Of a stretch of DNA of 64,000 nt, positions 1-64,000 are shown piece by piece. The position numbers and the translations under genes are program-made. The notes beneath the pieces were generated by a model that worked only from the letters and a program-made list of their open reading frames with translations, was not told the origin of the DNA and made no database searches. This DNA is from Tachypleus tridentatus. Taxonomy: Eukaryota > Arthropoda > Merostomata > Xiphosura > Limulidae. Position 1 is the first letter of the stretch; every line of letters starts with the position of its first letter. The stretch spans positions 24,320,034 through 24,384,033 of the forward strand of contig NC_134829.1 of NCBI RefSeq assembly GCF_004210375.1, read 5' to 3'.

Positions 1-82
1 CATGTTTAGCGCGACGCGGGCGCGAACCCGCGACCCTCGGATTACGAGTCGCATGCCTTACGCACTTGGCCATGCCGGGCCC
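1..82 (-). repeat. Main SINE (family 1), head only, cut by window edge
   Basis: This is the tRNA-like head of the commonest SINE here, read on the minus strand. The RNA polymerase III B-box complement (gcgaacccgcg) and the complement of the conserved 5' start (ggccatgccgggccc) are both visible. The body and tail would lie to the left of the window. Confidence 0.85.
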
Positions 83-683
83 AAATTTGAAAGCAAAAAC
101 AATATTTGTGAATCAGATTAAAGCGAAATGTTGCCATCCCTCATGATGTGAGTAATATCTTCTTTGAATTAAACCATGAATTGCAAATCTTCGTTAATTT
201 AAAGTAGGACTCTATTGCCAGGATGATATACATGCATGTGTACCGTTGCATCACGTATCAGAAATTAATTTAAGCAAGTTATAAATAAAAAATAACTCGC
301 ATTCAAACTCGGTTCCACGTTGAAAAAAACAGAAGAAAGTGTGCTAAACGCCTGTGATCATCTTATACGTTAGACTATCGATGCCATTCTCAGATTTCTT
401 AGATATATTTTAAGAAAGTAACATAAATAGCTATTTAGTAATCTGTTCGTTGTTGTAGTGCAAGTTAGATAAATACACACTGTAATTAAACATGTATCCA
501 CTTTTTGTTTACTGACTATTTTTGTGGGCTGTTGTAAATGTTGGAGTTGCGATTCGAAAAGGGAATTGCAAACTGCGTATCTAGCAACTGAATATTTGAA
601 TTTTATGCACTTTCAGGATTACTAAATGTTTGCGATCTCAAGTAATACCTAGCACAGGTTTGTGCGTTAAAAAAAATGGAGTT
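83..683. other. No gene seen
   Basis: AT-rich sequence without a long reading frame, recognisable repeat or RNA gene. Confidence 0.5.
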
Positions 684-742
684 TCTTATAGCGGTAAATC
701 TACGGACTTGTAACGTCAAAATCCGGTTTTCGTTTCACCAGC
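684..742 (+). repeat. Fragment of a second tRNA-like SINE
   Basis: The run 'gcggtaaatctacggact' followed by 'aaaatccggttttcg' matches the head of the short SINE seen complete at 34002-34133. It is truncated where the family-1 SINE at 757 begins. Confidence 0.45.
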
Positions 743-756
743 ACAATCAGTTACGT

Positions 757-1030
757 GGCCCGACATAGCCAGGTAGGTTAAGGCGTTCGACTGGTAATCT
801 GAGGGTCACGGGTTCGAATCCCCGTCGCACCAAACATGCTCGCGCTTTCAGCCGCGGGGGCATTATAATGTGACTGACAACCTCACTATTCGTTGGTAAA
901 AGAGTAGCCCAAGAGTTGGCGGTGGGTGGTGATGACTAGTGTCTTTCCTCTAGTCTTGCATTGTTAAATTAAGAAAGGCTAGCGCAAATAGTCCTCGTGT
1001 AGTTTTGCACGAAATTAAAAAAAAAACAAT
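757..1030 (+). repeat. Main SINE (family 1), full length
   Basis: Complete copy: tRNA-like head with B box (gggttcgaatccccg), central body (gcgttataatg ... agagttggcggtgggtggtgatgac), and an end in 'gcacgaaatt' plus an A-rich tail. It is flanked by a 13-bp target-site duplication with one mismatch (acaatcagttacg at 743-755, acaatcagtcacg at 1026-1038). This shows LINE-mediated insertion. Confidence 0.92.
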
Positions 1031-1626
1031 CAGTCACGAGTGACATCAAGCATGGTGAGTATTGTTTATGTTCGACTGATCTAGGAAAAAATCTCGTCTT
1101 TTGTTGCGCTCTCTTTTACTTTAATTGAAAATAATAATATACACTATAGTTATCTGTAACGACTTTTAGCTGATCTTTATTATAATTATATACTTATTCC
1201 TGTGTTATTTCATCAACCACGAATATGACAGCTATACAGAAATATCACGCGTAAACTTTCTACACTATTAAACACCTGTGTGCAGTGGCAAACACTGTGA
1301 TAAGGATGCGCTTAGTACGAGGAAATTTGGTCTAGCTCATAATTCGACGTATTTGTGCGAACGTATTAGAAGAAATAACTTTTAGTCTTTGAGGAACTTA
1401 AGAGCAGACCGAGGTCTTAGAAAAAAAATTCTTTCTTAGTGACGTAAGTAGGCCCGACATGTTGCTCATGAATACATGTCATAGCGGTTGTGTTTACTTG
1501 TTTCCTTGTGAGAAAGCCTTCGTGTTAATGGTGGTTTTTGTATACATTTAGTCATAAAACAAATTCCAGGTTCTTATATTTCAGAAAAAAATATTTATTT
1601 TTCTTTAGGTTTGCGATATTGAGCTT
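1031..1626. other. No gene seen
   Basis: AT-rich sequence with no coding, RNA or mobile-element signature that I can support. Confidence 0.45.
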
Positions 1627-1716
1627 AAGTTCATCAGTGTATAAGATGTGTCAGCAAGCGCACACAAAGACAAGTTCATCAGTGTATAAGATGTGTCAGC
1701 AAGCGCACACAAAGAC
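1627..1716. repeat. Perfect 45-bp tandem duplication (two copies)
   Basis: A 45-bp segment starting 'aagttcatcagtgtataag' occurs at 1627-1671 and again at 1672-1716 with no difference that I can see. The period is a multiple of three, so frames run through it on both strands, but nothing else suggests coding. The perfect identity points to a recent slippage event. Confidence 0.9.
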
Positions 1717-1747
1717 ATCAGGAAACACGTACCAAAATTAGGATCAT

Positions 1748-1940
1748 AGGTTTTTATTTCGCGCAAATCTACTCGAGAGCTTTTTGAGCTAGTCCTACCT
1801 AATTTACCCCTTAATAGACAGCTAATCCACAACATCTATCCTCAACTCTTGGGATATTTTTTTACCAAAGAATAATGGGATTAACCGTTACGATATAACG
1901 TGCCTATGGCTGAAAGGGCGAGTAGGTTCGTGGAGGGGAG
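1748..1940 (-). repeat. Old main SINE copy, body only
   Basis: On the minus strand this carries a diverged family-1 body: 'tttcgcgcaaatctactcgag' like the tail junction, 'caactcttggg' and 'ggctgaaagggcgag'. The tRNA-like head is missing or unrecognisable. It is more diverged than the other copies, so probably an older insertion. Confidence 0.7.
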
Positions 1941-2118
1941 GGCAAGGACCGGGTACGGTTTACTGCCTGTTAATCTGATACTGAGGAAACTTGACTGACC
2001 TGTTTAACAGCACACTCTGGTGAAAGTTGTACAAAGTCAGAGACTGAGACCAGACATCACAACACATCATGTATTATTAGCAGGTAGATGTTGTTTCCAG
2101 TACCAGCGTTCTTAACTA

Positions 2119-2300
2119 TCCAGACCGGACATAGCTTAATGATTACCATGCTTGGAATATGAATCCGGTGGCTATGGCTCGCATACCGTTGCTGTGACAT
2201 CTCGACCCGCACATCGGTGCTGTATGTGCGCTATAAGAGAGACAGTCAAATTCCACTACTCAGTCAGACAATGATAGTCCAAGCGTTAACTGTCGATATT
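2119..2300 (+). repeat. Diverged SINE related to family 1
   Basis: The sequence from 'ccggacatagcttaatg' has a poor tRNA-like head. It is followed by a body that aligns loosely with family 1 ('gctataagagagacagtcaaattccactactc' against 'cgttataatgtgacggtcaatcccactattc'). This suggests an older subfamily sharing the body. Confidence 0.45.
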
Positions 2301-2340
2301 TAGATATGTGGCGTGAAATACGAGTGAAGATACATGACAC

Positions 2341-2420
2341 ATTTTACTTACTGAGTGTAACCTTATGGCTACATTCTTTTATTTATTGGGTGTAACCTAA
2401 TGGTTACATTCTTAACTTTC
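2341..2420. repeat. Short imperfect tandem duplication
   Basis: Two near-copies of a unit of about 36 bp ('gtgtaaccttatggctacattctt' and 'gtgtaacctaatggttacattctt'), each preceded by a 'ttactgag'/'ttattggg' stretch. No other feature is visible. Confidence 0.6.
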
Positions 2421-2604
2421 AATCCCATGGATTAAGATTCGTGTATCGTTGCTGAAAACGTAAAAAACCCATTCTGCAATTTGGATCCGGGGTTGCATTG
2501 TAGGAACCCCCGTGAAATACCATTATTCGATTATACAGGGATTATCTACAGATTAATGGTGTATTTTAATTATTATCTATCTATCTAAGCTGCAGACATC
2601 TCCT

Positions 2605-2945
2605 GTTAGACGTGGCTCTTCGTCAGATCAGTCTAGTATATCCTATTCTTAGCATATCGTGTCGATCTGGTTCCTACTTTCGTGAATATATCTCCCTTCT
2701 ATCATCTCTTTTGCCTTCCCTTAGCTCTTTTTCCTGTCTCAAGTTGCTATCTTATTGTCCACCTATTACTGGAATACATGCCCAGCCCATTTCCATTTGG
2801 TTCTCAGAATGAACCTTGCTGCATCTATTATATTTGTTGTTTTTCTTACTGTGTCATTTCTCCATCTGTCTTGTAATGTCATATGAAGTTTATTTCCTTC
2901 CACAGCTCTTTGTGTGGTTTGTCTTTTTTCCTTATATCTTTTGTT
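2605..2945 (-). mobile_element. LINE relic: C-terminal end of an endonuclease/reverse-transcriptase ORF
   Basis: The minus strand encodes the region that follows the polymerase domain in many non-LTR retrotransposons annotated as 'endonuclease-reverse transcriptase'. A stretch reading TQRAVEGNKLHMTLQDR is followed by a basic segment and then the diagnostic KWKWAGHV. After a frame change comes RWTIR..QLETGKRAKGRQKR and a weak remnant of the usual terminal region. Family ORFs read approximately TQRAMER..L..SLRD..RN, then LKWQWAGH, RW..K, TGKR..GRP and RW.DD, so the order and spacing fit. At least one frameshift and several stops make it dead. No 5' part or tail was found. The clade is not assigned. 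Confidence 0.8.
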
Positions 2946-3027
2946 AGTGCTCATGTTTGGCTACTATATGTTATGGTTGGTAGTACACACTGATCCATGA
3001 TCGTTTACTTCAAACTAACTGGGATAC

Positions 3028-3304
3028 GACCCGGCATGACCAGGTGAGTTAAGGTGTTCGACTCGTAATCCGAGGGTCGCGAGTTCGAATCCCCGTCGCA
3101 CCAAACATGCTCGCCCTTTCAGCCGTGGGAGCGTTATAATGTATCGGTCAATCCCACTATTTGTTGGTGAAAGAGTAGCCCAAGAATTGGCGGTGGGTGG
3201 TGATGACTAGCTGCCTTCCCTTTAGTCTTACACTACTAAATTAGGGACGGCTAGCGCAAATAGCCCTCTTGTAGCTTTGCACGAAATTCAAAAAACAAAC
3301 AAAC
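3028..3304 (+). repeat. Main SINE (family 1), full length
   Basis: Head 'gacccggcatgaccaggtg', intact B box (gagttcgaatccccg), the standard body, and an end in 'cacgaaattcaaaaaacaaacaaac'. No clear target-site duplication was found. Confidence 0.9.
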
Positions 3305-4370
3305 TATTCCTATCTGCTTTCTGTCTAATCTATCATTTCGAAACTAGAGACGACGACTATGCGCAAAAGAAATAACCTTTTGTAACTTTGAGTAAAAAAT
3401 GTAAACAAACAAATTTACCTATTTTCTAAGTCTGTCGAATGATGTAGACTAGTGAGTGTTGTTTTTTCTCCCTAGATGTCTAAGTTTACTTGTCGTTTAA
3501 TTAATTCAAAAACGAACCAAAAAGTTGATATTCTGTGAGACTTACATTACATAGAATACTATATATATAAGGAACTACCGATTTAGGACTCAGCTGTCGA
3601 CACTTTGGACTTCATTTACTTGCTGTCTAATCACTAGCGACAACGTTTAACGTTGTCCCTATCTCCTGTCCTGGATGGTCAGTATCAAGCCTAAGACGCA
3701 CTAGTTTAGACTTTGTTTCATACAAAAACTGTGGGTCTTACTTCTATGGAGAAAAGAGAAAACAATTTGACCAGCAAAGTGTGATGACCTCGATTTTCTG
3801 TGAAATTGAAAGTGGGTCATAGCGAGGATATACAAATCCAGCAGACGCCTATGTATTCGTTATCTTACTCAGAAGCCTTAGTTGAGAGAGCCAAGGCGTT
3901 GACCAGCGTCTTTATTGAGTCATCTAGTTGTCTACAGGGTAGACAAGAATAGGCATTAAAGCAGATAGTGTCAAAATTTTCTAAAACATGCTATCACAGA
4001 TTCGCTCAGGCGCCTCGGTTAGGCGTAAAATTGTTCGAAGCCATCAGTCATCCCTCTTGGGTTCAGATAAGATCACAGTCAGGCACTGAAGTCGTTGTCA
4101 GTGTAATGAGGATTAATATTGCTGTTACCCTGAATCTCATAAAACAGAATGAAATATTACGCTATACGAGGACAAAACTCTTCATTTGCAACACAGACTG
4201 ATGAGAACGAAATTTTTAGATTAAAAAAAAAAAGAAATAAAAAGGGGGAAACAGATGGAAAAGTAAATAATCGAGCAAGCATACATTAAAATAGAATTTA
4301 TATATATATCCAAACATAGGTATGAAAAAGTGAAAGAATCTACAGTGGAAAGAGTGAAAATGAAAAATTC
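3305..4370. other. No gene seen
   Basis: A reading frame of about 77 codons lies at 3968-4201 but starts without ATG and resembles nothing known. It is treated as chance. No repeat was recognised. Confidence 0.45.
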
Positions 4371-4650
4371 GTTTGTTTGTTTTTTGGAATTTTACGCAAA
4401 GCTATACGAGAGCTATCTGCCCTAGCCGTCCCTAATTTAGTAGTGTAAGACAAAAGGGAAGGCAGCTAGTCATCACCACCCACCGCCAACTCTTGGGCTA
4501 CTCTTTTACTAACGAATAGTAAGATTGACCGTAACATTATAACGTTTCCACGGCTGAAAGGGTGAGCATGTTGGGTGCAACGGGGATTCGAACCCGCGAC
4601 CCTCAGATTCAGAGAATCGTACGCCTTAACCCACCTGGCCATGCCGGACC
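4371..4650 (-). repeat. Main SINE (family 1), full length
   Basis: Minus-strand copy from the gtttgtttgt tail complement to 'ggccatgccggacc'. The B-box complement 'ggattcgaacccgcg' is intact. The segment between A and B boxes contains a small local change (cagattcagagaatcg). Confidence 0.92.
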
Positions 4651-4765
4651 AAAATAATTATAAATGTGGAGCCTCGACAGACGCAGTATCTCTTGTAAGA
4701 AAATGAAAGAAATAATGGGTTATAGAAAGGAAGATAAGAGGAAATACTGACACGAAACAAGGAAG

Positions 4766-5044
4766 GTTTGTTTGTTTGTTTTTGAATTTCGCACAAAGCT
4801 ACTCGAGGGCTATCTGTGCTAGCCGTCCCTAATTTAGTAGTGTAAGACAAAAGGGAAGGCAGCTAGTCATCACCACTCACCGCCAACTCTTGGGCTACTC
4901 TTTTAATAACGAATAGTGGGATTGACCTTCACATTACAACGCCCCACGGCTGAAAGGGCGAGCATGTTTGGCGCGACCGGGATGCGAACCCGCGACCCTC
5001 AGATTACGAGTCGCACGCCTTAACATGCTTGGCCATGCCGGGCC
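4766..5044 (-). repeat. Main SINE (family 1), full length
   Basis: A second minus-strand copy about 115 bp after the previous one and in the same orientation. The tail complement is 'gtttgtttgtttgtttttgaatttcgc' and the head complement ends in 'ggccatgccgggcc'. The B-box position reads 'gatgcgaacccgcg', one change from consensus. Confidence 0.92.
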
Positions 5045-6585
5045 AACAAGGAAGGATAGACAGACAGATAGTCGCTAATATACCATCTGTAATATAATTT
5101 TCAATGAATGTTTCTAAGGGTTTTTTTCTCTTTTTTTCCCATTTCGAACGTGGATATTTTTTACGAATCAATACACTTTACTAAAGAACTCAACTGACCA
5201 CTCTGAATCCCAAATTTATTTGAAACGGGTTTTCTATGACTCTTTCTGCCAACAACAACGTACCCCGTAATCACTCACTAAGCCTTAAACGACTTAACTT
5301 TATTGCACTTCGGATAATCATCAACTCGTTTACTTCAACCAGTCTTTAAAAACAAAAACCTTAAGTTCTAAATTTTGACGTTTTAAAACATTTCCCTCTA
5401 AAATCCTGTCACCGAACTGAAATCGAATCCTTCTTTTTAAATTATAATTACTTTCGATTCACCAAGGCTGCCTCCAGTATCATAACCATGTGTTGTTGTT
5501 AAACTCGGACGGGAACCGTAAACATTAGCATTGCTAGGTACATAGAAAATAGAAGAATTTTGCTCTTGTGAAAGTCAAAACGACTTTTCAGTAAAGGCTA
5601 TTTTATACTCTACGCAGCTGGATAGGTGATTATGTCAACGACCGGATGATAAGGCAATGGGCATCCAACTGCTGAGGCGGAAAGCTTGAAAACGCGATTC
5701 TTTCGGTTCAGCTAAAGCTGCTTTGTAAATGTACGAGTGTAGAAGAACTCTCATTTCAGGCGGCTACGAATGTTTTGAAGTTTGCTGGGGAAAATCTTCC
5801 TCAGTAACATCCTGAAAGAAAGCGGATTCATTCTCTTATTTAAAATTCCTCTAGAAAAAGGCAGACATAATACAGCTAGTCAAATGACTCAGTTGGAATG
5901 GAACAGCCAAGACGTAAAATATTTATTACACGCCATTAAAATAGCAAAAAACACAACATAAGCATTGTTGTCGTTTTCTTTTGGTTAAAAGAAATTCGTT
6001 TATTCGAAAATAATTATTAACTACAGTGTACGCTAGGCAAAAGTTTCTTCTGACACCTACTAGTCCCTTCTGAAACAATCGCTCTAATTTTTTTCGTATA
6101 TATATATAATCTGTTCAGAAAATTTTAAGTATATTCAACTCTATTATAATAACCATACTACAACATAAAATAAACAAAGATTGCTTTGCCAGATGTTATT
6201 ATTTATCACGTTGAACCTTATCTCCAGATAAAATATCAAAGCAGCAGGCGAAGATTTAAGGTAATTCGGTACAACGATGCTTGCTCTGTTTTCATACTTT
6301 TATTTGCGTATAAAGTACAAAAAACATATAAACATTTTAAAGGAAGCTTTTTAAGCTGAAATTGCAAGGTAATTTTTATGTTCATGTTCAGTAATTCGAT
6401 GTTTATTTATTTCAACATAATATATAAGCACTGTGTTCTATTAATAAGTGGTGGTATTAATACTGGATATACCAGATGCAAACGCTTTTATTAGTATTCC
6501 AGTGGTTTTCCTTATTATTACAAATATCAAACACAGTGAAATTGGGTTTACATTTATGTAAAGACATTTCTATCACCAATACGTT
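5045..6585. other. No gene seen
   Basis: About 1.5 kb without a frame of useful length. Around 5600-5830 the sequence is somewhat richer in G+C, but I found no motif, RNA fold or repeat family. Confidence 0.45.
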
Positions 6586-6862
6586 GGCTCAGCATGGCCA
6601 CGTGGTTAAGGCACTCGACTCGTTATCCAAGGATCGCGGGTTCGAATCCCCGTCACATCATACATGCTCGCCCTTTAAGCCGTGGGGCGTTATAATGTTA
6701 CGATCAATCCCACTATTCGTTGGTAAAAAAGTAACCCAAGAGTTGGCGGTGGGTGGTAATAACTAGTAGCCTTCTCTCGAGCCTTACACTTCTAAATTAA
6801 GGACAGCTAGCACAGATAGTCCTCGTGCAGTTTTGCGCGAAATTCCAAAAAACAAACAAACA
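6586..6862 (+). repeat. Main SINE (family 1), full length
   Basis: Head 'ggctcagcatggccacgtgg', B box 'gggttcgaatccccg', body with scattered substitutions, and an end in 'gcgcgaaattccaaaaaacaaacaaac'. Confidence 0.9.
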
Positions 6863-7740
6863 ATTTGAGAACAGGACCAGTTAACAAGTGGTGTGTACTG
6901 TGTAATATGGTGTATCGTTAATCTGTGTGATAAATAACTGTCTTGTTTCAATAACATTAGACTTCACTATAAGAATGTTTTCTTTATATATTATATTATA
7001 TATTATATATGTATATATTATACATTCGTTTAATGTTTCTTTACATATAATTTGTAGAACTGAAAAGACACAGTTATTTATCAAAGTCATGTTGCACGTA
7101 TAATATACAATAACAATGATTAAAATATTCAATGTTAATCTTCCGGTAAAATAACTCTACATGCTGTTACACCGAGACTATAAACTGTAATATTGATCAT
7201 GTATTGAAGTTACTCTGCGTAGTGATGCTAATTTATATTATTCACTTTCTAGTAAAGTTAGGTTTACTTGTTTTTATTCTGTTGATATATTCAGTTCCAA
7301 TAATGTTCACAAAAAGAATTATTAAGACCGCCAATAAGCAACAGATTCGGTAAATATTTTTTTCAAAACCATAAAACAAACAATCTTACGAGTGAAAGTA
7401 TAGGAGAATATGTTATAATATGCTAATCACACAACATATACCGTATCTAGTACGGACGAGGACTTTCACCAAATACTAGGGCTCATTAGACCGGCTGTGA
7501 TACGGCACCATAGCATTGTATATTGGTCTAGACGTTATATATATATATACACGCATCATCAATTTTCATGAACACTACTGTTAGGGATTTAATCAAGTGA
7601 AGTAAGTGAATTCTAATTATCACCAGTGTTATTTACGCACCATATTTACATGGTACGAATTAACAACGCATTATTTATTCATTTTTTGTTCTACCACTCA
7701 TCCATTGTTTATTTTTATTTTGTTTTACCATTCATTATAG
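6863..7740. other. AT-rich spacer with a TA/TTA microsatellite
   Basis: No gene. A TA-rich simple repeat (ttatatattatattatatatt type) lies at about 6983-7022, and a short (TA)n run near 7535. Confidence 0.6.
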
Positions 7741-7986
7741 GGCCCAGCATAGCCAAGCGTGTTAAGGCGTTTGACTCCCAGTCGCACTAAACATGCTTGC
7801 CCTTTCAGCCGTGGGGGCGTTATAATGGTACGATCAATCCCACTATTCGTTAGTAAAAAGAGTAGCCCAAGAGTTGGCGGTGGGTGGTGATGACTAGCTG
7901 CCTTCCCTCTAGTCTTGCACTGCTAAATTAGGGACGGCTAGCACAGATAGCCCTCACTTTGCGCGAAATAAAAAACAAACAAACAA
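7741..7986 (+). repeat. Main SINE (family 1) lacking its B box
   Basis: Starts 'ggcccagcatagccaagcg' with the A-box region, then jumps from 'tttgactccc' to 'agtcgcactaaacatgc', losing roughly 30 bp that hold the B box. Body and tail are otherwise normal. A perfect 12-bp target-site duplication (accattcattat at 7727-7738 and 7986-7997) brackets it, so the insertion itself was complete. Confidence 0.92.
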
Positions 7987-9531
7987 CCATTCATTATTTA
8001 CGTATTTTTATTGAGTTATTTTTATGAATTTATTGAAATGAACTTTATTGTCATTAAGAAACAGTGAACCAGGAAGCTGTTGTTGTTGTTTTTTTCTCGG
8101 AGTGGGATCACGCAACTACAGTGTCAAAGGGAGAAAATTGATACAGTACTGCTAAGAATTCACGAGTAAAAGCAAAATAAATTATATTATAACCATGCTA
8201 GCTTGAGCTCAGCCTACTCTCCGAGATATACACGTGTGTACTTAGACCCCCAACAGTGTATGTACAACTAGTTTAGACAAGAGGTAAATGACAGCTACAG
8301 ATGGTTACATCCTGTTCACAAGAGCTCCAACTAAACGCAAAAAAGATACACGAAATAATTCACCTGTATATATCTTGAATGAAAGAAATTCATAAACTAT
8401 TCACAAAAGACTTGAGAGTATAATAATTTTCAATCGTTAGCGTTGTACTATGAGACTAGGTTTTATTTTTTGTAACTTTATTAATCTTAATTTAGATTGT
8501 ATTTTACTTTAATTTGTTTTATTTAAGCTTTGCTAAGTTTAGAAGACTTTGTGTAGGTGCGACACCTGCGAAAAGCAGCTCTCTACATGGCCGTGTATGG
8601 CAGAGGAATTCGTGTTAAACGAACGTCATGGTATCACATACGCTTGATTTTCGTAGAATATATAATGAATTTTTTCATAATGTTCCGTATTTATAGAAAT
8701 CTGTTTAATTACTAGCCCTTAAATAGAAATAAAAATGCAGCTATTTTCAAACAAGTTGGCCATTTCTAAATAACAATTGTATATTATATTTAAATATTTA
8801 TCTACAACAGCCATATCGATTTAGCTACCGTATCATAAATATGACAAATTAAAAAAAATGCAATTAGGGTATCAAGAGTTTAAAATACAGAGAGGTTGTT
8901 ATAATTCGTGTAAAGGAAAAATAATTAGGTGTTCATTTTGCCCATACGACTCATCGGCTGTGCGGTAGGTATGTGTAGTCCAACCTGCCGTGCAACTTGT
9001 GATTCATATATATACCATAAATTCTAGTACATTATTGATTTCTATGTAAGCTAATAAGGAAGCATTATGCTGTGTAGCAGAAATACTTTTAATGATGCAT
9101 ATGGCAAAGTAGGATCTCAGAATGTGAGTTGTGAGGACAGAAAACCTTGGATATTTCCCTCTCGCAATATGGGTAAAATCGATACGTATATTTTTACAAT
9201 ACCTTTTGTTAAAGTTCAAAGTAGTTATTATGTTTGTAATTAGTTAGCGTTGTTATAAATAAGAGTTTAAAATATCATAATCTTGCATAAATATTTGGCT
9301 TAGACAACGTTGAATAAAACAATTGTTCTGTAAAGATTTATATTTGCTTGGTCCTGTTTTTCTGTCTTGTCCGCCTGGAATGAGATCCGATTCATTTAAA
9401 GAAATGATACAGATACTTGTACAAGTCGGTATGAGTTGAATTTATACAGAAGAATAATCTTTTTTTACAAATAAACTATGTTTTTGAGATGTCGCGCTAA
9501 GGACTTTAGTTTTAACTTAACAGTGTAATGT
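7987..9531. other. No gene seen
   Basis: About 1.5 kb of AT-rich DNA. A minus frame of about 70 codons at 9004-9219 has no recognisable content. No repeat was identified. Confidence 0.45.
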
Positions 9532-9543
9532 ACCATTATTCTG

Positions 9544-9602
9544 CCCCTCGGTGGGCTGAGCAGATCGCCCTTTGTGGCTTTGCTATAAGAAAAACACCCA
9601 AC
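9544..9602 (+). repeat. 5'-truncated SINE of the short family (family 2)
   Basis: Only the 3' part is present: 'cctcggtgggctgagcag' and the family end 'gtggctttgctataag', then an A/C-rich tail. It is flanked by a perfect 12-bp duplication (accattattctg at 9532-9543 and 9603-9614). It therefore inserted already truncated, as expected when reverse transcription stops early. Confidence 0.85.
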
Positions 9603-9849
9603 ACCATTATTCTGACTCCTATATCTGTCCTGTGTAGACGTAAAAGAGTCTTCCCTCTGCCACAGGTCAAAGTTAGAGGACAGTTAGTTGAGTAAAAACA
9701 TTCATTGTTATGAATAAATGTATAATATTTATCTGTTTGCTTGCATTTGATCCTTTTTCTTTGCTGTCTGTGTTCGAAATTACTTCTGTTTAACACTTCC
9801 CTAATTTCCTGTGTATTTCAAAAACTAATACATTAGTTGCCCGAATACC

Positions 9850-10160
9850 ACATTAACAAATTAATAATAATGCAATAATGTATCATATGGCTGCATTATT
9901 CAAAGTTAATATCCGATTATATATTATTATGCTTTAATTCTTCGTAGCACAGAAACCTCTAGGTGGCAGTAATGTAATATAAATGTATTGATTGCTGGCT
10001 GCATAGGATTTCTTTAATGAAAAACGCTGAATGTATTAACATTTCAGACTACCTAACATACCCTTACAGTGCCAGAACTTATTTGTTTATCCCCAATTAA
10101 TAAATTAATAAAGGTATCATTGTATATTATTGCACTTTAATATTTCATAGCACAGTAGGT
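9850..10160. repeat. Two diverged copies of an AT-rich segment
   Basis: The stretch around 9926-9952 ('attattatgctttaattcttcgtagcacag') recurs at 10127-10153 ('attattgcactttaatatttcatagcacag'), with similar flanks to the left. Origin unknown. Confidence 0.5.
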
Positions 10161-10257
10161 TCAACAATTGAATCTTGAATATTTAGTTCACTACTACTCA
10201 CAGAAGTTCTTACTTCGTTACAGTTTAAATTTGTCAGGGTTTCTGTATTATTCAACA

Positions 10258-10640
10258 TTTAATTTACTTGGCATTATACTGTTAGGGTCGTTTTTATTGC
10301 TCATCTAGTATCACGTTTCATTTACTCAGTGTTATACTGTTAGGTTTGTTTTTCATTTTCTATTAAGTTTGTCCTTCACTGGACAACGATAAATCATCGG
10401 ATTTACAACTCTAAAATCAGGGGCTCGATTCCCTTTGGTGGACACAGCAAGTAGCCCGATGTGGCTTTGCTATAAAAAATGCACTCATACTGTTAAGTTT
10501 AATTTACTCGGTGTTTTACTGTGAGGATGTTTGTATTTTTTTAACATCTGGAATGTTTAATTTACTCGGTGTTACCCTGTTACGTATTTTGTATTGTTCA
10601 AGTTTTGCTACGACTAATTTACTCAGTATTATACATTATT
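10258..10640. repeat. Degenerate minisatellite split by a SINE
   Basis: A motif like 'aatttactcggtgttatactgttagg' recurs about five times (near 10259, 10320, 10500, 10560 and 10617) with spacings near 60-75 bp. A family-2 SINE sits inside it. Confidence 0.65.
10372..10490 (+). repeat. Family-2 SINE, near full length
   Basis: tRNA-like sequence with 'atcggatttacaactc' in the head, B-box-like 'ggggctcgattccc', and the family end 'cccgatgtggctttgctata'. Possible 8-bp duplication ttaagttt on both sides, although that word also belongs to the surrounding minisatellite. Confidence 0.8.
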
Positions 10641-10872
10641 TTCTAAAGAGACATTGAAATGAAGACCAGTTTTATAGTCAAGACCAAAAAGTAAATATTT
10701 TCGTAACCTTAAAATAAATATCGAACTCTTCTACGGCTCTTGTTGTGGGTTGTGTAAATATAATCCTAACAAACACAAAACAACTTTTTTATTTTATCAA
10801 GAATCTATCACTTCACCTAGTTTAACGAAATGTTTCAAAATCCCTGCTGCTGTTAGATAACGTAGTTGTCTA

Positions 10873-11109
10873 GTTTGTTTGTTTTTAATTTCGCGCAAAG
10901 CTACACGAGGATTATCTGCGCTAGCCGTCCCTAATTTAGTAGCGTAAGACTAGAGAGAAGGCAGCTAGTCATCACCACTTACCGCCAACTCTTGGGCTAC
11001 TCTTCTGCCAACGAATAGTGAGATTGACCGTAACATTATAGCACCCCACGGCTGAAAGGACGAGCATGTTTGGTACGACGAGGATGCGAACCCGCGACCC
11101 TCGGATTAC
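10873..11109 (-). repeat. Main SINE (family 1), 5'-truncated
   Basis: Minus-strand copy with tail, body and B-box complement (gcgaacccgcgaccctcggattac). It stops before the A box; the head end is missing. Confidence 0.9.
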
Positions 11110-11409
11110 CCTCTCGTAATCTGATTAATTATGATTATTGACTTACTATGCTTATAAGTTCAGATTTTGCAATTCTAACCCTACGTTCTCAGCTTTCTTA
11201 GTTTTAAGTTCCGTGTCACTCGGTATCGGACGACAATAACGGAACTTTGTTTCTAGTCTTTATAAATTTTTAAATGGGTAACACTCACAAAATCCTAAAA
11301 TTGAACATTACTGTCAAAATCATGAAAAGTTGTCAAGTTTACAAAGGCACTACAATTAAATGTTGAGTACAGCACTAGTCACCAACGAAACCAGTGTACT
11401 CCTATAATT

Positions 11410-14400
11410 TCAAATGTTTAATTAACGATTTACTAATAACGTCTCTCACTAGAAGTATTTAGCTCATTAAAGTTTAAGTTGTCTATTACTTTTAACTAAA
11501 ATGATTCTTACTAGAAATATATATCATAGTTTAAGTTATTTACTATTTCAAGCTAATGTCTGTCATTAAAAATCTTTAGTTTATTACAGTTTAAAATGTT
11601 TAGCTTTTCATTAATGTCTCCCACTAGAAGTTTACTACTTCTTATTAATGTCTCTCTCTAAAAATCTTTAGTACATTACAGTTTAAGTCGTGTACTACTT
11701 CTTATTAATGTCTCTCTCTAAAAATCTTTAATACATTACAGTTTAAGTCGTGTACTACTTCTTATTAATGTCTCTCTCTAGAAATCTTTAGTACATTACA
11801 GTTTAAGTCGTGTACTACTTCTTATTAATGTCTCTCTCTAGAAGTCTTTAATACATTACAGTTTAAGTTGTTTACTACTTCTTATAAATGTCTCTTTCTA
11901 GAAGTCTTTAGTACATTACCGTTTAAGTTGTTTACTACTTCTTATAAATGTCTCTTTCTAGAAATCTTTAGTACATTACAGTTTAAGTCGTGTACTACTT
12001 CTTATTAATGTCTCTCTCTAGAAGTCTTTAATACATTACAGTTTAAGTTGTTTACTACTTCTTATAAATGTCTCTTTCTAGAAGTTTTTAATACATTACA
12101 GTTTAAGTTTACTACTTCTTATTGATGTGTCCTCTAGAAGTCTTTAGTACATTACAGTTTAAGTTTACTACTTCTTATAAATGTCTCTTTCTAGAAATCT
12201 TTAGTACATTACAGTTTAAGTCGTGTACTACTTCTTATTAATGTCTCTCTCTAGAAGTCTTTAATACATTACAGTTTAAGTTGTTTACTACTTCTTATAA
12301 ATGTCTCTTTCTAGAAGTTTTTAATACATTACAGTTTAAGTTGTTTACTACTTCTTATAAATGTCTCTTTCTAGAAGTCTTTAGTACATTACTGTTTAAG
12401 TTGTTTACTACTTCTTATAAATGTCTCTTTCTAGAATTCTTTAGTACATTACTGTTTAAGTTGTTTACTACTTCTTATTAATGTCTCTATCTAGAAGTCT
12501 TTAGTACATTACTGTTTAAGTTGTTCCTACTTCTTATTAATGTCTCTCTCTAGAAGTCTTTAGTACATTACAGTTTAAGTTTACTACTTCTTATTAATGT
12601 CTCTTTCTAGAAGTCTTTAATACATTACAGTTTAAGTTGTTTACTACTTCTTATTAATGTCTCTATCTAGAAGTTCTTAGTACATTACAGTTTATGTTGT
12701 TTACTACTTCTTATTAATGTCTCTATCTAGAAGTCCTTAGTACATTACAGTTTAAGTTTACTACTTCTTATTAATGTCTCTCTCTGGAAGTCTTTAGTAC
12801 ATTACAGTTTAATTGTTTACTACTTCTTATTAATGTCTCTTTTTAGACGTCTTTAGTACATTACAGTTTAAGTTGTTTACTACTTCTTATTAACGTCTCT
12901 ATCTAGAAGTCTTTAGTACATTACTGTTTAAGTTGTTTACTACTTCTTATTAATGTCTCTATCTAGAAGTCTTTAGTACATTACTGTTTAAGTTGTTTAC
13001 TACTTCTTATTAATGTCTCTATCTAGAAGTCTTTAATACATTACTGTTTAAGTTGCTTACTACTCCTTATTAATGTCTCTATCTAGAAGTCTTTAGTACA
13101 TTACTGTTTAAGTTGTTTACTACTTCTTATTAATGTCTCTATCTAGAAGTCTTTAGTACATTACTGTTTAAGTTGTTTACTACTTCTTATTAATGTCTCT
13201 ATCTGGAAGTCTTTAGTACATTACAGTTTAAGTTGTTTACTACTTCTTATAAATGTCTCTTTCTAGAAGTCTTTAATACATTACAGTTTAAGTTGTTTAC
13301 TAATTCTTATTAATGTCTCTATCTAGAAGTCTTTAGTACATTACTGTTTAAGTTGTTTACTACTTCTTATAAATGTCTCTATCTAGAAGTCTTTAGTACA
13401 TTACAGTTTAAGTTTACTACTTCTTATTGATGTGTCTCTCTTGAAGTCTTTAGTATATTACAGTTTAAATTTACTACTTCTTATTGATGTGTCTCTCTAG
13501 AAGTCTTTAGTACATTACAGTTTAAGTTTACTACTTCTTATTAATGTCTCTCTCTGGAAGTCTTTTGTACATTACAGTTTAAGTTTACTACTTCTTATTA
13601 ATGTCTCTATCTAGAAGTCCTTAGTACATTACTGTTTAAGTTGTTTACTACTTCTTATTAATGTCTCTATCTTGAAGTCTTTAGTACATTACATTTTAAG
13701 TTGTTTACTACTTCTTATTAATGTCTCTATCTAGAAGTCTTTAATACATTACAGTTTAAGTTTACTACTTCTTATTAATGTCTCTATCTAGAAGTCTTTA
13801 GTACATTACAGTTTAAGTTTACTACTTCTTATTAATGTCTCTTTCTAGAAGTCTTTAATACATTACAGTTTAAGTTGTTTACTACTTCTTATTAATGTCT
13901 CTATCTAGAAGTCCTTAGTACATTACAGTTTAGGTTGTTTACTACTTCTTATTAATGTCTCTATCTAGAAGTCCTTAGTACATTACTGTTTAAGTTGTTT
14001 ACTACTTCTTATTAATGTATCTATCTAGAAGTCTTTAGTACATTACATTTTAAGTTGTTTACTACTTCTTATTAATGTCTCTATCTAGAAGTCTTTAGTA
14101 CATTACTGTTTAAGTTGTTTACTACTTCTTATTAATGTCTCTATCTAGAAGTCTTTAGTACATTACTGTTTAAGTTGTTTACTACTTCTTATTAACGTCT
14201 CTATCTAGAAGTCTTTAGTACATTACTGTTTAAGTTGTTTACTACTTCTTATTAATGTCTCTATCTAGAAGTCTTTAATACATTACTGTTTAAGTTGGTT
14301 ACTACTTCTTATTAACGTCTCTATCTAGAAATTTTTAGACATTACAGTTTAAGTTGTTTACTACTTCTTATTAACGTCTCTCTCTAGAAATTTTTAGACA

Positions 14401-14665
14401 TTACAGTTTAAGTTGTTTACTACTTCTTATTAACGTCTCTATCTAGAAGTCTTTAGACATTACAGTTTAAGTTGTTTACTACTTCTTATTAACGTCTCTC
14501 TCTAGAAATTTTTAGACATTACAGTTTAAGTTGTTTACTACTTCTTATTAACGTCTCTCTCTAGAAATTTTTAGACATTACAGTTTAAGTTGTTTACTAC
14601 TTCTTATTAACGTCTCTATCTAGAAGTCTTTAGTACATTACTGTTTAAACCGATTACTACTTATC
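11410..14665. repeat. 60-bp satellite, about 50 units
   Basis: Tandem array of a unit reading, in parts, 'actacttcttattaatgtc', 'tctatctagaagtctttag', 'tacattacagtttaagttgt'. Most units are 60 bp. A minority are 56 bp (lacking four bases before 'actacttc') and a block at about 14310-14600 is 58 bp with 'gaaatttttagacatt'. Units left of about 11630 are clearly degenerate, while the interior is uniform, as expected from unequal exchange. Variant classes cluster: 'aaatgtctctttc' at 11880-12430, 'aatgtctctatc' at 12900-14300, and 'aacgtctctctc' at the right end. Reading frames inside are by-products of the repeat. Confidence 0.97.
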
Positions 14666-16079
14666 CACAGTGTCGTTAAGTCGCGCCAGTTAACTACAAC
14701 GTAACAAAATGTTTACTTCACTACAGTCTATAATATTTAATTCAGAGTTGGTCTTATAAAAGCTTTCCATGAGTTCTGTAGTAACATAAAACACTTATGG
14801 GATAAGCAAAATGTTTTATTTCTTGGACTGGTCAGCTGTTTTCGTGCCAGAAGGAAAAAAACACACTTGCAGTCCACATTTTGAGGCCGTAGGTTCGTAG
14901 AGCGGCGACAGTTAAATTTCTCTTTTCGATCAGACACTAGTAGTCCAGAAGTTGTGAGGTAAGTGCCTGTTTAATCAGTTCAAAATTAGAGACATGTAAT
15001 GTTTATAGTCTGTCTGTAGCTCTACGCAAATAGTTAAAACGAACAAAAATTTAATCTTTTAGTTTAATGTCGGATTCTTAAAATATCCAATTAACTTCTT
15101 CGGAACAAATCAAATGTTAAAGATGAAACATCTCAGTGTACCTATAAAGAACTGAGATACCTTATAATGAAACATTTTTCAATATCAAATCAGTAAGCCA
15201 CTACCAAAACCGATATAAAGTCGTAGTAGAACGGCGTATTCAGAATTACGTTTTAGCGTTATTTGGCATTCGTATGTTGTTCGTATGATGCCACAGGTAA
15301 TTAATTATTTCAACTGATCGCCTTTGTGAAAGATATATATGTAACAGCTCTTTCTGTAAAATATTCATACACTTAGATCATAAGATGTATTCAGGCTAGA
15401 GATTTAGATCTTCAACAACGGAAATATATATCCATTGTACTTTAATGCTATTGGGAAATAAAGATAGAAGGATCAACCTAGATAACAGGATCATTTAGAA
15501 AAAGACTTGTAACAAGTCCTACTACTGCTAAGCGAAGTGCCACTTTTAACAGATGAAAATCTACGCCGTCCATATCTCAGGTAAGATAATAAAGAAAGGT
15601 ATCCATCTATAAACAAAGCCAACAATGTATGTACTCACCATGAAGAGGCTTCCACTGATACGTCCCGTTCAACTGTTATTTACTTCAAGCTACAAAAAAA
15701 ATTACATTTTGAACACATAACAGTCAAATCACCAGGTGCAGCACCTATAAAGTTCTTTATGATGAGACTGTTGAAACATCCAGAAACAGACGATGAAAAA
15801 CCGTCGTCCTTGTATATCAAATGGCTTATGGAAATCTTAAGAGAGGATTGATGAGCTCTTGACCTGACAACTTTATGACGGAGATTTTTGCAATAGAAAC
15901 TACCCTGTAAGGCTATTCACAAGATGCGTATTTCTCAAATAGAACACTACTTGACAAGTCTCCAATATGGTTTCAATATAATGTACTCAATCCTTTGTAG
16001 AATCAAAGTTAATTTATCAAATAACGGGTTAAAAGCTACAGTTGAACACTCAATAAAACCCTATACTAAAAATCCGACA
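14666..16079. other. No gene seen
   Basis: About 1.4 kb without a convincing frame or repeat. Segments around 15480-15900 are less AT-rich and could be an old mobile-element remnant, but I could not match them to any family. Confidence 0.4.
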
Positions 16080-16087
16080 TTAATGTA

Positions 16088-16361
16088 TTTTTTGTTTTTG
16101 AATTTCGCGCAAAGCTACACGAGAGCTATATACGCTAGCTGTCCCTAATTTAGCAGTGTAAGACTAGAGGGAAGGTAGCTAGTCATCACCACCCACCGCC
16201 AACTCTTGGGCCACTCTTTTACCAACAAATAGTGGGATTGACGGTAACATTATAACGCCCACACGGCTGAAAGAGCGAGCATGTTTGGTGCGACCAGGAT
16301 TCGAACCCGCCACCCTCAGATTACAAGTCGAACGCCCTAACCCACTTGGCCATACCGGGCC
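16088..16361 (-). repeat. Main SINE (family 1), full length
   Basis: Minus-strand copy from 'tttgtttttgaatttcgcgc' to 'ggccataccgggcc'. A perfect 11-bp target-site duplication, ttaatgtattt (16080-16090 and 16362-16372), marks a fairly young insertion. Confidence 0.95.
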
Positions 16362-16703
16362 TTAATGTATTTCTAGAACACAGGTAGTTCCTTAAACAGC
16401 AAATTAAGAGTTTTAATTTAAAAATTAATAAAATTCTCCAATAAATATCAAACAGATAAATATTTTAGTTAACAATAACGTTGTTATCAATAGGAAAATG
16501 GTAGCTGGTTTTATAGAATAAAACTAAAATATTGATTATATTTCATTCTTTTAATAACATTTTCCAATTTCAAACGCTCAATCAATATAGGCTTCGATAA
16601 ATTATAAAAGCAAAACTGTTTCTCGAAAATAATGAATTTGATTTCATTAAAATAAAAGTGAAATATGTATTGGTTAAACTGAACACGTTCAATATGTGTA
16701 TAC

Positions 16704-16790
16704 CCAACGGTGGCTTAGCAATAAGCTTGAATATTTATGACGTTAACATTTTGGTTCGATCCCTGTGGGGATCATAGCGAAGAATTAAAG
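16704..16790 (+). repeat. Old family-2-like SINE fragment
   Basis: 'caacggtggcttagcaataag' followed by a B-box-like 'ttggttcgatccctgtgggg' resembles the head of the short SINE. The 3' part is not recognisable. Confidence 0.45.
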
Positions 16791-17879
16791 AAATTGTTTA
16801 GTAAACTATAGTTTGTTTCTGAAATAAATGAAAAAAAATATCGTTTCACGCGCATACAAAATCCATAACATTTTGTTTTGCCACTTGCAACATATATTTA
16901 TTTATTTTCCACAATTTATTAAAACAATTGTTAATTAGCTGTATTACATACTGGTGGTTTTTGGATATTTGATAATAAAGTTTGAAGAAAGAAACGACCT
17001 TTAATCTCCAGCAAATAATATAAAAAACATTTAATTCATCCAGTGTTTTATCATTGCGGCTTTATCAGGTCCAGCAGAAAAAGGAAAAAAAAACAGTTAC
17101 TCAACTGCTAACTCTAATAAAGCTCCAATGGTGAGACGTTGATGAAGATAACAAGTCATTTTATATGTTATTATCTGGATAGCTAAAATCGTTTTTTTCT
17201 TCGAATTTTATTGTCAAAATAATAAAGAAAATCTTGCCCAACACGTTCTATAAATAAGACATTTTTAAAAGGTAATGACAGCTGTTCAGTTGTATATTTC
17301 CTTCTTCTTTTGTTTGTCATAGTCATTTATTCATTTCATCCAATATCCATACAATCTCTTCTGTGTTAGCTGTTCTACAGATCTACGATTTGAAAAAAAA
17401 CAAACAAACATATTCTGTTTTATTCACCACCAAAGGAGAATTAGTGAGCTTCAGAGTCAAATAACTTCCCTTCGTAATATTCAAACTTATGCTTCGAATT
17501 ATGAGTAAAAAATTTAAAACATCTACCTAAAGCACGTGACTTGGTATATTCAGCAAATACCCCTAGTTCTGAGATCTTATATCTCAATACGATTAACAAT
17601 GAAAGTTGGTTGAGGCTCCTTTTTAAGAAGATAAAAAAGAACGGACGCGAACATCAGCTGTAACAAGAAACTTAATATTCTACATTCTAAGTTTATATCC
17701 TTCGTTTTAGTTGAGGCGAGTTATAGGAACCGGGGAGCTCAGGGAAACAAAACGTCTTTTGTCTGCTTGCCTGTTCGCTGTAAGTTATTTATTTTGATTA
17801 AACAGACAAATACAAACTAGAAACAGAGCCAGTGTGTGTGTGGTTGGAAATTCTTTTTGTCTGTTTGTTAGCAGTGTAG
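16791..17879. other. No gene seen
   Basis: AT-rich; no frame, repeat or RNA gene that I can support. Confidence 0.45.
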
Positions 17880-18415
17880 AAAATTTATATTCCCTAAAGA
17901 TTTTTTCACATTTCCTAAACATATAAATAATCTCTATAGATTTTTATATTTCCTATAGATTTTTACCATCGGTGTAAATATTTACACTTTCTACAGATAT
18001 ATTTTAGATGCTTCGTTTGTTTGTTTGTTTTTAATTTCGCGCAAAGCTACACGAGGACTATCTGCGTTAGCCGTCCCTAATTTAGCAGTGTAAGATTAGA
18101 AAGAAGGCAGCTAGTCATCACCACTTATAGCCAACTCTTGGGCTACTCTTTTACCAACGAATAGTGGGATTGACTGTCACATTATAACGCCCTCACGGCT
18201 GAAAGGGCGAGCATGTTTAGTGCGACGAGGATTCGAACCCACGGCCCTAAGATTACAAGACGAACGCCTTAACACACCTGACCATGCCGGGCCCTTTTGG
18301 ATGCTGTATAGATTTTTTTATATTTCTATGGACTTTTATAACTTCCAGAGATATTGGGTATTTTCTATAGATGTGTATATTTCCATTAAATTTTTGTATC
18401 TTCTATAGATTTCTT
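17880..18415. repeat. Degenerate minisatellite split by a SINE
   Basis: Variants of 'tatatttcctatagatttt' recur at irregular intervals of about 25-35 bp on both sides of the family-1 SINE at 18015-18294, so the SINE landed inside an older repeat. Confidence 0.6.
18015..18294 (-). repeat. Main SINE (family 1), full length
   Basis: Complete minus-strand copy with tail complement, body, B-box complement 'ggattcgaacccacg' and end 'gccgggccc'. An 11-bp target-site duplication with one mismatch flanks it (ttttagatgct and ttttggatgct). Confidence 0.94.
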
Positions 18416-18576
18416 ATCAAAAGGAGGAAAGAGCAGAATGCTAACATTCACAGTACGTGTTTTCCTTAAGATTAGTTATATTATTATATTCACAAACTTA
18501 CTTGCAGCTTATAAGCTTTATTTATACAATGGTTGTAACCAACCGATGTCATTTAATTGTTACTAGAGCCGTGATA

Positions 18577-18848
18577 GAGCCTGGCATGGCCAGGTGGTTA
18601 AGGCACTCGACTCGTAATCCGAGAGTTCCGGGTTGGAATCCCCGTCACACCAAACATGCTCGCCCTTTCAGGCGTGTGGGCGTTATAATGTAACGGTCAA
18701 TCCCACTATTCGTTGGTAAAAGAGTAGCCCAAAAGTTGATGGTGGGTGGAGATGGCTAGCTACCTTCCCTCTAATCTTACACTGCTAAATTAGAGACGGC
18801 TAGCGCAGATAGCCCTCAGGTAGCTTTGCTTGAAATTCAAAACAAACC
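18577..18848 (+). repeat. Main SINE (family 1), full length
   Basis: Starts 'gagcctggcatggccaggtgg' and ends 'gaaattcaaaacaaacc'. The B box reads 'gggttggaatcc', one change from consensus. A short imperfect duplication around 'gtgata' is present on both sides. Confidence 0.92.
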
Positions 18849-20650
18849 AAGCGTGATATCAACCAGCTAATTTTTTTCAAGCGGCCTGTCTTTTCCCGTC
18901 TTTACATTTAAAGCACGTTTGTTTATTACGAAAGATTATTAGGTTTGTCTCTTGAAATGGATGCACCATTTATATCCAACTCAAGAACGGTGATAAAAAA
19001 TTGTTCAGCGTATCCGATGTCGGTTGTTTTATCTTAAAGATTATGTAGTTTATTTCAGAGTGAGAATATTCGCAGTTTTAATAACTGGTCTTATAGCACC
19101 CCGAGGCTAATACGACTTGGCATTTATATCTCTCGGCTAAAAAAAGAAAGTTTATTGACTTTATTTACACCTATTTATTAGTGCCTAACAAGATTCAGAG
19201 AACAAATAGTCGTATCATTTGAGAGCTTGCTCCGAATTGGGGCTATTTTTCTTCAAAGGATAAAGCGAAAATTCCAATAAAAGTCTAATACGAATTAACT
19301 GATCGAATTTGACATAAGTACACCTAACATTGACATCAGAAAGCACGTCAACTGAATTATACTTTCATCAGACGAAAGAGACAGATAATTAAGTTTAAGT
19401 TTTGAACTAACTCAACTCATTAAGTTATAGATAAAAGGAAGCTTCAGGATGGAATACAAACGTAAATAAGTAAAAACGAAATTCACAAGCATCATTACCA
19501 CTAGGACTAGATTGTCTCTATGCTTGCTTGTCAAAGAAAACTTATATATGTATCTATCTACAAGATGAAATATTATGATGCAAAGTTGTCACCAATGTTT
19601 GTTTTTCTTTAATACTGTAAGATATGTCTCTTTGGCGTTAAACTGTAACATTATTATACATTGTTGAATTAAATAAAATTTAAACCTGAGTCAGAATAAT
19701 TAGATTTTTGGCACTAAGTTGATGTTGCGTTATGTGCACATCAGAGTGAAGACGCTCACTCTACTATATCTACACAATGCATTAGTAAAACATAGATTAG
19801 CTGCGTCAGAACATTACTCTCCAGTCACATAAACACCATCCTCTTGTAGTTGAATTTAAGTGCTGTTAAAATGACCACGTTTACTATGACATCCCAGTTA
19901 ATTACTTTAATGCTCAAAGAGATACCTAATAAATCAAGAGAATGCAACGTTTACTGTGATGAACTATATAATACATTTTAATGATTGTACACCATTAAAC
20001 AATGAAACTCATTAGAAATTCGGGAGTGTGACGTCAACGTGCACGCAAAGTGACAATTACACCCGTATATCTCTCTTACGATATTCCAGCAGTATTGTTT
20101 AATAAAACACACAATGCACTGTTAAACAAGCTTACTTCAGTAGATGTAAACATTTTGTGGTTTTGTGTGTTTATGTTACGTACTTGTGTTGCGAAAAATA
20201 TTCGTTGTTACCAGATATCTTAAGAATCATAATATTTTATGTAGGCATAAAAATAATTCGAGCATATTACTCATATCTACAGTATTTAACGAAATAATAT
20301 TTGCACAGATATAAGTGTTTCAAAACGTGTGATTACGGTTTTAAATTTCGTACCACTTGAATGATTAAAATATTTATTGTATTTAAAATGTTAATGAATA
20401 CATATTAATAATAAAAAAGCCAAAATATATGATGTCTGAAAGAAATGTTTTTTCTTTTTCTTTTAAATACCCCGCATAGTAAATTTCGCAAGTATCTAAA
20501 GTTGTTTCTCAACATCTAATCTACTTTGATGTATATTAGTAATAAAGATTTATTTTCACTGAAAACGTTTGTTTACGTATATGCTACATGAGAAAAACTA
20601 ATTAAATAAAAATTGAATTATCTAATGTACTCATTGAAGTTGTTTGCGAA
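18849..20650. other. No gene seen
   Basis: About 1.8 kb of AT-rich DNA with no repeat family or frame that I can support. Confidence 0.45.
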
Positions 20651-21016
20651 ACTAATTTGAAAATCATCATGTCATGCTATGAGAAGTTACTGCCGTTCCA
20701 TCGTGTTTTGAATGTACTACCTGCTGTGAACAGAGTATCATTTGTATGTCAGTGTTACCTGCTAGTGTTAACAGGAAGTATTTACATAGACAAATTTTGG
20801 AAGCCAGACAAACCTAGAAACAATCACCAGTTATTTTTTTATAACGAGATTCGCAATGAAAATGTTATAGGCGCTTCGGCCAAGGTCCTGGAAAATCACT
20901 TATGCCACAGAATTACTACTGTCAGCACAATATGGACAATAAGAATCGTTCCACCTCTACTTATAAGCTCAACAAGGACCTAAGAACAGAAAATAAGTTT
21001 TATTGTCGTTGTTTAG

Positions 21017-21655
21017 TTGGTGAGAGCAAACGTTTTTGAGCCTGAACTGTATCTTAAAAGAAAAGATTTTAGTCCCCTATTTAAACAATTGTACATAAAA
21101 ATTTACACAAAATTACCTCTACTCTTGACAGATGCAGCAAGCGTCATGATCTTATCAGTGTTTGATGGGTTCAGAAATAAAAAGTCAAGAATGAACGATA
21201 TTTGTGGCAAAATCATCGAATGGACAGTTTTGGTGTCAGTTCGGTTATGGTTCAGGAGAGTACAGTTGGATGGACATAGAAATTTTTCTTGTGCTTTTGA
21301 AAAACATATAGACCATTTTGACAATATTTTATCATGCTATTGCGGTATTGGACTCCTTTCACGACTCATAATGAGCAAAATTAACCCAGAGTATTTTGAT
21401 CAACAAAGATATCTAGTATTATTCTTCAGGATAATGATGTAATACCTGGAACAAGAAACTATAAAAATCATAGACTGACATACAACAAATGCTAACATGC
21501 TTCCAATAGAACTCCATATAAAATATCTGTATGTAGTACCCATCAACATCTTTTACAGCCAGAACATTAAATAATCTTTTATAACGATACACGCCAATAC
21601 AACAGAAGTGTGCCTCGCAGATGGAAAGACTATATCGGAGGCAGTAGAGTGTGTT
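21017..21655 (+). pseudogene. Decayed Tc1/mariner-type DNA transposase
   Basis: Pieces of a Tc1/mariner transposase appear in order on the plus strand but in more than one frame. LLTDAASVMILSVFDG near 21118 matches the LFTDESRF...DG block, with the first catalytic Asp kept and ES changed. MNDIC, then SVMVQ in another frame, match the ERFND...GGSVMVWGG block. LDGHRNF follows. LQDND near 21424 matches the QDNARPH block with the second catalytic Asp. SVPRRWKDYIGG near 21605 matches the C-terminal SMPRR..A.I..RGG. The family is about 340 residues, so the original may have begun near 20650, where one frame runs 20657-21442 with only two stops; that front part I cannot align. Frame changes and stops make it non-functional. 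Terminal inverted repeats were not found. Confidence 0.68.
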
Positions 21656-21662
21656 TGTGACG

Positions 21663-21765
21663 TCTTATAGCAAAACCACATCGAGCTATCTGCTGTGTCT
21701 GCCGAAGGGAATCGAACCCTTATTTTAGCATTGGAAATCTGAATATTTATCTCTATTCAGTGGAG
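21663..21765 (-). repeat. Family-2 SINE
   Basis: The minus strand gives the B-box-like 'agggttcgattccctt', 'cacagcagatagctcgatg' and the family end 'gtggttttgctataag'. It sits directly after the transposase remnant. Confidence 0.8.
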
Positions 21766-21963
21766 GAAAGCATACTGGTTACTAAGCAACACGATACCAT
21801 GTATCATTATCACTGTTGACATTACTAGCTACTCAAAACTTTCTAGGACGATCGTTTTTCAGTACTAATAAATGTTTATTTTTCATCAGATTTATGGCAT
21901 GCATTGGAAGCTTTATGACCAAGCAACAAATGAAAAGTTTTCCTCTCTGGGACATTGATTTAT

Positions 21964-22463
21964 NNNNNNNNNNNNNNNNNNNNNNNNNNNNNNNNNNNNN
22001 NNNNNNNNNNNNNNNNNNNNNNNNNNNNNNNNNNNNNNNNNNNNNNNNNNNNNNNNNNNNNNNNNNNNNNNNNNNNNNNNNNNNNNNNNNNNNNNNNNNN
22101 NNNNNNNNNNNNNNNNNNNNNNNNNNNNNNNNNNNNNNNNNNNNNNNNNNNNNNNNNNNNNNNNNNNNNNNNNNNNNNNNNNNNNNNNNNNNNNNNNNNN
22201 NNNNNNNNNNNNNNNNNNNNNNNNNNNNNNNNNNNNNNNNNNNNNNNNNNNNNNNNNNNNNNNNNNNNNNNNNNNNNNNNNNNNNNNNNNNNNNNNNNNN
22301 NNNNNNNNNNNNNNNNNNNNNNNNNNNNNNNNNNNNNNNNNNNNNNNNNNNNNNNNNNNNNNNNNNNNNNNNNNNNNNNNNNNNNNNNNNNNNNNNNNNN
22401 NNNNNNNNNNNNNNNNNNNNNNNNNNNNNNNNNNNNNNNNNNNNNNNNNNNNNNNNNNNNNNN
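21964..22463. other. Assembly gap of exactly 500 N
   Basis: 500 consecutive N, a conventional spacer length, so its true size is unknown. It lies immediately left of the tandem array; the left edge of the array is unresolved. Confidence 0.99.
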
Positions 22464-24919
22464 GTTTACGTTTTATTGACACGTCTACTGTTATTTTAAT
22501 CACAAACTCGTAGTTTGTAGTACTTGAACAGTAAACACATAAACATATAACTTATCATGTGAAAATGCACATGGCACAACGTTGTTAATAGTATCACTAC
22601 TCTAAAGTTTAGAAAATCTTCATGTTTCGACCCACCATCTTAATGAAAAATTGATATCGATGTACCATACAGTAATATAACACTTATATTTAAGTGTTTC
22701 CACTCATCTATAAAGTTACAACTTAGGAATCAATTACGTGCTGTAAACGACATAAACATGCGCAGAAGAGAATAGTTTATATTGAAGTAAAATTGAAATT
22801 AACATCATTTACAACGCTAATAACTTTGAGAAAGAGCCGATGCTGTTTTTCTTCATTTTAACATTCGTGCTTCTTACAACGTTTTCATAACGTCATATGA
22901 TTATATCCTGTATTATTGTTTAAGATTAGAAAGATTCCATTAAAATGTCATAAAAGTTACTACTAATTGTGAACACTAATGTAGTTTATTGTTCTAACAG
23001 AGAAGATTGGTGGTAGTTTTGCTCCTAAAAACTTGCAACAAAGTTATTAATATGTAATGATCATAATTACAGGTTTATAAACAATTATTTTGTCGTTCAT
23101 TATGAGTCAATAGTTTTATAAACTTTTCGATATGCAATGAATTTGTTGACAAATAATTCTAAATATATTCATCACTCGAAAGTCCCTCAAGTATCATACA
23201 ACAAAAAAAAAAAGATCAGTAATTACAGATTACAGTGCTTCGGACATCATTTCAAAGGTGTTTTAATGTTAGAACTAGTCTATCCACACGTTCAAAATAA
23301 GGGTACGTTTCATGTGGATAGTAAGTATAAAAATTGTACTTCAAGGACTGTAAACTCAAACACCAAATTTTGCTTGTTACTTATAAACTCCTTGCATATT
23401 AGTCCAAAGGACTGTGTAGGATGTACCACCAGAGAACTCATATAGCTGGGAAATTTGAGAACATGTAGTGCACGACATATCTTGATATATATCCTATCTA
23501 CTATCAGTGTGTATATTAGTACAGTTAGTATAGTTGATTGTGAGAAGCTGTTACAGCTTTGGAAGATACTGATAATAGCTAACCACAGGCTTTAAATAAA
23601 TAGATAGGTTTTAGTGGTTCCACATCGTATGAGACTATTTCTCGCGTGCTTAAAACCAAATGATAAATAAATTATTTTATATTTAAGAATGATCAATTGT
23701 GTAATTTGTAAAAAATATTAAAATTTCGAAAATTCTTCTGTGTTAATAAATAATGTTTACATAAAATTCATAGAAACAGTAACAACATCCAAATATCTTC
23801 TTAGATGTGAAACAACTATACTAATATTCTAATTATACGACATAAATACGTCTTAGTGTTTCTGTATTAATTTTGTAAGAGAACACTTTGTGTTTCAATC
23901 GTCTGTTTTCCTACTTAACTTTTGAGAGAATTATGTACATACGTGGATTAAAATTACATTTTCATATATATATATATGCAATCTTCAGTTGGAATCACTG
24001 CGAAAAGTGAAATGTCTCACCATTTGTACATTTCGTTTATTGGTATAAATTCAATCGAAAAATGTAACTACTGTAAGAAGACATCAACTCTAAAACTTTC
24101 CTTCTCCATTGTGATTGAGCACGATGTTCTTTTGACACATCACGGTTAATCTTATACTTTGTAATTAAAGCTACTGTAACATTTAAATGAATAATTAAAT
24201 TTACAAAGCATTAAATTTGTTGTATATTTAGACATGAGACATTTTTATTGTTCACAGTATTCAGTAAATATTAAAATATAGTGATATTCTTCAAGTTTTA
24301 GTGTCTATATTGTTGTGTATCTAGAATATCTAGCAGTGAAAAAAAGAGATTAAAACAGAAAGGTTAACTATTTTACTTCTAGCAGAATAAGTTGTTTAAA
24401 CCCTCATATGAATAACAACTGGAAAACTGTTCAAGTTCACAGGATCAATGTTAATTATTTTTGCTTTATTCTGTATTTCAAGCAAGAAACGAAAGAAGAG
24501 TTGTGCTTCGTTATCAGTTTATTACAATATTTTACAAATACAAAAACAGTGGTATGTAAACCAATTGAAAGTTGTTAATATTTTTTTATCTAAATGAATG
24601 ACACATTAAGTTCTTGTTACCTACTAATGGAGACTTAAGGACAGGCGAAATCAAAATTCCATAAATATTTTGAATAATTTCATCACATAAATCAGTTACT
24701 AGTTATATTTTCAATTCGTACACTATAAGCGTTCAATACAAACAATCTATGGTTCTAGTGCAAAACATGTAAACAAGAAATCTATGTTCCGAGCTGTAAA
24801 ATGTGTAAACAAGATAAGTTAACACTATTGCGTTTTAAAACAAATAGACTGTTCTAGACTAATAAATAAGATAAGTCAAATTGTATTTCGGTATATTATA
24901 ATTCGAATGACTTTATATT

Positions 24920-25005
24920 TGGCTGTAATCCAACGCTGGCAACGAAGAGCACTGTGGTCGTTACTACAGGGAAACTGAGCAAGGTCCAGGTTCGATGTTT
25001 CATCC
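24920..25005 (+). repeat. tRNA-like SINE fragment inside R
   Basis: 'ggctgtaatccaacgctggc' to 'caggttcgatgtttc' has B-box-like spacing and is repeated at the matching place in every R copy (near 28750, 39945, 43775, 54965 and 58780). Low similarity to the other SINEs. Confidence 0.4.
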
Positions 25006-25042
25006 TATTGATAAATATAACAAAACAGCCATTCTTTTTTTT

Positions 25043-25150
25043 GTTTAAAACAAAGTCACTTTCTGCTATCTTTTGTGTCTACCGCGGGAAATCGAACCCA
25101 AAGTGTTAGTGTTATAAATTCGTAAACTTATCACCATACCAACGGTGGAC
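25043..25150 (-). repeat. Family-2-like SINE inside R
   Basis: The minus strand reads a head 'ccgttggtatggtgataag', B-box-like 'gggttcgatttcccgcgg', then 'gacacaaaagatagc'. It is present in all R copies (near 28875-28983, 40070-40178, 43905-44003, 55090-55198 and 58915-59023), so it predates the amplification. Confidence 0.65.
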
Positions 25151-25407
25151 AAAACTAGTTTTGTCGTGATTTTCACTGGATAAATGCGTTTCGCTACTAC
25201 TGAATTTTTACTTTAAAACTTATCAAATTGAAGAATCCTCTAGCAGTGATATCCTTACAGTTAAGAGAACTCTGATCGAATGAATGCATAAGTTAATAGT
25301 TTTGCTTTTCCGTCATTATAATAATTTTTCTTAGTACTACATTATTTTGTAAAGTTAATTACCAATCTGCGTTCTAATTACATAATATATCCCCAAACAT
25401 ATACAAT

Positions 25408-25561
25408 ATGTTTTAGGAACCTTCAATGTGCTACCTTGTCAAAGGTTTTCTAATCCACATATACCAAATCTACGCCGTTAGTACCCTCTACATAAACAGT
25501 CAAAGAATGTCAAATGATTTGTAAGTCAATATTTTCTTTCTGTGAAACCATGTTGACTGTC
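25408..25561 (-). mobile_element. CR1-type LINE fragment: reverse transcriptase around motif A (R copy)
   Basis: The minus strand encodes DSQHGF followed by LTNHLTFF, then in a shifted frame VDLVYVD.KTFDKVAH and RFLKH. These match the DSQHGF..GRSC.TNL stretch and the VD.VYLDFQKAFDKV..H motif A of CR1-class LINE polymerases, with the catalytic Asp codon kept. One frameshift and stops are visible. The rest of the polymerase is not here. Confidence 0.75.
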
Positions 25562-26291
25562 TACTGAAAGTGTAGACTTTGTTACGTGGCCAGCTATGGT
25601 GAGAAAGCTCTTGATACCAGCATTCCGCTACAAGAAACAATTGATTTATGGTCAGTACTAATGTCTCCGTCACAGTGTGGGTTTTACAAATTCATATATT
25701 TTATAATTAAAGAATCAATTTCACATTTAATATAATTTTAATCTGAATTTTACTGTTAATATGAAATCAAACTTGTAACTAATATGTTTAAGTTTTTGTT
25801 TATATTACATAAAACAATTAAGAAATTGTAGTATTCAATTTAAGACACTTTATTATAGGACGTAGGTTCATTGTATATTTTTTTGTAACTCACTAAATGC
25901 TGAAAATGGTTTCAAATATTTCTATTTAAAGAAGGTCAATAATATAACCATAAATATATTTAAAGAAATTATAGCAATTAACTATGATGTTTGAATAATG
26001 TATAGCTTAACAAAAATTCACATACAGAATATTTATGTAAAGCCAGCACTTTTAAATATTGATATATACGGAGGACGAATTCACCGTTAAATATAGTCTG
26101 AGTTTTTAAACCCAGTGCAGAATTTGATGTTTCATCAAAATATATACATGGCTGGCTTTGTACAATCTGTTAATACTTACATTATACTGGAAGTTTTATT
26201 CACCAGTATTCGTAGATAATTAATTTCTTAATAAAAGTTTGTGATATAAGTTGTACTGTTAATATTATTTCAGCTATTGGGCATAACTTGT

Positions 26292-29068
26292 TTACGTTTT
26301 ATTGACACGTTTACTGTTATTTTAATCACAAACTCATAGTTTGTAGTACTTGAATAGTAAACACATAAACATGTAACTTATCATGTGAAAATGCACGTAA
26401 CAACGTTGTTAATAGTATGACTGCTCTAAAGTTTAGAAAATCTTCATGTTTCGACCCACCATCTTAATGAAAAAGTGATATCGATGTACATACAGTAATA
26501 TAACACTTATATTTAAGTGTTTCCCTCATCATAAGGTTACAGCTTAGGAATCAATTACGTGCTGTAAACGACATAAACATGCGCAGAAGAGATAGTTTAT
26601 ATTCAAGTAAAATTGAAATTAACATCATTTACAACGCTAATAACTTGGCGAAAGAGCCGATGCTGTTTTCTTCATTTTAACATATTCGTGCTTCTTACAA
26701 CGTTTTCATAACGTCATATGATTATTTCCTGTATTATTTAGCCTTTAAGATTAGAAAGATTCCATTAAAATGTCATAAAAGTTACTACTAATTGTGAACA
26801 CTAATGTAGTTTATTGTTCGCAACAGACAAGATTGGTGGTAGTTTTGCTCCTAAGAAACTTGCAACAAGTTATTACAGATATGTATTGATCATAATTACA
26901 GGTTTATAAACAATTATTTTGTCGTTCATTATGAAGTCAATAGTTTTATAAACTTTTCGATATGCAATGAATTTGTTGACAAATAATTCTAAATATATTC
27001 ATCACTCCGAAAGTCCTCAAGTATCATACAACAAAAAGATCAGTAATTACAGATTACAGTGCTTCGGACATCATTTCAAAGGTGTTTTAATGTTAGAACT
27101 AGTCTATCCACACGTTCAAAATAAGGGTACGTTTCATGTGGATAGTAAGTATAAAAAATTGTACTTCAAGGACTGTAAACTCAAACACCAAATTTTGCTT
27201 GTTACTTATAAACTCCTTGCATATTAGACCAAAGGACTGTGTAGGATGTACTACCAGAGAACTCATATAGCTGGGAAATTTGAGAACATGTAGTGCACGA
27301 CATATCTTGATATATATCCTATCTACTATCAGTGTGTATATTAGTACAGTCAGTATAGTTGATTGTGAGAAGCTGTTACAGCTTTGGAAGATACTGATAA
27401 TAGCTAACCACAGGCTTTAAATAAATAGATAGGTTTTAGTGGTTCCACATCGTATGAGACTATTTCTCGCGTGCTTAAAACCAAATGAAAAATAAATTAT
27501 TTTATATTTAAGAATGATCATTTGTGTTATTTATAAAGAATATTAAAATTTCGAAAACTTGTTCGATGTTGATAAATAATGTTTACAGAAAAATTCATAG
27601 AAACAGTAACAACATCCAAATATCTTCTTAGATGTGAAACAACTATACTAATATTCCAATGATACAACATAAATACGACTTAGTGTTTCTGTATTAATTT
27701 TGTAAGAGTACACTTTGTGTTTCAATCGTCTGTTTTCCTACTTAACTTTTGAGAGAATTATTACATACTTGATATAAAATTAAAATATTCATATATATAT
27801 ATATATGCAATCTTAAGTTGGAATCACTGCGGAAAGTGAAATGTCTCACCATTTGTACATTTCGTTTATTGGTATAAATTCAATCGAAAAATGTAACTAC
27901 TGTAAGAAGACATCAACTCTAAAACTTTCCTTCTCCATTGTGATTGAGCACGATGTTCTTTTGACACATCACGGTTAATCTTATACTTTGTAATTAAAGC
28001 TACTGTAACATTTAAATATATAATTAAATTTACAAAGCATTAACTTTGTTGTATATTTAGACATGAGACATTTTTATTGTTCACAGTATTCAGTAAATAT
28101 TAAAATATAGTGATATTCTTCAAGTTTTAGTGTCTATATTGTTGTGTATCTAGAATATCTAGCAGTGAAAAAAAGAGATTAAAACAGAAAAGTTAACTAT
28201 TTTACTTCTAGCAGAATAAGTTGTTTAATGCCTCATGTGAATAACAACTGGAAAACTGTTCAAGTTCACAGGATCAATGTTAATTATTTCGCTTTATTCT
28301 GTATTTCAAGCAAGAAACGAAAGAAGAGTTATGCTTCGTTATCAGTTTATTACAATATTTTACAAATACAAAAACAGTGGTATGTAAACCAATTGAAAGT
28401 TGTTAATATTTATTTTATCTAAATGAATGACAAATTAAGTACTTGTTACATACTAATGGAGACTTAAGGACAGGCGAAATCAAAATTCCATAAATATTTT
28501 TAAATATTTTCAATGACATAAATCTGTTACTAGTTTTATTTTCAATTCGTACTTTAAGCGTTCAATACAGACAATCTATGATTCTAGTGCAAAACATGTA
28601 AACAAGAAATCTATGTTTCAAGCTGTAAAATGTGTAAACAAGATAAGTTAACACTATTGCGTTTTAAAACGAATAGACTGTTTCAGACAAATAAATAAGA
28701 TAAGTCAAATTGTATTTCGGTATATTATAATTCGAATGACTTCATATTTGGCTGTAATCCAACGCTGGCAACAAAGAGCACTGTGGTCGTTACTACAGGG
28801 ATACCGAGCAAGGTCCAGGTTCGATGTTTCATCCTATTGATAAATGTAACAAAACTGTTATTCCTTTGTTTGTTTAAAACAAAATCACTTTCAGCTATCT
28901 TCTGTGTCTACCGCGGGAAATCGAACCCAAGATGTTAGTGTTATAAATTCATAAACTTATCACCATACCAACGGTGGACAAAACCAGTTTGGTCGTGATT
29001 TTGACTGGGTAAATGCGTTTCGCTTATACTGAATTTTTACTTTAAAACCTATCAAATTGAAGAACCCT
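26292..29068. repeat. R repeat, A-type copy, unit 1
   Basis: Corresponds to R positions 1 to about 2770 and then stops at 'tcaaattgaagaac', where the gene module begins. It carries A-type variants ('cagtcagtatag', 'aatgcctcatgtgaataac', 'gtttcaagctg'). The shared frame here is 26967-27227 (86 codons, no known domain). It lacks the LINE fragment because R is cut before it. Confidence 0.9.
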
Positions 29069-29190
29069 CCGCTTATACAGCGGTAAGTCTACGGATTTAG
29101 AACGCTCAAATTAGGTGCTCGATTCCCCTTAGTGGGCTCAGCAGATAGCTCGATGTGGCTTTGCTTTAAGAACAACACACACACACACAC
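29069..29190 (+). repeat. Family-2 SINE at the left edge of the gene module, unit 1
   Basis: Head 'cagcggtaagtctacgg', B-box-like 'ggtgctcgattcccc', end 'gatgtggctttgctttaag', then an (AC)n tail. It begins exactly where similarity to R ends. The same element is at 44093-44213 and 59103-59224. Confidence 0.88.
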
Positions 29191-29874
29191 ATTAAAGACA
29201 GAGAAAATTTCCTTACTCTGAGAAAATTCGTCCCTCATCTTGATCAGAATGAACAGCTGATAGAACTTCGTTGTTACGTTTTTCACTGCCCAAAACCAAC
29301 AACTGAAATTTCAAAAAAATAACAAAAAACAATCGGGACATGAGAAAAATGGAATGGTCTTCACAACATAGTAACTTGTGGTAAGTTACTTCAGTTTCAA
29401 CCATCTCTTCTTTACTTTATTAGGTTTCATAGGTAGAATGTATAATCGTTAAAAACAACTTCAAAACATGAACATTATTTACTGTTTACTAGTGAATACA
29501 TTACTAAGTATAAAAATGTTTAAATATTCACAGTAAAACCAACTTACTGAATTTAAGAGTTAACAAAAATAAGCTAAATTTGTAAATACGACAGTTACAA
29601 ATAAATACGCTTTTTCTTTATAACAAAGGCTTTACAATTACAAATTAAATGGAGACATCGGTTAATCTTGTAATGCTCACAGTTACAAATAAATACATTT
29701 TTGATAAAATAAAGGCTGCCGTGTATGAAATATTAAATAGGCTGTGCATGGCATCAGATTTAATTGAAGAAGTCAAAGTAATAGCTTACTAATAGATTCA
29801 CGAACATTTATGGTACAATTAAATTCTATGCCTACCTTTGCAGAATGACCAAGTTCCTTATGTAATAAAATATC
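29191..29874. other. 3' flank of the gene, no separate gene seen
   Basis: AT-rich sequence between the SINE and the polyadenylation signal of the minus-strand gene. Short frames here carry no recognisable content. Confidence 0.5.
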
Positions 29875-29880
29875 TTTATT
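29875..29880 (-). terminator. Candidate polyadenylation signal AATAAA, gene copy 1
   Basis: The minus strand reads AATAAA beginning 48 nt after the stop codon. The same hexamer occurs at 44897-44902 and 59909-59914 in the other copies. Cleavage position unknown. Confidence 0.6.
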
Positions 29881-29927
29881 AATTTTGTCAGCTGGAAGTC
29901 TGAGGTTATATGCAGTTTTCTCCTGAT

Positions 29928-32900
29928 TCAAAACTCAAACTCTTTTGTGGTTCTTTGATTCTCTAAAGTGTATCTCGTGAGGTCATGATAATTTACAACT
30001 TTTCTTCTCAAAGTTTCTACTGTTAACAATCCTACTGTTTTTTACAATTATCTCCCGAGGTTCGTTTGTCTCAAACGTTCTCCGATTTACATTAACTATC
30101 ATTTCAGGATAACACATGTTTCTTGATCTCCGACTTTCCAAAGCTCTAATTTCCGAACAATATCTTTGAATGTTATCATATTTTTCGACACGAAGTCTTC
30201 CAAAGCCCTTACTATATTTTAGTTTTCTTATTTCTACAGCTCTAACTTGAGAGCCATACTTCCGGTTTGTTCTCCGGCTTTCCCGAATCATAGATACGGG
30301 ATTATCTCTTTTACCACTAACTCGATTTTTCAAGTTTCTCCATCGCGTTTGTGTTATTTCTCCAAGCTCCAAAACTCTTGTTGTCCTTGCACTTTTCCCT
30401 CGATTTTCAAGACGTCGAATGTTAATTCTACTTGATTTGTACAATATGTAACTTTTCACAACTGTGCTTTCTGAGTGAAGAATATCTGATAGTGACGTAA
30501 TTTCCAGAGAGCTGGTATCAACATGGTGTCTATAATTTGTTCTCTTTTGTTCCGAATCCCATCTTTCTGTAGCTCTTATATTTTTCAAAGTCTTGGTTTC
30601 ATACATTCCTCTGTCTGTCTTTCTTGTGATTTTAAGAGACCTGATCTTATAATATTTCAGAGATCTTTGTCTCACTTCTGGTTTGTTTTGAGAACTGCGC
30701 TTTAGCTCTCTTCTCTGTTGTTTCAAATATCGTCTTTGTGAAAGTTGATGTTGCTCCAAAACCATGATTTCATATTCGGTTGTTTCTGCGTTGAGCCTTT
30801 CATATCTAAGTAATTTGTAATAGCCTCCTTCGTTTAGAGAAATAGTTTCAGAATATCTCCCACTTGTTCTTGTAAACGGTTGTAACGTTCTATATTGTGA
30901 GTTACTTCTATCACTTCGTCGATTTTTTGACGTTTCACTGTTCGTATTTTTTACATTTTTAGATCTCTTGTCTTGGAGTTATCCCTTAGAATTACTTTTG
31001 TTTATTCAGAAGAAACCTACGATGTAAATTTCGTCTTATGTTTGAAATGACGTATTTAAAAGTTTTCAGAACTGAGTTATGCCCTTCATTTATTCTGTGG
31101 ATTTCTAAAGACCTAGTTTGAGTGTTTCGTATTTTGATTCTAGTTTGTAGTTCATTTGCATGTTGTAGTGAATCATGCATCTTTTGATTCTTTGGTTTTC
31201 CCCACCTCTAACTTGAGAAACACGTCTCTCATTTGTCCTACTGTAACCTAATACTTGCTTTTCTGAACCATTCCTTTTATTTCTTCTTATAGATCCCACA
31301 GTCCTAGTCTCAGTCTCGAATCTTTCAAGTGGTTGTCGACGTTCCCCCGTTTCTCTTTCTGAAACCCCAAGAACGTTTCTTCTTTGAATTTTCGAAGTTC
31401 TAATCTGTAAAACACGCCTATCATTTAACCTACTGGCGTCGAAATTATGTCTTTCAGTAACGCGAATCTTATTTCTTTTCAAAGCTTCTAAACTATCCTT
31501 TTGATAATCGCGTTCTTCAAGTGTTTTGAGGTATTCCCCTGCTTGTCTGTCCACAATAAGTCTCTCGCTGCTTCTTCGGTTTTCCATGGTTCTACTTCGA
31601 GAAGCACGTCTGTCATTTGACGGGCTTAATTCCGTTATTTGCCCTACAGAATCGTAGATCCTATTTGTTCTTAAGTTTTCGGAACTTCTAGTTTGAAATT
31701 CGCATCTTAGGAATGTTCTGTGATGTCCCTTAATTTCTCTTTCAGGAACATTTAGGTCGCGTTTTCTTTCGTCTGCCGAAGATCTAATTTGGAAAACACG
31801 TCTTTCATTTAACCTACTGAATTCTAATGTTAGCCTTTCAGAACCATGAATGTTGTTTGCTCTCATGTTTCGTAAAGTTCTTGTTTCAGTCTCACGTCTC
31901 TCGAGTGTCCTACGCCGTTCTGCTGTTTGTCTCTGCATAATACGCCTCTCATTTGTTCTTCGATATTCCATAGTTCTGCTATGAGAAATACGTCTGTAAC
32001 TTGTACGAGTGATTTCCGATGTTTCACCTTCTGAGTCATGCATCTTGTTTGTTTTCATGTTTCTTATATTCGTAGCTTCAGATCCGCGTCTGTCGAGTGT
32101 TCTGTGGTGTTCTTCAGTGTGTCTTTCAGAAATGCTTAGTTTGTTATTTCTTTGGTCTTCTGAAGTTATAGTTTGAGAAACACGTCTCTTATTTGACCTA
32201 ATGAATTCTAGCTTATTCATTTCAGACTCATCCATCGTTTTATTCTAATATTTTCTACAGTCGTAGTTTCATGTTCTCGTCTTTCAAATGTTCTGTGATG
32301 TTCACCTGTTTGTGTCTCCAGAACACCTTTTTGTTTGTTCTCCGGCTGTTCAACCTTCTACTTTGAGAAACACGTCTATCATTTGATCTGATGCTATTCA
32401 ATGTCTGCCTGCCAGAGTCAGACGTTTTGGTTCTTCTAAGGTTCTTGAAAGTCTCAGTTTGAAAGTCGTGGTTTTCGTTTGATGTGTCCTGATACAATAT
32501 TTGCGTCTGAGAATCATTCATTTCCGTTTCTTTCCAGTGTTCACTATTAAAATTCATCCTGTCCATTATTCTTCTGCCTCCAGAAACAAGTCTTCAGATA
32601 ATTTTCTTCGATTTTCCAAATTTCCACTTTCAGAATTATATTGCTGTTGCGTTCTTCGGTTTTCTACGACTGTATTAACAGCACGTCGGTTTCCTGAAGC
32701 TCTAGTTTCTTGCACACTTCTTATGGAATTCGATTTGTTTTCCATATTTTTTCTATATAATTGATTGCTATTAGAAAATTCAGAATCATTAATAGCTGTG
32801 TGTTTAGAGTTACGTCTGCTAATTATTCTTTGACTTCCCAAAATTTTCCTTTCATTATTTTTCTCAGTATTCCTACGATTTTGAGAATTTCCTGTTTCAC

Positions 32901-33351
32901 ACGTGGAAGTTCCTACGTTTGGTAATAATTTACTTCTACAACCAAGTCTTCCAATCCTTCCATAGTAAATCAACATTCTCTTTTCTGAATATCTTTGCTC
33001 AGGCTTCTTATTGGATTCGTGGGATATTTGTTTTCCTTCATTTTCATCAAGTTTTGGAACTCTTACTTGTCTTCTTTGTCCTAAACTTGAAATATAACCA
33101 TATTCTCGCAGTTGGTTTGGAATTCTTTTATCTCCTGCTGAATTGGATCTGTCATCAGGTTGTTTTTTGTAGTAATTTGATCGATAATCAGGAATTTTAT
33201 ATCTGACCAACGTTTCGTCTTCTTTCTGAAGTTTAGTTGGATAAGACTCTCGTAGAGCAGTTTCATCACATTCTACGTCACACCCGTTCAAATGCCAAAT
33301 TATAATGCATGATAGAATTACAATCCCAATTGGGGGCTTTCGTCTCACCAT
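29928..33351 (-). CDS. Secreted Arg-rich 64-residue-repeat protein, copy 1
   Basis: Family and function not recognised. The start ATG at 33351 follows an in-frame TAA 12 nt upstream. Residues 1-25 look like a signal peptide: basic start VRRK, then a hydrophobic run IGIVILSCIIIW. A basic, low-complexity region of about 300 residues (R, N, E, S, K) with four cysteines follows. Seven tandem repeats of 64 residues lie at 31076-32416. The tail is about 380 residues, basic, and ends TKEFEF-stop at 29928. Compared with copies 2 and 3 this copy changes frame about five times: near 32580 (one base short, frame ends LFLEAEE), near 32330, near 32240, near 31185 and near 30995. Several changes are in runs of T or A. 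Either the gene is decaying or the assembly has indel errors. Secretion is inferred from the signal peptide only; a matrix, cuticle, egg-coat or defence role would be a guess. Confidence 0.78.
31076..32416 (-). repeat. Seven 64-residue protein repeats (14 x 32), gene copy 1
   Basis: Each repeat spans 192 nt and splits into two 32-residue halves. Conserved half-repeat positions are Arg10, Arg14-Arg15, Gln or Glu18, Arg20, Glu23-Asn24 and Arg26. The repeats differ strongly in sequence (often under half identical) yet keep their length, so length has been constrained or the amplification is old. This copy is 1,341 nt against 1,344 in copy 3, because of small indels. Confidence 0.85.
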
Positions 33352-33754
33352 ACTATGTCTTTAACTCTTCTGAAAAACAATAAAGATAAATTATCTGCAA
33401 TTAATTCGACTATTTTTGCAAAATGTTATTTTCTAATTAATTATGTTGTGAAATATGTAGTTATTGTTAAGATTGGTCTTCTTGCTGGTTTTTTTATGTG
33501 ACCGTTATTTATTTTTAAGGAGAATTTTATAAATTAGAGAAATATTATTTGTTATTTCTGTCATGTGTATATCATTTAAATTTGATTTAAATATTCTCTG
33601 TCGAATAATTATCCCAAATCCATCAAGTTTATTAATTGATTGAAAGTGCGATGAATCCACTTTGCCCTTCCTCTTAAGACGTGGTTATAGGAGAAAGGTT
33701 TTATTAATAAAAATATAATAAGTTTTGATATTTTTCTTATTAATCAGAAACCTA

Positions 33755-34180
33755 GTACCTGGCATGACCAGATTATTATGACGCTCGACTCGTAATATCT
33801 TGGTCCCTGGTTGGAATTCCCATCACACCAAAACATGGTCAACCTTTCAACTGCGAGAGCGTTGTAAGTGACGGTCAATCCCATTTTTCGTCGGTTAAAG
33901 ACTAGCCAAAAGTTGGCGGTGTTTCAACATGACTAGCTGTCTTTTCTCTATTATTACAATGCTAAATTAGGGACAGTTAGCATAGCTAGCCCTTGTGTAG
34001 CCTTCCAGTAGCACAGCGGTATATGTGCGGACTCACAGCGCTAGTAACCGGATTTCGGTATCCGTGGTGGGCAGAACATAGATAGCTCATTGTTCAGCTT
34101 TGTGTTTAATATAAGAAACAAATAAACAAACAAAGCCCTCGTGTAGCTTTGCGCGAAATTCATCAAATAAACGAACAAAA
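33755..34180 (+). repeat. Main SINE (family 1) interrupted by another SINE, unit 1
   Basis: An older, diverged family-1 copy starts 'gtacctggcatgaccag' and ends 'gcgcgaaattcatcaaataaac'. It is split at 34001 by a second SINE. It lies in the candidate intron, opposite in strand to the gene. Confidence 0.88.
34002..34133 (+). repeat. SINE of a third type nested in the main SINE, unit 1
   Basis: tRNA-like head 'cagtagcacagcggtatatg', B-box-like 'ggatttcggtatcc', end 'cagctttgtgtttaatataag' and (CAAA)n-like tail. It is flanked by a 14-bp duplication of the host SINE with one mismatch (33988-34001 and 34134-34147). The matching copy in unit 2 lies near 49022-49154. Confidence 0.9.
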
Positions 34181-35062
34181 CTCTACAATGAGTTTAGTGC
34201 CCTCTGCCCACATAGGTTTCGGAAGCTGTTTAAAATTACCAACCCTCAAAGTTACCTTTCAGTCACATGAAGTGACCAAGTCATTAATGTGCTTGGTATT
34301 TTAACAGTTTGTTTTATTTAAGAAGTTATGCTTACTCGCGAACTGATACCGCAAAATCTTTTATGTACGTCAACTATTAGTACTTCTCAGAAGTAACAGA
34401 GTGTACCTTAGAATAAACAGATAGTGGGTGGTAGGGTGCTACTGACAGGTTGACTTGTCTCTGGTCTGTATTTCAAAAGTGAAGAAGTCGTCAGACAGCC
34501 TTTTAGTGTTTCTGTAAATTCGTACAAAGTTATTTTATTTGAAATGAAGATTAAAATAACTGAATATTGAAAGTTGGACTACGAAGCAGTAATGTGACTA
34601 TTAGTATTTAATTTGGCTTATGTATTAGCCCTAAAAGTTATAAAAGCTCACGAAGTTAAGTTTACCATTATTGACAAACATAGCATATTATGTGTTTCGC
34701 GAAGCCAACTAGTTGCAAAGAATGTAAGAAAATCTTACAATGTTTACTGACTCAATATTGAAATAAAACTGGAATTTTGGATTCATGCAATCAATTGCTA
34801 GAGGTAGACAATTTCAAACGTTTCATATCTCTTGTATTCTAAAACAATGAGGTATAATATGCAGTGATTTTTCACCCCATAAGAATTATGCTAAAAATTT
34901 TGCAAAGTGTGATAGCATTGAAATACTCTGTCCTTTTATTTTAAGTATAACCCAAAAACGTTTAATGGTTTAGAAACAACATGACATTGGGCCATAAGAC
35001 TCCAACAAAATAATTGCATTTAAGTTATCAAACTGAAACCAAAAGAATTCTGCAACACTTAC

Positions 35063-35330
35063 CAAACTGTCAAACGGTTAACTGTTCTCAAAGTGACGGA
35101 TGTTCTACACTGCGCCTTTTTCTTTTGAGATTTTTCTTTCAAAAGGAAGCTGGATATGCTACTGATGGTACTAGGTTCCGTCTCGAAAGACGTTCCCTTT
35201 ATTGAGATTTGTGTCGCTAGAGAGCGCCTTGGTAACGAATGTTGTAAGTCTGCGCGTTCCTTATCTTCTTCCACAGAAAACCTCTCAACAAGAAAACCTA
35301 CACACTTCTCCTGCAAGACGTTACAGTTAA
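35063..35330 (-). other. Candidate non-coding first exon and promoter-proximal region, gene copy 1
   Basis: A patch clearly richer in G+C and CpG than its surroundings ends at the strong splice donor at 35062. A minus frame runs through it (35059-35316) but has no ATG start, and it reads into the donor as TGG-TAA, so I regard it as untranslated. Two plus frames overlap it. I saw no TATA box; the transcription start is not located. Confidence 0.42.
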
Positions 35331-35848
35331 TCCGCTTGTGGTTTGGTTGAGCACGATAATCTGGCCAGTAATCAATCGTTCTTGGTCTAATTTTAGCACT
35401 GATTGTTTAATGAAAGTTTTCAGAAACTTGATTGATCTCTTTCAATATGGATTATCACTTCAGATGACCGCTCTACTTTTAACTTTATTGGATTTAAGAT
35501 GAATGAAGTATATTCTACTTCCACGGAAGAATTACACATGTTAGAACAGATATTTCAGAATAAAGGTTCAGAATTAATGTAATCGTAGTGGATAATGAAG
35601 AGATAATACATATTTAATAATTACACACAAAACTCTTAAACTTATAAACTATTTGTTCTGTAATAATAACATATAGCTATATGAAAACTATAAATTTTGT
35701 TTAGAATCATTTAGAAATAACAAGTGCTGTTTCCAAATAGATACCACATGTTAAGTATTTAATTTTATCTCATAAAAGCAGTTGTTTATATTTGTCATAC
35801 TTCCTCCCTCATGTCCTTCAACAACACGAGTTCAGTGATTTCAATACA

Positions 35849-36133
35849 ATGTGTTTCATATGCAAGACTTTTTCTAATTTGGTTGAAAATAATTCCAGTT
35901 TTTTCCAAATACTTTCATTTCTAGAGAACGAAACGATGAGAACTTTATCTTCCAATAAACTTGAGCAGCATTGTCATTTCTATATCCCGTTAAAGACTTC
36001 TAACAAAAGTTTCACTGCAGAAAAATCGCAAGCCGTAAGGTATAAAATGGCCAGCGAAATCTATGGGCAGTTTACTAGTTGTCGTGAACTTTTGCCCGAA
36101 AGAATATCTATTGAAAAAGAACATTCACATTAA
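35849..36133 (+). other. Unrecognised 94-codon plus-strand frame, unit 1
   Basis: A frame starting at ATG 35849 (open from 35792) reads MCFICKTFSNLVENN and ends EKEHSH-stop. It lies just upstream of the repeat-protein gene and divergent from it. The copy in unit 2 (50871-51155) is identical in protein. Because the units are about 99% identical, this says little about selection. No domain, signal peptide or splice context is visible; it may be chance. Confidence 0.2.
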
Positions 36134-36332
36134 ATATTAGAAAATAATTATTAGAACTGAGAATAGAAAGACGAATCAGCACAGTCGAGAACAGGAGGCG
36201 TTTGTAATAATTTTATTTCCTGAGAGGCTTAATATACTCAAAATCGTCTGAGAAAGTTTTTGAAACTCCAGTTACCATATCCAGACTTTTCTGAGAAGAA
36301 ATGGTGTTTCTCGACACGTTTCTTTCCTCATA

Positions 36333-36400
36333 AACCGGGTTTCACTACCCGTGGTGGTTGCATCGTAAATAATGCGTTGTGTAACATTTAAATTTTAAAC
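36333..36400 (+). repeat. Third-type SINE fragment, unit 1
   Basis: 'aaaccgggtttcactacccgtggtgg' matches the B-box region and following part of the SINE at 34002-34133; the rest is diverged. Repeated at about 51355-51422. Confidence 0.5.
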
Positions 36401-37167
36401 AAATTCTATCTTTTCATTAAAACTCTGACGATATTCATTAATTTATTTAAAGTAACTCTATTTAAGAATTTAAATCACAATTTATTTATATTTACTGATT
36501 TTGTATTCGTTTCTCTTTACTTTTTAATAACATTATTTTGTATCTTTTGTTTGTTTTGTATCCAGTGAAAGTTTAATGTTATTAAACTAATCTTCAATAC
36601 GTTTCTCCTAAACTTTAATCTCTAAGTACCAATATCTGTTCATGTGAACCATCTTGCTTTACAATAATAATAAAACAAAAATTTTATCCCGAACAAAAGA
36701 CGTTTTTCTTATATGAAAAAGATTATCCAAGAGAAGGAACAAAAAACATTGAATAAAGTCTTCATATCAATAATACTTTTTTATTTGAAGCAATGCATAG
36801 TCTTAATAAGATACTCCTTCTTTTCTAACTTCAAGAGCTAATTAGAGAGAATTCTTAAGTTAGTGTTATGTAAAAAGTAGAAATTCAATTATCAAAATTG
36901 ATATTTCACAACCATAAGTTAGATAAGTATTACTGATTAGAAATAAAACAGTACATTTCAATCTTACAGTATTCTGTATCTACATTATACTTTAATACAA
37001 CAGAAATATACTGTAACAATTATAGAATTAATCAGTTATCCAAATTATATTGCCTTAGTTTCATATAACATCGAAATTTGCTTACTAATTCTGTTAAAAG
37101 TGTAATTTAATTTTTTTTAAATTTTAAATTAACGAGGTATATTATGAGGTTAGAACTTTAACGAGAC
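36401..37167. other. Right part of the gene module, no gene seen
   Basis: Very AT-rich. No frame or known repeat was found up to the point where R-like sequence resumes. Confidence 0.45.
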
Positions 37168-37260
37168 TTGCAGTGACTTTCTTACTGTGAAGAGAATTCT
37201 GATCCAATGAATACATAAGTTAATAGTTTAGCTTTTCCGTCATTACAATTATAATTTTGG
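37168..37260. repeat. R-like remnant at the right edge of the gene module, unit 1
   Basis: 'cttgcagtgactttcttactgtgaagag' through 'gcttttccgtcatta' aligns at about 80-85% with R just after the point where copy A was cut (25241-25330). The two flanks of the gene module are therefore consecutive in R. Repeated at 52184-52276. Confidence 0.7.
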
Positions 37261-37914
37261 GGATACATTACACCTCAAGACGAACATCAACGTCTTATTA
37301 AACTTGTAATACGTATTGATTTAGCTGTAACAGGGCGAGGTGAAGGTAACAAAGAGAGTAATTCTGATCAAAGAAGACTGTTCCAAGTCAAAATCATATT
37401 ATAATATACTACAGAATTTATATGTTGAATAAAGAAAGATCCATGGTCTAAAACCATGGATAAACATAATTACATGAATACTTATTGCTTTTAAATGAGG
37501 ACCAAAATTATATCTGAAAATGTATATAAATAATTATACTAATTGACTCTGTTTTTGTTCTTTGTTAATTGAATTTTAATTATGTGAATAACAAATTTAC
37601 TTTAATACATAGTTTGAGTTTTAAATATTAGATCAGAACTTGAAATTCAATTAACATGTGTATATTACATAACATAATTTATGTGACAACAACGGAACAA
37701 TTGGTCCTTCATGGCTGTCCCATCCTCTAAACTAATTGAATGTGGTAAATAAAATATAGAAATAAAACTACGTCAAAACCGATCTTTGTCACTCACATAG
37801 TTATCAAAGTTTAACTGAAAATCACTCACATTTTCTACCTCCACAGAATCCAAAGGCCGACTATTTCTCCAGAAATATATATCTGTTTTAGCTGAAGATG
37901 ACTCCTATCCTATC

Positions 37915-38195
37915 AAAACTTATATTTATATTCCCTAGTATCATGATTCTCATAATTAAGTGTGAAGAAACGTGATACATCATCAATATAAATTCCATTA
38001 ACAATCCTAAACACCTTAATCAGATCCCACTTTATGCCTTAATCAGTGACCTATACAATGAAACCATGACCTCTTTAGACTTGTGTTCAGTATTTATATA
38101 AATACAACCTAATACCCTATTTGCCTTACCACTGGTAACATTACTCTACTTGGATACCTTAAGATACACATCAACCACTACACCAATATCCTTTT
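37915..38195 (-). mobile_element. CR1-type LINE fragment: C-terminal polymerase region, unit 1
   Basis: The minus strand encodes KDIGVVVDVYLKVSK, then GKANRVLGCI, then SKEVMVSLYRSLIK. These match the LGV.VD..LK.S.Q...A..KANR.LG.I and K..E....LY.SLVRP region after the CR1 polymerase core. After an internal deletion and frame change comes DLIKVFRIVNGI and VSRFFTLN, matching RGD.IE..KI..G....FF. Stops and a deletion make it dead. Similarity to the R repeat starts about 30 bp to its right. Confidence 0.82.
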
Positions 38196-38224
38196 ATTTC
38201 ATAACACTGTTATATATTCAAATT

Positions 38225-41200
38225 TCATATAACAAAAAGATCAGTAATTACAGATTACAGTGCTTCGGACATCATTTCAAAGGTGTTTTAATGTTAGAAC
38301 TAGTCTATCCACACGTTCAAAATAAGGGTACGTTTCATGTGGATAGTAAGTATAAAAAATTGTACTTCAAGGACTGTAAACTCAAACACCAAATTTTGCT
38401 TGTTACTTATAAACTCCTTGCATATTAGTCCAAAGGACTGTGTAGGATGTACTACCAGAGAACTCATATAGCTGGGAAATTTGAGAACATGTAGTGCACG
38501 ACATATCTTGATATATATCCTATCTACTATCAGTGTGTATATTAGTACAGTTAGTATAGTTGATTGTGAGAAGCTGTTACAGCTTTGGAAGATACTGATA
38601 ATAGCTAACCACAGGCTTTAAATAAATAGATAGGTTTTAGTGGTTCCACATCGTATGAGACTATTTCTCGCGTGCTTAAAACCAAATGATAAATAAATTA
38701 TTTTATATTTATGAATGATCATTTGTGAATTTGTAAAAAATATTAAAATTTCGAAAATTGTTCTGTGTTAATAAATAATGTTTACATGAAAATTCATAGA
38801 AACAGTAACAACACCCAAATATCTTCTTAGATGTGAAACAACTATACTAATATTCTAATAATACGACATAAATACGACTTAGTGTTTCTGTATTAATTTT
38901 GTAAGTGAACACTTTGTGTTTCAATCGTCTGTTTTCCTACTTAACTTTTGAGAGAATTATGTACATACGTGATTTAAAATTACATTTTCATATATATATA
39001 TGCAATCTTCAGTTGGAATCACTGCGGAAAGTGCAATGTCTCACCATTTGTACATTTCGTTTATTGGTATAAATTCAATCGAAAAATGTAACTACTGTAA
39101 GAAGACATCAACTCTAAAACTTTCCTTCTCCATTGTGATTGGGCACGATGTTCTTTTCACACATCGCGGTTAATCTTATACTTTGTAATTAAAGCTACTG
39201 TATTATTTAAATGAATAATTATATTTACAAAGCATTAAATTTGTTGTATATTTAGACATGAGACATTTTTATTGTTCACAGTATTCAGTAAATATTAAAA
39301 TATAGTGATATTCTTCAAGTTTTTGTGTCTATATTGTTGTATATCTAGAATATCTAGCAGTGAAAAAAAGAGATTAAAACAGAAAGGTTAACTATTTTAC
39401 TTCTAGCAGAATAAGTTGTTTAAACCCTCATATGAATAACAACTGGAAAACTGTTCAAGTTCACAGGATCAATGTTAATTATTTTTGCTTTATTCTGTAT
39501 TTCAAGCAAGAAACGAAAGAAGAGTTGTGCTTCGTTATCAGTTTATTACAATATTTTACAAATACAAAAACAGTGGTATGTAAACCAATTGAAAGTTGTT
39601 AATATTTATTTTATCTAAATGAATGACAAATTAAGTTCTTGTTACATACTAATGGAGACTTAGGACAGGCGAAATCAAAATTCCATAAATATTTTGAATA
39701 ATTTCAATCACATAAATCAGTTACTAGTTATATTTTCAATTCGTACACTATAAGCGTTCAATACAAACAATCTATGGTTCTAGTGCAAAACATGTAAACA
39801 AGAAATCTATGTTCCGAGCTGTAAAATGTGTAAACAAGATAAGTTAACACTATTGCGTTTTAAAACAAATAGACTGTTCTAGACTAATAAATAAGATAAG
39901 TCAAATTGTATTTCGGTATATTATAATTCGAATGACTTTATATTTGGCTGTAATCCAACGCTGGCAACAAAGAGCACTGTGGTCGTTACTACAGGGGAAC
40001 TGAGCAAGGTCCAGGTTCGATGTTTCATCCTATTGATAAATATAACAAAACAGTCATTCCTTTGTTTGTTTAAAACAAAATCACTTTCAGCTATCTTCTG
40101 TGTCTACCGCGGGAAATCGAACCCAAGGTGTTAGTGTTATAAATTCATAAACTTATCACCATACCAACGGTGGACAAAACTAGTTTTCTCGTGATTTTGA
40201 CTGGGTAAATGCGTTTCGCTACTACTGAATTTTTACTTTAAAACTTATCAAATTGAAGAATCATCTAGCAGTGATATCCTTACTGTTAAGAGAACTCTGA
40301 TCGAATGAATGCATAAGTTAATAGTTTTGCTTTTCCGTCATTATAATAATTTTTCTTAGTACTACATTATTTTGTAAAGTTAATTACAAATCTGCGTTCT
40401 AATTACATAATATATCCCCAAACATATACAATATGTTTTTAGGAACCTTCAATGTGCTACCTTGTCAAAGGTTTTCTAATCCACATATACCAAATCTACG
40501 CCGTTAGTACCCTCTACATAAACAGTCAAAGAATGTCAAATGATTTGTAAGTCAATATTTTCTTTCTGTGAAACCATGTTGACTGTCTACTGAAAGTGTA
40601 GACTTTGTTACGTGGCCAGCTATGGTGAGAAAGCTCTTGATACCAGCATTCCGCTACAAGAAACAATTGATTTATGGTCAGTACTAATGTCTCCGTCACA
40701 GTGTGGGTTTTACAAATTCATATATTTTATAATTAAAGAATCAATTTCACATTTAATATAATTTTAATCTGAATTTTACTGTTAATATGAAATCAAACTT
40801 GTAACTAATATGTTTAAGTTTTTGTTTATATTACATAAAACAATTAAGAAATTGTAGTATTCAATTTAAGACACTTTATTATAGGACGTAGGTTCATTGT
40901 ATATTTTTTTGTAACTCACTAAATGCTGAAAATGGTTTCAAATATTTCTATTTAAAGAAGGTCAATAATATAACCATAAATATATTTAAAGAAATTATAG
41001 CAATTAACTATGATGTTTGAATAATGTATAGCTTAACAAAAATTCACATACAGAATATTTATGTAAAGCCAGCACTTTTAAATATTGATATATACGGAGG
41101 ACGAATTCACCGTTAAATATAGTCTGAGTTTTTAAACCCAGTGCAGAATTTGATGTTTAATCAAAATATATACGTAGCTGGCTTTGTACAATCTGTTAAT

Positions 41201-41317
41201 ACTTACATTATACTGGAAGTTTTATTCACCAGTATTCGTAGATAATTAATTTCTTAATAAAAGTTTGTGATATAAGTTGTACTGTTAATATTATTTCAGC
41301 TATTGGGCACAACTTGT
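38225..41317. repeat. R repeat, B-type copy, unit 1
   Basis: Covers R from about position 730 to its end and runs straight into copy A of unit 2. It shares variants with the leftmost R copy rather than with the A copies. The shared frame appears as 38150-38428 (92 codons with a different start). Confidence 0.9.
40433..40587 (-). mobile_element. CR1-type LINE fragment (motif A region), unit 1 B copy
   Basis: Same fragment as at 25408-25561: DSQHGF and KTFDKVAH on the minus strand. It lies upstream, in LINE orientation, of the C-terminal fragment at 37915-38195. Confidence 0.72.
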
Positions 41318-44092
41318 TTACGTTTTATTGACACGTTTACTGTTATTTTAATCACAAACTCGTAGTTTGTAGTACTTGAATAGTAAACACATAAACATGT
41401 AACTTATCATGTGAAAATGCACGTAACAACGTTGTTAATAGTATGACTGCTCTAAAGTTTAGAAAATCTTCATGTTTCGACCCACCATCTTAATGAAAAA
41501 GTGATATCGATGTACATACAGTAATATAACACTTATATTTAAGTGTTTCCCTCATCATAAGGTTACAGCTTAGGAATCAATTACGTGCTGTAAACGACAT
41601 AAACATGCGCAGAAGAGATAGTTTATATTCAAGTAAAATTGAAATTAACATCATTTACAACGCTAATAACTTGGCGAAAGAGCCGATGCTGTTTTCTTCA
41701 TTTTAACATATTCGTGCTTCTTACAACGTTTTCATAACGTCATATGATTATTTCCTGTATTATTTAGCCTTTAAGATTAGAAAGATTCCATTAAAATGTC
41801 ATAAAAGTTACTACTAATTGTGAACACTAATGTAGTTTATTGTTCGCAACAGACAAGATTGGTGGTAGTTTTGCTCCTAAGAAACTTGCAACAACTTATT
41901 ACAGATATGTATTGATCATAATTACAGGTTTATAAACAATTATTTTGTCGTTCATTATGAAGTCAATAGTTTTATAAACTTTTCGATATGCAATGAATTT
42001 GTTGACAAATAATTCTAAAAATATTCATCACTCCGAAAGTCCTCAAGTATCATACAACAAAAAGATCAGTAATTACAGATTACAGTGTTTCGGCCATCAT
42101 TTCAAAGGTGTTTTAATGTCAGAACTAGTCTATCCACACGTTCAAAATAAGGGTACGTTTCATGTGGATAGTAAGTATAAAAAATTGTACTTCAAGGACT
42201 GTAAACTCAAACACCAAATTTTGCTTGTTACTTATAAACTCCTTGCATATTAGACTAAAGGACTGTGTAGGATGTACTACCAGAGAACTCATATAGCTGG
42301 GAAATTTGAGAACATGTAGTGCACGACATATCTTGATATATATCCTATCTACTATCAGTGTGTATATTAGTACAGTCAGTATAGTTGATTGTGAGAAGCT
42401 GTTACAGCTTTGGAAGATACTGATAATAGCTAACCACAGGCTTTAAATAAATAGATAGGTTTTAGTGGTTCCACATCGTATGAGACTATTTCTCGCGTGC
42501 TTAAAACCAAATGAAAAATAAATTATTTTATATTTATGAATGATCATTTGTGTAATTTATAAAAAATATTAAAATTTCGAAAACTTGTTCGATGTTGATA
42601 AATAATGTTTACAGAAAATTCATAGAAACAGTAACAACATCCAAATATCTTCTTAGATGTGAAACAACTATACTAATATTCCAATGATACAACATAAATA
42701 CGACTTAGTGTTTCTATATTAATTTTGTAAGAGAACACTTTGTGTTTCAATCGTCTGTTTTCCTACTTAACTTTTGAGAGAATTATTACATACTTGATAT
42801 AAAATTAAAATATTCATATATATATATATGCAATCTTAAGTTGGAATCACTGCGGAAAGTGAAATGTCTCACCATTTGTACATTTCGTTTATTGGTATAA
42901 ATTCAATCGAAAAATGTAACTACTGTAAGAAGACATCAACTCTAAAACTTTCCTTCTCCATTGTGATTGAGCACGATGTTCTTTTGACACATCACGGTTA
43001 ATCTTATACTTTGTAATTAAAGCTACTGTAACATTTAAATATATAATTAAATTTACAAAGCATTAACTTTGTTGTATATTTAGACATGAGACATTTTTAT
43101 TGTTCACAGTATTCAGTAAATATTAAAATATAGTGATATTCTTCAAGTTTTAGTGTCTATATTGTTGTGTATCTAGAATATCTAGCAGTGAAAAAAAAGA
43201 GATTAAAACAGAAAAGTTAACTATTTTACTTCTAGCAGAATAAGTTGTTTAATGCCTCATGTGAATAACAACTGGAAAACTGTTCAAGTTCACAGGATCA
43301 ATGTTAATTATTTCGCTTTATTCTGTATTTCAAGCAAGAAACGAAAGAAGAGTTATGCTTCGTTATCAGTTTATTACAATATTTTACAAATACAAAAACA
43401 GTGGTATGTAAACCAATTAAAAGTTGTTAATATTTATTTTATCTAAATGAATGACAAATTAAGTACTTGTTACATACTAATGGAGACTTAAGGACAGGCG
43501 AAATCAAAATTCCATAAATATTTTTAAATATTTTCAATGACATAAATCTGTTATTAGTTTTATTTTCAATTCGTACTTTAAGCGTTCAATACAGACAATC
43601 TATGATTCTAGTGCAAAACATGTAAACAAGAAATCTATGTTTCAAGCTGTAAAATGTGTAAACAAGATAAGTTAACACTATTGCGTTTTAAAACGAATAG
43701 ACTGTTTCAGACAAATAAATAAGATAAGTCAAATTGTATTTCGGTATATTATAATTCGAATGACTTCATATTTGGCTGTAATCCAACGCTGGCAACAAAG
43801 AGCACTGTGGTCGTTACTACAGGGATACCGAGCAAGGTCCAGGTTCGATGTTTCATCCTATTGATAAATGTAACAAAACTGTTATTCCTTTGTTTGTTTA
43901 AAACAAAATCACTTTCAGCTATCTTCTGTGTCTACCGCGGGAAATCGAACCCAAGATGTTAGTGTTATAAATTCATAAACTTATCACCATACCAACGGTG
44001 GACAAAACCAGTTTGGTCGTGATTTTGACTGGGTAAATGCGTTTCGCTTATACTGAATTTTACTTTAAAACCTATCAAATTGAAGAACCCTC
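41318..44092. repeat. R repeat, A-type copy, unit 2
   Basis: Nearly identical to 26292-29068. The shared frame is 41993-42253 (86 codons). A second frame at 43252-43446 (64 codons), found also at 28228-28422, has no known content. Confidence 0.9.
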
Positions 44093-44213
44093 CGCTTATA
44101 CAGCGGTAAGTCTACGGATTTAGAACGCTCAAATTAGGTGCTCGATTCCCCTTAGTGGGCTCAGCAGATAGCTCGATGTGGCTTTGCTTTAAGAACAACA
44201 CACACACACACAC
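44093..44213 (+). repeat. Family-2 SINE at module edge, unit 2
   Basis: Copy of the element at 29069-29190 with the same boundaries and an (AC)n tail. Confidence 0.88.
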
Positions 44214-44896
44214 ATTAAAGACAGAGAAAAATTTCCTTACTCTGAGAAAATTCGTCCCTCATCTTGATCAGAATGAACAGCTGATAGAACTTCGTTGTTA
44301 CGTTTTTCACTGCCCAAAACCAACAACTGAAATTTCAAAAAAATAACAAAAAACAATAGGGACATGAGAAAATGGAATGGTCTTCACAACATAGTAACTT
44401 GTGGTAAGTTACTTCAGTTTCAACCATCTCTTCTTTACTTTATTAGGTTTCATAGGTAGAATGTATAATCGTTAAAAACAACTTCAAAACATGAACATTA
44501 TTTACTGTTTACTAGTGAATACATTACTAAGTATAAAAATGTTTAAATATTCACAGTAAAACCAACTTACTGAATTTAAGAGTTAACAAAAATAAGCTAA
44601 ATTTGTAAATACGACAGTTACAAATAAATACGCTTTTTCTTTATAACAAAGGCTTTACAATTACAAATTAAATGGAGACATCGGTTAATCTTGTAATGCT
44701 CACAGTTACAAATAAATACATTTTGATAAAATAAAGGCTGCCGTGTATGAAATATTAAATAGGCTGTGCATGGCATCAGATTTAATTGAAGAAGTCAAAG
44801 TAATAGCTTACTAATAGATTCACGAACATTTATGGTACAATTAAATTCTATGCCTACCTTTGCAGAATGACCAAGTTCCTTATGTAATAAAATATC

Positions 44897-44902
44897 TTTA
44901 TT
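44897..44902 (-). terminator. Candidate polyadenylation signal AATAAA, gene copy 2
   Basis: AATAAA on the minus strand, beginning 48 nt after the stop codon, as in the other copies. Confidence 0.6.
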
Positions 44903-44949
44903 AATTTTGTCAGCTGGAAGTCTGAGGTTATATGCAGTTTTCTCCTGAT

Positions 44950-47900
44950 TCAAAACTCAAACTCTTTTGTGGTTCTTTGATTCTCTAAAGTGTATCTCGT
45001 GAGGTCATGATAATTTACAACTTTTCTACTGTTTCTACTGTTAACAATCCTACTGTTTTTTACAATTATCTCCCGAGGTTCGTTTGTCTCAAACGTTCTC
45101 CGATTTACATTAACTATCATTTCAGGATAACACATGTTTCTTGATCTCCGACTTTCCAAAGCTCTAATTTCCGAACAATATCTTTGAATGTTATCATATT
45201 TTTCGACACGAAGTCTTCCAAAGCCCTTACTATATTTTAGTTTTCTTATTTCTACAGCTCTAACTTGAGAGCCATACTTCCGGTTTGTTCTCCGGCTTTC
45301 CCGAATCATAGATACCGGATTATCTCTTTACCACCAACTAGATTTTTCAAATTTCTCCATCGCGTTTGTGTTATTTCTCGAAGCTCCAAAACTCTTGTTG
45401 TCCTTGCACTTTTCCTCGATTTTCAAGACGTCGAATGTTAATTCTACTTGATTTGTACAATATGTAACTTTTCACAACTGTGCTTTCTGAGTGAAGAATA
45501 TCTGATAGTGACGTAATTTCCAGAGAGCTGGTATCAACATGGTGTCTATAATTTGTTCTCTTTGTTCCGAATCCCATCTTTCTGTAGCTCTTATATTTTT
45601 CAAAGTCTTGGTTTCATACATTCCTCTGTCTGCCTTTCTTGTGATTTTAAGAGACCTGATCTTATAATATTTCAGAGATCTTTGTCTCACTTCTGGTTTG
45701 TTTTGAGAACTGCGCTTTAGCTCTCTTCTCTGTTGTTTCAAATATCGTCTTTGTGAAAGTTGATGTTGCTCCAAAACCATGATTTCATATTCGGTTGTTT
45801 CTGCGTTGAGCCTTTCATATCTAAGTAATTTGTAATAGCCTCCTTCGTTTAGAGAAATAGTTTCAGAATATCTCCCACTTGTTCTTGTAAACGGTTGTAA
45901 CGTTCTATATTGTGAGTTACTTCTATCACTTCGTCGATTTTTTGACGTTTCACTGTTCGTATTTTTTACATTTTTTAGATCTCTTGTCTTGGAGTTATCC
46001 CTTAGAATTACTTTTTGTTTATTCAGAAGAAACCTACGATGTAAATTTCGTCTTATGTTTGAAATGACGTATTTAAAAGTTTTCAGAATTGAGTTATGCC
46101 CTTCATTTATTCTGTGGATTTCTAAAGACCTAGTTTGAGTGTTTCGTATTTTGATTCTAGTTTGTAGTTCATTTGCATGTTGTAGTGAATCATGCATCTT
46201 TTGATTCTTTGGTTTTCCCCACCTCTAACTTGAGAAACACGTCTCTCATTTGTCCTACTGTAACCTAATACTTGCTTTTCTGAACCATTCCTTTTGTTTC
46301 TTCTTATAGATCCCACAGTCCTAGTCTCAGTCTCGAATCTTTCAAGTGGTTGTCGACGTTCCCCCGTTTCTCTTTCTGAAACCCCAAGAACGTTTCTTCT
46401 TTGAATTTTCGAAGTTCTAATCTGTAAAACACGCCTATCATTTAACCTACTGGCGTCGAAATTATGTCTTTCAGTAACGCGAATCTTATTTCTTTTCAAA
46501 GCTTCTAAATTATCCTTTTGATAATCGCGTTCTTCAAGTGTTTTGAGGTATTCCCCTGCTTGTCTGTCCACAATAAGTCTCTCGCTGCTTCTTCGGTTTT
46601 CCATGGTTCTACTTCGAGAAGCACGTCTGTCATTTGACGGGCTTAATTCCGTTATTTGCCCTACAGAATCGTAGATCCTATTTGTTCTTAAGTTTTCGGA
46701 ACTTCTAGTTTGAAATTCGCATCTTAGGAATGTTCTGTGATGTCCCTTAATTTCTCTTTCAGGAACATTTAGGTCGCGTTTTCTTTCGTCTGCCGAAGAT
46801 CTAATTTGGAAAACACGTCTTTCATTTAACCTACTGAATTCTAATGTTAGCCTTTCAGAACCATGAATGTTGTTTGCTCTCATGTTTCGTAAAGTTCTTG
46901 TTTCAGTCTCACGTCTCTCGAGTGTCCTACGCCGTTCTGCTGTTTGTCTCTGCATAATACGCCTCTCATTTGTTCTTCGATATTCCATAGTTCTGCTATG
47001 AGAAATACGTCTGTTACTTGAACGAGTGATTTCCGATGTTTCCCTTCTGAGTCATGCATCTTGTTTGTTTTCATGTTTCTTATATTCGTAGCTTCAGATC
47101 CGCGTCTGTCGAGTGTTCTGTGGTGTTCTTCAGTGTGTCTTTCAGAAATGCTTAGTTTGTTATTTCTTTGGTCTTCTGAAGTTATAGTTTGAGAAACACG
47201 TCTCTTATTTGACCTAATGAATTCTAGCTTATTCATTTCAGACTCATCCATCGTTTTTATTCTAATATTTTCTACAGTCGTAGTTTCATGTTCTCGTCTT
47301 TCAAATGTTCTGTGATGTTCACCTGTTTGTGTCTCCAGAACACGTTTTTTTGTTTGTTCTCCGGCTGTTCAACCTTCTACTTTGAGAAACACGTCTATCA
47401 TTTGATCTAATGCTATTCAATGTCTGCCTGCCAGAGTCAGACGTTTTGGTTCTTCTAAGGTTCTTGAAAGTCTCAGTTTGAAAGTCGTGGTTTTCGTTTG
47501 ATGTGTCCTGATACAATGTTTGCGTCTGAAAATCATTCATTTCCGTTTCTTTCCACTGTCCACTATTAAAATTCCTCCTGTTCATTATTTTTCTGTCTCT
47601 CAGAAACAAGTCTTCAGATAATTTTCTTCGATTTTCTAAATTTTCACTTTCAGAATTATATTGCTGTTGCGTTCTTCGGTTTTCTACGACTGTATTAACA
47701 GCACGTCGGTTTCCTAAAGCTCTAGTTTCTTGCACACTTCTTATGTAATTCGATTTGTTTTCCATATTTTTTCTATATAATTGATTGCTATTAGAAAATT
47801 CAGAATCATTAATAGCTGTGTGTTTAGAGTTACGTCTGCTAATTATTCTTTGACTTTCCAAAATTTTCCTTTCATTATTTTTCTCAGTATTCCTACGATT

Positions 47901-48371
47901 TTGAGAATTTCCTGTTTCACACGTGGAAGTTCCTACGTTTGGTAATAATTTACTTCTACAACCAAGTCTTCCAATCCTTCCATAGTAAATCAACATTCTC
48001 TTTTCTGAATATCTTTGCTCAGGCTTCTTATTGGATTCGTGGGATATTTGATTTCCTTCATTTTCATCAAGTTTTGGAACTCTTACTTGTCTTCTTTGTC
48101 CTAAACTTGAAATATAACCATATTCTCGCAGTTGGTTTGGAATTCTTTTATCTCCTGCTGAGTTGGATCTGTCATCAAGTTGTTTTTTGTAGTAATTTGA
48201 TCGATAATCAGGAATTTTATATCTGACCAACGTTTCGTCTTCTTTCTGAAGTTTAGTTGGATAAGACTCTCGTAGAGCAGTTTGATCACATTTTACGTCA
48301 CACCCGTTCAAATGCCAAATTATAATGCATGATAGAATTACAATCCCAACTGGGGGCTTTCGTCTCACCAT
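44950..48371 (-). CDS. Secreted Arg-rich 64-residue-repeat protein, copy 2
   Basis: Second copy, with the same plan as copy 1: signal peptide (residue 8 Val instead of Ile nearby), four-cysteine N-terminal region, seven repeats (46093-47435), basic tail. Here the N-terminal region is open for 350 codons and runs without a break into the first repeat (48371-47319). This shows that the frame changes near this place in copies 1 and 3 are copy-specific. Breaks in this copy lie near 47345 (longer T run), near 47040 (one base short in a CCC/TTT stretch), near 46200 (T run), and in the tail near 45560, 45410 and 45330. A short altered segment near 45025 also differs from copies 1 and 3. Intron donor and acceptor are both present (50083, 48390). 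Function unknown. Confidence 0.78.
46093..47435 (-). repeat. Seven 64-residue protein repeats, gene copy 2
   Basis: Same repeat block as in copies 1 and 3; 1,343 nt because of one-base indels. Confidence 0.83.
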
Positions 48372-48774
48372 ACTATGTCTTTAACTCTTCTGAAAAACAA
48401 CGAATATAAATTATCTGCAATTAATTCGACTATTTTTGCAAAATGTTATTTTCTAATTAATTATGTTGTGAAATATGTAGTTATTGTTAAGATTGGTCTT
48501 CTTGCTGGTTTTTTTATGTGACCGTTATTTATTTTTAAGGAGAATTTTATAAATTAGAGAAATATTATTTGTTATTTCTGTCATGTGTATATCATTTAAA
48601 TTTGATTTAAATATTCTCTGTCAAATAATTATCCCAAATCCATCAAGTTTATTAATTGATTGAAAGTGCGATGAATCCACTTTGCCCTTCCTCTTAAGAC
48701 GTGGTTATAGGAGAAAGGTTTTATTAATAAAAATATAATAAGTTTTGATATTTTTCTTATTAATCAGAAACCTA

Positions 48775-49201
48775 GTACCTGGCATGACCAGATTATTATG
48801 ACGCTCGACTCGTAATATCTTGGTCCCTGGTTGGAATTCCCATCACACCAAAACATGGTCAACCTTTCAACTGCGAGAGCGTTGTAAGTGACGGTCAATC
48901 CCATTTTTCGTCGGTTAAAGACTAGCCCAAAAGTTGGCGGTGTTTCAACATGACTAGCTGTCTTTTCTCTATTATTACAATGCTAAATTAGGGACAGTTA
49001 GCATAGCTAGCCCTTGTGTAGCCTTCCAGTAGCACAGCGGTATATGTGCGGACTCACAGCGCTAGTAACCGGATTTCGGTATCCGTGGTGGGCAGAACAT
49101 AGATAGCTCATTGTTCAGCTTTGTGTTTAATATAAGAAACAAATAAACAAACAAAGCCCTCGTGTAGCTTTGCGCGAAATTCATCAAATAAACGAACAAA
49201 A
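48775..49201 (+). repeat. Main SINE with nested SINE, unit 2
   Basis: Copy of 33755-34180 with the third-type SINE nested at about 49022-49154. Identical arrangement, so the nesting predates the duplication. Confidence 0.88.
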
Positions 49202-50083
49202 ACTCTACAATGAGTTTAGTGCCCTCTGCCCACATAGGTTTCGGAAGCTGTTTAAAATTACCAACCCTCAAAGTTACCTTTCAGTCACATGAAGTGACCA
49301 AGTCATTAATGTACTTGGTATTTTAACAGTTTGTTTTATTTAAGAAGTTATGCTTACTCGCGAACTGATACCGCAAAATCTTTTATGTACGTCAACTATT
49401 AGTACTTCTCAGAAGTAACAGAGTGTACCTTAGAATAAACAGATAGTGGGTGGTAGGGTGCTACTGACAGGTTGACTTGTCTCTGGTCTGTATTTCAAAA
49501 GTGAAGAAGTCGTCAGACAGCCTTTTAGTGTTTCTGTAAATTCGTACAAAGTTATTTTATTTGAAATGAAGATTAAAATAACTGAATATTGAAAGTTGGA
49601 CTACGAAGCAGTAATGTGACTATTAGTATTTAATTTGGCTTATGTATTAGCCCTAAAAGTTATAAAAGCTCACGAAGTTAAGTTTACCATTATTGACAAA
49701 CATAGCATATTATGTGTTTCGCGAAGCCAACTAGTTGCAAAGAATGTAAGAAAATCTTACAATGTTTACTGACTCAATATTGAAATAAAACTGGAATTTT
49801 GGATTCATGCAATCAATTGCTAGAGGTAGACAATTTCAAACGTTTCATATCTCTTGTATTCTAAAACAATGAGGTATAATATGCAGTGATTTTTCACCCC
49901 ATAAGAATTATGCTAAAAATTTTGCAAAGTGTGATAGCATTGAAATACTCTGTCCTTTTATTTTAAGTATAACCCAAAACGTTTAATGGTTTAGAAACAA
50001 CATGACATTGGGCCATAAGACTCCAACAAAATAATTGCATTTAAGTTATCAAACTGAAACCAAAAGGATTCTGCAACACTTAC

Positions 50084-50351
50084 CAAACTGTCAAACGGTT
50101 AACTGTTCTCAAAGTGACGGATGTTCTACACTGCGCCTTTTTCTTTTGAGATTTTTCTTTCAAAAGGAAGCTGGATATGCTACTGATGGTACTAGGTTCC
50201 GTCTCGAAAGACGTTCCCTTTATTGAGATTTGTGTCGCTAGAGAGCGCCTTGGTAACGAATGTTGTAAGTCTGCGCGTTCCTTATCTTCTTCCACAGAAA
50301 ACCTCTCAACAAGAAAACCTACACTCTTCTCCTGCAAGACATTACAGTTAA
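50084..50351 (-). other. Candidate non-coding first exon, gene copy 2
   Basis: Copy of 35063-35330, ending at the same GTAAGTG donor (50083-50077). Matching G+C-rich patch. Confidence 0.42.
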
Positions 50352-50870
50352 TCCGCTTGTGGTTTGGTTGAGCACGATAATCTGGCCAGTAATCAATCGT
50401 TTTTGGTCTAATTTTAGCACTGATTGTTTAATGAAAGTTTTCAGAAACTTGATTGATCTCTTTCAATATGGATTATCACTTCAGATGACCGCTCTACTTT
50501 TAACTTTATTGGATTTAAGATGAATGAAGTATATTCTACTTCCACGGAAGAATTACACATGTTAGAACAGATATTTCAGAATAAAGGTTCAGAATTAATG
50601 TAATCGTAGTGGATAATGAAGAGATAATACATATTTAATAATTACACACAAAACTCTTAAACTTATAAACTATTTGTTCTGTAATAATAACATATAGCTA
50701 TATGAAAACTATAAATTTTGTTTAGAATCATTTAGAAATAACAAGTGATGTTTCCAAATAGATACCACATGTTAAGTATTTAATTTTATCTCATAAAAAG
50801 CAGTTGTTTATATTTGTCATACTTTCTCCCTCATGTCCTTCAACAACACGAGTTCAGTGATTTCAATACA

Positions 50871-51155
50871 ATGTGTTTCATATGCAAGACTTTTTCTAAT
50901 TTGGTTGAAAATAATTCCAGTTTTTTCCAAATACTTTCATTTCTAGAGAACGAAACGATGAGAACTTTATCTTCCAATAAACTTGAGCAGCATTGTCATT
51001 TCTATATCCCGTTAAAGACTTCTAACAAAAGTTTCACTGCAGAAAAATCGCAAGCCGTAAGGTATAAAATGGCCAGCGAAATCTATGGGCAGTTTACTAG
51101 TTGTCGTGAACTTTTGCCCGAAAGAATATCTATTGAAAAAGAACATTCACATTAA
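50871..51155 (+). other. Unrecognised 94-codon plus-strand frame, unit 2
   Basis: Copy of the frame at 35849-36133. The only difference seen, a synonymous one in the codons before the ATG, does not affect it. Confidence 0.2.
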
Positions 51156-51354
51156 ATATTAGAAAATAATTATTAGAACTGAGAATAGAAAGACGAATCA
51201 GCACAGTCGAGAACAGGAGGCGTTTGTAATAATTTTATTTCCTGAGAGGCTTAATATACTCAAAATCGTCTGAGAAAGTTTTTGAAACTCCAGTTACCAT
51301 ATCCAGACTTTTCTGAGAAGAAATGGTGTTTCTCGACACGTTTCTTTCCTCATA

Positions 51355-51422
51355 AACCGGGTTTCACTACCCGTGGTGGTTGCATCGTAAATAATGCGTT
51401 GTGTAACATTTAAATTTTAAAC
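51355..51422 (+). repeat. Third-type SINE fragment, unit 2
   Basis: Copy of the fragment at 36333-36400. Confidence 0.5.
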
Positions 51423-52183
51423 AAATTCTATCTTTTCATTAAAACTCTGACGATATTCATTAATTTATTTAAAGTAACTCTATTTAAGAATTTAAATCAC
51501 AATTTATTTATATTTACTGATTTTGTATTCGTTTCTCTTTACTTTTTAATAACATTATTTTGTATCTTTTGTTTGTTTTGTATCCAGTGAAAGTTTAATG
51601 TTATTAAACTAATCTTCAATACGTTTCTCCTAAACTTTAATCTCTAAGTACCAATATCTGTTCATGTGAACCATCTTGCTTTACAATAATAATAAAACAA
51701 AAATTTTATCCCGAACAAAAGACGTTTTTCTTATATGAAAAGATTATCCAAGAGAAGGAACAAAAAACATTGAATAAAGTCTTCATATCAATAATACTTT
51801 TTTATTTGAAGCGATGCATAGTCTTAATACGATACTCCTTCTTTTTTAACTTCAAGAGCTAATTAGAGAGAATTCTTAAATTAGTGTTATGTAAAAGTAG
51901 AAATTCAATTATCAAAATTGATATTTCACAACCATAAGTTAGATAAGTATTACTGATTAGAAATAAAACAGTACATTTCAATCTTACAGTATTCTGTATT
52001 TAAATTATACTTTAATACAACAGAAATATACTGTAACAATTATAGAATTAATCAGTTATCCAAATTATATTGCCTTAGTTTCATATAACATCGAAATTTG
52101 CTTACTAATTCTGTTAAAAGTGTAATTTAATTTTTTTAAATTTTAAATTAACGAGGTATATTATGAGGTTAGAACTTTAACGA

Positions 52184-52276
52184 GACTTGCAGTGATTTCC
52201 TTACTGTGAAGAGAACTCTGATCCAATGAATTAATAAGTTATTAGTTTAGCTTTTCCGTCATTACAATTATAATTT
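52184..52276. repeat. R-like remnant at right edge of gene module, unit 2
   Basis: Copy of 37168-37260. It reads 'cttgcagtgatttccttactg', slightly closer to R than the unit 1 copy. Confidence 0.7.
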
Positions 52277-52934
52277 TTGGGGATAAATTACACCTCAAGA
52301 CGAACATCAACGTCTTATTAAACTTGTAATACGTATTGATTTAGCTGTAACAGGGCGAGGTGAAGGTAACAAGAGAGAGTAATTCTGATCAAAGAAGACT
52401 GTTCCAAGTCAAAATCATATTATAATATACTACAGAATTTATATGTTGAATAAAGAAAGATCCATGGTCTAAAACCATGGATAAACATAATTACATGAAT
52501 ACTTATTGCTTTTAAATGAGGACCAAAATTATATCTGAAAATGTATATAAATAATTATATTAATTGACTCTGTTTTTGTTCTTTGTTAATTGAATTTTAA
52601 TTATGTGAATAACAAATTTACTTTAATACATAGTTTGAGTTTTAAATATTAGATCAGAACTTGAAATTCAATTAACATGTGTATATTACATAACATAATT
52701 TATGTGACAACAACGGAACAATTGGTCCTTCATGGCTGTCCCATCCTCTAAACTAATTGAATGTGGTAAATAAAATATAGAAATAAAACTACGTCAAAAC
52801 CGATCTTTGTCACTCACATAGTTATCAAAGTTTAACTGAAAATCACTCACATTTTCTACCTCCACAGAATCAAAGGCCGACTATTTCTCCAGAAATATAT
52901 ATCTGTTTTAGCTGAAGATGACTCCTATCCTATC

Positions 52935-53215
52935 AAAACTTATATTTATATTCCCTAGTATCATGATTCTCATAATTAAGTGTGAAGAAACGTGATACAT
53001 CATCAATATAAATTCCATTAACAATCCTAAACACCTTAATCAGATCCCACTTTATGCCTTAATCAGTGACCTATACAATGAAACCATGACCTCTTTAGAC
53101 TTGTGTTCAGTATTTATATAAATACAACCTAATACCCTATTTGCCTTACCACTGGTAACATTACTCTACTTGGATACCTTAAGATACACATCAACCACTA
53201 CACCAATATCCTTTT
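52935..53215 (-). mobile_element. CR1-type LINE fragment: C-terminal polymerase region, unit 2
   Basis: Copy of 37915-38195 with the same internal deletion and stops; the break pattern predates unit duplication. Confidence 0.82.
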
Positions 53216-53244
53216 ATTTCATAACACTGTTATATATTCAAATT

Positions 53245-56200
53245 TCATATAACAAAAAGATCAGTAATTACAGATTACAGTGCTTCGGACATCATTTCAA
53301 AGGTGTTTTAATGTTAGAACTAGTCTATCCACACGTTCAAAATAAGGGTACGTTTCATGTGGATAGTAAGTATAAAAAATTGTACTTCAAGGACTGTAAA
53401 CTCAAACACCAAATTTTGCTTGTTACTTATAAACTCCTTGCATATTAGTCCAAAGGACTGTGTAGGATGTACTACCAGAGAACTCATATAGCTGCGAAAT
53501 TTGAGAACATGTAGTGCACGACATATCTTGATATATATCCTATCTACTATCAGTGTGTATATTAGTACAGTTAGTATAGTTGATTGTGAGAAGCTGTTAC
53601 AGCTTTGGAAGATACTGATAATAGCTAACCACAGGCTTTAAATAAATAGATAGGTTTTAGTGGTTCCACATCGTATGAGACTATTTCTCGCGTGCTTAAA
53701 ACCAAATGATAAATAAATTATTTTATATTTAAGAATGATCATTTGTGTAATTTGTAAAAAATATTAAAATTTCGAAAACTTGTTCTGTGTTAATAAATAA
53801 TGTTTACATGAAAATTCATAGAAACAGTAACAACATCCAAATATCTTCTTAGATGTGAAACAACTATACTAATATTCTAATAATACGACATAAATACGAC
53901 TTAGTGTTTCTGTATTAATTTTGTAAGTGAACACTTTGTGTTTCAATCGTCTGTTTCCCTACTTAACTTTTGAGAGAATTATGTACATACGTGATTTAAA
54001 ATTACATTTTCATATATATATATGCAATCTTAAGTTGGAATCACTGCGGAAAGTGAAATGTCTCACCATTTGTACATTTCGTTTATTGGTATAAATTCAA
54101 TCGAAAATGTAACTACTGTAAGAAGACATCAACTCTAAAACTTTCCTTCTCCATTGTGATTGAGCACGATGTTCTTTTGACACATCACGATTAATCTTAT
54201 ACTTTGTAATTAAAGCTACTGTATTATTTAAATGAATAATTATATTTACAAAGCATTAAATTTGTTGTATATTTAGACATGAGACATTTTTATTGTTCAC
54301 AGTATTCAGTAAATATTAAAATATAGTGATATTCTTCAAGTTTTAGTGTCTATATTGTTGTATATCTAGAATATCTAGCAGTGAAAAAAAGAGATTAAAA
54401 CAGAAAAGTTAACTATTTTACTTCTAGCAGAATAAGTTGTTTAAACCCTCATATGAATAACAACTGGAAAACTGTTCAAGTTCACAGGATCAATGTTAAT
54501 TATTTCGCTTTATTCTGTATTTGAAGCAAGAAACGAAAGAAGAGTTATGCTTCGTTATCAGTTTATTACAATATTTTACAAATACAAAAACAGTGGTATG
54601 TAAACCAATTGAAAGTTGTTAATATTTATTTTATCTAAATGAATGACAAATTAAGTTCTTGTTACATACTAATGGAGACTTAGGACAGGCGAAATCAAAA
54701 TTCCATAAATATTTTGAATAATTTCAATCACATAAATCAGTTACTAGTTTTATTTTCAATTCGTACACTATAAGCGTTCAATACAAACAATCTATGGTTC
54801 TAGTGCAAAACATGTAAACAAGAAATCTATGTTCCGAGCTGTAAAATGTGTAAACAAGATAAGTTAACACTATTGCGTTTTAAAACAAATAGACTGTTCT
54901 AGACTAATAAATAAGATAAGTCAAATTGTATTTCGGTATATTATAATTCGAATGACTTTATATTTGGCTGTAATCCAACGCTGGCAACAAAGAGCACTGT
55001 GGTCGTTACTACAGGGGAACTGAGCAAGGTCCAGGTTCGATGTTTCATCCTATTGATAAATATAACAAAACAGTCATTCCTTTGTTTATTTAAAACAAAG
55101 TCACTTTCAGCTATCTTCTGTGTCTGTCGCGGGAAATCGAACCCAAGGTGTTAGTGTTATAAATTCATAAACTTATCACCATACCAACGGTGGACAAAAC
55201 CAGTTTTGTCGTGATTTTGACTGGGTAAATGCGTTTCGCTACTACTGAATTTTACTTTAAAACTTATCAAATTGAAGAATCCTCTAGCAGTGATATCCTT
55301 ACTGTTAAGAGAACTCTGATCGAATGAATGCATAAGTTAATAGTTTTGCTTTTCCGTCATTATAATAATTTTTCTTAGTACTACATTATTTTGTAAAGTT
55401 AATTACAAATCTGCGTTCTAATTACATAATATATCCCCAAACATATACAATATGTTTTAGGAACCTTCAATGTGCTACCTTGTCAAAGGTTTTCTAATCC
55501 ACATATACCAAATCTACGCCGTTAGTACCCTCTACATAAACAGTCAAAGAATGTCAAATGATTTGTAAGTCAATATTTTCTTTCTGTGAAACCATGTTGA
55601 CTGTCTACTGAAAGTGTAGACTTTGTTACGTGGCCAGCTATGGTGAGAAAGCTCTTGATACCAGCATTCCGCTACAAGAAACAATTGATTTATGGTCAAT
55701 ACTAATGTCTCCGTCACAGTGTGGGTTTTACAAATTCATATATTTTATAATTAAAGAATCAATTTCACATTTAATATAATTTTAATCTGAATTTTACTGT
55801 TAATATGAAATCAAACTTGTAACTAATATGTTTAAGTTTTTGTTTATATTACATAAAACAATTAAGAAATTGTAGTATTCAATTTAAGACACTTTATTAT
55901 AGGACGTAGGTTCATTGTATATTTTTTTTGTAACTCACTAAATGCTGAAAATGGTTTCAAATATTTCTATTTAAAGAAGGTCAATAATATAACCATAAAT
56001 ATATTTAAAGAAATTATAGCAATTAACTATGATGTTTGAATAATGTATAGCTTAACAAAATTCACATACAGAATATTTATGTAAAGCCAGCACTTTTAAA
56101 TATTGATATATACGGAGGACGAATTCACCGTTAAATATAGTCTGAGTTTTTAAACCCAGTGCAGAATTTGATGTTTAATCAAAATATACACGTAGCTGGC

Positions 56201-56335
56201 TTTGTACAATCTGTTAATACTTACATTATACTGGAAGTTTTATTCACCAGTATTCGTAGATAATTAATTTCTTAATAAAAGTTTGTGATATAAGTTGTAC
56301 TGTTAATATTATTTCAGCTATTGGGCACAACTTGT
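53245..56335. repeat. R repeat, B-type copy, unit 2
   Basis: Copy of 38225-41317, running directly into unit 3. Shared frame at 53170-53448. Confidence 0.9.
55452..55605 (-). mobile_element. CR1-type LINE fragment (motif A region), unit 2 B copy
   Basis: Same DSQHGF and KTFDKVAH fragment as at 25408 and 40433. Confidence 0.72.
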
Positions 56336-59102
56336 TTACGTTTTATTGACACGTTTACTGTTATTTTAATCACAAACTCGTAGTTTGTAGTACTTGAATA
56401 GTAAACACATAAACATGTAACTTATCATGTGAAAATGCACGTAACAACGTTGTTAATAGTATGACTGCTCTAAAGTTTAGAAAATCTTCATGTTTCGACC
56501 CACCATCTTAATGAAAAGTGATATCGATGTACATACAGTAATATAACACTTATATTTAAGTGTTTCCCTCATCATAAGGTTACAGCTTAGGAATCAATTA
56601 CGTGCTGTAAACGACATAAACATGCGCAGAAGAGATAGTTTATATTCAAGTAAAATTGAAATTAACATCATTTACAACGCTAATAACTTGGCGAAAGAGC
56701 CGATGCTGTTTTCTTCATTTTAACATATTCGTGCTTCTTACAACGTTTTCATAACGTCATATGATTATTTCCTGTATTATTTAGCCTTTAAGATTAGAAA
56801 GATTCCATTAAAATGTCATAAAAGTTACTACTAATTGTGAACACTAATGTAGTTTATTGTTCGCAACAGACAAGATTGGTGGTAGTTTTGCTCTAAGAAA
56901 CTTGCAACAAGTTATTACAGATATGTATTGATCATAATTACAGGTTTATAAACAATTATTTTGTCGTTCATTATGAAGTCAATAGTTTTATAAACTTTTC
57001 GATATGCAATGAATTTGTTGACAAATAATTCTAAATATATTCATCACTCCGAAAGTCCTCAAGTATCATACAACAAAAGATCAGTAATTACAGATTACAG
57101 TGTTTCGGCCATCATTTCAAAGGTGTTTTAATGTCAGAACTAGTCTATCCACACGTTCAAAATAAGGGTACGTTTCATGTGGATAGTAAGTATAAAAAAT
57201 TGTACTTCAAGGACTGTAAACTCAAACACCAAATTTTGCTTGTTACTTATAAACTCCTTGCATATTAGACTAAAGGACTGTGTAGGATGTACTACCAGAG
57301 AACTCATATAGCTGGGAAATTTGAAAACATGTAGTGCACGACATATCTTGATATATATCCTATCTACTATCAGTGTGTATATTAGTACAGTCAGTATAGT
57401 TGATTGTGAGAAGCTGTTACAGCTTTGGAAGATACTGATAATAGCTAACCACAGGCTTAAATAGATAGGTTTTAGTGGTTCCACATCGTATGAGACTATT
57501 TCTCGCGTGCTTAAACGAAATGAAAAATAAATTATTTTATATTTAAGAATGATCATTTGTGTTATATATAAAGAATATTAAAATTTCGAAAACTTGTTCG
57601 ATGTTGATAAATAATGTTTACAGAAAAATTCATAGAAACAGTAACAACATCCAAATATCTTCTTAGATGTGAAACAACTATACTAATATTCCAATGATAC
57701 AACATAAATACGACTTAGTGTTTCTGTATTAACTTTGTAAGAATACACTTTGTGTTTCAATCGTCTGTTTTCCTACTTAACTTTTGAGAGAATTACTACA
57801 TACTTGATATAAAATTAAAATATTCATATATATATATATGCAATCTTAAGTTGGAATCACTGCGGAAAGTGAAATGTCTCACAATTTGTACATTTCGTTT
57901 ATTGGTATAAATTCAATCGAAAAATGTAACTACTGTAAGAAGACATCAACTCTAAAACTTTCCTTCTCCATTGTGATTGAGCACGATGTTCTTTTGACAC
58001 ATCACGGTTAATCTTATACTTTGTAATTAAAGCTACTGTAACATTTAAATATATAATTAAATTTACAAAGCATTAACTTTGTTGTATATTTAGACATGAG
58101 ACATTTTTATTGTTCACAGTATTCAGTAAATATTAAAATATAGTGATATTCTTCAAGTTTTAGTGTCTATATTGTTGTGTATCTAGAATATCTAGCAGTG
58201 AAAAAAAAAGAGATTAAAACAGAAAAGTTAACTATTTTACTTCTAGCAGAATAAGTTGTTTAAACCCTCATGTGAATAACAACTGGAAAACTGTTCAAGT
58301 TCACAGGATCAATGTTAATTATTTCGCTTTATTCTGTATTTCAAGCAAGAAACGAAAGAAGAGTTATGCTTCGTTATCAGTTTATTACAATATTTTACAA
58401 ATACAAAACAGTGGTATGTAAACCAATTAAAAGTTGTTAATATTTATTTTATCTAAATGAATGACAAATTAAGTACTTGTTACATACTAATGGAGACTTA
58501 AGGACAGGCGAAATCAAAATTCCATAAATATTTTTAAATATTTTCAATGACATAAATCTGTTACTAGTTTTATTTTCAATTCGTACTTTAAGCGTTCAAT
58601 ACAGACAATCTATGATTCTAGTGCAAAACATGTAAACAAGAAATCTATGTTTCAAGCTGTAAAATGTGTAAACAAGATAAGTTAACACTATTGCGTTTTA
58701 AAACGAATAGACTGTTTCAGACAAATAAATAAGATAAGTCAAATTGTATTTCGGTATATTATAATTCGAATGACTTCATATTTGGCTGTAATCCAACGCT
58801 GGCAACAAAGAGCACTGTGGTCGTTACTACAGGGATACCGAGCAAGGTCCAGGTTCGATGTTTCATCCTATTGATAAATGTAACAAAACTGTTATTCCTT
58901 TGTTTGTTTAAAACAAAATCACTTTCAGCTATCTTCTGTGTCTACCGCGGGAAATCGAACCCAAGATGTTAGTGTTATAAATTCATAAACTTATCACCAT
59001 ACCAACGGTGGACAAAACCAGTTTGGTCGTGATTTTGACTGGGTAAATGCGTTTCGCTTATACTGAATTTTTACTTTAAAACCTATCAAATTGAAGAACC
59101 CT
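56336..59102. repeat. R repeat, A-type copy, unit 3
   Basis: Nearly identical to the other A copies. The shared frame near 57011 is broken here by a shortened A run, so it is not maintained in every copy. Confidence 0.9.
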
Positions 59103-59224
59103 CCGCTTATACAGCGGTAAGTCTACGGATTTAGAACGCTCAAATTAGGTGCTCGATTCCCCTTAGTGGGCTCAGCAGATAGCTCGATGTGGCTTTGCTT
59201 TAAGAACAACACACACACACACAC
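59103..59224 (+). repeat. Family-2 SINE at module edge, unit 3
   Basis: Copy of the element at 29069-29190. Confidence 0.88.
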
Positions 59225-59908
59225 ATTAAAGACAGAGAAAAATTTCCTTACTCTGAGAAAATTCGTCCCTCATCTTGATCAGAATGAACAGCTGATAGAA
59301 CTTCGTTGTTACGTTTTTCACTGCCCAAAACCAACAACTGAAATTTCAAAAAAATAACAAAAAACAATCGGGACATGAGAAAATGGAATGGTCTTCACAA
59401 CATAGTAACTTGTGGTAAGTTACTTCAGTTTCAACCATCTCTTCTTTACTTTATTAGGTTTCATAGGTAGAATGTATAATCGTTAAAAAACAACTTCAAA
59501 ACATGAACATTATTTACTGTTTACTAGTGAATACATTACTAAGTATAAAAATGTTTAAATATTCACAGTAAAACCAACTTACTGAATTTAAGAGTTAACA
59601 AAAATAAGCTAAATTTGTAAATACGACAGTTACAAATAAATACGCTTTTTCTTTATAACAAAGGCTTTACAATTACAAATTAAATGGAGACATCGGTTAA
59701 TCTTGTAATGCTCACAGTTACAAATAAATACATTTTGATAAAATAAAGGCTGCCGTGTATGAAATATTAAATAGGCTGTGCATGGCATCAGATTTAATTG
59801 AAGAAGTCAAAGTAATAGCTTACTAATAGATTCACGAACATTTATGGTACAATTAAATTCTATGCCTACCTTTGCAGAATGACCAAGTTCCTTATGTAAT
59901 AAAATATC

Positions 59909-59914
59909 TTTATT
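59909..59914 (-). terminator. Candidate polyadenylation signal AATAAA, gene copy 3
   Basis: AATAAA on the minus strand, starting 48 nt after the stop codon. Confidence 0.6.
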
Positions 59915-59961
59915 AATTTTGTCAGCTGGAAGTCTGAGGTTATATGCAGTTTTCTCCTGAT

Positions 59962-62900
59962 TCAAAACTCAAACTCTTTTGTGGTTCTTTGATTCTCTAA
60001 AGTGTATCTCGTGAGGTCATGATAATTTACAACTTTTCTTCGATTTTCAAAGTTTCTACTGTTAACAATCCTACTGTTTTTTACAATTATCTCCCGAGGT
60101 TCGTTTGTCTCAAACGTTCTCCGATTTACATTAACTATCATTTCAGGATAACACATGTTTCTTGATCTCCGACTTTCCAAAGCTCTAATTTCCGAACAAT
60201 ATCTTTGAATGTTATCATATTTTTCGACACGAAGTCTTCCAAAGCCCTTACTATATTTTAGTTTTCTTATTTCTACAGCTCTAACTTGAGAGCCATACTT
60301 CCGGTTTGTTCTCCGGCTTTCCCGAATCATAGATACCGGATTATCTCTTTACCACCAACTCGATTTTTCAAATTTCTCCATCGCGTTTGTGTTATTTCTC
60401 GAAGCTCCAAAACTCTTGTTGTCCTTGCACTTTTCCCTCGATTTTCAAGACGTCGAATGTTAATTCTACTTGATTTGTACAATATGTAACTTTTCACAAC
60501 TGTGCTTTCTGAGTGACGAATATCTGATAGTGACGTAATTTCCAGAGAGCTGGTATCAACATGGTGTCTATAATTTGTTCTCTTTTGTTCCGAATCCCAT
60601 CTTTCTGTAGCTCTTATATTTTTCAAAGTCTTGGTTTCATACATTCCTCTGTCTGCCTTTCTTGTGATTTTAAGAGACCTGATCTTATAATATTTCAGAG
60701 ATCTTTGTCTCACTTCTGGTTTGTTTTGAGAACTGCGCTTTAGCTCTCTTCTCTGTTGTTTCAAATATCGTCTTTGTGAAAGTTGATGTTGCTCCAAAAC
60801 CATGATTTCATATTCGGTTGTTTCTGCGTTGAGCCTTTCATATCTAAGTAATTTGTAATAGCCTCCTTCGTTTAGAGAAATAGTTTCAGAATATCTCCCA
60901 CTTGTTCTTGTAAACGGTTGTAACGTTCTATATTGTGAGTTACTTCTATCACTTCGTCGATTTTTTGACGTTTCACTGTTCGTATTTTTTACATTTTTTA
61001 GATCTCTTGTCTTGGAGTTATCCCTTAGAATTACTTTTTGTTTATTCAGAAGAAACCTACGATGTAAATTTCGTCTTATGTTTGAAATGACGTATTTAAA
61101 GTTTTCAGAATTGAGTTATGCCCTTCATTTATTCTGTGGATTTCTAAAGACCTAGTTTGAGTGTTTCGTATTTTGATTCTAGTTTGTAGTTCATTTGCAT
61201 GTTGTAGTGAATCATGCATCTTTTTGATTCTTTGGTTTTCCCCACCTCTAACTTGAGAAACACGTCTCTCATTTGTCCTACTGTAACCTAATACTTGCTT
61301 TTCTGAACCATTCCTTTTGTTTCTTCTTATAGATTCCACAGTCCTAGTCTCAGTCTCGAATCTTTCAAGTGGTTGTCGACGTTCCCCCGTTTCTCTTTCT
61401 GAAACCCCAAGAACGTTTCTTCTTTGAATTTTCGAAGTTCTAATCTGTAAAACACGCCTATCATTTAACCTACTGGCGTCGAAATTATGTCTTTCAGTAA
61501 CGCGAATCTTATTTCTTTTCAAAGCTTCTAAATTATCCTTTTGATAATCGCGTTCTTCAAGTGTTTTTAGGTATTCCCCTGCTTGTCTGTCCACAATAAG
61601 TCTCTCGCTGCTTCTTCGGTTTTCCATGGTTCTACTTCGAGAAGCACGTCTGTCATTTGACGGGCTTAATTCCGTTATTTGCCCTACAGAATCGTAGATC
61701 CTATTTGTTCTTAAGTTTTCGGAACTTCTAGTTTGAAATTCGCATCTTAGGAATGTTCTGTGATGTCCCTTAATTTCTCTTTCAGGAACATTTAGGTCGC
61801 GTTTTCTTTCGTCTGCCGAAGATCTAATTTGGAAAACACGTCTTTCATTTAACCTACTGAATTCTAATGTTAGCCTTTCAGAACCATGAATGTTGTTTGC
61901 TCTCATGTTTCGTAAAGTTCTTGTTTCAGTCTCACGTCTCTCGAATGTCCAACACCTTTCTGCTGTTTGTCTCTGCATAATACGCCTCTCATTTGTTCTT
62001 CGATATTCCATAGTTCTGCTATGAGAAATACGTCTGTTACTTGAACCAGTGATTTCCGATGTTTCCCTTTCTGAGTCATGCATCTTGTTTGTTTTCATGT
62101 TTCTTATATTCGTAGCTTCAGATCCGCGTCTGTCGAGTGTTCTGTGGTGTTCTTCAGTGTGTCTTTCAGAAATGCTTAGTTTGTTATTTCTTTGGTCTTC
62201 TGAAGTTATAGTTTGAGAAACACGTCTCTTATTTGACCTAATGAATTCTAGCTTATTCATTTCAGACTCATCCATCGTTTTTCTTCTAATATTTTCTACA
62301 GTCGTAGTTTCATGTTCTCGTCTTTCAAATGTTCTGTGATGTTCACCTGTTTGTGTCTCCACAACACGTTTTTTGTTTGTTCTCCGGCTGTTCAACCTTC
62401 TACTTTGAGAAACACGTCTATCATTTGATCTAATGCTATTCAATGTCTGCCTGCCAGAGTCAGACGTTTTGGTTCTTCTAAGGTTCTTGAAAGTCTCAGT
62501 TTGAAAGTCGTGGTTTTCGTTTGATGTGTCCTGATACAATGTTTGCGTCTGAAAATCATTCATTTCCGTTTCTTTCCACTGTCCACTATTAAAATTCCTC
62601 CTGTCCATTATTTTCTGTCTCTCAGAAACAAGTCTTCAGATAATTTTCTTCGATTTTCTAAATTTCCACTTTCAGAATTATATTGCTGTTGCGTTCTTCG
62701 GTTTTCTACGACTGTATTAACAGCACGTCGGTTTCCTAAAGCTCTAGTTTCTTGCACACTTCTTATGTAATTCGATTTGTTTTCCATATTTTTTCTATAT
62801 AATTGATTGCTATTAGAAAATTCAGAATCATTAATAGCTGTGTGTTTAGAGTTACGTCTGCTAATTATTCTTTGACTTTCCAAAATTTTCCTTTCATTAT

Positions 62901-63393
62901 TTTTCTCAGTATTCCTACGATTTTGAGAATTTCCTGTTTCACACGTGGAAGTTCCTACGTTTGGTAATAATTTACTTCTACAACCAAGTCTTCCAATCCT
63001 TCCATAGTAAATCAACATTCTCTTTTCTGAATATCTTTGCTCAGGCTTCTTATTGGATTCGTGGGATATTTGATTTCCCTCATTTTCATCAAGTTTTGGA
63101 ACTCTTACTTGTCTTCTTTGTCCTAAACTTGAAATATAACCATATTCTCGCAGTTGGTTTGGAATTCTTTTATCTCCTGCTGAGTTGGATCTGTCATCAA
63201 GTTGTTTTTTGTAGTAATTTGATCGACAATCAGGAATTTTATATCTGACCAACGTTTCGTCTTCTTTCTGAAATTTAGTTGGATAAGACTCTCGTAGAGC
63301 AGTTTGATCACATTTTACGTCACATCCGTTCAAATGCCAAATTATAATGCATGATAGAATTACAATCCCAATTGGGGGCTTTCGTCTCACCAT
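59962..63393 (-). CDS. Secreted Arg-rich 64-residue-repeat protein, copy 3
   Basis: Best-preserved copy. Start to stop spans 3,432 nt, exactly 1,144 codons. The N-terminal 255 or so codons are open, then one T is missing in a run near 62610. From 62608 to 61076 a single frame of 510 codons includes all seven 64-residue repeats without a break. Near 61098 an A run is one base short, and further changes occur near 60970 and 60350 in the tail. At 61221-61225 this copy has five T where copies 1 and 2 have four, and only the five-T form keeps the last repeat in frame. Cysteines are few, and Arg makes up roughly 17-23% of the repeats that I counted. Compared with copy 1 over the first 255 codons I count about nine amino-acid changes and four silent ones. 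The first exon would lie beyond the window. Function unknown. Confidence 0.82.
61115..62458 (-). repeat. Seven 64-residue protein repeats, gene copy 3 (unbroken)
   Basis: Exactly 7 x 192 nt. Repeat starts read SGRQTLN, SEMNKLE, SERETSE, SERLTLE, SVGQITE, TERHNFD and SEKQVLG. Position 10 is Arg in most halves, positions 14-15 are Arg-Arg in most, and position 26 is Arg in nearly all. In repeat 4 the two halves align directly (ERL..R..FQIRSS with ERE..R..FQTRSS), showing the 32-residue base unit. Confidence 0.92.
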
Positions 63394-63796
63394 ACTATGT
63401 CTTTAACTCTTCTGAAAAACAACGAATATAAATTATCTGCAATTAATTGGACTATTTTTGCAAAATGTTATTTTCTAATTAATTATGTTGTGAAATAAGT
63501 AGTTATTGTTAAGATTGGTCTTCTTGCTGGTTTTTTTATGTGACCGTTATTTATTTTTAAGGAGAATTTTATAAATTAGAGAATTATTGTTTGTTATTTC
63601 TGTCATGTGTATATCATTTAAATTTGATTTAAATATTCTCTGTCAAATAATTATCCCAAATCCATCAAGTTTATTAATTGATTGAAAGTGCGATGAATCC
63701 ACTTTGCCCTTCCTCTTAAGACGTGGTTATAGGAGAAAGGTTTTATTAATAAAAATATAATAAGTTTTGATATTTTTCTTATTAATCAGAAACCTA

Positions 63797-64000
63797 GTAC
63801 CTGGCATGACCAGATTATTATGACGCTCGACTCGTAATATCTTGGTCCCTGGTTGGAATTCCCATCACACCAAAACATGGTCAACCTTTCAACTGCGAGA
63901 GCGTTGTAAGTGACGGTCAATCCCATTTTTCGTCGGTTAAAGACTAGCCCAAAAGTTGGCGGTGTTTCAACATGACTAGCTGTCTTTTCTCTATTATTAC
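63797..64000 (+). repeat. Main SINE in intron, unit 3, cut by window end
   Basis: Copy of 33755 onwards, ending with the window before the nested SINE. Confidence 0.85.

Follow-up and report, generated by a model that had tools for sequence, protein, structure and literature searches.

In the horseshoe crab Tachypleus tridentatus, a gene present in tandem copies on a single contig encodes, in its majority reading, an arginine-rich protein with a centre composed of 16-residue units in strict register, along which the charges alternate at a period of 16/3 residues. Nine near-complete copies are present in the genome assembly, amino-acid change between them is nearly neutral and stop-making substitutions are scarce. 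The explanation that we favor, tentatively and at somewhat less than an even chance, is an expressed, fast-evolving, secreted basic repeat protein which would act as a polyvalent electrostatic scaffold, a role suggested by its composition, in which charge and spacing outweigh the exact sequence. The main and strong rival is a recently dead gene family, and both are weighed below together with three less probable alternatives.

Locus and Copy Number

The window, that is, the whole 64-kb stretch of DNA analyzed here, corresponds to positions 24320034-24384033 of contig C5 in a genome assembly of 2.17 Gb and 205 contigs. It contains three copies of the gene, all on the minus strand, within a tandem array (Table 1). 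The interval 29928-33351, to which an earlier note on this DNA had drawn attention, is exactly one gene copy, read on the minus strand from ATG to stop, although its frame is broken into open pieces of 261, 376 and 260 amino acids. A 352-base probe found nine places in the genome, all on C5, four at about 24.23-24.38 Mb and five at about 8.70-8.76 Mb. Beside these nine near-complete copies there are two degraded relatives on the same contig, a diverged and broken one at 24.21 Mb and a tail fragment at 24.243 Mb, and three gene pieces used as protein queries against the genome gave matches on C5 only; the genome copy counts are lower bounds.

Close pairs of copies between the two clusters differ at 19 positions (W1 and L012, L009 and L010) or 17 positions (W3 and L013), and L011 and L013, both belonging to the 8.7-Mb cluster, likewise show 17 differences. 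Near-identical distant blocks also occur in other families of this assembly, namely hsp70 on C8 and the loci L057 and L058 on C12, which are 96-97% alike, so uncollapsed haplotypes may explain part of the copy number. In addition, a gap of 500 N (21964-22463 of the window) lies just before the tandem array, whose edge may therefore be a join made in assembly.

Other repeats are found in the same window. A 2.8-kb stretch occurs twice per 15-kb unit with about 95% identity (22464-25240 and 26290-29069), and three frames from its counterparts in the next unit gave no match in a Pfam scan. A 60-bp tandem repeat of about 51 copies, 93% alike, occupies 11630-14662, and frames at 6461-6763 and 18445-18690 resemble tRNA-derived SINE remnants in their pattern; ARAGORN detected no tRNA and a search of Rfam gave nothing usable.

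Table 1. Features of the repeat-protein locus, in window coordinates; residue numbers refer to the majority reading.
Feature	Position	Strand	Remarks
Tandem array	23206..64000	.	15.02-kb unit, head to tail; copies 98.5-99% identical
Gene copy 1	29928..33351	-	ATG 33351, stop 29928; 7 frame-breaking indels versus majority reading
Gene copy 2	44950..48371	-	
Gene copy 3	59962..63393	-	510 aa open at 61076-62608, the gene's longest open run in the window
Hydrophobic leader, likely signal peptide	33280..33351	-	residues 1-24; read from the sequence by eye
269-residue lead	32474..33279	-	residues 25-293; final 16 residues already in register; isolated motif at residue 211
Repeat array	31037..32473	-	residues 294-773; 16-residue units in fours, giving six full units of 64 residues and a worn seventh
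C-terminal tail	29931..31036	-	371 residues (774-1144); scattered 16-mer motifs
AATAAA-type polyadenylation signal	29875..29880	-	about 48 nt past the stop; matching place in the other two window copies too
Polypyrimidine-AG, candidate 3' splice site of a 5' UTR intron	33370..33384	-	just upstream of the ATG; read from the sequence

Gene Anatomy and Composition

The majority reading was made from the commonest base over the nine copies, L010 being left out past column 3396, where its fetched stretch ends, and the three copies that lack one unit being left out inside that unit. It is a single open frame of 1144 codons which spans both the repeat and the non-repeat parts and maps to the window from 33351 (ATG) to 29928 (stop) on the minus strand. 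The frame starts with MVRRKPP followed by IGIVILSCIIIWHL, a hydrophobic N-terminus which, as read by eye, would agree with the earlier proposal that a leader precedes a probably secreted protein. An in-frame TAA lies between the polypyrimidine-AG and the ATG.

The protein proved to be as rich in arginine as had been claimed (16.1% over the whole majority protein, 18.5% within the array). Its composition is dominated by R, E, S, N and T, while glycine (3.6%), proline (1.5%) and tyrosine (3.4%) are low, and the net charge of the 1144 residues is about +110. In the array, the charged fraction is 0.391, T, S and N together make up 26%, and there are 2 cysteines in 481 residues. The whole protein has 48 dibasic [RK]R sites but 2 R-x-[RK]-R sites only.

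The 16-Residue Unit and Its Register

Autocorrelation of majority residues 281-770 against 200 shuffles gave z values of 16.1 at lag 64 and 10.9 at lag 32, and also 8.8 at 16, 9.6 at 48, 6.8 at 80, 10.0 at 96, 8.9 at 112 and 18.4 at 128. Strong autocorrelation thus recurs at each multiple of 16 as far as 128, which sets the base unit at 16 residues (48 nt) and makes 32 and 64 its multiples. Each 64-residue repeat had been described as two halves of 32, and lag 32 is indeed strong, but the repeat is better written as 4 x 16. The exact repeat length of 64 residues, on the other hand, held: six complete units of copy 3 (61076-62608) align gap-free and a worn seventh comes after them, and in the majority reading these units, the worn seventh included, cover residues 326-773. 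At the level of the base unit, 30 consecutive in-register 16-mers (residues 278-757) score above the 0.15% shuffle level with a matrix trained on 27 of them, those at 278, 294 and 310 standing outside the training.

The 16-mer follows roughly the pattern R-R-V-S-[EQ]-x-R-T-L-E-x-x-R-T-N-[KE], in which R occupies position 13 in 23 of 29 units and the R-R pair is loose, neither of its places being kept in more than 15 of 29. Outside the array the motif matches at seven places (residues 211, 916, 927, 1033, 1065, 1081 and 1125); the per-position shuffle P is <1e-4 for five of them and less extreme for 916 and 927, and chance predicts one or two matches as weak as these last. A 32-residue spacing had also been reported for the tail, where RAVEIRK (1039) and RALESRR (1071) are exactly 32 residues apart, but the tail as a whole is without a strong period (best lag 17 with z 2.9, lag 16 with z 2.4, lag 32 outside the best 12).

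The six units differ from their consensus by 271 base changes and 0 gaps, while 4.4 small in-frame indels are expected at the ratio seen among the copies (two per 122 substitutions), giving P 0.012; if the indel rate is halved, the expectation is 2.2 and P 0.11. L009 has a 21-base in-frame insertion within the array, and length changes of exactly one 192-nt unit are found in 3 of the 9 copies. Therefore, the alignment of the units suggests, short of proof, that unit length is under constraint.

The charges show z values of -4.8 at lag 8, -5.3 at lag 13, +4.5 at lag 16 and +7.5 at lag 32, that is, they alternate with a period of 16/3 residues, and hydropathy has a period of 16/6, with a moment at 135-140 degrees (z 6.5-6.6). 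These two periods fit neither an amphipathic helix nor a flat strand.

Homology and Literature Searches

The earlier remark that no named family with this pattern was known agrees with the searches, as there was no usable match in Pfam, NCBIfam, PDB, phage or viral data. None of five frame pieces exceeded the curated cut-off in Pfam-A, and the best match, PDZ_3, was ascribed to chance (E 0.051, 13.8 bits against a cut-off of 22.8). In NCBIfam, a library made for bacteria and archaea, none of three pieces matched at E up to 1. PDB searches by sequence and by profile gave nothing usable, and matches to mL40 (E 0.16) and a dynein intermediate chain (E 1.9) were dismissed as chance. Viral similarity was examined with the 510-aa piece: tblastn over 50,697 phage records gave nothing at E up to 1, and among viral contigs three stretches fitted a pattern and none was confirmed. 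In the literature, no such protein is described in the titles or abstract beginnings among the matches listed.

Within the genome, the unit consensus found 71 matches, of which 58 belong to the C5 clusters while 13 are weak and lie on C9, C4, C12 and C2 (E 0.0027-8.4). Ten of the 13, in five stretches, proved to be unrelated minisatellites of 24 or 48 nt and were rejected as distant paralogs; the match on C2 and two of those on C12 (137.99 and 138.03 Mb) were left out of this reading. At other places in the genome, L054, L055, L056, L057 and L058 are minisatellites of 24 and 48 nt that contain long open frames, and minisatellites of this kind are a possible source type for 16-residue protein repeats.

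Substitutions and Frame Breaks

The nine copies show 122 distinct substitutions, of which 91 are missense, 30 silent and 1 stop-making, against 86.7, 28.3 and 7.0 expected from their own spectrum. Stop-making changes are thus scarce (P 0.006) and silent ones show no excess (P 0.39); between copies, amino acids change neutrally. Divergence of the six full 64-residue units is almost equal at the three codon positions (0.33, 0.40 and 0.41), and for all seven units, the worn one among them, pairwise dN/dS is 0.38 to 1.71 (21 pairs).

None of the nine copies is open throughout, each having 2 to 7 frame-breaking indels. There are 33 distinct indels, 30 of them frame-breaking and 27 of these single-base. 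In the three window units, indels occur at 4.9 per kb in the frame and 5.5 outside, and substitutions at 14.8 per kb in the frame and 12.7 in the flank. As for homopolymers in these units, runs of four vary in 3/53 cases in the frame and 2/119 in noncoding DNA, runs of five in 3/9 and 10/27, and runs of six in 1/7 and 1/4; noncoding runs of seven vary in 0/4 and longer ones in 1/1, so the long runs are few and not clearly worse. Counted by eye, the largest class of noncoding indels is a run of five versus four (12 of 28). Natural slippage rises with homopolymer run length, yet long runs here are not clearly worse, and most indels are therefore read as assembly error. Most frameshifts may accordingly be long-read assembly errors rather than signs of gene death. 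Homopolymer error is a poor explanation for the single-base deletions in runs of 1 to 3 bases, which make up 8 of the 15 tabulated for the frame (out of 18, three being dropped because there was no consensus base at the place). Moreover, a stop is common to L009 and L010 and a deletion in a two-base run is common to L010 and L011; these two lesions, each common to two copies, look inherited.

An hsp70 tandem array in the same assembly (C8, 132.82-132.87 and 133.77-133.79 Mb, units of about 8.8 kb) serves for comparison. Eight of its copies are split at one shared place near residue 187 and the ninth is open throughout; of the split copies, two end early at a further common place and one at a place of its own. 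Copy-specific breaks are fewer there than in the repeat-protein gene, in a comparison made without base composition.

Predicted Structure

Prediction of the 510-codon frame (61076-62608), which had been proposed as a check, was carried out with AlphaFold2 on the single sequence and gave helices, but with low confidence (pLDDT 53.4, pTM 0.20). A 128-residue segment with 3-4 repeat rows reached a pLDDT of 72.3 and a pTM of 0.31, again low confidence, and was modeled as one helix at residues 2-81, with a pLDDT of 86-92 for the blocks between residues 11 and 70. Both models were treated as uninformative. A beta-solenoid was looked for and no strand appeared in either of these weak models, and Foldseek found no match in PDB for the 128-residue model, which is weak evidence given such an uncertain model. 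Over 432 array residues and 100 shuffles there was no moment near 100 degrees indicative of a coiled coil (z 0.0 at 100 and 0.3 at 105), and the array has no hydrophobic moment at 160-180 degrees. The opposite charges at i to i+3 or i+4 of a single α-helix (ER/K) were looked for in the charge product, which has z -2.9 at lag 3, where opposite charges are favored, and -0.8 at lag 4. The best array position is hydrophobic in 52% of the units, and on a charge-hydropathy plot the array lies on the disordered side (0.332 versus a boundary of 0.446).

Alternative Explanations

That the family died recently, a once-coding ancestor having been spread by segmental duplication so that all or nearly all copies are now pseudogenes, is the most serious alternative, although we consider it somewhat unlikely. 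It would explain why nine of nine copies are frame-broken, why missense and silent changes stand at the neutral proportion, why indel and substitution rates are similar inside and outside the frame, and why a stop and a deletion are common to pairs of copies; the deletions in short runs, the further degraded relatives at 24.21 and 24.243 Mb and the hsp70 array, which keeps long open pieces with few copy-specific breaks in the same assembly, also speak for it. However, stop-making substitutions are below chance (1 of 122 instead of 7.0), and the variation of five-base homopolymers in noncoding DNA looks like assembly error. Besides the scarce stops, a living gene is supported by the 1144-codon open majority frame, the likely leader, the polyadenylation signal and the in-register 16-mers.

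The remaining alternatives concern what is encoded. An ordered repeat fold or fibre with a 16-residue pitch, such as a solenoid, a coiled coil or a single α-helix, is unlikely: the gap-free register over 27 units of the majority reading, the periodic hydropathy, the charge period and the helix of the 128-residue model are in its favor, but both pTM values are low, moments at 100 and 160-180 degrees are absent, no position is hydrophobic in more than about half of the units, the array lies on the disordered side and the Foldseek search was blank. The results stop short of the earlier idea of a regular fold or fibre whose pitch is constrained: the length is kept somewhat better than the indel rate predicts (P about 0.01, or 0.11 at half the rate), but the array lies on the disordered side and the modeled helices have a pTM of 0.20 and 0.31. 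Likewise improbable is a polyprotein that is cleaved at dibasic sites to release many cationic peptides, antimicrobial ones for example, in hemocyte immunity. The leader, the strong basic charge and the numerous [RK]R sites would suit such a precursor, and horseshoe crabs carry many lineage-specific tandem clusters, several of them immune, according to PMC7210998; nevertheless, R-x-[RK]-R sites and cysteines are few, the moment of an amphipathic helix is lacking and the unit's R-R pair is poorly kept. Finally, since 48-nt minisatellites at other places in the genome also have long open frames, the gene could be a decayed minisatellite whose frame is open by accident; but the frame stays open upstream of the array (293 residues) and downstream of it (371), and stops are numerous in the two alternative frames, so this explanation is very improbable.

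The Proposed Scaffold and Known Systems

Under the favored reading, that of an electrostatic scaffold, the centre of the protein would have grown by tandem duplication, first of a 48-nt unit encoding 16 residues and then of 192-nt blocks of four. The protein would be expressed and exported, and would be a long polyvalent polyelectrolyte, flexible or loosely helical in shape, whose targets are polyanions or other charged partners within a matrix, coat, glue or granule. Since it would work as a polyelectrolyte that binds charged partners, the charge pattern and spacing could be kept while the side chains drift. A bolder version, which we regard as rather unlikely, is a horseshoe-crab-only extracellular polymer of this 16-residue unit and charge alternation, representing an undescribed, sequence-tolerant but length-strict material or matrix protein that arose by expansion of a 48-nt minisatellite in a coding exon.

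Several known systems resemble this gene in part. The horseshoe-crab tandem clusters of PMC7210998 are similar in having tandem copies on one contig that are apparently lineage-specific, but those named in its available text, carcinolectins, CEBP-PI, FucTC and p53-like genes, do not include an arginine-rich repeat protein. The X-tox proteins of moths are also arthropod proteins of imperfect tandem repeats; however, as far as the available text of PMC2728511 goes, their units are defensin-like, and with its 2 cysteines the array here is without a defensin unit. Disordered secreted adhesive and silk repeat proteins, such as the tick cement glycine-rich protein (PMC11794139) and dragline silk with its Arg-Tyr stickers (PMC12772222), share low complexity, secretion, which is likely for the present protein, and arginine as a possible sticker, but glycine, proline and tyrosine are low here, in a protein known from its gene. 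Single α-helix (ER/K) and coiled-coil proteins have mixed charges and a predicted helix in common with it, and differ in that the array has no 100-degree moment, is 39% charged and is 26% T, S and N.

If the protein is expressed, unit length and charge pattern are kept while amino acids drift neutrally between copies, and the family offers a direct way to learn how much sequence such a polyelectrolyte requires. Furthermore, frameshifts in near-identical tandem copies are no proof of gene death without accurate reads, and annotation may miss such families. In keeping with a chelicerate origin, the profile PF02035 of coagulogen, the clotting protein of horseshoe crabs, which had no match in 14 control genomes (the named ones are microbes), matches 19 places in the genome, the best with 100 bits.
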